Source: Lamellibrachia columna
Taxonomy: Eukaryota; Annelida; Polychaeta; Sabellida; Siboglinidae
DNA length: 64,000 bases
Direction of reading: 5' to 3'
Assembly: GCA_963662155.1 (NCBI GenBank)
Contig: OY759271.1
Coordinates: forward strand, 41,754,000-41,817,999
The stretch's first letter is position 1; every line of letters starts with the position of its first letter. This document shows, in pieces, positions 1-64,000 of this stretch. Both the position numbers and the translations under genes were made by a program. Below the pieces are notes generated by a model. That model was not told where the DNA came from, made no database searches, and was given only the letters and a program-made list of their open reading frames with translations.

Positions 1-1440
1 GAAAGAAGCAAGCATCATACCATTATTTAAAAAGGGTTCGAGAAATAAGTCAGAGAATTACAGACCAGTGAGTTTAACGTCAGTGATTTGTAAATTATTA
101 GAAAGGTTAATTAAAGACCATATGGTGGACTTCCTCGTTAAGCATAAATTATTAAATTCATCTCAACATGGATTCCTTAAAGCGAGGTCATGCTTAACAA
201 ATATGTTATGTTTTTTGGAAGAAATCACTAAGTGGATAGACGTGGGATCGCCAGTAGATATTATCTACTTAGATTTTCAGAAAGCTTTTGACAAAGTGCC
301 ACATCAAAGATTACTACTTAAATTAAAAGCCCATGGTATCGGGGATAGCATAACTGACTGGATAGAACAATGGCTGACTGACAGAAGACAATGAGTTGTA
401 GTGGATGGAGAAGTTTCAAATTGGAAATCGGTTTTGAGTGGGGTACCTCAAGGATCAATATTAGGACCTATATTATTCTTAATATATATCAATGACTTGG
501 ACAACAGTAACGTACTGAAATTTGCGGATGATACAAAACTGTTTAGAAAGGTTAATACTGATGGTGATAAGCAACATTTACAAAACGATCTAGACAGATT
601 AGTGAAATGGTCTGAGAAATGGCAGATGTTGTTCAATTTTGGGAAATGTAAATGCCTACATACAGAACATGGGAACTTGGGTGTAAACTATAAAATGGGA
701 GATACTGTTCTGGGTACTACTGTAAAGCATAAAGGAAAGAAAAGGACTTAGGAGTTACAATAAGCGCTGATATGAAAGTTTCAGAGCAGTGTGGTATTGC
801 AGCTTCAAAGGGTAATCAAATTCTTGGATTGATTAGAAGAAACATAACATACAAGGGAAAAAAGTTAATTATACCTCTTTATAAAGCAATAGTTAGACCT
901 CATTTAGAATACTGTATACAAGCATGGAGACCATATCGTAAGAAGGATATAGATACGCTTGAACGCATACAAAGGAGAGCAACTAAAATGATTCCAGAAC
1001 TGAGAGACCTTAGTTATGAAGAACGCCTGAAAGAATGTGGTTTAACAACTCTAGAGACAAGGAGGTTAAGAGGAGATCAGATTGAAGTTTTTAAGATATT
1101 GAATGGGTATGAAAATATTGATAGAAATATGTTTTTCTCACTCAAGAAGGATAGCAGAACTAGAGGACATGAGGTAAAATTAGTAAAGGATCAATGTAGA
1201 TTGGACATCAGGAAGCACTCGTTCTCACAGAGGACAATAAATGAATGGAACAAATTGTCTACAGATTGTGTAACTGCTAGCAGCATATGTTTAAAAACAA
1301 GGTAGACACATATCTCAGGAGGGCGGGTTATAAGTAGATGAACATTGTTGGACTCTCGATAAGCCAATGGCTTCCTTGTCCACTTGCCATCTGGGCCTTT
1401 GGCTTGGATGGCAACTCTTGTTAAATCTTGTTAAAAATTT
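1..1440 (+). mobile_element. non-LTR retrotransposon (LINE) remnant, RT and 3' end
   Basis: The plus strand encodes the reverse transcriptase part of a CR1/jockey-like non-LTR element, entering from outside the window. Readable blocks include 'YLDFQKAFDKVPHQRLLLKL' (first catalytic Asp, about 262-330), 'SGVPQGSILGP' (about 440-470), 'KFADDTKLF' (FADD box, about 520-545) and a C-terminal thumb region to about 1305. It is dead: an in-frame TGA at 392-394 (probably CGA to TGA decay) and a frameshift near 735-760 break the ORF. The 3' tail ends in tandem 'cttgttaaat'-type motifs near 1410-1435. It lies antisense in a MADD intron. The same 3' end recurs at 14.5, 37.5 and 48.5 kb. Confidence 0.9.
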
Positions 1441-1958
1441 GTCAGGTTAACTGACATAATTTGTTGTGCCTTCAGAAGGGATATTTTTTATGAATTTTTA
1501 TTTTCTAGAATGCCATATACCAAAATGATATATTCAACAATATGCTTCACATTCATTATATAAAACTGACTTCTTTGTCTACACTTCATTTAAACTGTCT
1601 CCTCTGTGTGTTTACACAATAATCCTGCTATGACTGTGGTGAAACTATCTAAATCAAACATAATTCCATTCCTGAAGGTAAGGAAGACTAATAAACAATG
1701 TCTGAAAGGTAAAACATTCACAGTATTTTCCTACTACATTAACTTTGCAATCTGTCAATCACAAATAAAAGCATATATATTCTAAAAATTATAATGTTAA
1801 ATTTATCATGTTTCCATGTCTTCTCCATATAATATATGATGCACCAGAGAAAGAAATTGGTTAATATATTTGGTCCCAATACACTTGATGGCAAAACTAT
1901 TCAAAGTTTCAAGAAAACATTCAGCCACCATAAACGACAAGAGCATTGTGACCTTCAC

Positions 1959-2164
1959 CTTGACGAGACAGGGGCGGGGCACGTCCCCAGAGTAGGTGGG
2001 GCTAGAAGACTCAGAGGAGGAATCAGAGGAACCGTCATCGCTGTCAGGGGCGGAGAGGGCGGAGTCCGTGCCAGACAGGGTTGTGTCTGGCACCTGTAAC
2101 TCGCAGGGTGGGTCGAATACACATGCCTCATCCACCATGAGGACCTGGCCAGGACTTCGCTGAT
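1959..2164 (-). CDS. MADD: MADD coding exon 11 (residues 642-710), linker; gene continues off-window
   Basis: This exon encodes '[17 protein letters not shown]' and a low-complexity Ser/Asp stretch ending '[11 protein letters not shown]'. The acceptor is 'cttacag|ATCAGC'. The donor 'GTCAAG|gtgaag' is inferred from position and phase, because this linker is poorly conserved. The next exons must lie left of position 1. Confidence 0.75.
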
Positions 2165-5100
2165 CTGTAAGTAAGCAAGATGTAGTCAAATAGGTACACA
2201 GTCTAATTGTTTTTATTGTAAAATCAGGTTACATAGTAAAAACCATACTTCTTTTACATCTTGATCACACAAATGTGTTTTGAACTATAATTTGCATATT
2301 ATCTGTTTATGAATATCGACCTTGTTGTTCTTCACGCAATGTAAACATGATATTCGAGTCGAAACATTCAGATCGCTGAATAAAACGGATTATTGAAGAA
2401 ACAACTAATGAGGCTTCAGTGTATTCAATGCAAAAATGTATACATACACTGTACAAGAAAGCAGAATTGATATGACTACTAGCCCGACCTGGTGTTTCGC
2501 CATTGATGTCGCTGTTCTGAATGTCAATGACGAAGTCGCTGAGAGATGAGTAGGAGGAACTGGTACTCTCTGCGCTCTCGCTGTCACTGCCACTTTCATC
2601 TGGAATCAACAACACATTAAAAAATGTAATTCTATCACATATCACCTAGCCACAATATGCTTTAAAGATGAACCAGTCCAGGAAACACTGGAACCCTACT
2701 GATATGTGTATTCTGTCATCTTGACCGGATTGTCTAAAATATTGTTGCACTTGCTGACATTATTTTTATAGATTGTTTATGTTGATCCTGGCCGCAGAGA
2801 TTTCACAAAGACAACCACAGACTATGTTCTATGTTTGGCAATGTTGCCTTATAATCTATTTATAGTTAAATTCTGCTCTGCAATTTGGAAAGGATTTCAA
2901 TAAGTTAATGCTGTTATATCACTGCCAGGTGTCATTTAATGTTAATATGCTGGCTGCTCAAAACACAGTTTATTTATGGTCTGCCCTGCTCACATACAGT
3001 TTGTTGTTGCAGCCTGAATACATCACGTAACTTTACATCTAATACAAACCTGTCGGGATATCTTCGGTCTTTGACTCAAGTGACAGCTGAAGGGCGGCTC
3101 CAAGGGTCGAACTGACATCATCATAGACACAGAAGTCAATCTTCTTCAGGGCCTGACTGTACCACTTGGGTTTGTCGCCGATTAGTAAAGGGTCATATAC
3201 CCCTGTCTGCACTCGCAAAAACACTACGTTCGTTGGACACAGTGCCCACTCTGCAAAGAACTCGACCGCCTGGTGGAGAGCAAAGGAACTAGGTTAGACA
3301 ATGTCAGCAACAAATTTCAGTCATTTTACTAATGCAAATAAAGAAAACATTTTTAATAAAGTAGTTTTTAAATGGAAAATGTGAATGAATGTGTAATATA
3401 GTTTACTCGTTCAATGTTCCTTAAATATTTTTATTTACCGATAACACATTTATGTGGTATGTGTGTGGGTTGTGCGTGTGGTGTGCATGGTGTGTGTGTG
3501 GTGTGCAGCGTGCTATGTGTCTTGTGTGGAGTGCAGTGTGGTGTGTGTCATGTGTGTGGTGTGTGCGTGCGTGCGTGCGTGCGTGCATGCGCGGAGTGTG
3601 TGGTGTGTGCGTGGTGTGTGTGTGCATGCGTGTGTGGTATGCAGTGTGGTGTGATGTATGGTGCACAGTACCTGTGTTCGAGCGAGCTGTGTGGTGAAGA
3701 GTGCGGAGTTGGGTCGAGACTTGAGGAAGCTGTTGAGTTGGAAGGCGACCACAGGGCGGGGGTAGAGGCGAAGGGTGCGGGTGTGCTCGCTGAAGTTACC
3801 CAGCGTGTTGCTGGAGTTGAAGAATCTCACCTGTTAAGAGACGAGACATAAAGTAATTCCACTGAACCTCATCAGCCCAGTACAGCTGGTAGAAGTTAAT
3901 TCACCAATCCACTTCATATAATCCTTCCAACAGCAAATTCCCAGTTTTTGTCACATTGACCATCATTACCATGCAACTTATACAAAAAGAGCAAATTATT
4001 AATTACCCAAGATGCATCTGGATGAAGCACTGTCCACTTAACCTAACCTTGACCTTGTGACCTACCATAGCGACCCTGGTGGCAACATCCACCGAGTCAA
4101 CGTCGTTTCCATAGATGAGCGGGTTGAAGCCGGTGGTCGCCACTAAGTTCTGATGCCTGTGCAAAGTCTCTGGGTTACTGGCAAATGTGTCCAGGTTCTT
4201 GATAGGCTGCGGCGTCATGCTCATACTGGCGAGGGCCTGTCAACAACAACATGGTCATATCAGCGAGGGCAACCTTTCTTCAACATACAGGTCAACTGCA
4301 TTTTAGGTATTATAATTTTTTTTTCCTGTTTCTGCCAATTAATTGATTATGAATGATATTGATCAAGAAACCAATTGTTATGTGATCTGTAGAAAACCCT
4401 TAAACTGTGATCATACATGGCACAGACTTGTATACATTAACTTATTCATTATAGGGAACGTACAGTGATTTGCATTAGTTAACTGATACAGCACTAGTTG
4501 GGGGCTTCACACCACCGCTGCCACCCCCACCACCCCCACCCCCACCACCGCTGCCACCCCCACCAGCCGCCACCGCCGCCACCACCCCCACCACCGCCGC
4601 CACCACCCCCACCACCGCCGTCACCACCGCCACCACCGCCGCCACCGCCGCCACCACCGCCACCACTGCCACCACTGCCACCACCACTATCCTACGAGTG
4701 ACATCCTCAACAACACTAAACCATCCTACTACAGGAAGCACAAGCCACATCGAGCCACACCAAGCCACATCGAGCCACACCAAGCCACATCGAGCCACAC
4801 CAAGCCACACCAACACACATTATGTACAAGAAACAGACCACTACAGAGTCTTCAGCAGAACACACTGACAACTGGTTAGCTCTGCACTTTGCACCAGAAC
4901 AATTACTTCACAATGTGACTGCTGTTTGCTGTTGACCCCCCTAAAAGTCCTGCATTTTTATTCATTGTGCAAGGCTACACATTATCTAAATGACTTTATT
5001 CACCCTTCTGATTTTGTCCTTGCCCCTACATCTAATACTACCCTGGTGATTATCCAGTGAACCATGTGGCAACTTAGTGACCAAACAACGAAAGACCAGT

Positions 5101-8100
5101 TTATGTTGCATGAATTATCAACACAACATAACATAACAAATCTCTTATCATGGCGTCTTAAAACATCTACCGCACTAACAGATTGGTTTATATTCTATGT
5201 GTGCCCCAAAGGTTGATGCCTTGCCAATTCTTAACACAAGTTATGGCTGTAGCAATTATTGATAATGAACAGTAGTGTGATAGCAACATGAGCACTGAAG
5301 TAATTCATATGGAAACAAATCAATAAGTGGTCTTTTGGCTTACACAACTGATATTTAGAAGAAAACAATTTTATGTGCATGCGACACAGCAAGCACTTGT
5401 GAAGTTCATATATGTCATTCTGGCTACAGAGAAATCCACAATGTGATTTTATGAATTTGTAATAAAATATGAGTTATATGACAGTCTAAATTTTATTATA
5501 GGAAATCTAATAATGCAGCGAGTTTTGTGTCCACTGGACTCTATTCAATATACTATTAGCTACTATTAAGTGATGCCTTTAATTAAGGTAATTAAGAATT
5601 GTTACACTGGTCCACATCATAACAAACATGAAGAAAAATGTATTACTGTCAAGTTTTTCAGTGGGACTTCAGCTAATGACAAGATGTTGTGGAGAATGAC
5701 ATCAACACGGTTTAGATGTCAACCTTGCAACCGTGTGACAGGAACAGCTGGGAAAGCTGAGAAAAACTAATTACCTTGACACAGATGATTTAGCAGTGAC
5801 TGATGACCAAAACTGATTATCTTGAGGGAGATTATCAGGGAGATAATCAATAACAGTAAGGGCAACTCATGGATTTCAGCATGAATGGGTAACCTACCGG
5901 TATTTCATATACAAATATAATATATTATAACTGATAAGCTACTACCAGAATTGTAGTTCGCATGAAACAGGTTAGCTATTATATATATATATATATATAA
6001 TATACACAGGTTAGCTATTATATATATATATATATACATATACACAGGTTAGCTATTATATACACACACGCATGCACGCACGCACGCGCACACATAAATT
6101 AATATTGTGTTTGTTGGTGTTAATACAGACTATAGATCAACTTCATTAGGATTAATATTATAAATCATTCACCCATGTTAAACAAATAGTATGTCAGTGT
6201 ATTAATATCATAAATCCATACTTTGTCCATCAATGTTGAAATTATAAAGAATGGGTTAGACAATTCCATACTGTGTGCAAAATTATGATTCAGTTTTAAT
6301 GAAAACTGTCAGTAGCATTTTTTGTTAAATCCTACAATTTAGATTTTTTTAGAAAAATAATATGGAGGGTGCTCCCCGCCTTTCGATTTGTCAAAAAAAA
6401 AACAATGAGGGTGCTCCCCGCCATTTGATTTGTCAACAAAAACAACATGGAGGGTGCTCCCTGCCATTTGATTTGTCAACAAAAAACAACATGGAGGGTG
6501 CTCCCAGCCATTTGATTTGTCAACAAAACACAACATGGAGGGTGCTCCCCGCCATTTGATTTGTCAACAAAAAACAACATGGAGGGTGCTCCCCGCCATT
6601 TGATTTGTCAACAAAAAAGAACATGGAGGGTGCTCCCCGCCATTTGATTTGTCAACAAAAAAGAACATGGAGGGTGCTCCCCGCCATTTGATTTGTCAAC
6701 AAAAAACAACATGGAGGGTGCTCCCAGCCATTTGATTTGTCAACAAAACACAACATGGAGGGTGCTCCCCGCCATTTGATTTGTCAACAAAAAACAACAT
6801 GGAGGGTGCTCCCAGCCATTTGATTTGTCAACAAAACACAACATGGAGGGTGCTCCCAGCCATTTGATTTGTCAACAAAAACAACACGGAGGGTGCTCCC
6901 CGCCATTTAATTTGTCAACAAAAAACAACATGGAGGGTGCTCCCAGCCATTTGATTTGTCAACAAAACACAACATGGAGGGTGCTCCCCGTCATTTGATT
7001 TGTCAACAAAAAACAACATGGAGGGTGCTCCCAGCCATTTGATTTATCAACAAAACACAACATGGAGGGTGCTCCCCGCCATTTGATTTGTCAACAAAAA
7101 ACAACATGGAGGGGGCTCCCAGCCATTTGATTTGTCAACAAAAAACAACATGGAGGGTGCTCCCAGCCATTTGATTTGTCAACAAAAAACAACATGGAGG
7201 GGGCTCCCAGCCATTTGATTTGTCAACAAAAAACAACATGGAGGGTGCTCCCAGCCATTTGATTTGTCAACAAAAAACAACATGGAGGGTGCTCCCAGCC
7301 ATTTGATTTGTCAACAAAAAACAACATGGAGGGTGCTCCCCGCCATTTGATTTGTCAACAAAAAACAACATGGAGGGGGCTCCCAGCCATTTGATTTGTC
7401 AACAAAAAACAACATGGAGGGTGCTCCCCGCCATTTAATTTGTCAACAAAAAACAACATGGAGGGTGCTCCCAGCCATTTGATTTGTCAACAAAACACAA
7501 CATGGAGGGTGCTCCCCGTCATTTGATTTGTCAACAAAAAACAACATGGAGGGTGCTCCCAGCCATTTGATTTATCAACAAAACACAACATGGAGGGTGC
7601 TCCCCGCCATTTAATTTGTCAACAAAAACCAGCATGGAGGGGGCTCCCAGCCATTTGATTTGTCACCGAAACAAACCGGATTCTGTCGTCCAGCCAGCAA
7701 ACAAAATTTAAACCTATGTGCAGCTGTAGTAAACTACAAATGTGCCCTTTTCCCATAGCATAACTATTTTTTAGGGGGCCATTTCAAATTCACTGGCACT
7801 TTATTCATATACCATGAACCTGGATGTAAAATAATGATCTGTCCCAAGTTAGTAAGTTTGATTAACACTACCACCTAGTGGCCAACAAGGCAAACACAAG
7901 TCAGTTGCAGAGCCATCTGGTGGCTAAACACCACACTAGGACAAGCAAATTCACTAAGTGTGAACTAGTGAGGTAGAGAGAGATAGTCCTCATGAGGTGA
8001 CACTCACTATTCCCTGGTCCGGAGAGACCGGTTCAACACACACATAGCTCTCCTTCAGCACCTAAAAACACGCACGTGTGCATGCATGACTCGCGCATGC

Positions 8101-11100
8101 ACACCTACCTACCGCATTACACAGCTCCGCGACACCACAACAGGCAGGGATAATCTGGGTCCAATTTGGGTCAAACAATTCATGAGCAATTAAGTTAAAC
8201 AATAGTGCAATGCATGGTGTGCCTATATAAAACCAAACTTGGGGTGATTCAGTTTGATTGGTAGGGGTGATCTCAAAATATACACAGGACCAGTGACAAA
8301 GAAGGAAAACAAAAAAGAACAATTTGTATCGGTGCCAGCCTCACCCCGGGATAAAGAAGAGAGCAACCACTACACAAAACCATTGCCACTTAACCTTTGA
8401 ACCCCCCCGCCCCCTACATGAAACTTTTAATTACATCGACTTCATATTTGCCAACCATCATAATGCAAACTGCTGGCATGCAATAAAAATCTTCACACTT
8501 ACAAATTGTGATAAAATAAACAATTATGGAAAAATACATTGATGATTGATCATCCCTCAATCATTTAAGTTAAGTGTGTGTACAAGTATGTGCTCATTAA
8601 CATGTGCAAGCTGCCAATGCCAATAACAAATATTTAGGGTAAATTAACCCCAATCACCCCTGTCTGCAAGCAGCATTTAATGCAAACAATAACAGAAAGT
8701 ACAGTAAATAATGGTGAATATACGATTAAGCAAAAGCATTATTTTTTTACACAGAACACATAGAAATGAAAATATATAGTATAACTTAATAAACCTGTTT
8801 GAACAATCCCCTAAGCAAAGATTAAATGAAATGAAACTAAACAGAAGACTAGGGAATGTGACACTGGGAAGGTAGGCAGCCAGGTCCATCACACTTCAAG
8901 TCCACATATGCCACTGGGTATACAGGTCTGGAGAAAATGTCCACACAAATGCTCATATGACAATTTGATGAATGAATAAATGTCCACACAAATGATCATA
9001 TGACAATATGATTAATGAACAAATGTCCACACAAATGATCATATGACAATATGATGAATGAATAAATGTCCATACAAATGATCATATGACAATATGATGA
9101 ATGAACAAATGTCCACACAAATAACAATTTGTCAATCTATCTTATGAAAACATCAACACAAAATTGCATATAAATCTATCACTATGACAACATCCAACAC
9201 TTTGCAATACAACAATGCGATATTCAAATTTGACGAGCAAAATTACACAAAATTAAATTAACGAAGTGATAAAACATGTAGACAACAGCACCACCTGGTG
9301 GCACGTGAGGCTGCTCACCTGGCAGAGGTGATTCTTGAGGATGGAGCCTTCAGGCTCTGGCAGCGGCGGAAGGTCCTCTTTTATTGCACTCGGCTTTATG
9401 ATCTGTGAGCACAAGAGCAGCCATTAACAAACTAAAACACAATGTAGATGACGAGAGACAGTCACAGCACGTGCTATGTACATTTAGTAATGATGATTTA
9501 CAGATAAGCTCTTAGCCATTATTCATCAATATTAGTTTGTCACATAGCACCTGTTATTTTCATAAAATGTCACTAATATTTAAGGTTTAATTAGCTATTC
9601 GTCATTATTTATTATATTTCTCCTAACCCAAGACTTTGCTTACCCTGCTGGAGTCAAGATCAACGACCCAGACGTCATCTGGACAGAGGAAGTCTTTCTT
9701 ATAGAGAAAGAAGCTGGCGGGCACTCCAATGATGTAGGGCGTTGGAGACAACAGCAACTGCAGCAGAGTGGCTCACACAGTCAAATATCCTTTTGCAAAC
9801 ATTGGAGACAACAGCAACGGCAGCAGAGCGGCTCACATAGTGAAATGTCATGTTGCAAACATTGGAGACAACAGCAACTGCAGCAGAGCGGCTCACACAG
9901 TCAAATGCCCTGTTGCAAACATTGGAGACAACAGCAACTGCAGCAGAGCAGCTCACATAGTCAAATGTCCTGTTGCAAACATTGGAGACAACAGCAACTG
10001 CAGCAGAGCAGCTCGCATAGTCTAATGCCCTGTTGCAAACATTGGAGACAACAGCAACTGCAGCAGAGTGGCTCACAAAGTCAAATGTCCTGTTGCAAAC
10101 ATTAGAGACAACAGTAACTGCAGCAGAGCGGCTCACATAGTCAAATGTCCTGTTGCAAACATTGGAGACAACAGCAACTGCAGCAGACTGGCTCACATAG
10201 TCTAATGCCCTGTTGCAAATATTGGAGACAACAGCAACTGCAGCAGAGCGGCTCACATAGTCTAATGCCCTGTTGCAAACATTGGAGACAACAGCAACTG
10301 CAGCAGAGCGGCTCACATAGTCAAATATCCTGTTGCAAACATTGGAGACAACAGCAACTGCAGCAGACTGGCTCACATAGTCAAATGCCCTGTTGCAAAC
10401 ATTGGACACAACAGCAACTGCAGCAGAGCGGCTCACATAGTCAAATGTCCTGTTGCAAACATTGGAGACAACAGCAACTGCAGCAGACTGGCTCACATAG
10501 TCAAATGCCCTGTTGCAAACATTGGACACAACAGCAACTGCAGCAGAGCGGCTCACATAGTCTAATGCCCTGTTGCAAACATTGGAGACAACAGCAACTG
10601 CAGCAGAGCGGCTCACATAGTCTAATGCCCTGTTGCAAACATTGGAGACAACAGCAACTGCAGCAGAGCGGCTCACATAGTCAAATATCCTGTTGCAAAC
10701 ATTGGAGACAACAGCAACTGCAGCAGAGCGGCTCACATAGTTAAATGACCTGTTGCAAACATTGGAGACAACAGCAACTGCAGCAGAGCGGCTCACATAG
10801 TCAAATATCCTGTTGCAAACATTGGAGACAACAGCAACTGCAGCAGAGCGGCTCACATAGTCAAATGACCTGTTGCAAATATACAAATATCTACAACGAA
10901 TTTCTTAATACAAAAAGTCCACACAGTTGAGTTACAACACTATTAAGTGCTTTATTTTGACTAAACAAATGCATAAGATATCCTTGTTGTAACTATAAAC
11001 ATTTCTAAAACATCCTTGTAGTGGCTGTGCAACTGTATAAAACAATCTTGTCAAGATCATTAAAAAGAGAATAAATAAATGAAAAGATAACTTTAAAAAA

Positions 11101-14100
11101 AAAAACAGTCAAACGTAGACAATGAGCAGCTGCAGTTTGGCTCTATCTACTGGAATGTTAAAAGACAACAGAAAAAGACAGGAACATTGTGGGCATATAA
11201 ATAGTTTTTTTGGCAATTCAATGCTTTTGTTCTCATTTCAGACTCGTTTCACCCACAAGTCTAACCCATCCAGGATCTACTACGACACGCTGGCTTCTTA
11301 TTTAGTCTTGGTGAATCCAAACCTGTCAATTATTTTTTAATGGATCCGGTAAAAAATTGGCAATAAAAGTGTCCAGCTCTATATATACCATTACATAAGG
11401 TTACTTACACATTTGCAAGTTACCTGCTATTTAAATCAAATCAAATATATTGTATATACTCTTCACAATACATACAAATCAAATGAAGGCAAAACCTATA
11501 TAATGTAAAGAGAACAATAGGGGAAGAACATTGTATAATGTTATACTCCATATTTAATTAAACCGACTGTGTATATGACTTAAATTATTCACACACTACA
11601 GATTTTAACATCAACAAACCTTATTTGTGATGGGCTAAATCAATTGAGGTGAGATTTTAAGCCAAAATGACCTGATCCACAAACTTGCCAGCACTGCACT
11701 GACGAAATGAAATGTAGGAGAAAGAAGACAGACTGTGGCGGATAATACTAAAGAAGGAACAGGACACAAGAAAGCAGATGGCAAGATCAAACCCCTGTAA
11801 GAAAATAAGGTGGTAATTGACAGACGATGAAGGCAGCTGACTGGAATGACAACATCTTAACAAGAAAGTGCCACTTTAAACGTCGTTATCGGCAGACACA
11901 TATAAAAGGAATCTTTCATCCAAAAATCAATAAATGTTTTGTGACGAATTACAGGTACTCTTTCAGTGTCCTGAGTGCACCAAACTGGCCCCGGAAACAT
12001 CAAAGAAGGTTAACAGGTTTGTATGTGGCACAGATGATCATTCAAAGACACAAATGACTAATTGGGAAATTAAACTAACCGTTATGAAGGAGGCTTGTTG
12101 AATGAGAAACATGAAGGGTCAGAAAAGGATTTATTTGACGGGATGATAAGAAGGTTACAAAACAAGATAGAGTACAAATGCACAGGACAGTAAAAAAAAT
12201 TAATGAAGTACTCAGTGATAGTTCTATACTATAATGGATGCCATAAAATCAAGATTTCACATATACAATAATTGTTGCAAATTACATATCACATAGAATT
12301 GATTCCCTCCCATACAGCTTCAAAGAAACTATCGACAATTATTCTTTCCTTCTTTTAAAACAATAATTTGAAAATGCATCACAAACTTCATTTCAAATGT
12401 CTTGCTCTTGTTGTAAAACTAACATTCCTCTGGACAGAGACATGTATTCTCACATTGAACTCTTGGTATGCTTTAGTGAATGAACGATACTATACAGGTC
12501 TATCATGTATTCTCACATTGAACTCTTGGTATGCTTTAGTGAATGAACGATACTATACAGGTCTATCATGTATTCTCACATTGAACTCTTGGTACGCTTA
12601 AGTGAATGAATGATACTATACAGGTCTATCATGTATTCTCACATTGAACTCTTGGTATGCTTAAGTGAATGAATGATACTATACAGGTCTATCATGTATT
12701 CTCACATTGAACTCTTGGTATGCTTAAGTGAATGAATGATACTATACAGGTCTATCATGTATTCTCACATTGAACTCTTGGTATGCTTAAGTGAATGAAT
12801 GATACTATACAGGTCTATCATGTATTCTCACATTGAACTCTTGGTATGCTTAAGTGAATGAATGATACTATACAGGTCTATCATGTATTCTCACATTGAA
12901 CTCTTGGTACGCTTAAGTGAATGAATGATACTATACAGGTCTGTCATGTATTCTCACATTGAACTCTTGGTATGCTTAAGTGAATGAATGATACTATACA
13001 GGTCTATCATGTATTCTCACATTGAACTCTTGGTATGCTTAAGTGAATGAATGATACTATACAGGTCTATCATGTATTCTCACAAACAACAACTCTTGGT
13101 ACGCTTAAGTGAATGAATGATACTATACAGGTCTATCATGTATTCTCACATTGAACTCTTGGTATGCTTAAGTGAATGAATGATACTATACAGGTCTATC
13201 ATGTATTCTCACATTGAACTCTTGGTATGCTTTAGTGAATGAACGATACTATACAGGTCTATCATGTATTCTCACATTGAACTCTTGGTATGCTTAAGTG
13301 AATGAATGATACTATACAGGTCTATCATGTATTCTCACATTGAACTCTTGGTATGCTTAAGTGAATGAATGATACTATACAGGTCTATCATGTATTCTCA
13401 CATTGAACTCTTGGTATGCTTAAGTGAATGAAAGATACTATACAGGTCTATCATGTATTCTCACATTGAACTCTTGGTATGCTTTAGTGAATGAACGATA
13501 CTATACAGGTCTATCATGTATTCTCACATTGAACTCTTGGTATGCTTTAGTGAATGAACGATACTATACAGGTCTATCATGTATTCTCACATTGAACTCT
13601 TAGTATGCTTTAGTGAATGAACAATACTATACAGGTCTATCATGTATTCTCACATTGAACTCACATTGAAGGAGTGGGGCAGATAGAGGGTGTGGGACAG
13701 ATACAGGGTGTGGGGCAAATAGAGGGTCTGGGGTGGATAGAGGGTGTGGGGCAGATAGAGGGTGTGGGGCGAATAGAGGGTGTGGGGTGGATAGAGACAA
13801 TACAATGCAGCTCACGGAAGGAATCATTCTAGCTAAACATATCCAGAAGTAAGCAAGAAAACCTGCTTGTAGATAACCTATACTAAATGCAGTGCACATG
13901 AAAACACATGACGCACTTGCCATATACATATACAGACATATACAGACAGATAGTGAATAGTACTCGCAGTGGTTTACCTGTTCAGCCAAACTCATACACG
14001 TTGGTAACAGAGGAATGATGGGAAACATGTACTCGAGGGGATACAACATCGTTACGAATGCCATGACGCTCATTGACAGGGCGTTGTAGTCCCGTGACTG

Positions 14101-17100
14101 CAGAATCACCTACAACATACAACAGCAAAACCTTCCACTTGCAAGTAACATTTCAAAACATGAACAAGGAATTTGTGGCATTGTGGCATAAGAAATCAAA
14201 CACCCACCCACCCACCCACCCACCCACCCACCCACCCACCCACCCACACACCCACACACCCACCCACACACCCTCCCACCCACTCCAGAAGCAGCCATCC
14301 AATTACACACATCCACACACAGTACTCACTCTCGCCTATGTAAACAAAATGTACATGTAAATCAGAAACATTACAAAAGAGACACAATTAGGCTAAAACG
14401 TGCGTAAGTTAATAACAAAGCCAACTACCAACACATTTTAAAGAAATTCAAATCTGTATCAAAAGGGTATAACCTACACCCATCCTGTCTGCCTCTATGG
14501 TGATATTCCTCATTCTGTATACCCAGTCGTAATGATATGCAAATCAATCAGACAAGAAAGTACTCATACTCACAGAGGACAATAAATGAATGGAACAGGT
14601 TATCTACAGATTGTGTAAATGTTAGCAGCATGAATATGTTCAAAAGTAACTCTGACAAATATCTCAGAAGGATGGGTTACACATGGATGAGTAAACATTT
14701 GACTCTTCATAATCCAATGATTTACTTGTATACTTGTCATCTGGGCTTGTTGACTTGGATGGCAATCTTGTTAAATATTGTTAAATCAATCAGACCAGCT
14801 GGTAAAATTGATGCTGTCTAAAAATACTGGATGCATAACACTTGACTGCAGCTGACACAGTAACTGAGGATACACTAGAAGTGTGCACAACTTGACCATG
14901 GCTTCACGGCGGTCAGTAGGATTGAGACAAGTGACCAGATAAGGACATGTTGCTAGTTAACCAGTAATTCAATGAAGGACCCAGTGGCTATCAGTAGAGA
15001 ATGGCCGGGTGCAAATGCTTTGTGACAAGGTTGACCATAGTTGAATAACGATGGAAGTGAACAAGTCTCGTCTTGGGCAATGAATGAATGTTGGATCTGG
15101 ATGAAGAGACCTGAAAGTCAAATCATTGCAGCAGACATGGAAGCCATACGAATGAGACATAGGAATGGGACAGACCGAGGAAGGGTGTTCTCCACAGGGA
15201 GAACAAGATCACTCCAATCGTAGAATTTATCTAGATGAACAAATTGAGATGGTATAGTTATGTGATGAGAAGATGATTCTGTTATAAAGACGGCACTGAT
15301 CATCATGATGACTGGAGAGCGACCAAGAGAAAGGCCCAGGATACGTTGGCTCAACACCATCAGCAGTGACCTGGAGCAAGAGAACACCAGCCTCAAAGAT
15401 GTATTCAGAACAGAATGGTACAAGACCCATAGAGAATGGAGCAAGTTGAGTTCATGCCACAACTGACAGTTCTCGTGTCACTTGAATTCCTAATTGGCAC
15501 ATGACAAGCAGGCAGCAAACAAAGTTTTCATATATTGAACAAATCAGGACAAGAAATCATTGTTCATATTTTCTATGCAGAGAAAGGAGCTATTACCAAT
15601 TTTGCACCATTGACTTTATACATAAAAATTTTATTATCTTTATCGTCACAACAGACCCTTTGCCAAGTTAAAGGACATATATATGATATTTAGATTCATT
15701 ATTCCATCTATTTCAAGAAAACAGTACATGTAGTCACTTCTGGTAACATTTACTCTCTACTTTGTCATGCAAGCATCGCGACATGAAAAAAGGGTATATC
15801 CTGCCAGCAGACAAATTATCCACATTTAAAATTCAAATCAGCAGAAATGTCACTATTCAATCAAATATACGCGCTGCTGACGGATGACACTAAATGGGCG
15901 ATGCAGGACTGACGCAGGGCATGCTGATGGGCAATGCAAAATAAATGTGTGTAATTTGATGATCATGCAGACAAAACAGGGGACATAAATATGCTAGTAG
16001 CGGATGTGGGAGAATGGAGATGATGATGTACGTTTATAGCCACAATCAATAGCTGAGTCTCGGAAGATGCACAGAGAATATCTTGTATGCGTGTCATGCT
16101 CATCTAATGTCCTGGCAGAAAAACAGAGACACATGATCACAGGTCATCCACACAGCTTGTGGGTGGATTGTCTCAAGGGCATCTGTCCATGAAGGAGGGC
16201 ATGTGTCTATGGGAAGGGGGGCATGTGTCACTGGGAAGGGGGGCATGTGTCTATGGGAAGGGAGGCATGTGTCACTGGGAGGAAGGCTTCTGTCTCAGGG
16301 AAGGGCATTTCTCCATTAAGAGGAAATCTGTCTCATGGGCATCTGTCTCTGGGGAAGAGGAAAGGGCATTTATCTAGGGGGATGAGGGCATGCTGAGTCA
16401 TGCGGGGTGATCTTCTGCTCCACTTGCACAGACTATCGCTGTATCGCATCAACATGGCAATGCAATTTGTGCAAGAGTTCGTGTCAGTGACAGTGCATGA
16501 CTGCGGCACTGTCGCCAACGGTGCTTCCACCAATGCCGATGGCACTGTCACTGACAGTAATTGTTTGCACACTCTGACATATCAACTAAGTATTGATTTA
16601 CATCCACGACACCATCACATGCCCTGACACATCCATTTCTCTTATCGTTCATCTTCCATACCAACACTATCTACCCTGTACAGAACACTTTTCTATCAAC
16701 ACTATCTATCCTGTACAGAACATTTCTCTACCAACACTATCTACCCTGTACAGAACACTTTCTTTAAATTTTATCCCCTAGACATTTGTATTTACTTTGA
16801 ATTAATGGCTCAGACTTCATTGTTGTATAATAACATAGGCCATAAATATCATCTAATGCCTTTTACAGTCAGCAGACTAATCCGTGCTAATAATTTATAC
16901 TGATAATGCAATTCCCCTGAGTCAGTGCCACAGAGACTCTTCAGCATCAAGTCTGTGGGCCAATAATTGCTGGCAAATGATGTAAAACCAACAATCGAAT
17001 ACACCAGCAGTAGCTGGGATGTGGATACTTTTACACAAACATTTCTATGAAACGATTTAAGTGTGAAATTAGCCACCAGCACCTTTCTGCCGGCAACAAC

Positions 17101-20100
17101 AATTCTTTCATAGCATCAAGTAGTAAAACATCCCACATATATTAAAACCAAAGATGAGTTTTATTTATTTTGACATTTGTTTGCTCTTGTGGGGGTTTAG
17201 TTCAGCACTGTGGGGGTTTAGTTCAGCCCTGTGGTGTTTAGTTCTTCCCCATTGTACCCACCTTGTTCTCCAGGATGATACACATGAGAACCTTGAGACA
17301 GGTATCTACTCCGAGCAGCTCCAAGGGGAGATGGAGAGGGAAGTCTACGAGGGTGAAGCGGGTGTGGTCAGGCAGGGCAAACAACAGCGGGGGTCTCAGC
17401 TCCTTCGGTAACACATTTACCTGAAACATACAATACAATATTTATACAATACTAGCTTACACCCGTCCATGTAGCAAAAAAGTTAAACCACATTTGATTT
17501 TCAAATAGGCTGCCATTATAACATTTCTTTGGATTCCTACAAAAATTGTCCTACAATTTAATTTTCTTAAACATTTCACAGCACATAGGTGCACCATTAA
17601 CACACATGCTATGTGTAGTTTGACAAAATCACATAACATAGTTAAAGGAGGAAAAGAACATGACAGAGGTGAGTGGATGTCGGCGCCTGGGAGGAGATGC
17701 TTCCAGACTGCCCCAAAAGTTAGCGTAATAACATACAGATCACGGAGGCACAGAAGTAGGTAAAGCTAGGTCTGCATTTGCAAAGCTGCAAGCCATATAG
17801 AGGTCCTCTGTGTACTCCTGAAAGACTAAACTCTGAATCTACCAGAGCAATGTCTTCTCTCCGTGCTCCTCTGACTCAGCTATACCAATACCAGACTCCA
17901 CCAAACATAAAAAGATGAGAACATTTACATCATCCTGAAAAGAAGAAGGTGGAAAAGGCTTGGACGTGTCCTAACAGCAAAAGAAGCATTGATTTGAACT
18001 CCACACGGAAAGAGGAAAGAGGCCAGACCACAAACAACATGAAGATGAACCATGGAACAGGAACTGAAGGTTGTTGGGCTGACATAGGGCACAGTGGCCA
18101 GGAGTGCCCAAGACAGAGGGAACTGGAACTGAAGGTTGTTGTGCTGACGTAGGGCACAGTGGCCAGGAGAGTCCAAGACAGAGGGAACTGAAGGGTGCTG
18201 GCTTGACATAGGGCATAGTGGCCAGGAGAGTCCAAGACAGAGGGAACTGAAGGGTGTTGGGTTGACATAGGGCATAGTGGCCAGGAGAGTCCAAGACAGA
18301 GGGAACTGAAGGTTGTTGGGCTGACATAGGGCACAGCGGCTAGGGGAGGCCAAGACAGAGGGAACTGAAGGTTGTTGGGCTGACATAGGGCACAGTGGCC
18401 AGGAGAGCCCAAGACAGAGGGAACTGAAGGGTGCTGGGCTGACATAGGGCATAGTGGCCAGGAGAGTCCAAGACAGAGGGAACTGAAGGGTGCTGGGCTG
18501 ACATAGGGCATAGTGGCCAGGACAGTCCAAGACAGAGGGAACTGAAGGGTGCTGGGCTGACATAGGGCATAGTGGCCAGGACAGTCCAAGACAGAGGGAA
18601 CTGAAGGGTGCTGGGTTGACATAGGGCATAGTGGCCAGGACAGTCCAAGACAGAGGGAACTGAAGGGTGCTGGGTTGACATAGGGCATAATGGCCAGGAG
18701 AGTCCAAGACAGAGGGAACTGAAGGGTGCTGGGCTGACATAGGGCATAGTGGCCAGGACAGTCCAAGACAGAGGGAACTGAAGGGTGCTGGGCTGACATA
18801 GGGCATAGTGGCCAGGAGAGCCCAAGACAGAGGGCACTGAAGGTTGTTGGGCTGACATAGGGCACAGTGGCCAGGAGAGCCCAAGACAGAGGGAACTGAA
18901 GGCTGCTGGGCTGACATAGGGGCTAGGGGAGGCCAAGACATGGGGAACTGGTGAGATCTTGTGCAAGCCTTATGTGCTACACAAGAAGGATAAGTAACTA
19001 TATGAAGTAATATAATATGAAGTAATATAATATGGGGCAGATTTAAACATGAGGCTTGGCAGCACAGTTGGTGAGGATGTTGCTGTCACTTAGTAAACCA
19101 GTGTTTGAATCCTGGGCAGTTTATTCCACCTTGCTCCAGTTCCACGTATAAATGACAGCGATAGAATCATGTGAACAAGCAGCTATTGTAAATAATTGCA
19201 GCATGGCTGAATGGTTCAGAGAGAAGTTAAATGTTCAAGTGAACAGGTTGCCAGTGGGTGAAATGCAATGCACTTACATCAAATATAATTGGTCTTACAT
19301 AAGGGCAAAATATCAACCATACTTTAATTTTTTTTATAAAACCTGCCTTAGACATAGATGTTTTGTTCGTAGCTGCTGTGAAATATTTTTTTTTATTATT
19401 AATGAATGTTATTAAATAGATAAAAAAGAAATCACAATGAAATCACAAAATGAATGAAGAATGAATGAAGAATTTATTCTGAATGCGGTCCAAATTCCCT
19501 AAGAGGATTCATAGTCCATAATTGACTATGAACCCGGGGTCTTTTTTCTATGAGTGTCCATTTGCTATCAGGCACTGTGGCTGTTTGCCTCAGACCTGTT
19601 AAGTCTCCCATTTCTGGCGGGAGGCTCTCGCCTTTGGGACCCATCTCCCATTCACCAGATCGGGAAATTAAATCTCCCGTTATTCATGATTCCTCCCGTT
19701 TTTTATGCTTCCTACTGTTTTTCCCCAACTTTTCCGACTGCACTCCATTTCTTAGAAATAAATAGTTCCTCATTATCATTGTGGCAAAAACTTTCCGAAT
19801 AGCAACACTGTTAATGCTCGTGTCGTTGCATATTTCTGAATTCAATCACCACCGGAATCATGCTATAGATATTTTAATTGGATGGAAATTACCACGTGGC
19901 CTGCAAACATCGAATCAAATGAAGCGTTCATGCGAATGAACATTCCTTCAATCAGCTGTGCATGACACGATGGCGAAGAGATCGTCTTCCTCCTCTTGGT
20001 CCTCTGTTAAAACGAAGAAATATTCTTCGAAATTCCAGCACTCTTGGATTGGGCGAATTAACAGAGGCACATCGCGTTCATTTCTGTAATTCGCACTTCA

Positions 20101-23100
20101 GCATGGCCGTGGTGGAGGACATGATGCAGTTCCCATGTGACCAGATCGCAGCACGTCAGTCTGGACTAAATATTGCTTACTAGTGGTTTTGAGTAATTTG
20201 ATTGTTCTTGATATTATAATTAATGTTCATTATAAACACCCTGGATTCTGTTTTATTCAAGAGGGAACAAGTAACCTGTACAATAATATGCGGCTAATTT
20301 GAGTTAATTTATAATTTAAGGAATCATTTTATTGTTATGAGATATTCTGATTTGTATTTAATAGTGGATGAGTTTGAATGAATTTATCTTCATCTTCTTC
20401 TGTTGCTCAATAATTGAATGTACCATTATTGTTTTAATGCTCATCATTTACAGAATGGGTTCTGTTTAGAGCTGATCAGTATCATTTGTGATATTTATTT
20501 TATTGTCACTATCATGAGTAATGCGTGAATAATTTGAGTTAAATTTTATTTCATACTTAGACAGTCATTTTGATTTTACAGTGGATGAATCTGTTTACCT
20601 GTTTCAAGTGCTCAATTCATCAATGTGCAGTGTTGTGTGAATTTTAAACACAGAATATAATTTATATGTGTTCAGTATATAATTGTTTTTGGTAATGAAC
20701 TTTCTCCTTTGACCGACGTGCAAAAAATTAATCATTTGGTGGGTTGACTTATGATTCTGCATCACGCACAAATCTCCAGTTTTGTCTTTTTAAGAAACTT
20801 AACAGGTCTGGTTTGCCTGAAAATGTACATTATCACCCAGCCAAGTAAGTCAATTAGTGTCCAATTAGTGTCTCTTCCCAGAAACCACTCACAGCCCTAA
20901 CAGGCCCTTAATTGGACACAACATTTCTACTGTGTGCTAATAAGATGGATGGATGCCAAATGTCACTACTGCATCACTTTATGCAATTTAATGACATAGG
21001 CCAGTGTTATATTTTTACATATCTCTGTCCTTTTTCATGACCGTTAAAGAATGAATTTTTTTAAATGATTAAATTAAAAATTACCCATAAACAATAAAAT
21101 CTCTCATTGTCTTTCAAAGAAGTTAATTCAATTATATTAATTCTGTATTAATTAGAGCATGTTTATGTGCCACTAAGTAAGACTGTAGAAGTTTTTTAGC
21201 ATGGGCACACTGTATGCACCAACCACGCCAACACGTACAGTTATCTTCAAAATCATCATTATTTATTTATTTGCTGTTGAATGTCCCATGCCCATACTGT
21301 ATATAACCACTGACTCTGCACTGAGTGTATTTACTATTGAATGGCCCATGGCCATACTGTATACAACCACTGACTCTGAACTGAGTGTATTTACTAATGA
21401 ATGGCCCACGGCCATACTGTATACAACCACTAACTCTGCACTGAGTGTATTTGCTATTGAATGGCCCACGGCCATACTGTATACAACCACTGACTCTGCA
21501 CTGAGTGTATTTGCTATTGAATGGCCCACGGCCATACTGTATACAACCCTGACTCTGCACTGAGTGTATTTGCTATTGAATGGCCCACGGCCATAATGTA
21601 TATAGCCACTGACTCTGCACTGAGTGCTGGGAAATATGCAGAAATGCTCAGTGTTAATTATACAAGAATCTGGCACATTGCAATGCAACCATGACAACTG
21701 TAACTGGGCATCAAAGACCCACCATCTCCCAGTCGAATTATTGATCCGCCATCGACTTCCTCCTGACAGACCAGTTCCTGGAGCACATCAATCTCTGCCA
21801 GCGGTCACCTCGCGGCCATCACAAACTCTCCTCTACGCACTAAATTGGTCAAATTATGCAACAACACAAGACAATTTCATTTGATCTGCAGTCATCATTC
21901 AATTCTGCTGTTTTTAGCAGAACATATGCTGCTTGACACAAAATGTCTGTTATCACAGCACAGCATATGTCTGTCACTGTCCAATTATTGCCCCCTTAAC
22001 ATTACTAATTTGCTAGGCATAATGTTATAACTTGAAGGTAAAACTTCTGATAGTTTATTTATTGTAAAATCATGTTATATAGTATAAACCACATCCATTC
22101 TAACTCTTGTCCACCCAAATGTGTTACAATGAACCACAATTTCTTGATATAATTTGACCATTTTCTGTTTAATTTGATTTTTTTTACGTGAATGTCATGT
22201 TTATATTACATGCTGAATGTCATGTTTACACAGCATGCTGAATGTCATGTTTACACAGCATGCTGAATGTCATGTTTACATTGCAGGCTGAATGTCATGT
22301 TTACATTGCAGGCTGAATGTCATGTTTATGTTGCATGCTGAATGTCATAGTTACACTGCATGCTCAATGCCATGTTTACGCTGCATGATGAATGTCATGT
22401 TTACAATGCATGCTGAATGTCATGTTTACACTGCATGATGAATGTTATGTTTACACTGCATGATGAATATCATGTTTACACTGCATGATGAATGTCTTGT
22501 TTACACTATATGATGAATGTTATGTTTACACTGCATGATGAATGTCATGTTTACACTGCATGATGAATGTCATGTTTACACTGCATGATGAATGTTATGT
22601 TTACACTGCATGATGAATGTTATGTTTACACTGCATGATGAATATCATGTTTACACTGCACGATGAATGTTATGTTTACACTGCATGCTGAATGTCATGT
22701 TTACAATACATGCTGAATGTCATGTTTACACTGCATACTGAATGTCATGTTTACACTGCATGATGAATGTCATGTTTACACTGCACGATGAATGTCATGC
22801 TTACACTGCATGATGAATGTCATGTTTACACTGCATGATGAATATCATGTTTACACTGCATGATGAATGTCATGTTTACACTGCACGATGAATGTTATGC
22901 TTACACTGCATGATGAATGTCATGTTTACACTGCATGATGAATGTTATGTTTACACTGCATGGTGAATGTTATGTTTACACTGCATGATGAATGTCATGT
23001 TTACACTGCATGATGAATGTTATGTTTGCACTGCATGATGAATGTTATGTTTACACTGCATGGTGAATGTCATGTTTACACTGCATGGTGAATGTTATGT

Positions 23101-26100
23101 TTACACTGCATGATGAATGTCATGTTTACACTGCGTGATGAATGTTATGTTTACACTGCATGATGAATGTTATGTTTACACTGCATCCAGGTGTTACAAG
23201 GGATGAGAATGACCTACCTCAACCTTGGTTTTGCCGGGCACACAGACGGGAGCACTGAGGAGACGGAAAATCCACATCTCTATCTCCCGCACCTCATGCA
23301 TGACGAGACTGGGTACCCCCTCCGACACTAGCCCTAGCAACACGCTCCACACACTGTTCCTGAAAGACAGACAACATAGGTCAATGTCTCAGTAAGACAC
23401 CCCACACATTGTTCCTGAAAGACAGACAACATAGGTCAACGTCTCAGTAAGACACCCCACACATTGTTCCTGAAACACAGACAACATAGGTCGACGTCTC
23501 AGTAAGACACCCCACAAACTGTTCCTGAAACACAGACAACATAGGTCAACGTCTCAGTAAGACACCCCACAAACTGTTCCTGAAACACAGACAACATAGG
23601 TCGACGTCTCAGTAAGACACCCCACACACTGTTCCTGAAACACAGACAACATAGGTCAATGTCTCAGTAAGACACCCCACACACATACACAATGCACATA
23701 GAATACATTCTTCTTGGATGTTAGAAAAGTTAGAAGACTTTGCACATTATTAATATAAAATGGAATACAAACTGATACAGTAACATATATCCCATTAGAC
23801 CAATATATCAAACACAATACCAGATGCTCAATAGGCATGCTAATCAGTTTCTCCAAATTAGACATTCATCAACACATTTGAGAATAGCTTCTTCCCATCT
23901 ACAATGAAATATTATCAACCCAAAAGCATTACTTTGTGTGATTCATTAAACATTCAAGTCTCTTCAAACATCTAAAAGACTAACTGATTATGCCAGAGTG
24001 CCCACTGGCATGGTGTGTATTTGTCCTAAAATATCAGCTTCAGTCATTGACAATGGCATAAACAAAATTGTGGTATCTTGTATCAGATAGTTTTGAGTCA
24101 CACTCTAAGCACTTCACTTGGAGCCAGCTGTTATCTGCACAGTCAGACTTCCTCATTTGTCAAGACTGCAGCAAAAACCACAAACAAACTGTATGAAAAG
24201 AATCAAAGGGCAAATCAATGATCACTTTACTTCCTACTCCATTGGCCTGGTTGTGTGGCAGAGACACAATGTCACTGTGCACCCACACAGCTTATGCTAA
24301 AGCAACCACCTCTCACTCAGGTAAACACTGTCCTATCTAATCTACCTCAGTGACAGACGGGTGGCCAGTAGTGGCCAGTGTGTTGCAGCAATGTCATCTG
24401 GACTGAATTGTCTGTTCTGGTGAATGCAAGGACACACCAGTGGTGCTGGCTTAATTGAGCTATTCAAATGTGAAAACAAATATATATTTACTGGAGTCGA
24501 AGAATGCAAATTAACATGTTATGGTGACTATGATAATAAGTCTTTATTGCTGTGTTTGCTGTTAATATATGTGGACAATGGCTGATGTGTTTGTGCCCTA
24601 AGGGTGTTTCTGTTGTTATCTACACGGTGTCCACTTTCTGTTAATATATGTGGACAATGGCTGATGTGTTTGTGCCCTAAGGGTGTTTCTGTTGTTATCT
24701 ACACGGTGTCCACTTTCTCTTGCCATAGATGCGTTCACTAGCCTAATGTTCACACACAAAAATAGAACCGACAAATTAATATTTGCTCATTTATTTCCTT
24801 ACAGAATCATGCCAGACTACTGCTTAGAGACTTCACAATTACAGCTCAACTGATACTGCTGATCAATAATGAATTAAATGATTGCACCTAACTGCGAAGA
24901 TAAGCCGCAGCTGGTCAGGTGCATGAGAGTGAAATCTGACAAGAACTGCCTGTTGTTCCTTGGATCCCACAAAGAGCATTCTGCAAGGCTGTAGATTAAT
25001 CTTCTAATATGTGTTTGCTGCAGATGAAGGCAGGAGGCTGGTAGTATCCTGGTCTGCTCCTGATGGATAAGTGATGTCAAACCTTACTGATCTGCTGTCA
25101 CACTTACTGAGTGTAGGCTGCAATGTGTGTAGCAGAAGCAACAGTATCTTACTGCTGTATTGGGCTTCTACAAATTGAATTACCCTTCATATGTTTATTA
25201 TCAAACTTGATAGATAAACTGATAAAATGCATACACTGTAAAAATAATATATGTGATTTTTTCTTTTTGATTCTGGACACTTTGAATTATCCAGCTTGTT
25301 CTGTAGCTATATATTAACTATTAGCTATTAGCTATTCATCAGATACATGAGAATGAGGCTTGGCACGAGCGGCACTGTTTTCGAAACGCTCGGTAAAACT
25401 TTATATTTTTGGTACTACAAACGTTGAAAATACATCTTTCAAATATCTAATAGAAGCATTATGCCCAGATATCATACAGGTAGCACTAAATTAACAGATG
25501 GAAGCAAATATCAACAAGAAATTGTTAAAACAAAAATGGTTATAAAGAAAGCCATGATCGATAAACAAAGCAACGACCAACCAACCAAAGATGCTTGGAT
25601 GAAACAAACCCACGTAAGTGTAGAAGGGAAAAGGGTTGCAGAAAGGGGTGCAGCAAGGGATGCCGAGAAAGCAAACAGTAAGTGTCACTCAATTACTGAA
25701 ACTCAGACGCAAGGATCTAGAACGGATAATATCAAATCGACCAAAAAAAGAGGACAGTTTCACAAGGTGGTAATTGCAACATCTCAGTCTGACGAAGATA
25801 CCCAGAAATGAAGTGATTATGAAGTAGTGACATGAAGTATTGACATGAAGTAGTGACATGAAGTAGTGACATGCAGCGCAGGCAATGTTAACTTTACCGA
25901 TGACGATGACAAACTACTGATGTGTGAACGATGTTTAGGGTGGTTTTGCACGGCATGTATAGAAATGGATGAAAGAGAGAACCAGCACATGAGGAAGAGA
26001 AAACACACACTGGTTATGCGATGGATGTGATTATTGTGATAACAATGCACTGGCAGCTGTCAGAGTTGATAGGACAGTAGAACAGGAATGCGAAGCATAT

Positions 26101-29100
26101 TTAACGAAATACTCAGAAAGATTAAGCATGGTGGAAACGAAAACTGACACGAAACCAGATCAGAAGACTGTAGATAACCTAACCTTAGACGTGTCAGCAT
26201 TGTTAGATAAGGTAGAAAGACTATCAAATAGCACAAATAGTACAAATACTGCCACCACTCATCCCCTGAGCTCAAACAGCCAAGCAGAAGCAATCAGTGC
26301 AGAAGTATCTAAAGTTGTAGATGAATATAGTGACAGAGAACATAGAAGGTGCAACGTGATTATGCAGTTTGAAAGAAGCAAGTTCAGAAAACAACGAAGA
26401 GAGAAAACGACACAACGTCCAATATGTGTAACAGAACTATCAGAATGTATTGGCACCACAAACCTTACAGTGAATGAAGTGGTCAGGCTGGGCAAGAGAA
26501 CAGAAACAGACTACTGAGATTGACAGTTCACACCATTGCTCAGAAAAGAGCCCTCTTGTCAGGTGCCACCAAGGTTCGAGAGCTTACTGAAAATATCGCC
26601 TACAAGAAAGTGTTTATAACACCTGAACAAACCTTTCAAGAATGAGACAAGAACAGAAAACTGCGTGCTGAACTAGTCAGAAGAAAACAAGAAGGCGACA
26701 CAGATCTTATCATTCATAAAGAAAGAGGTTCTCAAAATGAACAAGTTCTAACTGATTGACAAGTGGCACTGGTACAGCCAGACAAGAAATGGCAGATACA
26801 ACAGCCGCACCCAAACTCCAAACCATCAGCTCTTTCGAGGGGCTCCTGAAAAAGGAGGGAAAACAAAAAGAATTATGTTTCAAACCGTCAGCACCAATGT
26901 TTGAACACTACACACAACGTTTTGACTGAAGCACCGCAAGCACAAGGAGAGGAACAAAATGAAAGAATGAGTTACTGTTTCTTACATTAACATGGCAACT
27001 TCCCTACAAGGTACTGACAGGGCCAAGAACCATCGCTACTTCACCTATTCATCACAAATTATCACAAATCTGAAACACAAGCCACCACTGGAGAAAAGTG
27101 ATCACATTATCATAGAGGCTGAAACCACTGCTATTGTGATTTGTAGAGAACACGAACAACCAGTTTGAAAAAGGTAAAAGATATTAAATGAAACAAACTG
27201 GGAAGAGACTCTGAACAACTTAAATGTGGATGAGATATGGCACGAACTAAACAGCACACTCTCAAATCTGGTTGACAGACATGTACCCAAGAAAAAGACA
27301 GTGGGAAAGAGAGTCGAGCCCTTGTGGATGAACAATGATGGGAAATAGAGTCGAGCCCATGTGGATGAACAATGATGGGAAATAGAGTCGAGCCCATGTG
27401 GATGAACAATGATGGGAAAGAGAGTCGAGTCCTTGTGGATGAACAATGATGGGAAAGAGAGTCGAGCCCTTGTGGATGAACAATGATGGGAAAGAGAGTC
27501 GAGCCAATGTGGATGAACCATGATGGGAACGAGAGTCGAGCCCTTGTGGATGAACAATGATGGGAAATAGAGTCGAGCCCTTGTGGATGAACAATGATGG
27601 GAAAGAGAGTCGAGCCCTTGTGGATGAACAATGATGGGAAATAGAGTCGAGCCCTTGTGGATGAACAATGATGGGAAAGAGAGTCGAGCCCTTGTGGATG
27701 AACAATGATGGGAGAGTCGAGCCCTTGTGGATGAACAATGATGGGAAAGATAGTCGAGCCCTTGTGGATGAACCATGATGGGAATGAGAGTCGAGCCTTT
27801 GTGGATGAACAATGATGGGAAAGAGAGTCGACCTTTGTGGATGAACAATGATGGGAAAAAGAGTCGAGCCCTTGTGGATGAACAATGATGGGAAATAGAG
27901 TCGAGCCCTTGTGGATGAACAATGATGGGAAAGAGAGTCGAGCCCTTGTGGATGAACAATGATGAGAAAGAGAGTCGAGCCCTTGTGGATGAACAATGAT
28001 GGGAAAGAGAGTCGAGCCCTTGTGGATGAACAATGATGGGAAAGAGAGTCGAGACCTTGTGGATGAACAATGATGGGAAAGAGAGTCGAGCTCTTGTGGA
28101 TGAACAATGATGGGAAAGAGAGTCGAGCCCTTGTGGATGAACAATGATGGGAAAGAGAGTCGAGACCTTGTGGATGAACAATGATGGGAAAGAGAGTCGA
28201 GACCTTGTGGATGAACAATGATGGGAAAGAGAGTCGAGACCTTGTGGATGAACAATGATGGGAAAGAGAGTCGAGCCCTTGTGGATGAACAATGATGGGA
28301 AAGAGAGTCGAGCTCTTGTGGATGAACAATGATGGGAAAGAGAGTCGAGCTCTTGTGGATGAACAATGATGGGAAAGAGAATCGAGCTCTTGTGGATGAA
28401 CAATGATGGGAAAGAGAGTCGAGCTCTTGTGGATGAACAATGATGGGAAAGAGAGTCGAGCCCTTGTGGATGAACAATGATGGGAAAGAGAGTCAAGCCC
28501 TTGTGGATGAACAATGATGCAAGAAAGAAAGTAAAAAATAAATACAACAGCTGGAAGAGGCACACTGAGACAAAACAATACAGGGATTATGTCTACAGGT
28601 GAGAAACATTATCAACCAGTACAGTAAGAAAGGCAAGAAAAGACTTTGAGTGGAAGGTAGCAACAGAAGTCAGCACAAACCCTAAAGTGTTCTGGGGCTA
28701 CGTCCAAGAAGGAAGGAAGGTTAGATCTGCCATGAGTGAACTTCACTTAGATAATGGCACAACTGCAAACACTGATCAAGAAAAAGCAGATGAAGAAAAA
28801 AAAATTTCACCAGAGTGTTCTCAAAGGAAGAGCTGACAGACATTCTGACAATGGGACATAGATGTAATGGAAACCTTCTGACCGATATAAAAATTACTGG
28901 GGAAAAAGTCCTGGCAAAGTCAACAAACTTAAAGACAATCAAGTCACCAGGCCCAGACAAGTGTCATCCGTGTGATCTACACAAGATGAGAAGTGTAGAG
29001 CGTCTCCTTCAGATCCTCAATAAATCAATCGAGGATGGAGTGCTCCCAGCTCAATGGAAGACAGCACATGTGACAGCTCTCCACAAAAAGAACTCAAAGA

Positions 29101-30343
29101 GACAAGCATGTAACTACCGGTACCAGCAAATCAGCTTGACATGCGTAGCATGCAAGATTATGGAAAGTATTATTTGAGACCATATCGTAGCACATATATA
29201 TCGTAGCACATATATATCGTAGCACATAACACCCTACAGTCTGTTTCAGACCAACATGTTTTAGACGAGGAAGATCATGTGTCACCAACTGTTGGAAGTG
29301 ATGGAGTCATGGACTAGCATTGGGAACTCGGATGGATGCATTGATGCAGTATATCTTGACTTTGCAAAAGCTTTTTGTTACAGTGCCATCAGAACGACTC
29401 AGGAAACTAACTGCATATGGTGTAGAGGGAGAAGTATCAAGGTGGATAGAAGCCTTCAAAATATGAAGAAGACAATGCATATTAGTAAATGGAAGTGCAT
29501 GAGAGTGGTCAGAAGTGACAAGTGGTATCCCCCAGGGAAGCGTCTTTGGTCCCATTCTCTTCATACTCTTCATAAACGACCTGCCAGATGGAATTGATAG
29601 CAACCTTAAGATCTTTGCTCATGACACCAGAGATGTATATTTTACAAGTAGACATCAACAGACAAACATCATGGTCTGAGAAATGGCAGCTACACTTCAA
29701 CCCTACAAAATGTAAACATTTGACATATGGCAAGCCAAAATACGACTCGACGTACACCATGACAAACACAGATGGAATAATTACAGACATTGGCAACACA
29801 TCACAGACAGAAACAGACCTAAGAGTAACTTTCGATCACTCATTGAAATTTCGCCAGCATATTGGCACTGTAGTGAAGACAACAAATCAGATGATAGGCC
29901 TCATAAAACATACGACTTACGTTTAAACATACAGTGAGACTACATCTAAACTATGCCAACTCCACTTGGAACCCACACTATGCAATAGACATTAACACAC
30001 TAGAAAATGCACAACACAGAGCGACCAAGCTGGTTCCAGAACTTAGAATAAATAGACAGACTGAAACATCTGAACTAAACATCCCTGGCATACCGAAGGA
30101 GCAGTGGAGATATTATCCAAATGTATCAGATACTACATACACAGGATCGAAGACACAAACAAAGATGATTTCTTCACAACTAACACTGAAGACACCGAGC
30201 AGACTTGACATAAGAAAATATTCATTCTCGCAACTGGAATGACCTTCCTCCATCAGCCATAGAAGCTCCAAAAATCCTTGCATTAAAAAACTTGACGATC
30301 TCTGGAAGAGGGACAGATTCAAATTTTAAAAGAACCAACATTG

Positions 30344-30406
<63 letters not shown>

Positions 30407-30409
30407 CAT

Positions 30410-30444
<35 letters not shown>

Positions 30445-33400
30445 AACAAACACAAACAAAAATTTTCTCACATCTACAACATAATTGATAAATAAAGGAA
30501 GGTGTTTAAAAGGCTAAACAAATTTATGTGGGTGTGTGTCCACATGCACACACTCCCACACACACATAAATAAATCGGTGGTCTACGCACAGATATAGAT
30601 CAGCACCAAACCCACACCCACACACATATGTATGACATGTATGCATTGTGTAAAAGTAATAAAATTAAATGCTAAAACCAGCAGTACAAGTAAATGGCCC
30701 AAATGGTAGTTCACCCTAATGGTAGTTCACCCTAATGGTAGTTCACCCTAATTGTCCACATACAGTGTTTGTGGTATGTAGATTGACTATAATCTACACC
30801 TTGGTGTTTACAAAACAACATCATAATATTATATTTCCACCAACACCAAAACTCTAATCCATTAGTAAGTCAATACGGACAATTAATTGCGCTTGGCCTA
30901 TTAATTTAGCAAGGTGTTTGTAATAACGTCTGCTCGATATTAACGCAATAGATTGATGACAGATGTGACAGTGTCATTTGCTTTGAATCCCTGCGAGGAT
31001 GCCTTTGTCTGTCATCACTTAAGACCACTACCTGGATTCCTCTTACATATTGCATAGTAGGATTAATTATAATTGTGCATTGCAACTGTCATGCAACTGT
31101 CATGCAACTGTCATGCAATTTACGTCAACCAGGCTGCATCATTTTAATAACTGGTATTTAACGATGGAGAATTATTTTAATTGTTTGACAAATCTATGCC
31201 ACTTACTATTCAGAAATAAAATAATAATAAATGTCTTATTTGTTATAAAAAATTTGTTATGGTCCAATGGCATATATGCATTAAATCATAAAAATTTTAA
31301 TCTAATAATGTTAGATATCTGCAACTATTAAAGTAAACTATTTAAAAAAGGAAAACATGGATATATTGTTCAAAACATTACAGCTAGTAATCCATTTAAT
31401 CCATTTAAAAACTTTAAATCAATCATTATAAAAAAGTCCAATATATTCAGAACTTTGTTTGTCAACAAAATGTGTAAAACGTAATATATAATCTGCAAGT
31501 TTTCATCGCCGAGTTATTAATGCCGGCTTGTGTTGCACAACAATGCTAAATTCTTTCCGTTAATGGATGTTGGCTTGTACTGTTGGACAGTGGCCATACT
31601 AGCACTACCACTCGTTTACAGGACGAAGTTGACCTGTTGGCCAATGTCAATCATTAATGTTTAATCATATGCCCTGGCATTCAAGTGCTTCAAGCTAATG
31701 CTTTCACCCACCCACATCCCATCTACACTTCCATTAATGCAGGCATGCTTCCAATTATAGATCATCAATTTCATCTTCCATCTAATGATATCACAGGTAT
31801 TTGTGGCAGCTGTGAGCCACACAGCCATTTATCATAATATGAAACATAAATAGGTTTGCAGAATGCTTTGGGAATTATGCCATTATACACACTCACTGGT
31901 AAATGTTATTTTATATACACAGGTATAAAATTAACGTTTACCAACTGGTGTATATAAGATTCACACAAAAATATTTTGCAATCTGAATTAACATCTGCCT
32001 AGATATATTACAAAACAGCATGTTCCCATTGTATCCCTAGGTCAGCATGAAATGTGCTTCCCAGATGACTTTTCATCAGGAATTACATATAATTACACGA
32101 GAATCATACATTAAACAAGAATCACACATTAAACAAGGATCACAGCATTAAAATTTGTTATAATAACATATGAAAAAGTACTCTCTAGACTAGAATATTA
32201 ATCAAAAACGTGAAACAACTACCCATTTATCAAATTTCACGTTCGCTACTTTAATACCGGCAGCATGCTGAAAGCCACCGAACAGTGATGGAACAGAAGG
32301 TGCTACCCAGAGGGTCCTTGTCTGGTAATCTGCTCGGCCCATGTCAATGCATTTGTAATGTCACAATGACAGAAACTATTAACTTCACACGTTTGTTTGG
32401 CTAATAACAGAGGAATTTGCATATGCTACACAATAACTAAACAAAAGAATGAACTTACTTTGTAGAACCATAATATTTTTTATTAAGCAATTGTTTTAGT
32501 TGAGACTTGTTATCACATGTTCAATTTATACAGTAACAGTGAGTAGCTGTTTGACATTGGTGTGGTTTATTTAATTATCTTTGTTTGTAAGTAGTACACA
32601 ATCATTCCTCCAGTCTATCTTTTTCTGATAGTGAAAACTTTTAATACTTTACAAACCTGGACCAGTGTAAGTGTTTGTTCAACATTTTATAGGAGGCGGG
32701 GGGGGGGCAGCACGGTGGCATTTATTGACTTTGGCACCGGCACCCAAGATAATGGGTCTCCAACTTTTTATTCTGCCTACTACTTCAAAAGGTATTGAGA
32801 ATCTTATTGGAGTCATAGTTCATGTGTCATGTGATCTAATTTGACTCTCTCTCTCACATGAAGCCAACAAACAGTTTCCTTGTCTCTACGGCAGGCACAA
32901 CTTATGCAGAGTAAAGTCAATTTCAACTACAAAAGCAATTTGCCCAGGAGTGCAATTGAGCCAGTAAATTCCAAGTTGGCTTGGTGTGCAGTGAGCCAGT
33001 GAATGCCAAGTAGGGTTGGTGTGCAGTGAGCCTGTGAATGCCAAGTAGGGTTGGTGTGCAGTGAGCCAGTAAATTCCAAGTTGGCTTGGTGTGCAGTGAG
33101 CCAGTGAATGCCAAGTAGGGTTGATGTGCAGTGAGCCTGTGAATGCAAAGTAGGGTTGGTGTGGAGTGAGCCAGTGAATGCCAAGTAGGGTTGGTGTGCA
33201 GTGAGCCTGTGAATGCCAAGTAGGGTTGGTGTGCAGTGAGCCAGTGAATGCCATGTAGGGTTGGTGTGCATTTACCCTGTGAACGCCAAGTAGGGTGGTG
33301 TGCAGTGAGCCTGTGAACGCCAAGTATGGTTGGTGTGCAGTGAGCCTGTGAATGCCAAGAAGGGTTGGTGTGCAGTGAGCCAGTGAATGCCAAGTAGGGT

Positions 33401-36400
33401 TGGTGTGCAGTGAGCCAGTGAATGCCAAGTAGGGTTGGTGTGCAGTGAGCCAGTGAATGCCAAGTAGGATTGGTGTGCAGTGAGCCAGTGAATGCCAAGT
33501 AGGATTGGTGTGCAGTGAGCCAGTGAGTGTGAACAGAGATCAGCAAAGAAAAAAGCAAACTTGCATTTAAAGTTTATGACAAAACCTGTACCAAGCTGTA
33601 TGCTGACATGTTAAAAAAAACATGACACTAATATATCACCTAGTTGATCGGATAGGCAGGCAACTAGTTGAAAAACATGACACTAATATGTCACCTAGTT
33701 GATCGGATAGGCAGGCAACTAGTTGAAAAGAACCTGGCCATTTTACACAGAGTTTATTGGCTAAAGTTACCATACTGGCATTATAAGTTGAGGTTAAACT
33801 GACTGTAAATCAACTAGTTAGACTAAATAATTGCACATAACAATGTCTGCATACATTTCTGTTAATCAAAATAAGAAAATTTCTAATCGATTTCAGTTTT
33901 ATTTTAAGTTACAAATTTGTTTCAAAACCATTTTCTAGTTAATTTAGATCAAACTGCCAACATATTACCTGCAGCATCATAGTTATAATGCTCAAAGTGT
34001 GTGTGTGTGTGCGTGTGCGTGTGCATGTGCGTGTGTGTTGCATCATAATTGCAATGGCATTTGGATGAAAACAATTGCAGACATTTCACAAATAACCAAC
34101 AGTTTCTCTGTTGTGAATCCCTGATAGAAGTGACAGTGGTGTGACTGAAGTGTCATCTGTTATACAGTGACCATAGAAAGACTTATGTCTAAATGTCACA
34201 GTTGCATGTCAGACAATTACGTTTTTAAGCGACTGCCAGCACCAAACCACTTCGTGGAGTTAAAGGGAATAAAAACAAGGCACTAGCTAAAATGCTTGTT
34301 TGGTATATACACAAAGTTTAATATAGTATACAACATCCCAAATAAAAATTAATTTATTTATAGGTAAAATTAGATGTTTAATGCATTACCAAGTCAAATT
34401 CATGAGATGAGCGATCACATGGTTTTGTGATGTCACTGATGATATGGGTTTACATTCAGTCAGTGATTTCTATGCAATACTTCAGCATAGTCCAGATCGA
34501 AGTCGAAACAAGTTTCTCGAAGCGAGCAAAGCCGGCTGTGCTTTGTCGGCTTGGAGTTTACCTTTTTAAAATAAAGTTGGCTCCTTAGGGAACTTAAACC
34601 AACTACGTTTCTCTATTCTTACTACTGTTTGCATTACAATGTCACACAATAAACCATTCTGATGCTTGCTTCTAAACAACTGCTATCACTGTCAAAAGTA
34701 CAGTGAATGAGTGGAAAGTCTTGTAGCATTTCCTTGTCATCAGTGATGTCACGTCGAAGCTTGCCGATAATCATGGGAAAAAATTTGCATAATCGAGACA
34801 GGCCAGTAGAACAGAGTATTATTTGGAGTGATTAATTAATTGAATTCTAATTAATTTTTTGGTGTTTTGGAAATATACCAAATAAATAATAATGATTTCA
34901 AGCAATCATTGTTTTTATTCCCTTTAATAATAGTCCCAGGTGCAATCTGTTATCTACGCCTGTTATCAATGTGGCACAGCTCCATAAGAAACTCACTGTG
35001 AAATAAACCCAGGTCGGTCACCAGCTGTTAAAAATGCCACAGTAACGAAACTAACAAACTTCAAACTGAATTAGACATCCATCCACAAATAAGATATAAA
35101 TGTGTACAATGTTTTTGTATTAGGGATGAAATCAAACATTAATGTATGACAACACATCCTACACCCTTGTTTTTTTATCACATTCCATATATGGCTGTTG
35201 ACTTCGAGCCCATGCAGGCAGTTTTGTGCTACGATGGCTGAAGCGCCACTTGGTGAATACGTAGCTGCCAAAGTTGCACACAGGTCTATGTAATTCAAAG
35301 TTTCATGTAGCGGGGAGGGGGGTAGATGGGTCTGAGGTTGTGCAAGAACTGAATTAAGCAGGTGGTTCTCACTGAACATTGACACCTTTTACATTACTAC
35401 TCACAAAGCAAGGCAAAGCCAGACAACAGAAACAAATTACTCTATGCATACATACAATTATCTGTCCACAGCCAACAATTGGAAGCATTTTAGATAGAAC
35501 TGAATTATTAATGCACACATTGCAGTAACACAAAACCAATTACATTTGCAATTTGTCATCTGCTCAGCATATCTAATGCCTCCACTCTACAGTCATTGTG
35601 AACATATCTAATGCCCACACTCTACAGTCATTGTGAACATATCTAATGCCTCCACTCTACAGTCATTGTCAACATTCATGAACATCACAACAGGACAGGT
35701 TTGACTTTTTGGAAAAACATATTCACCAAATGTCAAAGGCCAATAATGAGGATGATCGGTGTGTTGACATGGCTCCAATCACTGCACACAGAACAAGCAG
35801 CTCACGTGTATTGATTGGATCCACTAATAAGGAAATGCAGAGGCCATTGCAGCTACAACATGTGATGCCAATTTGACTTGACATGCATACCATGAAGGAG
35901 TCATGAAGGAGCCAATTTGACTTGACATGCATACCATGAAGGAGTCGTGAAGGAGCCAATTTCACGTTGGGCAGCAATGTAATGAAAGCTTGGTTTACAT
36001 TTTGTGTGTCACTAATGTTAGTCAAATCAAATTGAGCCAAATTATTTATACTGTAGTTTTAGTACGAGACATATTTGCATGGCTGGCAACATACAATGTC
36101 ATTTATTATAGTAGATCTACCACAGAATGTAAGACAAACATGAAGAACTGACAAAACTAATTGGCTAAAAACTAAACTAAATGTTCTAACTTCATGACAA
36201 AATATTACACAAATTTGAGAGGGATTTTTACTAAAACAAGTATTAGGGTTGTAAGGTTGGATTGTAGAAATATGATGTGTTCCACAAATGTTGATGTGAT
36301 TATATCCTATAATGTATAATGACTTTAAATAAACTGACGACATGGACCATCAAATTCCATGAGCACGAGAAAAAGAATTTGACAGAGATACGGAGAAGAG

Positions 36401-37083
36401 ATATTTGCGTCACTGGGATGCCACACATAACTAGAAAGTAAATTCTCTCACCTCATGCTCGCACGGGATCCTCCAATTCGTTGGCTGCATGACCTCTCGT
36501 TGCATGCCTCAATCAACCTCCGTAACACAAACAGACACTCGCGGAACTTTGAGAAGAATGGGTGATGACTGATGAGACACAAAGAAGTCAGAGTGTTGTT
36601 CCGCACTCGTCCAGCTGTTTTCTGTTTCCGCCGAGTCCGTGGTGATTTTGGTGCATCGTCAGTAGGAGGAACATTCAACACCATCTGTTCACTACCACTG
36701 GTTGATGTGGATGCCGTCGACAGAGTCCGAGTTGCTACTTTGGCACGCTTGCTGTTTAGGCTGACTTTCTTCTCAAAGGGTCGGTAGAAGTTGACACAGA
36801 TGCCATAGCGCATGCGTCCTGAATCCTTGTCCGTGAGGGTGAACACAAAGGACGTCGACTCTTGGAGTCCCACCCTCTTATGGCCAATGCTGATGCAGCC
36901 CTCTGGCTGGCAGAAGAAGACGACATCGGGAGGAAGAAGGAAATCCTTGTGGTCTTCCAGAGGATACCGTCGGAGCAGCTCCGGGGTCTGAGCAACAGCA
37001 TTGTTCCTACTGGGGTGTCGTGACCCTACGACCACGATGTAATCCACCAGACGAGGACAGAAAAATGGTTTCCGCAACGTCAT
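1959..37083 (-). CDS. MADD: MADD, MAP kinase-activating death domain protein / DENN-domain Rab GEF (N-terminal half, 11 coding exons)
   Basis: MADD is a guanine-nucleotide exchange factor for Rab3/Rab27 GTPases in exocytosis and also binds TNF receptor 1 through a C-terminal death domain. Coding exons on the minus strand are 36452-37083, 23218-23359, 17262-17420, 13978-14109, 9644-9757, 9319-9402, 4066-4236, 3672-3830, 3050-3269, 2489-2599 and 1959-2164. All junctions are GT-AG and phases agree, giving 2130 nt (710 codons) with no stop. Motifs seen include '[12 protein letters not shown]' (uDENN), '[18 protein letters not shown]' and '[11 protein letters not shown]' (cDENN), '[20 protein letters not shown]' and '[12 protein letters not shown]' (dDENN), then an acidic Ser-rich linker. 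The C-terminal half, including the death domain, lies left of position 1. Introns run from about 230 bp to 13 kb. The start Met at 37083 precedes '[13 protein letters not shown]', as in vertebrate MADD. Confidence 0.95.
2165..3049 (-). other. MADD introns 9 and 10 with no recognised element
   Basis: The spacers 2165-2488 and 2600-3049 around exon 10 are AT-rich intronic DNA. I see no repeat array, transposon remnant or RNA gene in them. Confidence 0.6.
2489..2599 (-). CDS. MADD: MADD coding exon 10 (residues about 605-641), acidic Ser-rich linker
   Basis: This exon encodes '[20 protein letters not shown]' followed by '[17 protein letters not shown]', matching the MADD linker after the DENN module. 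The acceptor is 'gattccag|ATGAAA' and the donor is 'CACCAG|gtcggg'. It is phase 1 on both sides. Confidence 0.93.
3050..3269 (-). CDS. MADD: MADD coding exon 9 (residues 532-604), end of dDENN
   Basis: This exon encodes '[17 protein letters not shown]', '[17 protein letters not shown]' and '[11 protein letters not shown]'. The acceptor is 'ctccaccag|GCGGTC' and the donor is 'CCGACAG|gtttgt'. It ends in phase 1; the Asp codon is completed by exon 10. Confidence 0.95.
3455..3660. repeat. GT-rich simple repeat with (GTGC)n core
   Basis: This is an imperfect (GT)n / GTGTGTGGT tract with a (GCGT)n run at about 3566-3585. It lies in the intron between exons 8 and 9, just inside the exon 8 donor on the minus strand. 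Reading frames through it give only Cys/Val or His/Thr low-complexity peptides. Confidence 0.9.
3672..3830 (-). CDS. MADD: MADD coding exon 8 (residues 479-531), dDENN
   Basis: This exon encodes '[13 protein letters not shown]', '[17 protein letters not shown]' and 'TTQLARTQ'. The acceptor is 'gttaacag|GTGAGA' and the donor is 'ACACAG|gtactg'. The intron begins within about 15 bp of a roughly 200-bp GT/AC-rich simple repeat (3455-3660). Confidence 0.96.
4066..4236 (-). CDS. MADD: MADD coding exon 7 (residues 422-478), start of dDENN
   Basis: This exon encodes '[18 protein letters not shown]' and '[20 protein letters not shown]', essentially identical to vertebrate MADD in the second motif. 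The acceptor is 'gttgacag|GCCCTC' and the donor is 'GCTATG|gtaggt'. It is phase 0 on both sides, 57 codons. Confidence 0.96.
4498..4700. repeat. CCACCG/CCACCC triplet-type simple repeat
   Basis: This is a G+C-rich tract of CCA, CCG and CCC triplets. Its translations are poly-Pro on one strand and Val/Gly-rich on the other, as expected from the repeat alone. It is intronic. Confidence 0.9.
4738..4812. repeat. short tandem repeat, about 20-bp unit, 3-4 copies
   Basis: The unit 'caagccacatcgagccacac' repeats with little variation. It is intronic and follows the CCACCG tract. Confidence 0.85.
4815..5970. other. intronic DNA, nothing recognised
   Basis: This AT-rich part of the 5.1-kb MADD intron between exons 6 and 7 has no open frame with family resemblance. 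I see no transposon terminus and no tandem array. Confidence 0.5.
5975..6095. repeat. (TA)n in three copies of an about 40-bp unit, then (CA/CG)n
   Basis: The motif 'caggttagctattatatata' occurs three times, each followed by TA runs. A 'cacacgcatgcacgcacgca' tract follows. Confidence 0.85.
6360..7672. repeat. 44-bp minisatellite, about 30 copies
   Basis: Each unit contains 'catggagggtgctccc', 'gccatttgatttgtcaac' and an A-rich spacer of 4-7 A. Two variants (CCCCGCC and CCCAGCC) alternate in part of the array, which suggests higher-order duplication. It lies in the MADD intron between exons 6 and 7. It has no coding support. Confidence 0.95.
7690..8930. other. intronic DNA with possible CTCF-like motifs
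   Basis: No gene or transposon is recognised. Short motifs 'ccacctagtggcc' (about 7872) and 'gccatctggtggct' (about 7912) resemble the CCASYAGRKGGCR core. A conserved-looking but unassigned segment around 8000-8056 could be read as an exon, but it is not needed for the MADD frame. Confidence 0.35.
8930..9130. repeat. 43-bp minisatellite, about 4.5 copies
   Basis: The units share 'aaatgtccacacaaatgatc' followed by 'atatgacaatatgatgaatg'. The array lies about 190 bp downstream, in gene orientation, of MADD exon 6. Confidence 0.9.
9319..9402 (-). CDS. MADD: MADD coding exon 6 (residues 394-421)
   Basis: This 84-bp exon encodes '[19 protein letters not shown]' and 'ILKNHLCQ', corresponding to the family's conserved 'LPEPE' linker. 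The acceptor is 'ctcacag|ATCATA' and the donor is 'TGCCAG|gtgagc'. It is phase 0 on both sides. Confidence 0.93.
9644..9757 (-). CDS. MADD: MADD coding exon 5 (residues 356-393)
   Basis: This exon encodes '[17 protein letters not shown]' and '[17 protein letters not shown]', the family's conserved end of the cDENN lobe. The acceptor is 'ctctgctgcag|TTGCTG' and the donor is 'AGCAGG|gtaagc'. The acceptor and the first 16 exon bases are also the core of the adjoining 60-bp minisatellite, so 18 near-identical acceptor copies lie upstream in the intron. Confidence 0.95.
9743..10880. repeat. 60-bp minisatellite, 19 copies, overlapping the 5' edge of MADD exon 5
   Basis: Copies of 'tggagacaacagcaac' occur every 60 bp from 9743 to about 10823. 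On the minus strand each unit reads 'ctctgctgcag' followed by 'TTGCTGTTGTCTCCAA', the same acceptor and first 16 coding bases as exon 5. Each also has a branch-point-like 'tttgac' upstream. The real exon is the first, diverged copy. The unit has no stop in one minus frame, giving a spurious 395-codon ORF of 20-residue repeats, in a different frame from MADD. Confidence 0.95.
10890..12425. other. intronic DNA, nothing recognised
   Basis: This AT-rich part of the 4.2-kb MADD intron between exons 4 and 5 shows no recognised gene, RNA or transposon end. Confidence 0.5.
12428..13662. repeat. 62-bp minisatellite, about 20 copies
   Basis: The units contain 'tgtattctcacattgaactc', 'ttggtatgctt(a/t)agtgaatga' and 'gatactatacaggtctatca'. 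Copies differ by a few substitutions; one unit near 13080 carries a short insertion. It lies in the MADD intron between exons 4 and 5. Confidence 0.95.
13668..13798. repeat. 18-bp minisatellite, about 7 copies
   Basis: The unit is 'ggtgtggggcagatagag' with substitutions. It directly follows the 62-bp array and ends about 180 bp from MADD exon 4. Confidence 0.9.
13978..14109 (-). CDS. MADD: MADD coding exon 4 (residues 312-355)
   Basis: This exon encodes '[18 protein letters not shown]', '[18 protein letters not shown]' and 'SLAEQ', closely matching vertebrate MADD. The acceptor is 'ttgtag|GTGATT' and the donor is 'GAACAG|gtaaac'. Immediately 3' of the exon in gene orientation are an 18-bp minisatellite (13670-13795) and a 62-bp array. 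Confidence 0.96.
14200..14290. repeat. (CACC)n simple repeat
   Basis: This is a tetranucleotide CCCA/CACC run with CACACA interruptions, about 90 bp upstream of MADD exon 4 in gene orientation. Confidence 0.9.
14535..14800 (+). mobile_element. 3' fragment of the same LINE family as at 1-1440
   Basis: It encodes '[20 protein letters not shown]' and '[15 protein letters not shown]', matching the C-terminus of the element at 1-1440. The shared 3' UTR motif ('ccaatg...cacttg/actt g...atggcaa...cttgttaaat') follows. It is 5'-truncated, as usual for target-primed insertion. Confidence 0.85.
15041..15475 (+). mobile_element. degraded RTE-like LINE C-terminal fragment
   Basis: The readable pieces are '[19 protein letters not shown]' and '[18 protein letters not shown]', separated by stops. 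They match the C-terminal tail common to RTE-like reverse transcriptases (a 'MRxI...RxD R' block and a 'GRPRxRWxDxI' block). It is not functional. Confidence 0.6.
15480..16150. other. intronic DNA, nothing recognised
   Basis: This is part of the MADD intron between exons 3 and 4. I see no array, terminal repeat or coding resemblance. Confidence 0.45.
16159..16390. repeat. irregular about 22-bp tandem repeat
   Basis: Variants of 'ggcatgtgtctatgggaagg' repeat about ten times with changing length. It is intronic. Confidence 0.8.
16650..16765. repeat. short tandem repeat, about 36-bp unit, 3 copies
   Basis: The unit contains 'caacactatctaccctgtac' and 'agaacacttt'. It is intronic. Confidence 0.85.
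17262..17420 (-). CDS. MADD: MADD coding exon 3 (residues 259-311), cDENN core
   Basis: This exon encodes '[18 protein letters not shown]', '[18 protein letters not shown]' and '[12 protein letters not shown]', the most conserved block of the DENN module. The acceptor is 'tgtttcag|GTAAAT' and the donor is 'AACAAG|gtgggt'. It is phase 0 on both sides and 53 codons long. Confidence 0.96.
18062..18940. repeat. 59-bp minisatellite, about 15 copies
   Basis: The units contain 'gctgacatagggcatagtgg', 'ccaggagagtccaagacaga' and 'gggaactgaagggtgctgg'. Because 59 is not a multiple of 3 and the minus strand has no stops in the unit, overlapping minus-strand ORFs of up to 338 codons appear. These are by-products of the repeat. 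It lies in the MADD intron between exons 2 and 3. Confidence 0.95.
19035..19165 (+). mobile_element. tRNA-derived SINE-like fragment
   Basis: An A-box-like 'tggcagcacagttggtgagg' is followed about 30 bp later by a B-box-like 'gtttgaatcc'. This is the spacing and order of a pol III internal promoter. No 3' tail or target duplication was identified. Confidence 0.5.
19591..20810. mobile_element. decayed hAT-superfamily DNA transposon, 1220 bp
   Basis: The ends are inverted repeats: 'cagacctgttaagt' at 19591-19604 and its reverse complement at 20797-20810. Both sides carry the 8-bp duplication 'gtttgcct' (19583-19590 and 20811-20818), which is diagnostic of hAT insertion. Inside, a degraded plus-strand fragment resembles the N-terminal zinc-finger region of hAT-related proteins. 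There is no catalytic transposase domain, so the element is non-autonomous. Confidence 0.88.
19970..20183 (+). pseudogene. hAT-related N-terminal (BED-like) remnant
   Basis: From the ATG at 19970 the readable pieces are '[20 protein letters not shown]' and '[13 protein letters not shown]'. In another frame the pieces are 'FCNSHFSMA' and a 'GG..HDAV'-like stretch. This matches the start of ZMYM/BED-type hAT-derived proteins ('KY..KF...W', then 'C..C....S.AHGG..D'). Frameshifts and stops show it is dead. Confidence 0.5.
20820..21265. other. intronic DNA, nothing recognised
   Basis: This is AT-rich spacer in the 5.8-kb MADD intron between exons 2 and 3, located between the hAT element and the next minisatellite. 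Confidence 0.45.
21270..21630. repeat. 60-bp minisatellite, about 6 copies
   Basis: The units contain 'ttgaatggcccacggccata', 'ctgtatacaaccactgactc' and 'tgcactgagtgtattt'. It gives an artificial repeat ORF on both strands. It is intronic. Confidence 0.92.
22190..23190. repeat. 25-bp minisatellite, about 40 copies
   Basis: Variants of 'tgatgaatgtcatgtttaca' plus 'ctgca' repeat across about 1 kb. The array ends about 25 bp before the donor side of MADD exon 2. Early copies read 'tgctgaatg', later ones 'tgatgaatg'. Confidence 0.95.
23218..23359 (-). CDS. MADD: MADD coding exon 2 (residues 211-258)
   Basis: This exon encodes '[14 protein letters not shown]' and '[19 protein letters not shown]', matching the MADD segment before the cDENN core. 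The acceptor is 'ctttcag|GAACAG' and the donor is 'GTTGAG|gtaggt'. The acceptor and roughly the first 25 exon bases lie inside a 55-bp tandem array that continues to about 23680. Confidence 0.95.
23330..23685. repeat. 55-bp tandem array overlapping the 5' edge of MADD exon 2, about 6 copies
   Basis: 'gttcctgaaa' occurs every 55 bp (about 23356, 23411, 23466, 23521, 23576, 23631). On the minus strand each unit reads 'gtctg(t)..ttcag' followed by 'GAACA(g/a)TGTGTGG', the exon 2 acceptor and start. Similarity to the exon continues for about 25 bases. The real exon edge is the left-most copy. Confidence 0.93.
23690..25340. other. intronic DNA with one 79-bp direct duplication
   Basis: A 79-bp segment beginning 'gttaatatatgtggacaatg' occurs twice in tandem (about 24561-24720). 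Nothing else is recognised in this part of the 13-kb MADD intron between exons 1 and 2. Confidence 0.6.
25461..26517 (+). pseudogene. LINE ORF1 remnant with PHD-like zinc cluster
   Basis: Two open pieces (25461-25811 and 26128-26517) flank a frameshifted PHD-like motif with Cys pairs and a Trp. The second piece is polar, with '[12 protein letters not shown]', typical of the coiled region of LINE ORF1 proteins. An opal stop at 26516 interrupts a conserved 'RLGKRTETD' stretch. Confidence 0.6.
27311..28520. repeat. 37-bp minisatellite inside LINE ORF2, about 32 copies
   Basis: The unit comprises 'gagtcgagcccttgtggatg' plus 'aacaatgatgggaaaga'. The flanking LINE frame reads into it ('[13 protein letters not shown]') and out of it ('[15 protein letters not shown]'), so it grew from LINE coding sequence. 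The 37-bp period shifts frame each copy. The minus strand of the unit is stop-free in every frame, producing three overlapping ORFs of 438-487 codons that are artefacts. Confidence 0.95.
30342..30455. repeat. (TA)n (CATA)n (CA)n compound microsatellite
   Basis: About 58 bp of TA is followed by CATA and CA runs. It directly abuts the 3' end of the LINE remnant and probably grew from its tail. Confidence 0.95.
30460..32940. other. intronic DNA, nothing recognised
   Basis: This AT-rich sequence has a triplicated 'tggtagttcaccctaa' near 30705-30750 and a triplicated 'atgcaactgtc' near 31083-31115. No coding or transposon structure is recognised. Confidence 0.5.
32948..33528. repeat. 35-bp minisatellite, about 16 copies
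   Basis: The unit is 'gtgagccagtgaatgccaag' plus 'tagggttggtgtgca'. Minus-strand frames through it are open only because the unit lacks stops. It is intronic in MADD. Confidence 0.94.
33608..33728. repeat. two-copy direct repeat, about 57 bp
   Basis: A segment containing 'acctagttgatcggataggc' and 'aggcaactagttg' occurs twice in tandem. Each copy also forms a short inverted repeat 'caactag/ctagttg'. Confidence 0.85.
33730..36440. other. intronic DNA with small direct repeats
   Basis: This holds a (GT)n tract near 33993-34040, three copies of a 35-bp unit 'atatctaatgcc(t/c)(c/a)cactc' (about 35570-35675) and two copies of a 52-bp unit (about 35870-35965). No gene or transposon is recognised. 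Confidence 0.55.
36452..37083 (-). CDS. MADD: MADD coding exon 1 (residues 1-210)
   Basis: This exon encodes the uDENN part: '[17 protein letters not shown]', '[11 protein letters not shown]', '[12 protein letters not shown]' and '[12 protein letters not shown]'. A Ser/Thr/Lys-rich insert follows, then '[19 protein letters not shown]'. It ends ATGAG|gtgaga and the split Arg codon is completed by exon 2. An in-frame upstream ATG at 37114-37116 exists, but the ATG at 37081-37083 matches the family start. A good acceptor ('gtgtacttcag') ends at 37107, so 37084-37106 is probably 5'UTR joined to an upstream non-coding exon. Confidence 0.95.
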
Positions 37084-37469
37084 TATGAGAGTTTGATGTG
37101 AATCACTGAAGTACACAGGGGAGAGTCCGTGTGGATTATGAGGTCATGAATCAGGGGGCTGTTACCCCTCAGGAAGCTTCCTCTGTAGCTACTTTATATT
37201 TATAATCATGTAGTGTTTGACCTTGAGGTTGATATCTTGGGCCAAGGCAGCTAGTCGCATTTTTGCACTGGCTGTGGTTACATGCTTTCAGCTTGCATGG
37301 CTGATGGTACCTAGAAAACAACAAATAACAAATTAGAGAAATTTCTTTATCCAATGTTTATAGTGATAGATATATTTTTTCTCACTTAAGGAAGATAGAA
37401 GCATTGGACATGAATTTATGTTAGTGAAGTTACATTGTAGATTATATATAAGAAAGTATTAATGACTGT

Positions 37470-37635
37470 GTAAATGACTGTGTAAATTTTAGCAACATGA
37501 ATGTGCACAAAAAATGTATAGTTATACCATGGATGAATAAACACTGGACTCTTAGTAAGCTAATGGCTTCTTTGTCCACTTGCCATCTGGATTTTTCTTT
37601 GGAAGGTAATCTTGTTAAATCTTGTTAATCTATAG
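37470..37635 (+). mobile_element. 3'-end fragment of the 1-1440 LINE family
   Basis: It carries the family's end: 'gactgtgtaaatt', 'cacttgccatctgg' and 'cttgttaaatcttgttaa'. It is strongly 5'-truncated and lies in the proposed MADD 5'UTR intron. Confidence 0.75.
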
Positions 37636-37639
37636 CTAA

Positions 37640-38130
37640 GCAGTGTGTGTTCTTCTGCCACTGAGATTTAGCATTTAGTTTTAACATGATTGTCAATGCA
37701 TTGTAGATTGTTCAGTTAGTCTGAAGTCAACACAGGAATTAATCCTATATGCATACATACAACGTGTACTTGTTTAGCACGGCTGGAATCTCTACTACCC
37801 TGTCAGTAGTTGGCAGATGTATTTAGTATGGAGTCTGTGACAGCACAAATAAATTCATTAGCAATGCATAAAAAAATCAGGCGATTTGATACACTTCATA
37901 GAAACACCTTTCAGCTGCTTTCTGTGGCATTGAAACTTCCAACTAAGCCAGTAGTAAAGAACCAACTTGAAACTACAAATAAACTGCCACTCCTAAAGTT
38001 CAAACCAATAGATCAACCACATAAATGGCTGAATTGATGCTGACACTCCATTAATTTCACACCCTAATGTGGCAGGTGTGAACTACGCCTCATGTAATAT
38101 ACCGACCAATGTTTTTGTGCTCGCCTTATG
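37640..38130. other. spacer, nothing recognised
   Basis: A short open frame at 37810-38037 on the plus strand has no family resemblance, and I treat it as chance. Confidence 0.45.
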
Positions 38131-38131
38131 A

Positions 38132-39108
38132 CAAGGAGGTACTGGGTCCAAACCCCACGCCTCGTGACCAGGAAGTACTGGGTCCAAACCCCACGCCTCG
38201 TGACCAGGAAGTACTGGGTCCAAACCCCACGCCTCGTGACCAGGAAGTACTAGGTCCAAACCCCACACCTCGTGACCAGGACGTACTGGGTCCAAACCCC
38301 ACGCCTCGTGACCAGGAGGTACTGGGTCCAAACCCCAGGCCTCGTGACCAGGAAGTACTGGGTCCAAACCCCAGGCCTCGTGACCAGGAAGTACTGGGTC
38401 CAAACCCCAGGCCTCTTGACCAGGAAGTACTGGGTCCAAACCCCAGGCCTCGTGACCAGGAAGTACTGGGTCCAAACCCCAGGCCTCGTGACCAGGAAGT
38501 ACAGGGTCCAAACCCCAGGCCTCGTGACCAGGAAGTACTGGGTCCAAACCCCAGGCCTCGTGACCAGGAAGTACTGGGTCCAAACCCCAGGCCTCGTGAC
38601 CAGGAAGTACTGGGTCCAAACCCCAGGCCACGTGACCAGGAGGTACTGGGTCCAAACCCCAGGCCTCGTGACCAGGAAGTACTGGGTCCAAACCCCAGGC
38701 CACGTGACCAGGAGGTACTGGGTCCAAACCTCAGGCCTCGTGACCAGGAAGTACTGGGTCCAAACCCCAGGCCACGTGACCAGGAGGTACTGGGTCCAAA
38801 ACACAGGCCTCGTGACCAGGAGGTACTGCGTCCAAAACACAGGCCTCGTGACCAGGAGGTACTGGGTCCAAACCCCAGGCCTCGTGACCAGGAGGTACTG
38901 GGTCCAAAACACAGGCCTCGTGACCAGGAGGTACTGGGTCCAAACCCCAGGCCTCGTGACCTGGAAGTACTGGGTCCAAACCCCAGGCCTCGTGACCAGG
39001 AAGTACTGGGTCCAAACCCCAGGCCTCATGACCAGGAGGTACTGGGTCTAAACCTCAGGCCTCATGACCAGGAGGTACTGGGTCTAAAGCCCAGGCCTCG
39101 TGACCAGC
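38132..39108. repeat. 36-bp minisatellite, about 27 copies, probably grown inside a SINE
   Basis: The unit is 'cctcgtgaccaggaagtact' plus 'gggtccaaaccccagg'. The 36-bp period gives a 339-codon plus-strand frame of 12-residue repeats, and long frames on the other strand. It contains a B-box-like 'gggtccaaacccc'. It is followed at 39110-39190 by a tail that also follows a B-box-containing repeat at 44.4 kb. Confidence 0.95.
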
Positions 39109-39200
39109 TGTTGGTCCCTTCTACCTGAAGCCTACATCGAGGAAAGTAAACGACCTCACACGGGGGGGGGTAAATGTGTAACCTGCTGTGGACTCACTTC
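39108..39200 (+). mobile_element. SINE-like 3' tail
   Basis: The sequence from 'gttggtcccttctacctg' through 'gtaaatgtgtaacctg' closely matches 44462-44530. It marks this as the 3' part of a short interspersed repeat whose 5' part became the 36-bp array. Confidence 0.65.
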
Positions 39201-40000
39201 ACTTAAAAGTTATATATAGCTGTAGATGTAAGAGTGCATTTAATGGCCCACTGAAAATTGTGTGATAAATGTGATGGGATTACCACTGTGAGATGGAGCC
39301 TTTATTACTACTTCTACTATAAACTTACTCCCTGGGAAATTTGAGGCTTTTTATTGCTCAACAACAGTGACATTAACAAACTCTGATATTTCAGTTTATG
39401 TCAAAAAGCAAGTTACAGTAAAGTCCCCTGCAGAAAACAAAAGTGTTAAACAATTCGCAGGCAGATATGGTTACCACTGAATATACGTTAGCTACACATT
39501 AGTGGTTGGAAAACATATTTATAGTAACACTAAAGCAAACGCATAAGTATAATTAAGTTAAATATCAAGTTGCTATGGTGTAATGTATGTCAAACATATA
39601 TCCAGGCACTCTCAGCAACACGATGAGAATGTATTAATGTTACTAGATTGACTACTCAATACATAACTATATGCTAATATAAGCAGCTGTAACAACAGTC
39701 TTACAGCAGTGTTGCTGTATTTGACATGCATAATGTGTAAGCTACAGCAGAGATACAGAGCTGGCCTACATTCAATGCCACTGAATGGCAGTTTACAGTT
39801 TATTGCCACTCAACCTAGCATGAAAGCAGAATGGCATGGCTCAATAATAAATAACAGGGCCTCATAACCTCATACTAATGGCAAACTTTACACACCTCAT
39901 TAGAGTAGCGGGGTGGTTTTGGGCCTGATACAAGTTAACAAAAGTACCCCGCCCCTCAAGCTAGGTTCTCAGTAGTCGTTCATATCATCTTCACCACCAG
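39200..40000. other. spacer, nothing recognised
   Basis: This is AT-rich DNA in the MADD upstream region. I see no coding or repeat structure. Confidence 0.45.
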
Positions 40001-40009
40001 GATCTTCTG

Positions 40010-40145
40010 GCTACAACAGTACCCTGGCTACATCAGTCAGTACCCCTGACTACATCGGTACCCCTGGCTACATCAGTCAGTACCCCTGACTACATCGGTA
40101 CCCCTGGCTACATCAGTCAGTACCCCTGACTACATCAGTACCCCT
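40010..40145. repeat. tandem repeat, about 36-bp unit, 3-4 copies
   Basis: The unit combines 'ctacatcagtcagtacccct' and 'gactacatcggtacccctgg'. It directly abuts the miniature inverted-repeat element at 40144. Confidence 0.85.
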
Positions 40146-40409
40146 GGCCGATCGACCTGTTGAAACGTGGAACTTTCAGTTGCTGTGTTAACCAATAATA
40201 TTGCTCACTCAGATTTACAGAGCTCACATATGATGTCTGGTTGGACGAGTAATGACGATCATTTCGTGGGAATGCTGTTTGAAGTTTGGGCTGTTTGAAG
40301 TTTCCCAGAAACATGTCGGACCATGTGGGACCAAGTACAAATTATCATACATCCACACAAGGCATGGGAAAAACTTACAAATCCACATTTCAACAGGTCG
40401 ATCTGCCAG
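40144..40409. mobile_element. 266-bp miniature inverted-repeat element (MITE-like)
   Basis: The terminal 27 bp (40144-40170, starting 'ctggccgatcgacctgttga') and 40383-40409 are inverted copies with two mismatches. No transposase is present and no clear target duplication is seen, so the superfamily is undetermined. Confidence 0.65.
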
Positions 40410-40999
40410 TGGTATAATAGTACTGCCAGCACCCCTGGCTAGAGAGAGGATGATTCACATGTACATGAATGTATAAAATCTTCACGCAAAACTTCTGAAG
40501 GTTGTAGGTCACACCTGTATATCGTATGTATCAAGTCTCTATCTTAACCAGTGCTGAATGAAATCATGGTCCCGCATCTTTGCATAAGCCTTTACATGGC
40601 ACAAAGGACAACAGCTCTTGTGAGAGTGCCAACTCTCCCAGGACAATGTAAGGCTACTTTCTGGGGTAGAACTAAACAATTATCTTCACCTTTTGACATT
40701 TTAATAATAGATAAACATTATTTACTGACAGTATTCAAATTGAACATCTCAGGTCACTTAGGTGCACATCAAGGAGACTCTGGCATTAGAACACAAAACA
40801 ATGCAATCACGGATGGGTAAACAACCTCGTGAACCTCTGGTTATGTTTTTATCACCTGGTGGACCCTCAGACTAGTCTGATAAGGCTAATGCGTTATTCT
40901 ACTTCAGTGGCTTGACTTCCCAATATGGATGAATTCCCATCCTGTAAGACTCAATAGTTATACCTATCAATGCCCATACAGTTAGACTAGCCTAATATA

Positions 41000-41650
41000 T
41001 TTCCTGGTCGTTCGGTGGTCAAACAGCCGCCGACAGATGGCGATGGCCGATGTCCAACATACTTATCTGTTATTTGCGTATTCACGATCACTACGCACCA
41101 ACAATATATCGGGGATGGCTATGCTGCCTCGTTCAGTTGACAAGGAGCGGTGATTTTAAGTACCTACATGTGAACGTCATTACTAGCGCGACCTGTCAAT
41201 GGCGTCGGCGACGCTGGGCCCAGTCTGACGACTACGCGGTGCATTCGACGTCAACAGCAGGACTGAGACTACGGGCGGGGCGCCGTATCATCTGAGAGTA
41301 TTGTCGCCCACACGATTGCGTCGCCATCGTTGATGGGCTACAGTTTGGTGTCACTTAGACAACGTTTCCTCCTGCAAAGCGCGACAAGTTATATTATGAT
41401 AGACGAAATGCACATACTTACTTGAATTTCACATCCCCGAAGCACTGTTCCAGTAATGAAATTATAATCTATGATTGACGTATTGCCGCACAACAAGCCT
41501 CGTGACGTCAACACCGTGGGCGTGGGCGACAATACGTCGATGTGGCTGTAGCCCGGCTCGACGTCTAAACACAACTCGCTCTAATCATTGGAGTGTAGAC
41601 TTCGAAGGGCTGCGCGTTTTTAATGTAGTCCGTGTTTACTATAACTACTA
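41000..41650. promoter_or_regulatory. candidate bidirectional promoter between MADD and isopentenyl phosphate kinase genes
   Basis: This GC- and CpG-rich island stands out from AT-rich flanks and lies between the divergent genes. It carries a perfect CRE 'TGACGTCA' at 41503-41510 and an EGR-type 'GCGTGGGCG' at 41520-41528. A perfect 14-bp inverted repeat, 'gtattgtcgcccac' (41298-41311) versus 'gtgggcgacaatac' (41522-41535), spans it. No TATA box is evident. Promoter activity is inferred. Confidence 0.5.
41422..41560 (-). other. MADD: probable non-coding first exon of MADD
   Basis: On the minus strand a perfect donor (CAA|gtaagtatg, exon edge 41422) ends a GC-rich, CpG-containing segment. Joined to the acceptor at 37107 it would give a 5'UTR exon and an intron of about 4.3 kb just before the MADD start codon. 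The exon's upstream edge is a guess. Seen: both splice sites and base composition. Inferred: their use. Confidence 0.45.
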
Positions 41651-41990
41651 TAATTATTAAATCGTATTAAAACCAGGCAATCCATAACGCCAGTTCTAAT
41701 TGCCGATTATTGCTCGACTAGGACTATAGACGCTACTACCGTCTAGGTCAGGAGACATTTAGTATGATCGACTAAAGTCGGAGACTGATCGTAGTCTGCT
41801 CATGATTGGGAAAGCCAGAAAACCACTCAATTAGACTAGAATGGAGAGTGTCATAGAAGGAACTGTAGCATGAAATATCTACAATATACCCATAAACATA
41901 ATTATTAAACGTGTAGATAAGTGATATGATTTCAGTAATCATAGAATTCAATATTTTACATGGGGAGACAGAAATATAATAGTACAATTA

Positions 41991-42151
41991 ATGGAGCCAC
42001 ATTTGGACTTTATAGTGAAGCTTGGTGGCAGTGCCATAACAAGGAAAGATCAACTAGAATGTGCCAGAGTCGAACAAATCAAATTGATAGCAAACGTTCT
42101 AAATGCTTGCCGAAAAACAAACAGAAGATTTCTGGTTGTGCATGGTGCAGG
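41991..42151 (+). CDS. isopentenyl phosphate kinase exon 1
   Basis: This exon starts at ATG 41991 and encodes 'MEPHLDFIVKLGGSAITRKD' through 'RRFLVVHGAG'. The donor is GCAGG|gtaggt and the exon ends in phase 2. The frame is open for a short way upstream, so a longer N-terminus cannot be excluded. Confidence 0.9.
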
Positions 42152-45100
42152 GTAGGTATTAACTGCATAAATCTGTTTAGAAATAATTGTCACATCAACC
42201 TATCTTTATTCCAGTTGTTTATTCATTGTCTATAATTTTCAGTTAAAATGAAGGTTAATCTAGCTGTAGGTTAGACAACTTAAAAAAAAATATTTTAAAT
42301 AAATATCAAGAATGTACACAGATTCAGTAATGGAACATCCAAAATGCCCATGTGTTGAACTGATGAAAACCGTATGCTTCACTTGTTGGTTCAATCGAAC
42401 AGAATCCCACACACTCATTTGTTTCAATATCATTGCTATGTGGACACGTCCATTCCTTATCAATGTGTTACTGAGTCTGTTGTCTCAATTTCTAGCTCAT
42501 TTGGACACCATCAAGCGAAGGAGTTTGGAGTAAACAAAGGATATGTTGGGTGCACAGCAGAGAAAGAATCTTCTGTTAAGAAAGGATTCTGTAAAACACG
42601 ACTCTCTGTATGCAAAGTAGGTGCCTGTTTCCTGATAATCTGTGAACCAGTAATAGCCTATGTTGCCAATTTAACACAGGTTAATGATGTTGTATATTCG
42701 CCAGTATTACTTTGTACTACTCTGCTAATCAATGTTGGTCAAACAGTGCAAATCAAACAGTGTGGTGAAGGTCATTCCTCTATGTGCTTTTTTTTGTTTG
42801 TCTTATTTCAGATTACATTTTATGAAAAAAATTAACCTATCTTGTATCCACTATAGACATGCTAGCTCATTTGTACAAAATATGTCAGTTAGTTTTGGTG
42901 AAATAAATATTGTTGATTTATTGTTTTAAAAATGCCAACTAATATTTACACTTCATTTGCCTTCAGCTGAACCAACTGGTAGTGAATGAGTTTGTCGCGT
43001 CAGGTATTCCTGCAATTGCACTGTCGGTAAGTTACAACTGGTCTCACAAATAGACCTGGTTCAAAGCTTTCACAAATTCACAGCTCTTTTAAGCACTTTA
43101 TGACTAATGCTAATTTAGTAGCTCTTTTTTAATTTAATTTCCATGCAGACTCTGTAGTGTCTGTGTGAATACTTTGTGTGTATGCCATGCAGACTTTGTA
43201 GTGTCTGTGTGAATACTTTGTGTGTATGCCATGCAGACTTTGTAGTGTCTGTGTGAATACTTTGCGTGTATGCCATGCAGACCATGTAGTGTCTGTGTGA
43301 ATACTTTATGTGTATGCCATGCATACTCTGTAGTGTCTGTGTGAATACTTTGTGTGTATGCCATGCAGACTCTGTAGTGTCTGTGTAAATACTTTGTGTG
43401 TATGCCATGCAGACTCTGTAGTGTCTGTGTAAATACTTTGTGTGTATGCCATGCAGACCTTGTAGTGTCTGTGTGAATACTTTGTGTGTATGCCATGCAG
43501 ACTATGTAGTGTCTGTGAATACTTTATGTGTATGTCATGCAGACTCTGTAGTGTCTGTGTAACGACTTTGTGTGTATGCCATGCAGACTTTGTAGTGTAT
43601 GTGTGAATACTTTGTGTGTATGCCATGCAGAATCTGTAGTGTCTGTGTGAATACTTTGTGTTTATTCCTTGCAGACCCTGTAGTGTATGTGTGCATACTT
43701 TGTGTAGTGTAGTGTCTGTGTGAATACTTTGTTTTTATTCCTTGCAGACCCTGTAGTGTATATGTGCATACTTTGTGTGTATTCCATGCAGACCCCGTAT
43801 TGTATGTATGAATCATGGGTGGATTTAAGGGGTTTTGACCATATGAAAGAAGATGGTCAACATTTTCAGTTCAATGTTTGTGCAACAAATGCATGATATG
43901 CCCACACAAGCGAATCATGGGCTACGTTGTATGCACAGATACATTTGTGTTAACGTCTTGTGACCGTTGAATTGTTCATGCCCTGGGCCCCTAGCATGCT
44001 ACGTTTGGATACTGGTCAAAATGTATGTATGGATCCGCCCGTATGAATATTTTATATTTATTCCTCTGCAGCCCTGTGGTGGGTGGGTAACCCACAACGG
44101 GGAGGTGATAGCTGATGGGTGTCAGTCGGTGAAGGCCTTGCTGCAGGCCAACTTTGTACCTGTTCTTCATGGTGACTGCGTTCTCGACACCGCCAAGGGC
44201 TGTCACATCCTCAGTGGAGACATTATAATTAAGGTAAGAATTCTTACATTTTGACATGTGTATTTCTAAGACACTCTCAATAAAGTGCTAGTGAATTGCC
44301 ATAGAACACCAGACTGTCAGTCAAGAGGACTGTCAGTCAAGAGGACTGTCAGTCAAGAGGACCGGGTTTCAAGTCCAAATTGCTGCTGTTTCAAAACTTG
44401 GGCAGTTATCTTCACCCCACATTGCATGTCCTGTATCTTTCGAAAGAGACACTAACAGCCGTTGGTCCCTTCTACCTGGTGTCTGTGTCAGGGGAAGTAA
44501 AACCTCCTACACAGGGAGTAAATGTATAACCTGTCGTGTACTCAAATAGTGGTGGTTTCTAATTCTGACCCACCCATCCATGCCAGACAGTTGATGGTAC
44601 AATTGAGGGATATCATGAAAGTTCCATCCTGCTTGAGACTACTGTACTTGTATATATTTTTCACTCACTAATAATGTGTCAATTATAATGGAAATGAGTC
44701 GTTGGTGTTAAACTTGTGCACTTCTTGGTAACATTCTGACGTTTCTTTATAGATCCTCTGTGCTGAGCTGAAACCAAGATGGGTTGTTTTTCTCTCTGAT
44801 GTTTTAGGCATTTATGACAAGCCACCTATTGCAGAAGGTTTGTGTCGGTCATAAGGACAGAAGATATGTATTTAAATTGAGGAAATATTTTGACCTGAGT
44901 CATTAAATTAGAAGTGGACATATTAAGTCAAAGTCCACACTTTAATGATACTTACACAATGAAGTGCATCATTACTATATTCAGTTGGCAATTAATAAGA
45001 TGTTTATAGCAATAGCTAGACCATCTATATCTGAAAGTTGTCAAATCTTTTGCAATATTACATACAAGTGATCTCTGAGTCAACAACTGTGTGAGTCAAG

Positions 45101-45993
45101 ATAGAATTCTCACTGAAATGTGTAATGTATCATTTATGCTGTGTATTTGAGGGCCAACTAAGGTATTTATGCTGTGTATTTGAGGGCCAACTAAGGTATT
45201 TATGCTGTGTATTTGAGGGCCAACTAAGGTATTTATGTTCTTAAATAAAGTCATATAGCCACATGCTAGACATCAATCAGTCAATAAAAAATATTTATTT
45301 CCAACGTCACATTACATCATCAGACAAGCAGCATTCAGTGGCATTATGTAATTAGTTAAAGTAATTAACTGATGTACAGTGTTATCATAAATACAGTAGT
45401 CAACTAACTGTCTGTTGGAAGTGGAGAGAATTGAACTATAACGTTATGTTTACTCTCCCTACATAGTTGATGCACTAAATACTTTACAGGTGCAGTGACA
45501 CAGTGATACTGTCACTAAAGATTATTACTAGACATGTGACAGTTACGAATGCAAGTATAGGGCCTACTATCAAATTAACTAATACTAAATACATTGAAAG
45601 GTCTTTGCTAATACTGAACAGTAGAAAACCAATCAAGATAAGGCCAGGCATATCCACGTAATAATGTAATGACAACAACATGAAACTGTATGGCTGAGTT
45701 CTGCTGTATCCACGGCCTGCTACAACTGATACCTTGTTGTAGATGCCCAGTTGCTGCCTGTGATCAGAGTCACGCCAGATGGTACCACTGATGTGTCTGT
45801 CACCACAAGTGTGGCCAGCCACGATGTCACAGGAGGCATTCAAACTAAACTCACTTCAGCCATTGATATTGTCACACACAGCGAGGGATCAGTTCCTGTG
45901 TTCATATGTGCCATAGACTCGACAGCCTGCCACAATGTTTGTTTTCATGGTGATCTGAAACATGAGCATGGAACGTTAATAAGAATGTTCTGA
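41991..45993 (+). CDS. isopentenyl phosphate kinase (six exons, 279 aa)
   Basis: The product belongs to the amino acid kinase fold family and phosphorylates isopentenyl monophosphate to isopentenyl diphosphate with ATP, as in the alternative mevalonate pathway. Exons are 41991-42151, 42496-42616, 42967-43026, 44072-44233, 44753-44837 and 45743-45993, with GT-AG junctions, agreeing phases and a TGA stop at 45991. Family motifs seen are 'DFIVKLGGSAITRKD' (N-terminal ATP site), 'VVHGAGSFGHHQAKEFG' with the catalytic-type His, 'TRLSVCKLNQLVV', 'VPVLHGDCVLD', 'GCHILSGDIIIK', 'VVFLSDVLGIYDKPP' and 'SHDVTGGIQTKLTSA'. Length matches the usual 260-280 residues. The start codon is the first in-frame ATG before the KLGGS motif. 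It is divergent from MADD. Confidence 0.93.
42152..42495 (+). other. IPK intron 1, nothing recognised
   Basis: This 344-bp AT-rich intron is bounded by gtaggt and ttctag. I see no repeat in it. Confidence 0.7.
42496..42616 (+). CDS. isopentenyl phosphate kinase exon 2
   Basis: The acceptor is 'atttctag|CTCATTTGG' and the donor is 'TGCAAA|gtaggt'. It encodes 'SFGHHQAKEFGVNKGYVG' and 'GFCKTRLSVCK'. It includes the family His that contacts the phosphate substrate. Confidence 0.92.
42967..43026 (+). CDS. isopentenyl phosphate kinase exon 3
   Basis: This 60-bp exon has acceptor 'gccttcag|CTGAAC' and donor 'CTGTCG|gtaagt'. It encodes 'LNQLVVNEFVASGIPAIALS'. Confidence 0.9.
43140..43800. repeat. 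44-bp minisatellite, about 15 copies, in IPK intron 3
   Basis: The unit has 'gactctgtagtgtctgtgtg' plus 'aatactttgtgtgtatgcca' plus 'tgca', with variants. Minus-strand frames through it are artefacts. It occupies most of the intron between IPK exons 3 and 4. Confidence 0.94.
44072..44233 (+). CDS. isopentenyl phosphate kinase exon 4
   Basis: The acceptor is 'cctctgcag|CCCTGT' and the donor is 'ATTAAG|gtaaga'. It encodes 'PCGGWVTHNGEVIADG', 'ANFVPVLHGDCVLDTAKGC' and 'HILSGDIIIK'. These form the substrate and nucleotide core of the family. Confidence 0.95.
44290..44545 (+). mobile_element. SINE-like element in IPK intron 4
   Basis: It contains three copies of 'actgtcagtcaagagg', a B-box-like 'ccgggtttcaagtcc' and a tail (44462-44530) shared with 39110-39190. 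Its order fits a tRNA-derived SINE. The A box is not clear. Confidence 0.6.
44753..44837 (+). CDS. isopentenyl phosphate kinase exon 5
   Basis: The acceptor is 'ctttatag|ATCCTC' and the donor is 'GCAGAAG|gtttgt'. It encodes 'ILCAELKPRWVVFLSDVLG' and 'IYDKPPIAE'. It ends in phase 1. Confidence 0.92.
44838..45742 (+). other. IPK intron 5 with a three-copy 30-bp repeat
   Basis: The unit 'tatttatgctgtgtatttga' plus 'gggccaacta' recurs at about 45130-45235. Nothing else is recognised. Confidence 0.65.
45743..45993 (+). CDS. isopentenyl phosphate kinase exon 6 (terminal)
   Basis: The acceptor is 'ccttgttgtag|ATGCCC'. It encodes 'DAQLLPVIRVTPDGTTDVS', 'SHDVTGGIQTKLTSA' and a C-terminus ending 'EHGTLIRMF', then TGA. 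I see no strong AATAAA within about 100 bp downstream. Confidence 0.9.
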
Positions 45994-47060
45994 GATAAGA
46001 GCAGTTATGTCATTGTTAGTGAGCTTCAAAGATCCCTCCTCAATTCAATCTTTTTAATTTAATCTTGTTTCAGATTCATTTCGCGAATAATTAAACATAT
46101 CCAGTATCCACTATGACATGCTAGTTCATTTGTATAAATCTGTTTTTTAGTCATGGTGAAATCATTGGACAAACTATTAAATCAGGTCAAAATCTGCAAA
46201 ATTGGCTCTGCCTGTATATGTACTGTAACATAAGGCTATAATATAACATAAGGCTATTCATAGTTTTATAAGTTACTTGATCTTACAATCAAAGTCAATA
46301 CTTTTGATGAATTTTCGGTTCGGGGGTTTCAAACGAACCCCCTTTTTCTGAGAATTTGGTTTAACTGTATTATTTTTTAGACATCCCAGAAATCCTTGGC
46401 TTATTGTGTATGGTTGAACCGCCCTTTTCAAAACCCAGAGGATGGGCCTGAATGAACCTCATTGGTGATGGGCTAAATGAATCAAGGAGAGAGTTTTAAA
46501 TCAAATCTAGATGACCAGTAAGACTAATATGAAATTCCCTGGTCACTGAGTTTTACATTATCTTGGCTCACGAGTGCGCACAGCGTGCTGCAGTATGCAG
46601 TGTCAGTGCAACTTCTGTTTGATCAGTGATGATACACACAGATGATAAAAATGCATAATACAGATTGATGGATAGGCTTCATAACTGCACATGACAATGG
46701 TATTATCTGTGCAATACTAAAGTAGTATTTAATGTGAATCCACTTAAACCTTTGTAAGGTGGAAGACTACGACTGGAAAAGCTCACACTAGGGAGCATGT
46801 ATCTATTATAAAGAGGCTGTAAACAACTGAAAAATGTATTTTGTATGGACCTTTGTTCAGGTTTGAACATGTCAAGCAACAAGTATGAACTATTATCAGC
46901 CAATCTTGTTGTTGACCAAGATCATGGGATTTTTAAGATTACCGTTTATGGAGCACTTATGCATAGAATAAAGATATTGGTTGATTGCTGATCGATCAGG
47001 TATGCGTGCATGCATGTGAGAATGTGTGTGTGAAACCCTGTCATTAATATAAGTATGAAT
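45994..47060. other. 3' flank of IPK, nothing firmly recognised
   Basis: A near-perfect hairpin 'gggggtttcaaacgaaccccc' lies near 46322-46345. No gene is recognised; the IPK 3'UTR must lie in the first part. Confidence 0.45.
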
Positions 47061-47074
47061 CGATACATTAGTGA

Positions 47075-47140
47075 TATATATATATATATATATATAACTA
47101 TATAATATATATATAGTGATATATATTATATATATATACA
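47075..47140. repeat. (TA)n simple repeat
   Basis: Interrupted TA runs cover about 65 bp. Confidence 0.9.
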
Positions 47141-47169
47141 TAATATTATGTTTTTTCGATTATCCGTTA

Positions 47170-47260
47170 TAACGCGCCACCGTCTGTCACCTTCACATCG
47201 TTCCGTGATGAGGCGCCACCGTTTGTTACTTTCACATCGTTCTGGCGCCACCATTTGTCC
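47170..47260. repeat. three short copies of a 'gcgccacc...tttgt' unit
   Basis: 'gcgccaccgtctgt', 'gcgccaccgtttgt' and 'gcgccaccatttgt' recur at about 40-bp and 32-bp spacing. The first two are followed by 'ttcacatcgttc'. The pattern CCA-TTTGT resembles the primer-binding-site edge of the LTR element at 56851-56861. Confidence 0.6.
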
Positions 47261-47269
47261 TGAAGTGAA

Positions 47270-48475
47270 GTTTATTTGTCTAGATCATACATACAGAGTC
47301 AAATAACAGTTTGTATATATTTTACATAGTTTTGATGATCCAGGGAGGCCTGCACTAAGACCTGAGAGATCGCTATCGTACAAGACTCCCTATGACTACG
47401 TATGGTGCAGTAATCATCATTACTGCTATTTGACTAGTGTACATAATATATAAATAGATGTGGAGTGCTAATAATACTAACAAAAATACATATAGTGCAA
47501 ATAATGTGAATACTTTTTTTGTGTGTATAAATGTAAATGAAGCCTAGAATTACAGTACCCATTTTCATTGCTACGAAAACCTCGGAGTTTCCCCGGAATT
47601 TGGGCCACCAATCACATTAAACTAACGCATGTGTGATGGGGACAAAGTGCAATGAGTAATATTTTATAACGTATATAATACATTCGAAACCAATATAAAC
47701 ATCTCTCGCACAATAAAATAAAACGGAATTGATATAATTGACCCCAAATCTGTATGCCGAGGACCCCATGGAACTACGTCGCGACCCATGCGTCCCCCAG
47801 TTTGAGAAACCCTGTATTCCGTCAGCAGTGGTTAAAAGATCGATATAACTTAATAATAATAAGTTATTATATAATGTTGTTGTCCTTTAGTGACGTTATT
47901 TGAATGAATAATCATGACGTTTTTTCAGCACTTTCCATGTTGGTTTATTACGACGTGTTACAGTAGTACTGAAGAATACACCTGCCTTTACATACCATGA
48001 CTACAACTAGCTACGTAATCAACCTAGTCAGTGCCAATGAACCCGAAAACATGGTGATCGATAGCATAGAACACTGAAAGGTACTGAAAAGTAAAATGTC
48101 CGTAGTCGTCATGTCGTTATTTATGAAACATAAACGTACGTAGAGGACTGCCTAGTCCGACCAGATCGAGGCGGGGTCAGTCGATGTCTCGGCAGTAGAC
48201 GGCTCAGGATCCGACTCAACGCGTGCTGGTGATGGCTGACTCATAACCGGCGACACGATATAACCGAATCATGGGCCAACAAAGACATTTTAGATGCTGA
48301 ATTAGTACTGACAAGATGTGTAATATTTACGAGAGATCGAATAGGAAGAAGAGGAGTATATAATATATTATTATAAAATTAGAAAGGGAAGCGGCCAGGT
48401 TATGATGAAGCTGTTTGAATATTGGTTTACCGAAGTCCAAACATAAAAGAAGAGGGGGGAAATACAAAAAGCTAT
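47270..48475. other. spacer, nothing recognised
   Basis: No open frame with family resemblance is seen. The stretch 48130-48260 is comparatively GC- and CpG-rich but has no other support as a promoter. Confidence 0.4.
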
Positions 48476-48477
48476 AA

Positions 48478-48575
48478 AAGAAATTGTTGGACTCTTGATA
48501 AGCCAATGGCTTCCTTGTCCACTTGACATCTGCATGAGTGTTTTGCCTTGGATGGCAACCTTGTTACTCTGGAGG
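48478..48575 (+). mobile_element. 3'-end fragment of the 1-1440 LINE family
   Basis: It carries 'ttgttggactcttgataagc', 'aatggcttccttgtccactt' and 'ttggatggcaac', as at 1350-1420. It is only about 95 bp long. Confidence 0.75.
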
Positions 48576-48579
48576 TGGT

Positions 48580-49114
48580 CTCCGCAATAAACTAAAATAA
48601 CGTTGAACTGAAGCTACTGATAAAAAATCGATAAGGCAATCGCGATCTTGTCCAAGAAACAACATTGATTGGGACCACAGCCTACGGAATATACATATTA
48701 CATGTTGCAACCTACCACCAGCCCTGCAGCCAAAGGCGTGTAGTTGTCAGCCCATATGCCCGGTGGCTTTTACAGCCTTGTCGTAATTTTGATCACTTTA
48801 GATCACGTTTTGTAATGTCATCCATAACAAATTGTTCAATAAATCTCATCCTGGATTCTGATGTAGGAACTGAACTGCTCTGTCGATAACCACGTCGGAG
48901 ATGTTTTTGTCCAAGTTTTTTATGAGGGCTGGTATAATATTTGTCGGGCTGGTGTAGATGTAGAAACGCACCAGCCCAATCGGGTTGGTGGACAAATATG
49001 TTCGTTTTCACCACTGGCCTACATATAACATTATGGTCTATCACCCGTTAATACAATACCATGTTGCATGTATAAGCGCCTATACACGTATATATATATA
49101 TATGTGTGTGTGAG

Positions 49115-49158
<44 letters not shown>

Positions 49159-49600
49159 TGTCACTTTAGCCCAGTCCCGAGGGTGATCTCAATGGTGAGG
49201 TTCCACGTACTGCAACTGTGCACTTGACTACGTAACATAGTTTCAAACAAAAACGAACGTATTTCTGTATTTCTAGACACATTTTCAATGCAAACACTAT
49301 CCACATTTGTATGCAATTAAGAGATTGCTTGATAAAAATAGGAGTGTACCAAAAATGAAATAAAGATGTGCAGAATATGCACATCAAATGTAAGTTGTGG
49401 CAGTGGTGAAATAGTTATTAGCGCCCCTGGTGGAGAGTTTGGTATAGCCCAAGTGCGCTCTGGTCAACTCACACAGCGCCACGTCCTCCACAAATTAACA
49501 TACACCTTAAACCTACTGCCAAAAAATAGGCCATATCATCGCGATCTTTTTCACGAAAAAGCACGACGTTATGAAGCACACCAGACGTTTGTTGCGAGTC
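48580..49600. other. spacer with an unassigned minus-strand frame and (GTGC)n
   Basis: An open minus-strand frame (48793-49044) contains 'ESRMRFIEQFVMDDITKRDL' and looks protein-like, but I cannot assign it. A (GTGC)n microsatellite lies at 49107-49160. A CTCF-like 'ccaccaggggcgc' (minus) lies at about 49420-49432. Confidence 0.4.
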
Positions 49601-49608
49601 GTGTATTT

Positions 49609-50330
49609 AAGCCCGCAGCATACTAGCCGATTTTTCGTCGGGGTACAAATAATCTTCAGTTGTCGGCTACTGTGCTGCGAATTCCGACAAGATCAGGGCT
49701 TGTCGGATAATATCTGACAGTGCTAGATCTCAGGACGTCCTAACGAGCCTCGTCGGCTGGTGTGCTGCAGACTCCGACAAATTGTCGGAGCTCGCGCGAT
49801 TAGCGACCAACAGGAAACGTGATTGCAGTCACGCGCACAAACGTCATTGTAAACATGGCGGCCATCAGTGCCACGGCCACGATGACAAATGGGTTCATGC
49901 CTTAGTCAGACTTCTTGGTGTGTTACACACGAATGTAGGGTGCAGTAATTTTAATGTGTAATTTAAAAAAATCATCTGACATAATTGCATTTTAGCAAGT
50001 TTGCTGGTAGAACATGTTGACAGTGTAACTGTGGATTTTTTAGATGATTTCAATAGGCGGAAGGATTTTGTTTATTTGCTTTTCTGCGTCTCCTTATCCT
50101 CCGTACCATAATCAAGACGAACAAAGCTAGCTTCTGTCTTCTTCTCCGCATCGCCGCCACGTGTGGTGTGAACGCCGCCATGTCTGCTTAATTCCAAATT
50201 CGCCACTAGAAGCGTGCTAGTCGCGAGAAAATATCGGCTAGTGTGCTGCGAGCTGATGGCCCGACAAATTTAACCCCGATGAAAAATCTGCAGTCCCCCG
50301 ACAAAAAATCGGATAGTGTGCGGCAGGCTT
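49609..50330. mobile_element. 722-bp inverted-repeat DNA element with subterminal repeats
   Basis: The terminal 35 bp (49609-49643, starting 'aagcccgcagcatactagcc') and 50296-50330 are inverted copies matching at 30 of 35 positions. Flanks 'tattt' (49604-49608) and 'tattc' (50331-50335) look like a target duplication. Inside, a motif 'cggct(a)gtgtgctgcgag' followed by 'ccgacaa' recurs three times near the ends, a typical subterminal repeat pattern. No transposase is present. Confidence 0.72.
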
Positions 50331-50647
50331 TATTCTGATGAGTCGTGCAATAGACGCAGGGCCGACACTCAACAAAACTCGAGTCACGGGTTTGGTCGGC
50401 ACAACAGTTGTTGAACCGGTTAAAAAATTTAATCGGAGCAATATATATTGTGTAACGTGCACTGACCCATTCACACGAACGCGCGAATCGCAACAAAAGC
50501 TTTTTATATTTATCTACATGCACATTATTTTTATAACTGCTACCTTGACATTGAGCAGAGCTATGAGCGTCACACTAAGGGGTCCCAATTGGGCCTTGTT
50601 TCCTGTAGGGTGGGGAATGAGGCCTGGTCATATGTTGTTCCTGCGAA

Positions 50648-50735
50648 GAAGGTCATAGTTGTAAGAAGGTCATAGTTGTAAGAAGGTCATAGTTGTAAGA
50701 AGGTCATAGTTGCAAGAAGGTCATAGTTATAAGAG
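50648..50735. repeat. 17-bp tandem repeat, about 5-6 copies
   Basis: The unit is 'gaaggtcatagttgtaa'. It lies just outside the 3' end of the minus-strand LINE. Confidence 0.9.
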
Positions 50736-51179
50736 AGAGAAAGGACAACTTATTTGTAATAATTCAAACAGAGGTGAAGAGCAATAATAATAATAATAAT
50801 ATATATTTTATTCGTACTAAAAATGGTACAATTCGATTAAAACAGTGTATATAAGCTACTGTGTACACAAAACAACAAGCATTGAGCGCAACTCGTCTAT
50901 TAATAAAAAAAAAAGTGCTGCACGCATTATCTATACTCTCCAACGCATCTTTTGTAAATGACACTTTTTAGTTTTAGTTGCTCATCTAGCCCCTCCTGGA
51001 AGTGGTATTGAACAATTATATAAAAGTTGTTTGATTTCATACTACAGAAAGTCATGGTATCAAGTTTGAGTTTGGACAAGATGTAGTTGAAGCTTTTATA
51101 CATATATGAGCCACTACTTTGAATGGCTAGATGAGAGAGCATTTTTCAAATTGGTGTTACTGCATTTTAAACAGCTCTG

Positions 51180-53302
51180 CATAAATCGCACAATTCGAAT
51201 CATAATCTGATTTTGAATTGGTAAACAATCTGCTAAAAGTGGCACCATGTTACAGTGAGTGCAAACTGGTAGATTGAACAGTTTTCTGATACCTTTGCGC
51301 CACGTAGTCTAAAACTCCTCATATTTGTCTTGTAAGTTCCACAGACATACGTCATAAAAAGACGTACAGAACAGTATAATATAAATAATTGACGTTTTGT
51401 GCTTATATTACAAAACCAAAAATTTGCAGATAATTCATTTACACGCCATATAAAGTCATGACACATCTTTAACTATAGCCTGGTGAGTGCCAGGACCAAT
51501 AATGTGGCCTACATGCAACCCTTTTTTACTCTGTTTCACTTGTATGCCATCAAAGGAAAATGGGCAGTCGGTACTGCTTCCATATTTAATAAGTTGACAT
51601 TTTGAAGGGTTAAATTGTAAATCATATCCATATACAAATTCTTGACATATATCACACATTTTGTTCAGTGCATCTATTGATGGAGCTACTAGAGATATAT
51701 CATCAGCATAGCCAACTGCACCATAGTACTTATGACCAATCGTACAACCGAATCCAGACATGCATAGTCTTGTTAACATGTCATCAATATAGATAGAGAA
51801 TAAAATGGGGGATAGCACCCCATCCTGCTTCACTCCACTAGTAGTGGAGAAAGGGGATTCAATCATCGATCCATCAGTAAATTAAAAAGTTTAACCTAAT
51901 TTACTTTATCAAATGTTTTAATAGCATCTAGTAATAACACATAAACATCAGATTTATTCTGGTGGAAATAGCTCACAGTCTCCATTAATGTAAATGTACA
52001 TTTAGCTGTGGAGCTCTGAGGTTTAAAACCAAACTGTAAATCACTTGTTTTAAAAACATCCGCACTTTTATCATTATAACCCAATCAAATATTATCGCCA
52101 GGGGGGGCTACTAAGAGCAATGGCTCGATAGTTATCATAGTCATTTGCTGGATTCCTCTTGTTTTTTTTTACCAGAGGTTGAATTGTGGCTATATTAAAA
52201 TCATCCTGGGTATACGCTTGAAACACCATTGATGTGAATAGCAAAGATAGAAAAAACATGTAGTTTGCGAGGAGCATGAATAAAGTGGTCGGTATATACC
52301 AACCCGTATCCATCACATTTGTTACTTTTAACATGGTTAATACCATTCAAAACATCATCAATAGTAACAATATTTTCAGAGTCATTACATTGTGCATCTA
52401 CTTTACTATGTATATTTTGTAACAATGACGTCATGTCCTCTTCATTCTAAGCTACTGAATTATATAAGTCATCATACTTAGTAGCAAAGAGTTTAGAACT
52501 ATTTTCGTCTGTTACTGTTACTTCATCAACCATGTTGGGTAGCGTAGTGTTGTTCTTTGTAACTTTACCAACTTCTTTCCAGAAATCCCTATTTTTATTT
52601 CCAAGTAAAGCTGTAGTCATACTTTCTTTTTTAACATTATTTTGATTACGTTTAACAAAACAAACAGCTCTGTGGCATTGAGAACGTGATCTACTCATTA
52701 CATCAGCAATAACAGCGTTGTGAGGAGAGTCACAATCTTCCCATGCATTGTGCCAACAAATTGACGCTTCTCTGTATGGTTTAACGTGCTCGTTCCAACC
52801 CGCTATTACATTAGAATTGCATTGCTTTGACGTATGTGGAATGGAGTCCTGTGAAGCTCTTATACAACAATCCATTATTGAATAATGAAAAATCTTAATA
52901 TCATGACAATGAGCTAACCTACTAGGACAATTTTTAACGCGGCTTTGTAAAGAATGCCATGGTATAGATAATTGATCAATAACTTTTACTAAAACTGTGC
53001 TGCACTGACTTAGGTTACGGTGTGATGCTTCTTGCCATTTAGGTCTAGATATGTACCTTCTAGAGAAATATGCACAATAATTAATATATAAATTCAAGGT
53101 AAGACCGAGTGGTGAATGAAATGACAAATTTGAGCCATCATGCATACTATAATATTCTAACATATGGTCAATGTATATCAAACATTATTTCCTTCAAAAT
53201 CAATACATGGCTTGATTGATTTATGTTCACAAATGTAATTTAAATGTTTCGTAAAGTTTTCAGATCACCTCCAATAATGAAGTTAGAACAGTTCATTACA
53301 TT
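51180..53302 (-). pseudogene. LINE ORF2 remainder: endonuclease end, reverse transcriptase, C-terminus
   Basis: Pieces in several frames include 'NFIIGGDLKTL' (53280), a long linker (53181-52447), 'LVKKNKRNPANDYDNYRAIA', 'LLDAIKTFDKVN' (first RT Asp; Ala to Thr in the usual KAFD), 'SGVKQDGVLSPILFSIYIDD' and 'VGYADDISLVAP' (YADD box). The C-terminal region is readable to about 51180. At least three frameshifts interrupt it. Confidence 0.82.
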
Positions 53303-53309
53303 ACATATT

Positions 53310-53507
53310 TGGTAGGGCGTCTCGGTGGGTCTTCTATCAGTTGATAGTCATACACATCAAAAATGCAGCACTTGCTCCAACTGAGCTAGGTGGCTGTCGA
53401 AAATCGGCTTTTTCGTTACCCCAGGACGAGGCTGGTACGTCAGCTGTTCAAAATACTAATTAGCTGGTGGTGACGCCTATCGATTAACATGGTGTCACCC
53501 TGCTACA
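53310..53507 (-). repeat. LTR (3' LTR in element orientation), 198 bp
   Basis: It begins TG and ends CA in either orientation ('tggtagggcg' to 'accctgctaca' on the plus strand). By eye it is identical to 56861-57058. On the minus strand it contains 'CAGCTGACGTA' and an A-box-like 'TAGCTCAGTTGG'. Confidence 0.92.
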
Positions 53508-53516
53508 TCCTCCCCA
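53508..53516 (-). promoter_or_regulatory. polypurine tract of the LTR element
   Basis: The minus strand reads 'GGGGAGGA' directly against the 3' LTR, in the expected place for plus-strand DNA priming. A second copy of the same segment ('tcctccccaactaa(a/c)tctt' on the plus strand) lies about 122 bp inside, near 53630-53660. Confidence 0.7.
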
Positions 53517-53644
53517 ACTAAATCTTAACCGTCCCGGTTACTATATAAAAAAAGAACATCCCGCTGGAACTCTAGGGTTCTCCCAAATTCCTGCGTATCA
53601 AAAGTCCCTCTAAAAATTCCTCCTGGGTCCTCCCCAACTAACTC

Positions 53645-54730
53645 TTAACCGTCCCGGTTAATGCTTCCCGAAAAGACCACACCACTGCGAGCCATCGCTA
53701 CAAACAAACTAGTCATGATGGGGGTCAATTGGTCCCCCACACACGGTTCAGGAATGACGTTGCATCGCCGCGGGGCCGGTGTAGGTACTTGCGTGTCGAC
53801 TTCTTCGAAGCGTACCACCTTCTTCCGCATCCTGCCCGATCTCCTAGGTGCGGGTACTGGTATCGATACCGGTATCACGGTAGGCTCATCGTGAATCTCC
53901 TCTCCCGTCAAAACCTCCTCAGCAATCGGCTGGACCACTGAAGCTGGAGCTATCGTCGGACGAACCACTGGAACGATCGCGACAAGGTAATCCTCCTCCT
54001 CCTCCTCTTCGTCAGAGCTCTCATCAGAGCGTTCGTCGTCTTTGACCTCTGGAGTGACTGCCACTGGAGTCGGAACAATCGCTCCTGGACCCGCTGGCTG
54101 GATGTTCTTCCTGCAGACTGTCTGAGGTCGGCCGAACCCGTCTGCCCTCTCGATGTGGTAAGGTCCACCAGGCTCCGCGGGTATCCGTACTACCTTGTAC
54201 ACCTCCGGGCTCCATGCATCCTGCATTTTGTTGCGTCCTGGTAGTCTGTTGCGTTGGTAAACCCTGCAACCAAGTGTCAGCGGCTCACTCATCTTCAATC
54301 TCTCGTGAAGCAGGTTACGACTTTCTGCTGCAGCGCCGAGTCGTTCGTTTGCGTGAGAATACGCGTCTTGCAGTCTCTTCTGATGTGTGGCAAGCCATCC
54401 GTCGATCGAGCTGTCACAATCGTCCTCCCTCAACTCCTGCCCTAGGAATGCGTCTATCGGCAGCCAGGGATCGCGCCCAAACAACAAGTAGTGTGGCGAG
54501 TATCCCGTCGACGCATGTGGCGTCGCATTGTAGGCGTTGCAAAGCTCGGGCAGATGCTCTGTCCATCTTCGCTTCTGTGCCGGCGGAAGGGTCCTTAACA
54601 AGTCGTGTAAAGTCCGGTTAAACCTTTCACACTGCCCGTTCCCCTCTGGATGGTATGCCGTAGTCCTTGACTTCTCGATGCCGTACAGCTTGCACAGCTC
54701 TCCAGGATACCTCTGCCAGGTATGGTCTGA
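53645..54730 (-). CDS. integrase C-terminal part (truncated)
   Basis: It encodes 'ELCKLYGIEKSRTTAYHPE' and 'GNGQCERFNRTLHDLL', containing the third catalytic residue (Glu of ER), then 'HASTGYSPHYLLFGRDPW' and a GPY-like region. A Glu/Asp-rich, Pro-rich tail ends at 53645. The zinc-binding domain and both catalytic Asp residues are missing, so it cannot integrate DNA by itself. Confidence 0.85.
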   Translation of the reverse strand, partial: SDHTWQRYPGELCKLYGIEKSRTTAYHPEGNGQCERFNRTLHDLLRTLPPAQKRRWTEHLPELCNAYNATPHASTGYSPHYLLFGRDPWLPIDAFLGQELREDDCDSSIDGWLATHQKRLQDAYSHANERLGAAAESRNLLHERLKMSEPLTLGCRVYQRNRLPGRNKMQDAWSPEVYKVVRIPAEPGGPYHIERADGFGRPQTVCRKNIQPAGPGAIVPTPVAVTPEVKDDERSDESSDEEEEEEDYLVAIVPVVRPTIAPASVVQPIAEEVLTGEEIHDEPTVIPVSIPVPAPRRSGRMRKKVVRFEEVDTQVPTPAPRRCNVIPEPCVGDQLTPIMTSLFVAMARSGVVFSGSINRDG

Positions 54731-54996
54731 CCCATGGTCGTCACGTCCAACTCGACGTACCCAACATACGGTATATCTAAACCGTTTGCAGCGGTGAGCT
54801 TCAACCAACTGCAAGACGCCAGCTCTCGGTCGTTTCGAGCAATGTACTTACGAAAGAAAGACTCAGTGATAGTACTTACTTGGGAACCTGTGTCAAGTAA
54901 GCAATTGACCTCCACACCTCCCATCAAGACAGTTGCCGTAGGGCAAGTACCAACGGTCGCGTCAGTTGGCGCGGTAGCGTGTGAGCCTGTACGCAC
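54730..54996 (-). CDS. retropepsin-type aspartic protease fragment
   Basis: It encodes 'VEVNCLLDTGSQVSTITESF' with the catalytic DTGS. It would mature Gag-Pol. After 'VELDVTTMGQT' the sequence passes into integrase, at the internal deletion junction near 54730, so the usual RT domain never follows. Confidence 0.8.
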
Positions 54997-55031
54997 TAGC
55001 TCGTCTACCCGACTCTTGGTAACGAGCGGCG

Positions 55032-56198
55032 TCAGTTTAAAGGATGTGTGTTCTCTCTAACATCGTCTGGGTGCTCTCGTCTGTGTGCCGTAGGGGCCGT
55101 CGTCTGCACACCCGGTGGACAAGCCTCCGTCTGGGGCCGGCGTGGTCCAGTGCTCGCCTCATTGCGACACTGCCTGCTCAGGTGGCCAACTCCACCACAA
55201 CGGTAACAAATTGGCTGCCCGTCTGGTGTGTACTGCATCGAGGGTCCCTGAAATGCGCGTCGCTCCTGAAATGGCCGTCGTGTCTGCAAGTTCTGCGGCG
55301 CAGATGCGGGTCGCTGGTCCGACCAGGGCCTCTGTGGAGTGTTGGACCGTCGTCCACCCGTCCTATCTGTCGCAACACCTTCCATCCTCTCCACACGCTC
55401 AGTCAGCGCCTCGATGACGTGCTGCTGTTTCTCTAACTCTGAGAGCACTCGTTGCAGATCTGTAACGTTACCTGCTTCCCCTGCGTCGGCGACCAGCTCA
55501 AATGCACCAGCAGTCTGTCGTCGACTGGATTGCGGCGGCCTCTCTTCCTCCTCGGACCACTGAATAGCCTCTTCCCTCAGTTCCACGAAGCTCATCTGCG
55601 GTCGCAGCCGGTGCTGTTGCTTCACCTCGCGTCGTAGTACGCGGTCTTTCAGGCCCTCTGCGAAGTGTTCGGCGATCACACGGTCAGGCTGGTTGACGGC
55701 ATGTCCGTCCTTGCGCAAAAGCGCTTCCATCAGTTGCTGCAGAGCACCTGCAAAACTACGGATCCCCTCCCCGTCAGCCTGTTTACGAAGATAGAAGAGT
55801 TCCTGCAACTGCGATACCGACCTCTTCTCGCCAAACACTTCCAGCAGAATCCGCCTGATACACGTCGCGGTACGCACCTCCTCCACAGGCCGGAACCGGA
55901 TCTCCTGTCTGGCATCACCTTCGAGGTGTGACGTCATGAAGTCACACTGCTCCTCATCAGACATCGCTCGTGCCCTAAATAGACTCTCGACATCTGCAAG
56001 AAAATCCTGCACTGTCACCTCACCACGTCCACTGAAAGGTTTCACCTTCCGCTCGCGCGGTACGTACGCAACGCGTGGACGGTCATTGGTTGCAAGCCGC
56101 AGCTGTAACAGCTCCTCTCGCAGTGTGACCAGTTGCTCCTGCAAGTCACCCTGAACCGTGTCGGGTGGCACAAATCCAGTGGCCCCGTCAATACTCAT
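55032..56198 (-). CDS. gypsy-type Gag (capsid and zinc-knuckle nucleocapsid)
   Basis: This is an open frame of 388 codons with a true ATG (56198). A retrotransposon-Gag type helical region spans about residues 50-220 ('KPFSGRGEVTVQDFLADVE', 'REEAIQWSEEEE'). A CCHC zinc knuckle 'CYRCGGVGHLSRQC' lies near residue 345. It forms the virus-like particle and binds element RNA. It is intact, in contrast to the deleted Pol region. Confidence 0.9.
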   Translation of the reverse strand: MSIDGATGFVPPDTVQGDLQEQLVTLREELLQLRLATNDRPRVAYVPRERKVKPFSGRGEVTVQDFLADVESLFRARAMSDEEQCDFMTSHLEGDARQEIRFRPVEEVRTATCIRRILLEVFGEKRSVSQLQELFYLRKQADGEGIRSFAGALQQLMEALLRKDGHAVNQPDRVIAEHFAEGLKDRVLRREVKQQHRLRPQMSFVELREEAIQWSEEEERPPQSSRRQTAGAFELVADAGEAGNVTDLQRVLSELEKQQHVIEALTERVERMEGVATDRTGGRRSNTPQRPWSDQRPASAPQNLQTRRPFQERRAFQGPSMQYTPDGQPICYRCGGVGHLSRQCRNEASTGPRRPQTEACPPGVQTTAPTAHRREHPDDVRENTHPLN

Positions 56199-56834
56199 GT
56201 CTGCTTGCTAGTTGCGACTGCCCTACTAAGTATTAACCCAGATGTATACCAAATTCCCAGTACGGAACAAAAGTTATATACCCGTTATACCCATGAATAA
56301 CATTCGTATCTACAGGACTACTCTGCACCCTCACAACTACAGATACATCTTACTCAGAAAACATGCCTAACTAACACGCAAATGTCAAAAAGTCCCTCTA
56401 AAAAAAATTCTGATACTGGCTATCTCTATAATGCTGCTATAGCTACACAGACAGGATACACAATACAGTTCCTAATTATACAGTGAACGGGTATCAATTC
56501 AAAATTCAATCGTTTGTCAATGCAGTCAGGATCTAAGTCACTTAGCGTCACGGCACGTCACGTGGCTCGATCGTCGCGTGTCGGGGCTAGTCATCGTCGC
56601 GGCCGAATAGTGTTAAACCGGAAATGTCACTCTTGAGTCGCTCGAGGTCGTCATCAGTGTCTACGGTCCTCACTCGAACAGGGCCGGACCGGAAGTCGCC
56701 TTACTCTCGGTCAAACGTCAGACCGGATGTCGAGGACGTCAGGATGTCGCTCGAGGTTGTCATCAGGGTCCAGGCTCCTTACTCGACTCTACGTCTCCGC
56801 CACCTCGCCTCGTCTTCGTGGTCTCGTCGCGTTA

Positions 56835-56856
56835 TCAAATCCCACCTCTGGCACCA
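56835..56856 (-). promoter_or_regulatory. primer binding site complementary to a tRNA 3' end
   Basis: The plus strand reads 'atcccacctctggcacca', a tRNA-like T-arm plus acceptor ending in CCA, preceded by 'tcaa'. It lies four bases from the 5' LTR. The implied primer tRNA has acceptor 5' end GCCAGAG; its 'CCCAC' T-stem is common in leucine tRNAs, but the isotype is not proven. Confidence 0.8.
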
Positions 56857-56860
56857 TTTG

Positions 56861-57058
56861 TGGTAGGGCGTCTCGGTGGGTCTTCTATCAGTTGATAGTC
56901 ATACACATCAAAAATGCAGCACTTGCTCCAACTGAGCTAGGTGGCTGTCGAAAATCGGCTTTTTCGTTACCCCAGGACGAGGCTGGTACGTCAGCTGTTC
57001 AAAATACTAATTAGCTGGTGGTGACGCCTATCGATTAACATGGTGTCACCCTGCTACA
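56861..57058 (-). repeat. LTR (5' LTR in element orientation), 198 bp
   Basis: Apparently identical copy of 53310-53507, implying recent insertion. It should contain the element promoter. Confidence 0.92.
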
Positions 57059-57149
57059 CATACATTCATAATTTCACTCAAAATGTCGCAATACATATCA
57101 TCATTAGACCTGCTATCACACATTAAAAAGTAATAACGACATGCTTTAT

Positions 57150-57414
57150 GTTATTATATTAACTGCATCCTCCATCCACCGTATCCCCTGCCACTTAAAA
57201 ACACTCGATTACCTATTCCAGAAACATCATGAGATAAAATGCTATCCTTGTTATCACAGGGAATGTTTTTAGTTCTATGAAGTTGTGATTTGCTTAACCA
57301 ATGTTCCTGGAATAAAACAAAAGCATGTGCTTTGATGAGTTCCCAGACATATTCAGGCTTGTCTGGACCAAAGCCAGTACAATTATAACTAGAAATAGTA
57401 AGGTGACTAGCCAT
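57150..57414 (-). pseudogene. LINE ORF2 start, endonuclease domain fragment
   Basis: It encodes 'MASHLTISSYNCTGFGPDKP', 'AFVLFQEHWLSKSQLH' and 'FLSGRGYGGW'. The catalytic Asn of 'SYNC' and Glu of 'QEHWL' are present. The frame is broken shortly after by stops, and the LTR element inserts about 90 bp further on. Confidence 0.8.
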
Positions 57415-57717
57415 ATTAAAAAGCGTAGATTATATAAAAAAAAAATTAAATCAGGACATACTACGCGTGCACTTGAATAGAAATCTACGAATACTGATGC
57501 CTTCTGGCCATACACTACTGTCAAACAGCTTATCAAATTCAGAGACAGGTACTGTTAATTTAAATATCTGAGTAATCTGCTATCGAGTTGGCATCGCTGC
57601 TTTCTTGCGTGGCAACATCGTCAACGAGATGTCTTGTTGACTGCTTACTTGCTTGAGTAGTCGAGTCAATGGCCCTTGACTCGCTCATGACTCGTGATGT
57701 TTGCCGACTCACTCGTT

Positions 57718-58344
57718 TCACAGTCTCAGATTCCACTTTTCCATCCGATGTGTTCGCGAATGATCGGTGCTGGCCGGTGGTAGTTTCACAGCCAGTTTCT
57801 TTTGCTGCTCGCCAGTAGCAGTCTTCAGTGTTTCTGTGTAAGACTGACTGGGGGTGGTCGCAGCTTTCTTTATCAGTGTAGTTACATCACCCTCCATGCG
57901 CAGACGTTTGTCTGTGTTCGTGCTGACGCTGTCACTGAGTTGTCGCAACTGGCTTTCCATCACCGCCAGCCGCTCCGCTAGCGACGGCCCCAGCAACTCA
58001 CCGGGAGAGTATTTGGGCAGCCGCACTATGTCCTGTGCGTTTAACATCACACACGGGGGAATTTTCAGAGCAAACACTTTCGCCAACGCTGTCAATATGT
58101 CGTCAGTGTCCGCGTCTTCAGAACCACTGGATGATGTGTCCATTATGTGGATGATTCTGTCAAGGGCATCCAGAGGCTTATATACTTCCCACAAGGCTTG
58201 TTTCGCGGCTAAAATGTCACACTTTGTGAAATGCGATAGAACGATCGTTTTCACTTGTTCCCTTAGTCGCTGTTGGATATAGCCGACGATGTAGGCCAGA
58301 ACGTAGTTATTAATTGTGGAAGTACTATCGGCTGTCTCTGTCAT
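57718..58344 (-). CDS. LINE ORF1 protein
   Basis: The frame is open from the first in-frame ATG at 58344 to a stop near 57718 (about 208 codons). The region upstream to 58413 is open but starts with GTG. The N-terminal 'TINNYVLAYIVGYIQQRL' and 'FTKCDILAAKQALWEVYKPL' are typical of ORF1 proteins of LINEs common in marine invertebrates. A coiled-coil-like 'RLAVMESQLRQLSDSV' follows. It probably binds element RNA. Confidence 0.7.
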   Translation of the reverse strand: MTETADSTSTINNYVLAYIVGYIQQRLREQVKTIVLSHFTKCDILAAKQALWEVYKPLDALDRIIHIMDTSSSGSEDADTDDILTALAKVFALKIPPCVMLNAQDIVRLPKYSPGELLGPSLAERLAVMESQLRQLSDSVSTNTDKRLRMEGDVTTLIKKAATTPSQSYTETLKTATGEQQKKLAVKLPPASTDHSRTHRMEKWNLRL

Positions 58345-58510
58345 ACCTAGTGGGTCGTGTGACCTGACTTTATTGGCTTCGACGTAATCCGTGTCATCGC
58401 TCCGTTCAGTCACCTGCTTGACCTGCGCTTACCCATTACGTCAAAATGGTCAAAAGTCACTTAAGAGTGTCACGCACCGGTAATCCGCAGCTGGCGTCCA
58501 GGACAGAATT

Positions 58511-58922
58511 GTGCTGCCTAGTTCAACAACCCCCTAAGTGCATATTTGTAATAAGGGAGAAAAACGCATTCAAAGTTTGAACAGTATATTCCACGGTTGA
58601 CGTGCTTCGTATATAAAAAAAAACAGATGAGCATTTTGCAGGTTATAGCTACCCTATACCCAACAGTCTGTAAACATGGCTTTCCTTTCATCTTCAGAAA
58701 TAGTTCCATAGTTGCATGTCGTGGTGGGTCGGTTAAGAGGTTGTTCACCCAGTGTATTTTGCCATTCACGGCACCCAGTAAAACGAGGATAACAGGACTT
58801 AGGTGCATGAAATCATTAATATTAGTATGTGGCAGTAAAGATAGATAGTAGCAACACCTGTTGATCAAATAAAACTAAATTAAAAATATATGGACTTAGG
58901 GGGTTGTTGAACTAGGCAGCAC
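58511..58922. mobile_element. 412-bp miniature inverted-repeat element (MITE)
   Basis: The terminal 29 bp 'gtgctgcctagttcaacaac...' (58511-58539) and 58894-58922 are perfect inverted copies. Both sides are flanked by 'aatt', which is either a 4-bp target duplication or part of the ends. No transposase frame is present. The superfamily is unassigned. Confidence 0.82.
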
Positions 58923-58929
58923 AATTGTG

Positions 58930-59828
58930 TCACGCCTCAGCGATCGGTTGGCGTTCAATGTGGTTACACATAACGTCCCCTCGCGGGCGATAATTTAATC
59001 AACAGAATAAAAACGTCTCACAGAGTCTTTAAAATCAGATAGAAGTCGATAAAAACGTGTTGATGTACGCAATGATCAAGTACTTGCTGTTTTACTGTCA
59101 AAGTTGCCACACCATGTTTCACCCGTTCCTCGACTTTGCCAGTTATTTCACGGAGCCACAATAATACGTGTGACGAAGAAGAACAACGTGAACTGGACAC
59201 TGTGGACAGTAACGTTCAGGTCGGAGTGGGATTGCGATGGCTTATGCAAATATCGCTAGCCGTGCAAAATAGAGTTAATAGAGTTTTTATGGTGCTAACC
59301 CAGGAAACAATCTCTGCCTTACGTACCGGGTATTTATAAATTGACAAAAACAAAGAGTAATGTAACCCCCCTTCCAAGGAAAACGTTTAAATTGTGCAAA
59401 ATTAAATGGTGTTAGCATGTCTTTAATGTGTTCGCATCAAAGACAAATATGTGTTGTACCCATTGGCAAACTAAAAAATGCCTTTGGTTTTATATACAAC
59501 TGTATTTACAAAATACAATTTTATTTGAAATACTTTTTCAAAAGTATTTGTAAGCTTACACAATAGAATACGAAAAATCTGGACCTTTTATGCAAGTTAT
59601 CAATATTATAAGTTTTGTATATTTGTTCAGGATGAGCATGGAGGTGAATAAGATGAGAAATCAATCAAGATCAAATCGAGTGGGATGTCGATCGTAATCC
59701 CGACAGTTAACAGCGTCGTGTAAACACAACTTCGGGTCGCGACCTTGCTATCGCCATGTAAACGGGGTATTATTGACATGAGTGATACGCGAGGTTGTGC
59801 AAGTCTGGCATGTGTGTGAGTGTGTGTG

Positions 59829-59884
<56 letters not shown>

Positions 59885-60350
59885 TGTGTAACAAACTCTC
59901 AGTGAATTTGCATTGACATTCCAACGCGTACAGTAAAGATTTGGATGCGACCCTCCAAACATTTAATTCTGAGCAATCCTTCTTTTCAATTATGCAGTCT
60001 GCTTTGTATCCAGCAGATCGTGGTATCATTGACTCGCGAAACTGAGCAGATCATACAATCATTGTCCGATATGTGAACAAAACATTGTCAAATGTGTACA
60101 TATGAACAACACAAACATTTGCATTTCCATTTGAATACAACCGCAAAACCTTTACATTTAAATAACTTATAATTATTATATTTGCATTTAAATGCATTGA
60201 CACGCACTGACAAGTATGGTGCGTGCGTGCGTTCGTGCATGCGTGCGTGTGTACATACATGCATTCACTGCACAAGTGTGACTGAGAATAGATGTCAACA
60301 CTGTCATTAATTATCAAACAGGCTCGAAATGTTTCGCTGTATCGTTGCAG
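58930..60350. other. spacer with a (GTGC)n microsatellite
   Basis: A pure (GTGC)n tract occupies 59828-59886 and a second short one lies near 60222-60248. Open frames at 59018-59339 on both strands have no recognised relatives. Confidence 0.5.
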
Positions 60351-60356
60351 TTGAAA

Positions 60357-60389
60357 ATGGCGCCAAGGTTGTATTCTGTGCTAAACAAG
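60357..60389 (+). CDS. possible short first or internal coding exon
   Basis: An ATG in fair context ('gaaaATGG') opens 11 codons, 'MAPRLYSVLNK', ending at a consensus donor 'AACAAG|gtaagt'. An acceptor-like 'tcgttgcag' lies 7 bp upstream. The downstream partner exon was not found. This is a guess from signals only. Confidence 0.25.
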
Positions 60390-60579
60390 GTAAGTGTCGT
60401 CTAAAGTGAAGCAAACACAAACAAATATTTTATCAATTGTGAACAATATTTTTGAACTAAACTCCAAAGGCAATGACACATCCAATACGACGATAGTAGT
60501 TATAGTGCAGGAATGAACAAGCAAAAATAGTGCTACCTCCATGAATCACTTCCATTTCCAGTTGCGCGCGCAGCCGCAC

Positions 60580-60860
60580 AGACTTCTGGGTAGCCTGAGC
60601 GCCTCCTGGCGGCGATCTGTAACCCTATCCGTAACCATAGAGCGCCCCCTGGCGACTGGAGGTAACCCTAACCGTTGTAACCCCAACTTTTTGACGATTG
60701 CGACGTGACCCCGACCTGACGTCATCAGTGGTGAACCCTGACCCTAACGGAGTGACCACTACCCTAACGTGACCGCTACCCCGATCCCAAGGAGCGAGAT
60801 AACTTTAACCGTAGCTCAAGGCGTTCAACGAGTGGAGCTAAGCGTAACCCCCCCCCCCGG
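60580..60860. other. GC-rich segment with degenerate CCCTAAC and CTCF-like motifs
   Basis: Repeated 'aaccctaacc', 'gaccctaac' and 'accctaac' resemble a decayed telomeric repeat. 'cgccccctgg' near 60643 fits the core of the CTCF consensus. A perfect CRE 'tgacgtca' lies at 60717-60724. It could be a promoter island; no transcript direction can be fixed. Confidence 0.35.
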
Positions 60861-61165
60861 CTCGTTGTCGCCCGCGGTACCCTATCCGCGTGCCCACCCG
60901 TAAGCTGTCGGGACCGGAGCGATATAGTGACTTTATAGGTGTTGGACATAAGACGTCATAAAACGAAAAGTTTTCGATATGATGTGATAATGTAATATGT
61001 ATTCTGTAGCCTACATGTATGCCTAAATTTTTTTCACTGTATGTATAAACATTCATCCACTCTTTTTTTTGTGGTAGCAGGGTGAAATGTGGTCATATTT
61101 CTTTTGCTAGCGTCGTTACAAACAAATCGACACAACACCTCATTGAATAAAGTCACAAGGAAACT

Positions 61166-62072
61166 TCATTGTTTAAAATAAAGACATATCATGGTAAATA
61201 ATAATACAGTGATGACATTATTGTTTGTCATTGTCTCGATAATCGTCAAGATTAAGGAGCAATGATCAATGGCGGCAGCGAGCGGCCACGCCTGTCCAAC
61301 AAAACGCGTGGGCGTCGGGCTTTGGCAGCTTTTTTTGACCATTTCGGCCATCACGGCCGCCAACATCAGTCTGCGATCGATATATGCCGCATATTCGTCA
61401 CATTCGGCATTCCAGTTTTCTTCGTCGACGTAACAGCTATGGTAATCATCGTCATCATCCACACACGGTGTGCTGTAAACCAGTTCTTCCATGACGGCTG
61501 CCCATTGTTGACGATGGAAACTGAAAATCAGAGTGAGAGACACATAAAAATCGAGCCTTTCTTAAAGATACAGCACGCTATATATATGTCTTACAGTCGA
61601 GACTTTGTTAACAGCACGCTATATATTTCTTAAACAACACATGTGTATTAATAGGCTATGCGAAGCCCGAGAGCAATGAGAGGGGTACTTTCGACCCAGG
61701 CCGGTAGCAGTCGGAAGTCGATCCTTTCGCGTATATTAATAAAACAAGAGTTACCAAGCAACGAGAGACGTACTATGAACCAGACCAGCAGTCGGTTGAC
61801 TGGTGTTTTTTATCGCTAGACTGCTAGCAGTCGCCTACTTGGCCTGCATACCGATTGCAGTCCTTATGAGCGGTGACCCCACGGCCTCAGGCCGGTAAGC
61901 AAACGACGGCGTGCTTTTTAAAACTAGAACTATCTATAGCCGAACGTTACACAGTTGTAGAACAGTATGTCTTTTAAAGTTAAACTATGTGTTATATATG
62001 CATTGTAAAAGTGTTAAAGTTAAACTATGTATTAGCGATCATTTGTACAAGCAACTACACGTGCTATATATG

Positions 62073-62168
<96 letters not shown>

Positions 62169-62258
62169 TTACAAACGATGCAGCGTTATGGTCAGTGCGT
62201 CGCCTATGACGTTATACACGACCAGTAGATCGGCGAAGACAGCAACGGCAGACATCAT
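61166..62258 (-). CDS. predicted two-exon protein of unknown function (about 146 aa)
   Basis: Exon 1 (62258-62173) starts 'MMSAVAVFADLLVVYNVIGD' and ends at a perfect donor TTT|gtaagtatat. Exon 2 (61520-61166) follows acceptor 'gattttcag' and keeps the frame. Exon 2 encodes 'MEELVYSTPCVDDDDDYH', 'MLAAVMAEMVKKS', and a hydrophobic C-terminus including 'TVLLFTMICLYFK'. The intron (652 bp) carries a 95-bp (TA)n beside its donor. The acidic centre and the possible C-terminal membrane segment are visible; no family is recognised. It is divergent from the gene at 63010. Confidence 0.45.
61640..61910. repeat. diverged direct repeats in the intron of the minus-strand gene
   Basis: Two related segments contain 'gagagcaatgagaggggtac' and 'caagcaacgagagacgtac', each followed by 'ccag..c..agcagtcgg', about 90-100 bp apart. 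Their nature is unknown. Confidence 0.5.
62072..62166. repeat. (TA)n microsatellite, about 95 bp
   Basis: A pure TA run directly abuts the proposed donor of the minus-strand gene. Confidence 0.97.
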
Positions 62259-62329
62259 GGCAACAGCAGCAATGACGATAGGTGTATAAAGAAATGACTA
62301 GTCTTAAATAGCAAGCGTTAAACAATGCA

Positions 62330-62870
62330 GACAGCTGAGGTACAGCTGACGTGCAGTCGACGTAAGCCACTAGAACAATAACAAATACATTAAAATCAGA
62401 AAGAAGTACGAAAAGAAATTCCAAACAGTCGATGTACAGCTGACGTAGTCGTCATGCAGCTGACGTAAACCGCTAGAACAAATTCAGAAACAAAACCCAG
62501 ACAGCCGACGTACAGCTGACGTAAGCTGCTAGAATAATAATAAATTAATCACAACGAAAAACAGATGCTATAAACCTGCCAGAGAACTGTCAGCTAACCG
62601 ACATTGAAACCAAACTCCCATTTATCATGCGTAACGTACAGCTGACGTAGTCGGGGTGCAGCTGACGTAAGCTTCTAGAGTAATAACAAATTCTTCACAA
62701 CGAAAAACATATGCGATAAGCCTATCAGAGAACTGTCAGCTGACCAACACTGGTATTCCCAGACAGTCGACGTACAGCTAACGTAAGCTGCTAGACCAAT
62801 AAAAAATTCATCACAACGAAAAACAGTTGCAATAACCCTGTTAGAGAACTAGCACAACGCACACCAACGG
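62330..62870. promoter_or_regulatory. repeated upstream region with CAGCTGACGT motifs between divergent genes
   Basis: About four imperfect repeats share 'cagctgacgtaagctgctag', 'aataacaaattcatcacaac', 'gaaaaacag' and 'agagaactgtcagct'. The composite motif CAGCTGACGT (an E-box joined to a CRE/ATF half-site) occurs about six times, with one CAGCTAACGT variant. The layout resembles a repeated enhancer serving both genes. Function is inferred. Confidence 0.6.
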
Positions 62871-62914
62871 TTGCAGCTGGGGAGATAACGAAAAGCGTGC
62901 CAACCCTAGTAAGC

Positions 62915-62925
62915 GGATATAAAAA
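62915..62925 (+). promoter_or_regulatory. TATA box of the gene at 63010
   Basis: 'gatataaaaag' lies about 90 bp upstream of the ATG at 63010, downstream of the repeated motif region. Transcription would start around 62945-62955. Confidence 0.65.
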
Positions 62926-63009
62926 GCGACCCACCACTCCAACGGACATAACCACTCGCTCTCTCGGTTGATTGACTGCCTCTCGCTTCAGGATCTAAGC
63001 AACACCGCC

Positions 63010-63939
63010 ATGGCCACGCAGAACTTCGTTGACGCGCAGCCGGCGCAGCAGATGAATCTGACACGGCTTCAGACGGAGGTAAGTAATGGAATTTACAAAT
63101 TTACAAGACCGTTAACAATAGTCAATTGTGCCACGCAAGGTAAATACATAGTTTATGCATCGTGCGCGCACTGTCTCAAAGGCGTCCAGCAACAGAACAA
63201 TGGCTACTATTGTACCGTGCACCAATGGCAAACTCTATTCAATGAAATGGCAGCAAAAGCACTGGGCTAACAGCTTCGTCGCTATGACGTCAGACGAAGA
63301 CCGGTATGCCTCGCTATCGCTGCTGAGGAAGGCCCGTGTCATGGCGACCATTAAAAAACGCATCAATAACGACTATGTCAACTACACCGTGTCAGAGCTG
63401 GAAGTGCTAGATGGAGCATTCTCTTTGTTTTGTAGGAGGAAGACAAAGAGAATGCCGCCGGCACCAGCACTACCAGCGAGACGATGAATGACCGCGTCGA
63501 AAAAGTACAACAGTGGCTGGACACGTATGAAAACGTCATGCCACTATTTACCTCCTCTTCCTCGTCCACCGCATCCACACAACCGTTGTGGTCAGACTTT
63601 GAGGGTGACGACGACGATCATCATATCGTCGCTGCCGACTCTGCTGTCACCGCCGCTGCTGCTGCCATAACTATAGTCAGCAGCAGCGGCAGCGATGATA
63701 TAGAGATGACGGTAAGTAAAATAGATAAAATATGGGATCGTACGGATGCCATGTTGAACCAACAGACATTCGATGTAGCGATAGACGAGGCCTGCTTTCG
63801 TTATACATGCGCCGAAGTGGTTCATATGTTGGATGTGTCGGACGATGGCTATTACGTGCCATCGTCCTGTTTGGTCAACCAAACCTACGTTGTGTTGTTA
63901 TGGCGAGATTCGAGAAACTACAATGGGGTCTCGATATGA
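63010..63939 (+). CDS. predicted spliced gene of unknown function with alternative reading of its intron
   Basis: The ATG at 63010 is in an excellent Kozak context ('accgccATGG'). Exon 1 (63010-63078, 23 codons, 'MATQNFVDAQPAQQMNLTRL') ends at a perfect donor GAG|gtaagt. Acceptor 'tgttttgtag' at 63435 opens exon 2 in the same frame, starting 'EEDKENAAGTSTTSE' (a KEN-box-like motif) with a Ser-rich, acidic and poly-Ala region. A second perfect donor ACG|gtaagt lies at 63711; without splicing the frame runs to 63939. The retained intron is open for another 64 codons and contains a zinc-finger-like segment. The product family is unknown. Confidence 0.5.
63079..63435 (+). pseudogene. intronic segment resembling the RPA70 C-terminal zinc OB fold
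   Basis: In frame with exon 1 it encodes 'GIYKFTRPLTIVNCATQGKY', 'CAHCLKGVQQQNNGYYCTVH' and 'TLFNEMAAKALG'. After a frame change at about 63265 it continues 'NSFVAMTSDEDRYASLSLL' and 'ARVMATIKKRINNDYV'. The Cys-x2-Cys ... Cys-x2-His pattern, the 'FNEMA...LG' block and the following helix-strand order recall replication protein A 70 kDa domain C. The frame change means it is either decayed, programmed or spliced. Confidence 0.4.
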
Positions 63940-64000
63940 TAGAGAAGGTTCGAAATACCATCGCTAGTCAATACAAAGATACGTGCCCTGCTAGTAGTAG
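63903..64000 (+). CDS. start of a further open frame running off the window
   Basis: An ATG at 63903 opens a frame starting 'MARFEKLQWGLDMIEKVRNT' and continuing without a stop to the window end. It overlaps the end of the preceding frame, which suggests dense gene packing. No family is recognised. Confidence 0.3.

Follow-up and report, generated by a model that had tools for sequence, protein, structure and literature searches.

Minisatellites across splice junctions in the tubeworm Lamellibrachia columna: an acceptor array at MADD exon 5, probably of the mirage type

Known minisatellites across splice junctions

Minisatellites that span the boundary between an intron and an exon were first described in amphioxus, where they are called mirages, with examples in Adh3, the globin genes BflGb6 and BflGb9, PGBD5, and troponin C (PMC3087553, PMC3902484). 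The repeat units measure 10-160 bp (PMC3087553), and the genes that carry them are reported to splice normally (PMC3087553; PMC3902484). A 60-bp minisatellite across the acceptor of exon 5 of the MADD gene in the tubeworm Lamellibrachia columna shares the features given there: a minisatellite-like unit spanning a boundary (acceptor or donor), copied splice signals, and edges that are less homogenized. The copy numbers are higher, with 19 at this exon and up to ~40 in myosin genes of the tubeworm, compared to 6 and 3 quoted for BflGb6 and 2-7 for PGBD5. In contrast to amphioxus, the host of the mirages, the tubeworm is an annelid, and its arrays, when counted, are more frequent than random birth would predict.

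The minisatellite of the human gene IFI6 (6-16) is reported by Turri et al. (1995) to give multiple splice donor sites, with the repeats being used in transcripts. It resembles the exon 5 array in supplying repeated splice sites and differs from it in that these are donors, whereas the site at exon 5 is an acceptor. The variable-number tandem repeat (VNTR) in intron 18 of ABCA7 is described as a tandem repeat with a splice site inside it, in which use of a cryptic site of the unit shifts the frame (PMC5954066). Contrary to the exon 5 array of MADD, which copies an acceptor, this repeat copies a donor in a 25-bp unit and was shown to affect splicing. In a potato gene, a boundary-crossing duplication carries the branch site, the pyrimidine tract, and the acceptor, as in the tubeworm; there, one duplication led to a new intron (PMC4974935), whereas in the tubeworm the array is long and a new intron is not seen.

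Searches of open-licence papers for arrays of this sort and for the genomes of tubeworms listed no report of junction-spanning arrays in annelids, and passages of the Ridgeia genome paper mention tandem repeats as a method step. The comparisons described below make a mirage, with a unit spanning the junction, the probable reading of the exon 5 array: a passive tandem duplication, spliced at the exon-proximal copy, and one of many in the genome.

The MADD gene in the window

The window, the whole stretch of 64,000 nucleotides that was analysed, corresponds to C11:41754000-41817999 of an 880-Mb assembly of 30 contigs. Its minus strand contains the 5' part of a gene in which 11 exons join into an open frame of 710 aa. 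This frame, the uDENN and DENN domains of the gene product, and named MADD relatives among the matches bear out the identification of the gene as MADD in the first-pass annotation. A twelfth exon, a 54-bp cassette at window positions 8008-8061, encodes 18 residues, all of which are identical in the record of Lamellibrachia satsuma. The parts of the gene needed here are as follows:

1959-37083, minus strand: MADD exons 1-11 together with the cassette exon 6b; the gene runs on to the left of the window
9644-9757, minus strand: MADD coding exon 5, 114 bp, phase 0/0, ending in SSR; true acceptor before 9757; placed by protein match
13978-14109, minus strand: exon 4 of MADD, whose donor opens the array-bearing 4,220-bp intron
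18060-18921: 59-bp x14.5 minisatellite in MADD intron 2
23218-23359, minus strand: MADD exon 2, 142 bp

The MADD protein of L. satsuma is the nearest by identity among the best 120 matches listed (of at least 7,996 candidates sharing most words). Of the 470 aligned columns, which cover exons 3-11, 447 are identical (~99%), 5 are substituted, and 18 contain gaps; the amphioxus MADD protein shows 60-62% identity to that of the window. These values point to a vestimentiferan host, and an origin in fish or amphioxus is rejected. The L. satsuma protein has exons 4 and 5 joined exactly at the exon-proximal acceptor, in a record that is a gene model and may lack an RNA basis. This record is without exons 1 and 2, and its first 98 residues correspond to the translated minisatellite of intron 2 (90% identity). 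Going by this match, the 98-residue start is an annotation artefact of an imperfect gene model, and the 59-bp array of intron 2 is, on the same grounds, common to L. satsuma and the genome of the window. Nineteen more MADD exons were mapped with the L. satsuma protein in the 70 kb to the left of the window, with the donor of exon 16 and the exon for residues 1524-1539 unplaced and one acceptor 1 base off.

Minisatellites are dense in this region. The 15 arrays selected from the TRF output (unit of at least 20 bp, at least 4 copies) make up 16% of the window, and 25 arrays occupy 25% of the MADD gene.

Elsewhere in the window, a plus-strand exon is located at 44072-44233, which we take to resemble isopentenyl phosphate kinase; it matches no Pfam family at E 0.001, and its two junctions are without copies. 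Retroelement fragments lie on the minus strand at 51456-56207 and comprise a reverse transcriptase, an integrase, and a Gag-like PNMA/zinc-knuckle frame. Pfam searches with ten other open reading frames of the window found nothing beyond integrase, PNMA/zinc knuckle, and reverse transcriptase, and Rfam and tRNA scans of the whole window found nothing.

Anatomy of the exon 5 array

A 60-bp repeat in 19 copies had been noted before MADD exon 5. TRF recovers it as a 60-bp unit in 19.0 copies at 9742-10879 with 93% matches, and the unit alignment refines its ends to 9742-10881, as full 60-bp units extend to 10881. The aligned units show a mean pairwise identity of 93.7%. The array is built as follows:

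9742-10881, minus strand: 60-bp x19 minisatellite across the MADD exon 5 acceptor; unit of 44 intron and 16 exon bases
9742-9801, minus strand: copy 1, the true acceptor unit
9802-9861, minus strand: copy 2, the decoy next to the true acceptor; its acceptor AG is gone (CTGCCG), as is a second AG (CAACATG)
9862-10881, minus strand: copies 3-19, each of the 17 with a decoy acceptor whose AG is kept; every path leads to an in-frame stop

The terminal copy contains the exon 5 acceptor itself, ctctgctgcag/TTGCTGTTGTCTCCAA (the slash marks the junction, at 9757 on the minus strand), which agrees with the original description of a unit holding a working type of 3' splice site, here the acceptor with 16 exon bases. 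The other 18 copies lie upstream within the intron in exact 60-bp steps. The count of 19 tandem acceptors given at first is too high: the AG is kept in 17 of the 18 upstream copies (18/19 overall) and is missing from the nearest, copy 2, and a branch-point match is absent from 5/19 units. The branch-point-like tttgac, formerly assigned to each unit, is present in its exact form in 12/19 (count from the unit list). The pattern yUnAy is found 24 nt upstream of the junction in 14/19 units, with TTAGAC instead in 5, and a donor-like GTGAGC is contained in 18/19.

Reading in the MADD frame from the 18 decoy starts leads in every case to a stop after 9, 11, or 14 codons. Use of a decoy would truncate MADD, as had been predicted; the stop had been described as a TGA, which holds for 13 of the decoy starts by codon count, while the other 5 end in TAG. 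The intact MADD frame comes from the exon-proximal acceptor, the site favoured from the outset and the one used in the L. satsuma gene model. With a unit that spans the intron-exon boundary, a length of 60 bp within the 10-160 bp range (as is the 55 bp at exon 2), and splice signals in many but not all copies (AG in 18/19, branch-point match in 14/19), the array shows these traits of a mirage.

A DNA search of the locus against the 880-Mb assembly, with a tool that skips very common words, returned the locus itself as the sole match. An exact 28-mer from the array has 0 matches in genome_contigs and viral_contigs, and phage records contain no match to the array. The long open frame of the array (window 9699-10904) gave, as a protein query, 171 candidates, with 0 at E 0.001.

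Junction-spanning arrays elsewhere in MADD and in other genes

Beyond the array described in the first-pass annotation, MADD carries three more junction-spanning arrays, one of which lies in the window:

23347-23684, minus strand: second acceptor array, 55-bp x6, at the MADD exon 2 acceptor (tctgtctttcag/GAACAGTGTGTGG)

The decoys of this array keep the AG in 5/5 cases, and translation begun at any of them runs into a stop after 11 or 45 codons. A 25-bp x40 array at window positions 22189-23186 starts 32 bp from exon 2, which places minisatellites on both sides of this exon. A search with 24 bases around each junction, allowing up to 5 mismatches, shows tandem junction copies at 2/11 acceptors and 0/12 donors of the window. 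The left-hand part of MADD has junction copies at 2/16 donors and, apart from one stray match with 5 mismatches, at 0/19 acceptors. The exon 23 donor is followed by a 30-bp x18 array (C11:41737763-41738295), several copies of which carry GTAAG- or GTGGG-like donors, and the end of exon 27 together with its donor forms a 76-bp unit in 4.0 copies at 100% identity (C11:41734550-41734856). Altogether, junction-spanning arrays are found on 4/31 MADD exons.

The search for the Myosin_head family gave at least 77 exon matches, of which 76 were examined, and scored 65 of 247 first-look candidates, making the counts a lower bound. Eleven clear junction arrays are found on 11/76 myosin exon matches, 4 at acceptors and 7 at donors (loci L011, L015, L016, L017 with two, L026, L034, L038, L042 with two, and L044); flagged places in L031 and L047 and a second one in L015 were left uncounted. 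The acceptor array of L016 (4279-8370, gene strand) repeats a 101-bp unit 40 times with ~50 exon bases per copy, and in L044, 40 copies of CAG/GTGAGT lie downstream of one myosin exon. Among chaperonin exons, an acceptor array is found at 1/16 exon matches (L061, 96 bp x ~2), in a sample of 16/48 matches, namely rows 3-18, each taken with 150 bases on either side.

Decoys were found in 14 of the 15 MADD and myosin arrays, and 117/152 of those followed are intact, with the following ended early in L044 (6 of ~41), L016 (30 of ~39), L038 (1), and L017b (0). Separated by type, 63/64 acceptor decoys and 54/88 donor decoys are intact. Donor decoys are mostly without GT in L011 1101-2046 (5/20 kept) and in L042 7925-8658 (L042a, 9/22 kept). 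Changes of the spliced-site dinucleotide are commoner than changes in the surroundings (37/304 vs 217/3344), mainly due to L011 and L042a. The loss of GT in these two arrays runs counter to the favoured reading of passive duplication.

Frequency of junction-spanning arrays compared with random birth

In the window, the gene span holds 12 arrays, and 2 of these run across an exon edge, compared to 0.10-0.19 expected under random placement (P 0.005-0.015); the same test with 11 exons gives P 0.004-0.010. A model of random birth, in which the chance of the first unit spanning a given junction equals unit length divided by sequence length, predicts 0.88 junction-spanning arrays in MADD (25 arrays, 62 edges), where 4 are seen, and 2.88 in the myosin genes (81 arrays, 152 edges), where 12 are seen (11 clear arrays and one 1-bp touch). 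The pooled count is 16 vs 3.76 expected, or 15 without the touch, an approximately fourfold excess (Poisson P 2e-6); this count takes the ends of family matches as exon ends, disregards exons without a match, and comes from few and partly paralogous genes. The background count includes both the L020 and L021 myosin stretches, which overlap by 1 kb. Arrays that end 1-60 bp outside exons show no excess in the MADD and myosin stretches, with 6 vs 4.7 expected (P 0.33). Since these near misses are at expectation, nearness to an exon alone does not explain the excess at junctions.

Origin and turnover of the exon 5 array

Translated, the exon bases of the unit give LLLSP of the sequence EQLLLSPTP, and EQLLLxPTP has 176 occurrences among 236 fetched homologues. 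Because the exon part encodes this conserved sequence, the exon came first and seeded the array, as the first reading of the locus had proposed. In the suggested mechanism, a 60-bp segment, comprising 44 bases from the 3' end of intron 4 and 16 from the 5' end of exon 5, would have been tandemly duplicated. Expansion to 19 copies would have followed by slippage or unequal exchange, with new copies probably added on the intron side.

The exon 5 units contain 19 distinct variants. Several copies are identical or nearly so (9=15, 10=16=18, 11=13), and private changes are commoner at the exon-side edge of the array. These internal blocks of copies, along with the divergence at the edge, suggest later turnover. 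At exon 2, the same 8 bp, GTGTGTGG, border the array at its intron end and recur within the exon, which could fit slippage between short repeats; a truncated copy is equally possible. The flanking microhomology of the exon 5 array is 1 bp only. In copy 2, 2/3 private changes remove AGs, compared to 0/16 other variants (Fisher P 0.018, post hoc). Selection against the nearest decoy, and not neutral change alone, may account for these losses, but all 5 exon 2 decoys are intact, the nearest included.

Splice-site choice and competing explanations

A simple matrix scores the real exon 5 acceptor at 5.6 and its AG-keeping decoys at 4.1-6.6; the corresponding scores at exon 2 are 10.5 for the real site and 8.7-10.5 for the decoys. 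Within intron 4, 26/266 AGs score at least as high in this simple matrix as the real exon 5 acceptor, itself included. Site strength was rejected as the selector, as the real exon 5 acceptor is no better than the AG-keeping decoys, and so was an RNA structure hiding the decoys, with z = 0.74 and 74/100 shuffles folding as well. Exon definition from the downstream donor is an ordinary candidate for the choice of the proximal site.

Because the intact MADD frame arises from the proximal copy alone, splicing in the host species probably takes place there, and this copy would stay the true acceptor. The upstream copies would be passive decoys, use of which would give an early-stop transcript that is expected to be degraded; decoy use is presumably rare or removed by such decay. 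The overlapping scores of real site and decoys, the 1-bp microhomology, and the AG losses of copy 2 count against this passive reading. A harmless array is still the better reading compared to one tuned by copy number, in which the number of units would set the share of decoy-spliced, decaying transcripts and in this way regulate MADD output. Such a device could draw on the AG in 17/18 decoys, on scores like that of the real site, and on the stops met from all decoys, and human ABCA7 provides a precedent in a donor VNTR whose length alters splicing (PMC5954066). It is nonetheless distinctly improbable given that the branch-point match is gone in 5 units and the AG in the nearest decoy, that the splice core shows no sign of special conservation (2/20 vs 14/40 variable sites, P 0.06), and that many unrelated unit sequences at many exon edges argue against a MADD-specific device. 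An array that is collapsed or expanded by the assembly and therefore of the wrong length is highly improbable: the four copies of the exon 27 array at 100% identity would fit it, whereas the distinct variants and internal structure of the exon 5 units and the many like arrays on several contigs do not.

Two further readings compete with the passive duplication of a junction. In one, the array would be a stage on the way to intron gain or intron sliding, with the junction copies supplying new introns or exons. The pairing of an acceptor with a donor-like GTGAGC in 18/19 units fits this view, as do the potato intron derived from a boundary-crossing duplication (PMC4974935) and the proposal of mirages as an intron route (PMC3087553). 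The proximal site, however, already yields a full reading frame, there is no sign of a new intron, and any internal exon, at 41 bp (16 + 25), would shift the frame, which makes this reading improbable. Splice junctions may, tentatively, be favoured sites of minisatellite birth, for example, through DNA breakage linked to transcription or splicing, so that the arrays would mark a mutational process. The 16 vs 3.76 spanning arrays, set beside 6 vs 4.7 ending just outside exons, point in this direction. An equal excess would result from duplication across whole exons with purging of purely exonic arrays, and the count is drawn from three gene families with inexact match ends and non-independent paralogues, one of the 16 being the 1-bp touch.

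Significance

At exon 5, the spliceosome faces 18 near-identical acceptors spaced 60 bp apart, with the right one lacking a score advantage, which constitutes a natural test of proximal splice-site choice. If the sampled rate holds (4/31 MADD exons, 11/76 myosin and 1/16 chaperonin exon matches), the genome offers very many such tests, at acceptors as well as donors, with copy numbers between 2 and 40 and with decoys that range from intact to dead. Should junctions be hot spots, which is conceivable although doubtful, about one exon in eight to ten would carry a multiplied splice site, and the splicing machinery would routinely ignore dozens of near-identical decoys. Breakage tied to transcription or to the loading of spliceosomes could underlie this, as could a tolerance, absent from other genomes, of duplicated junctions. 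Junction arrays bear furthermore on intron gain and on gene annotation, as in the MADD record of L. satsuma.
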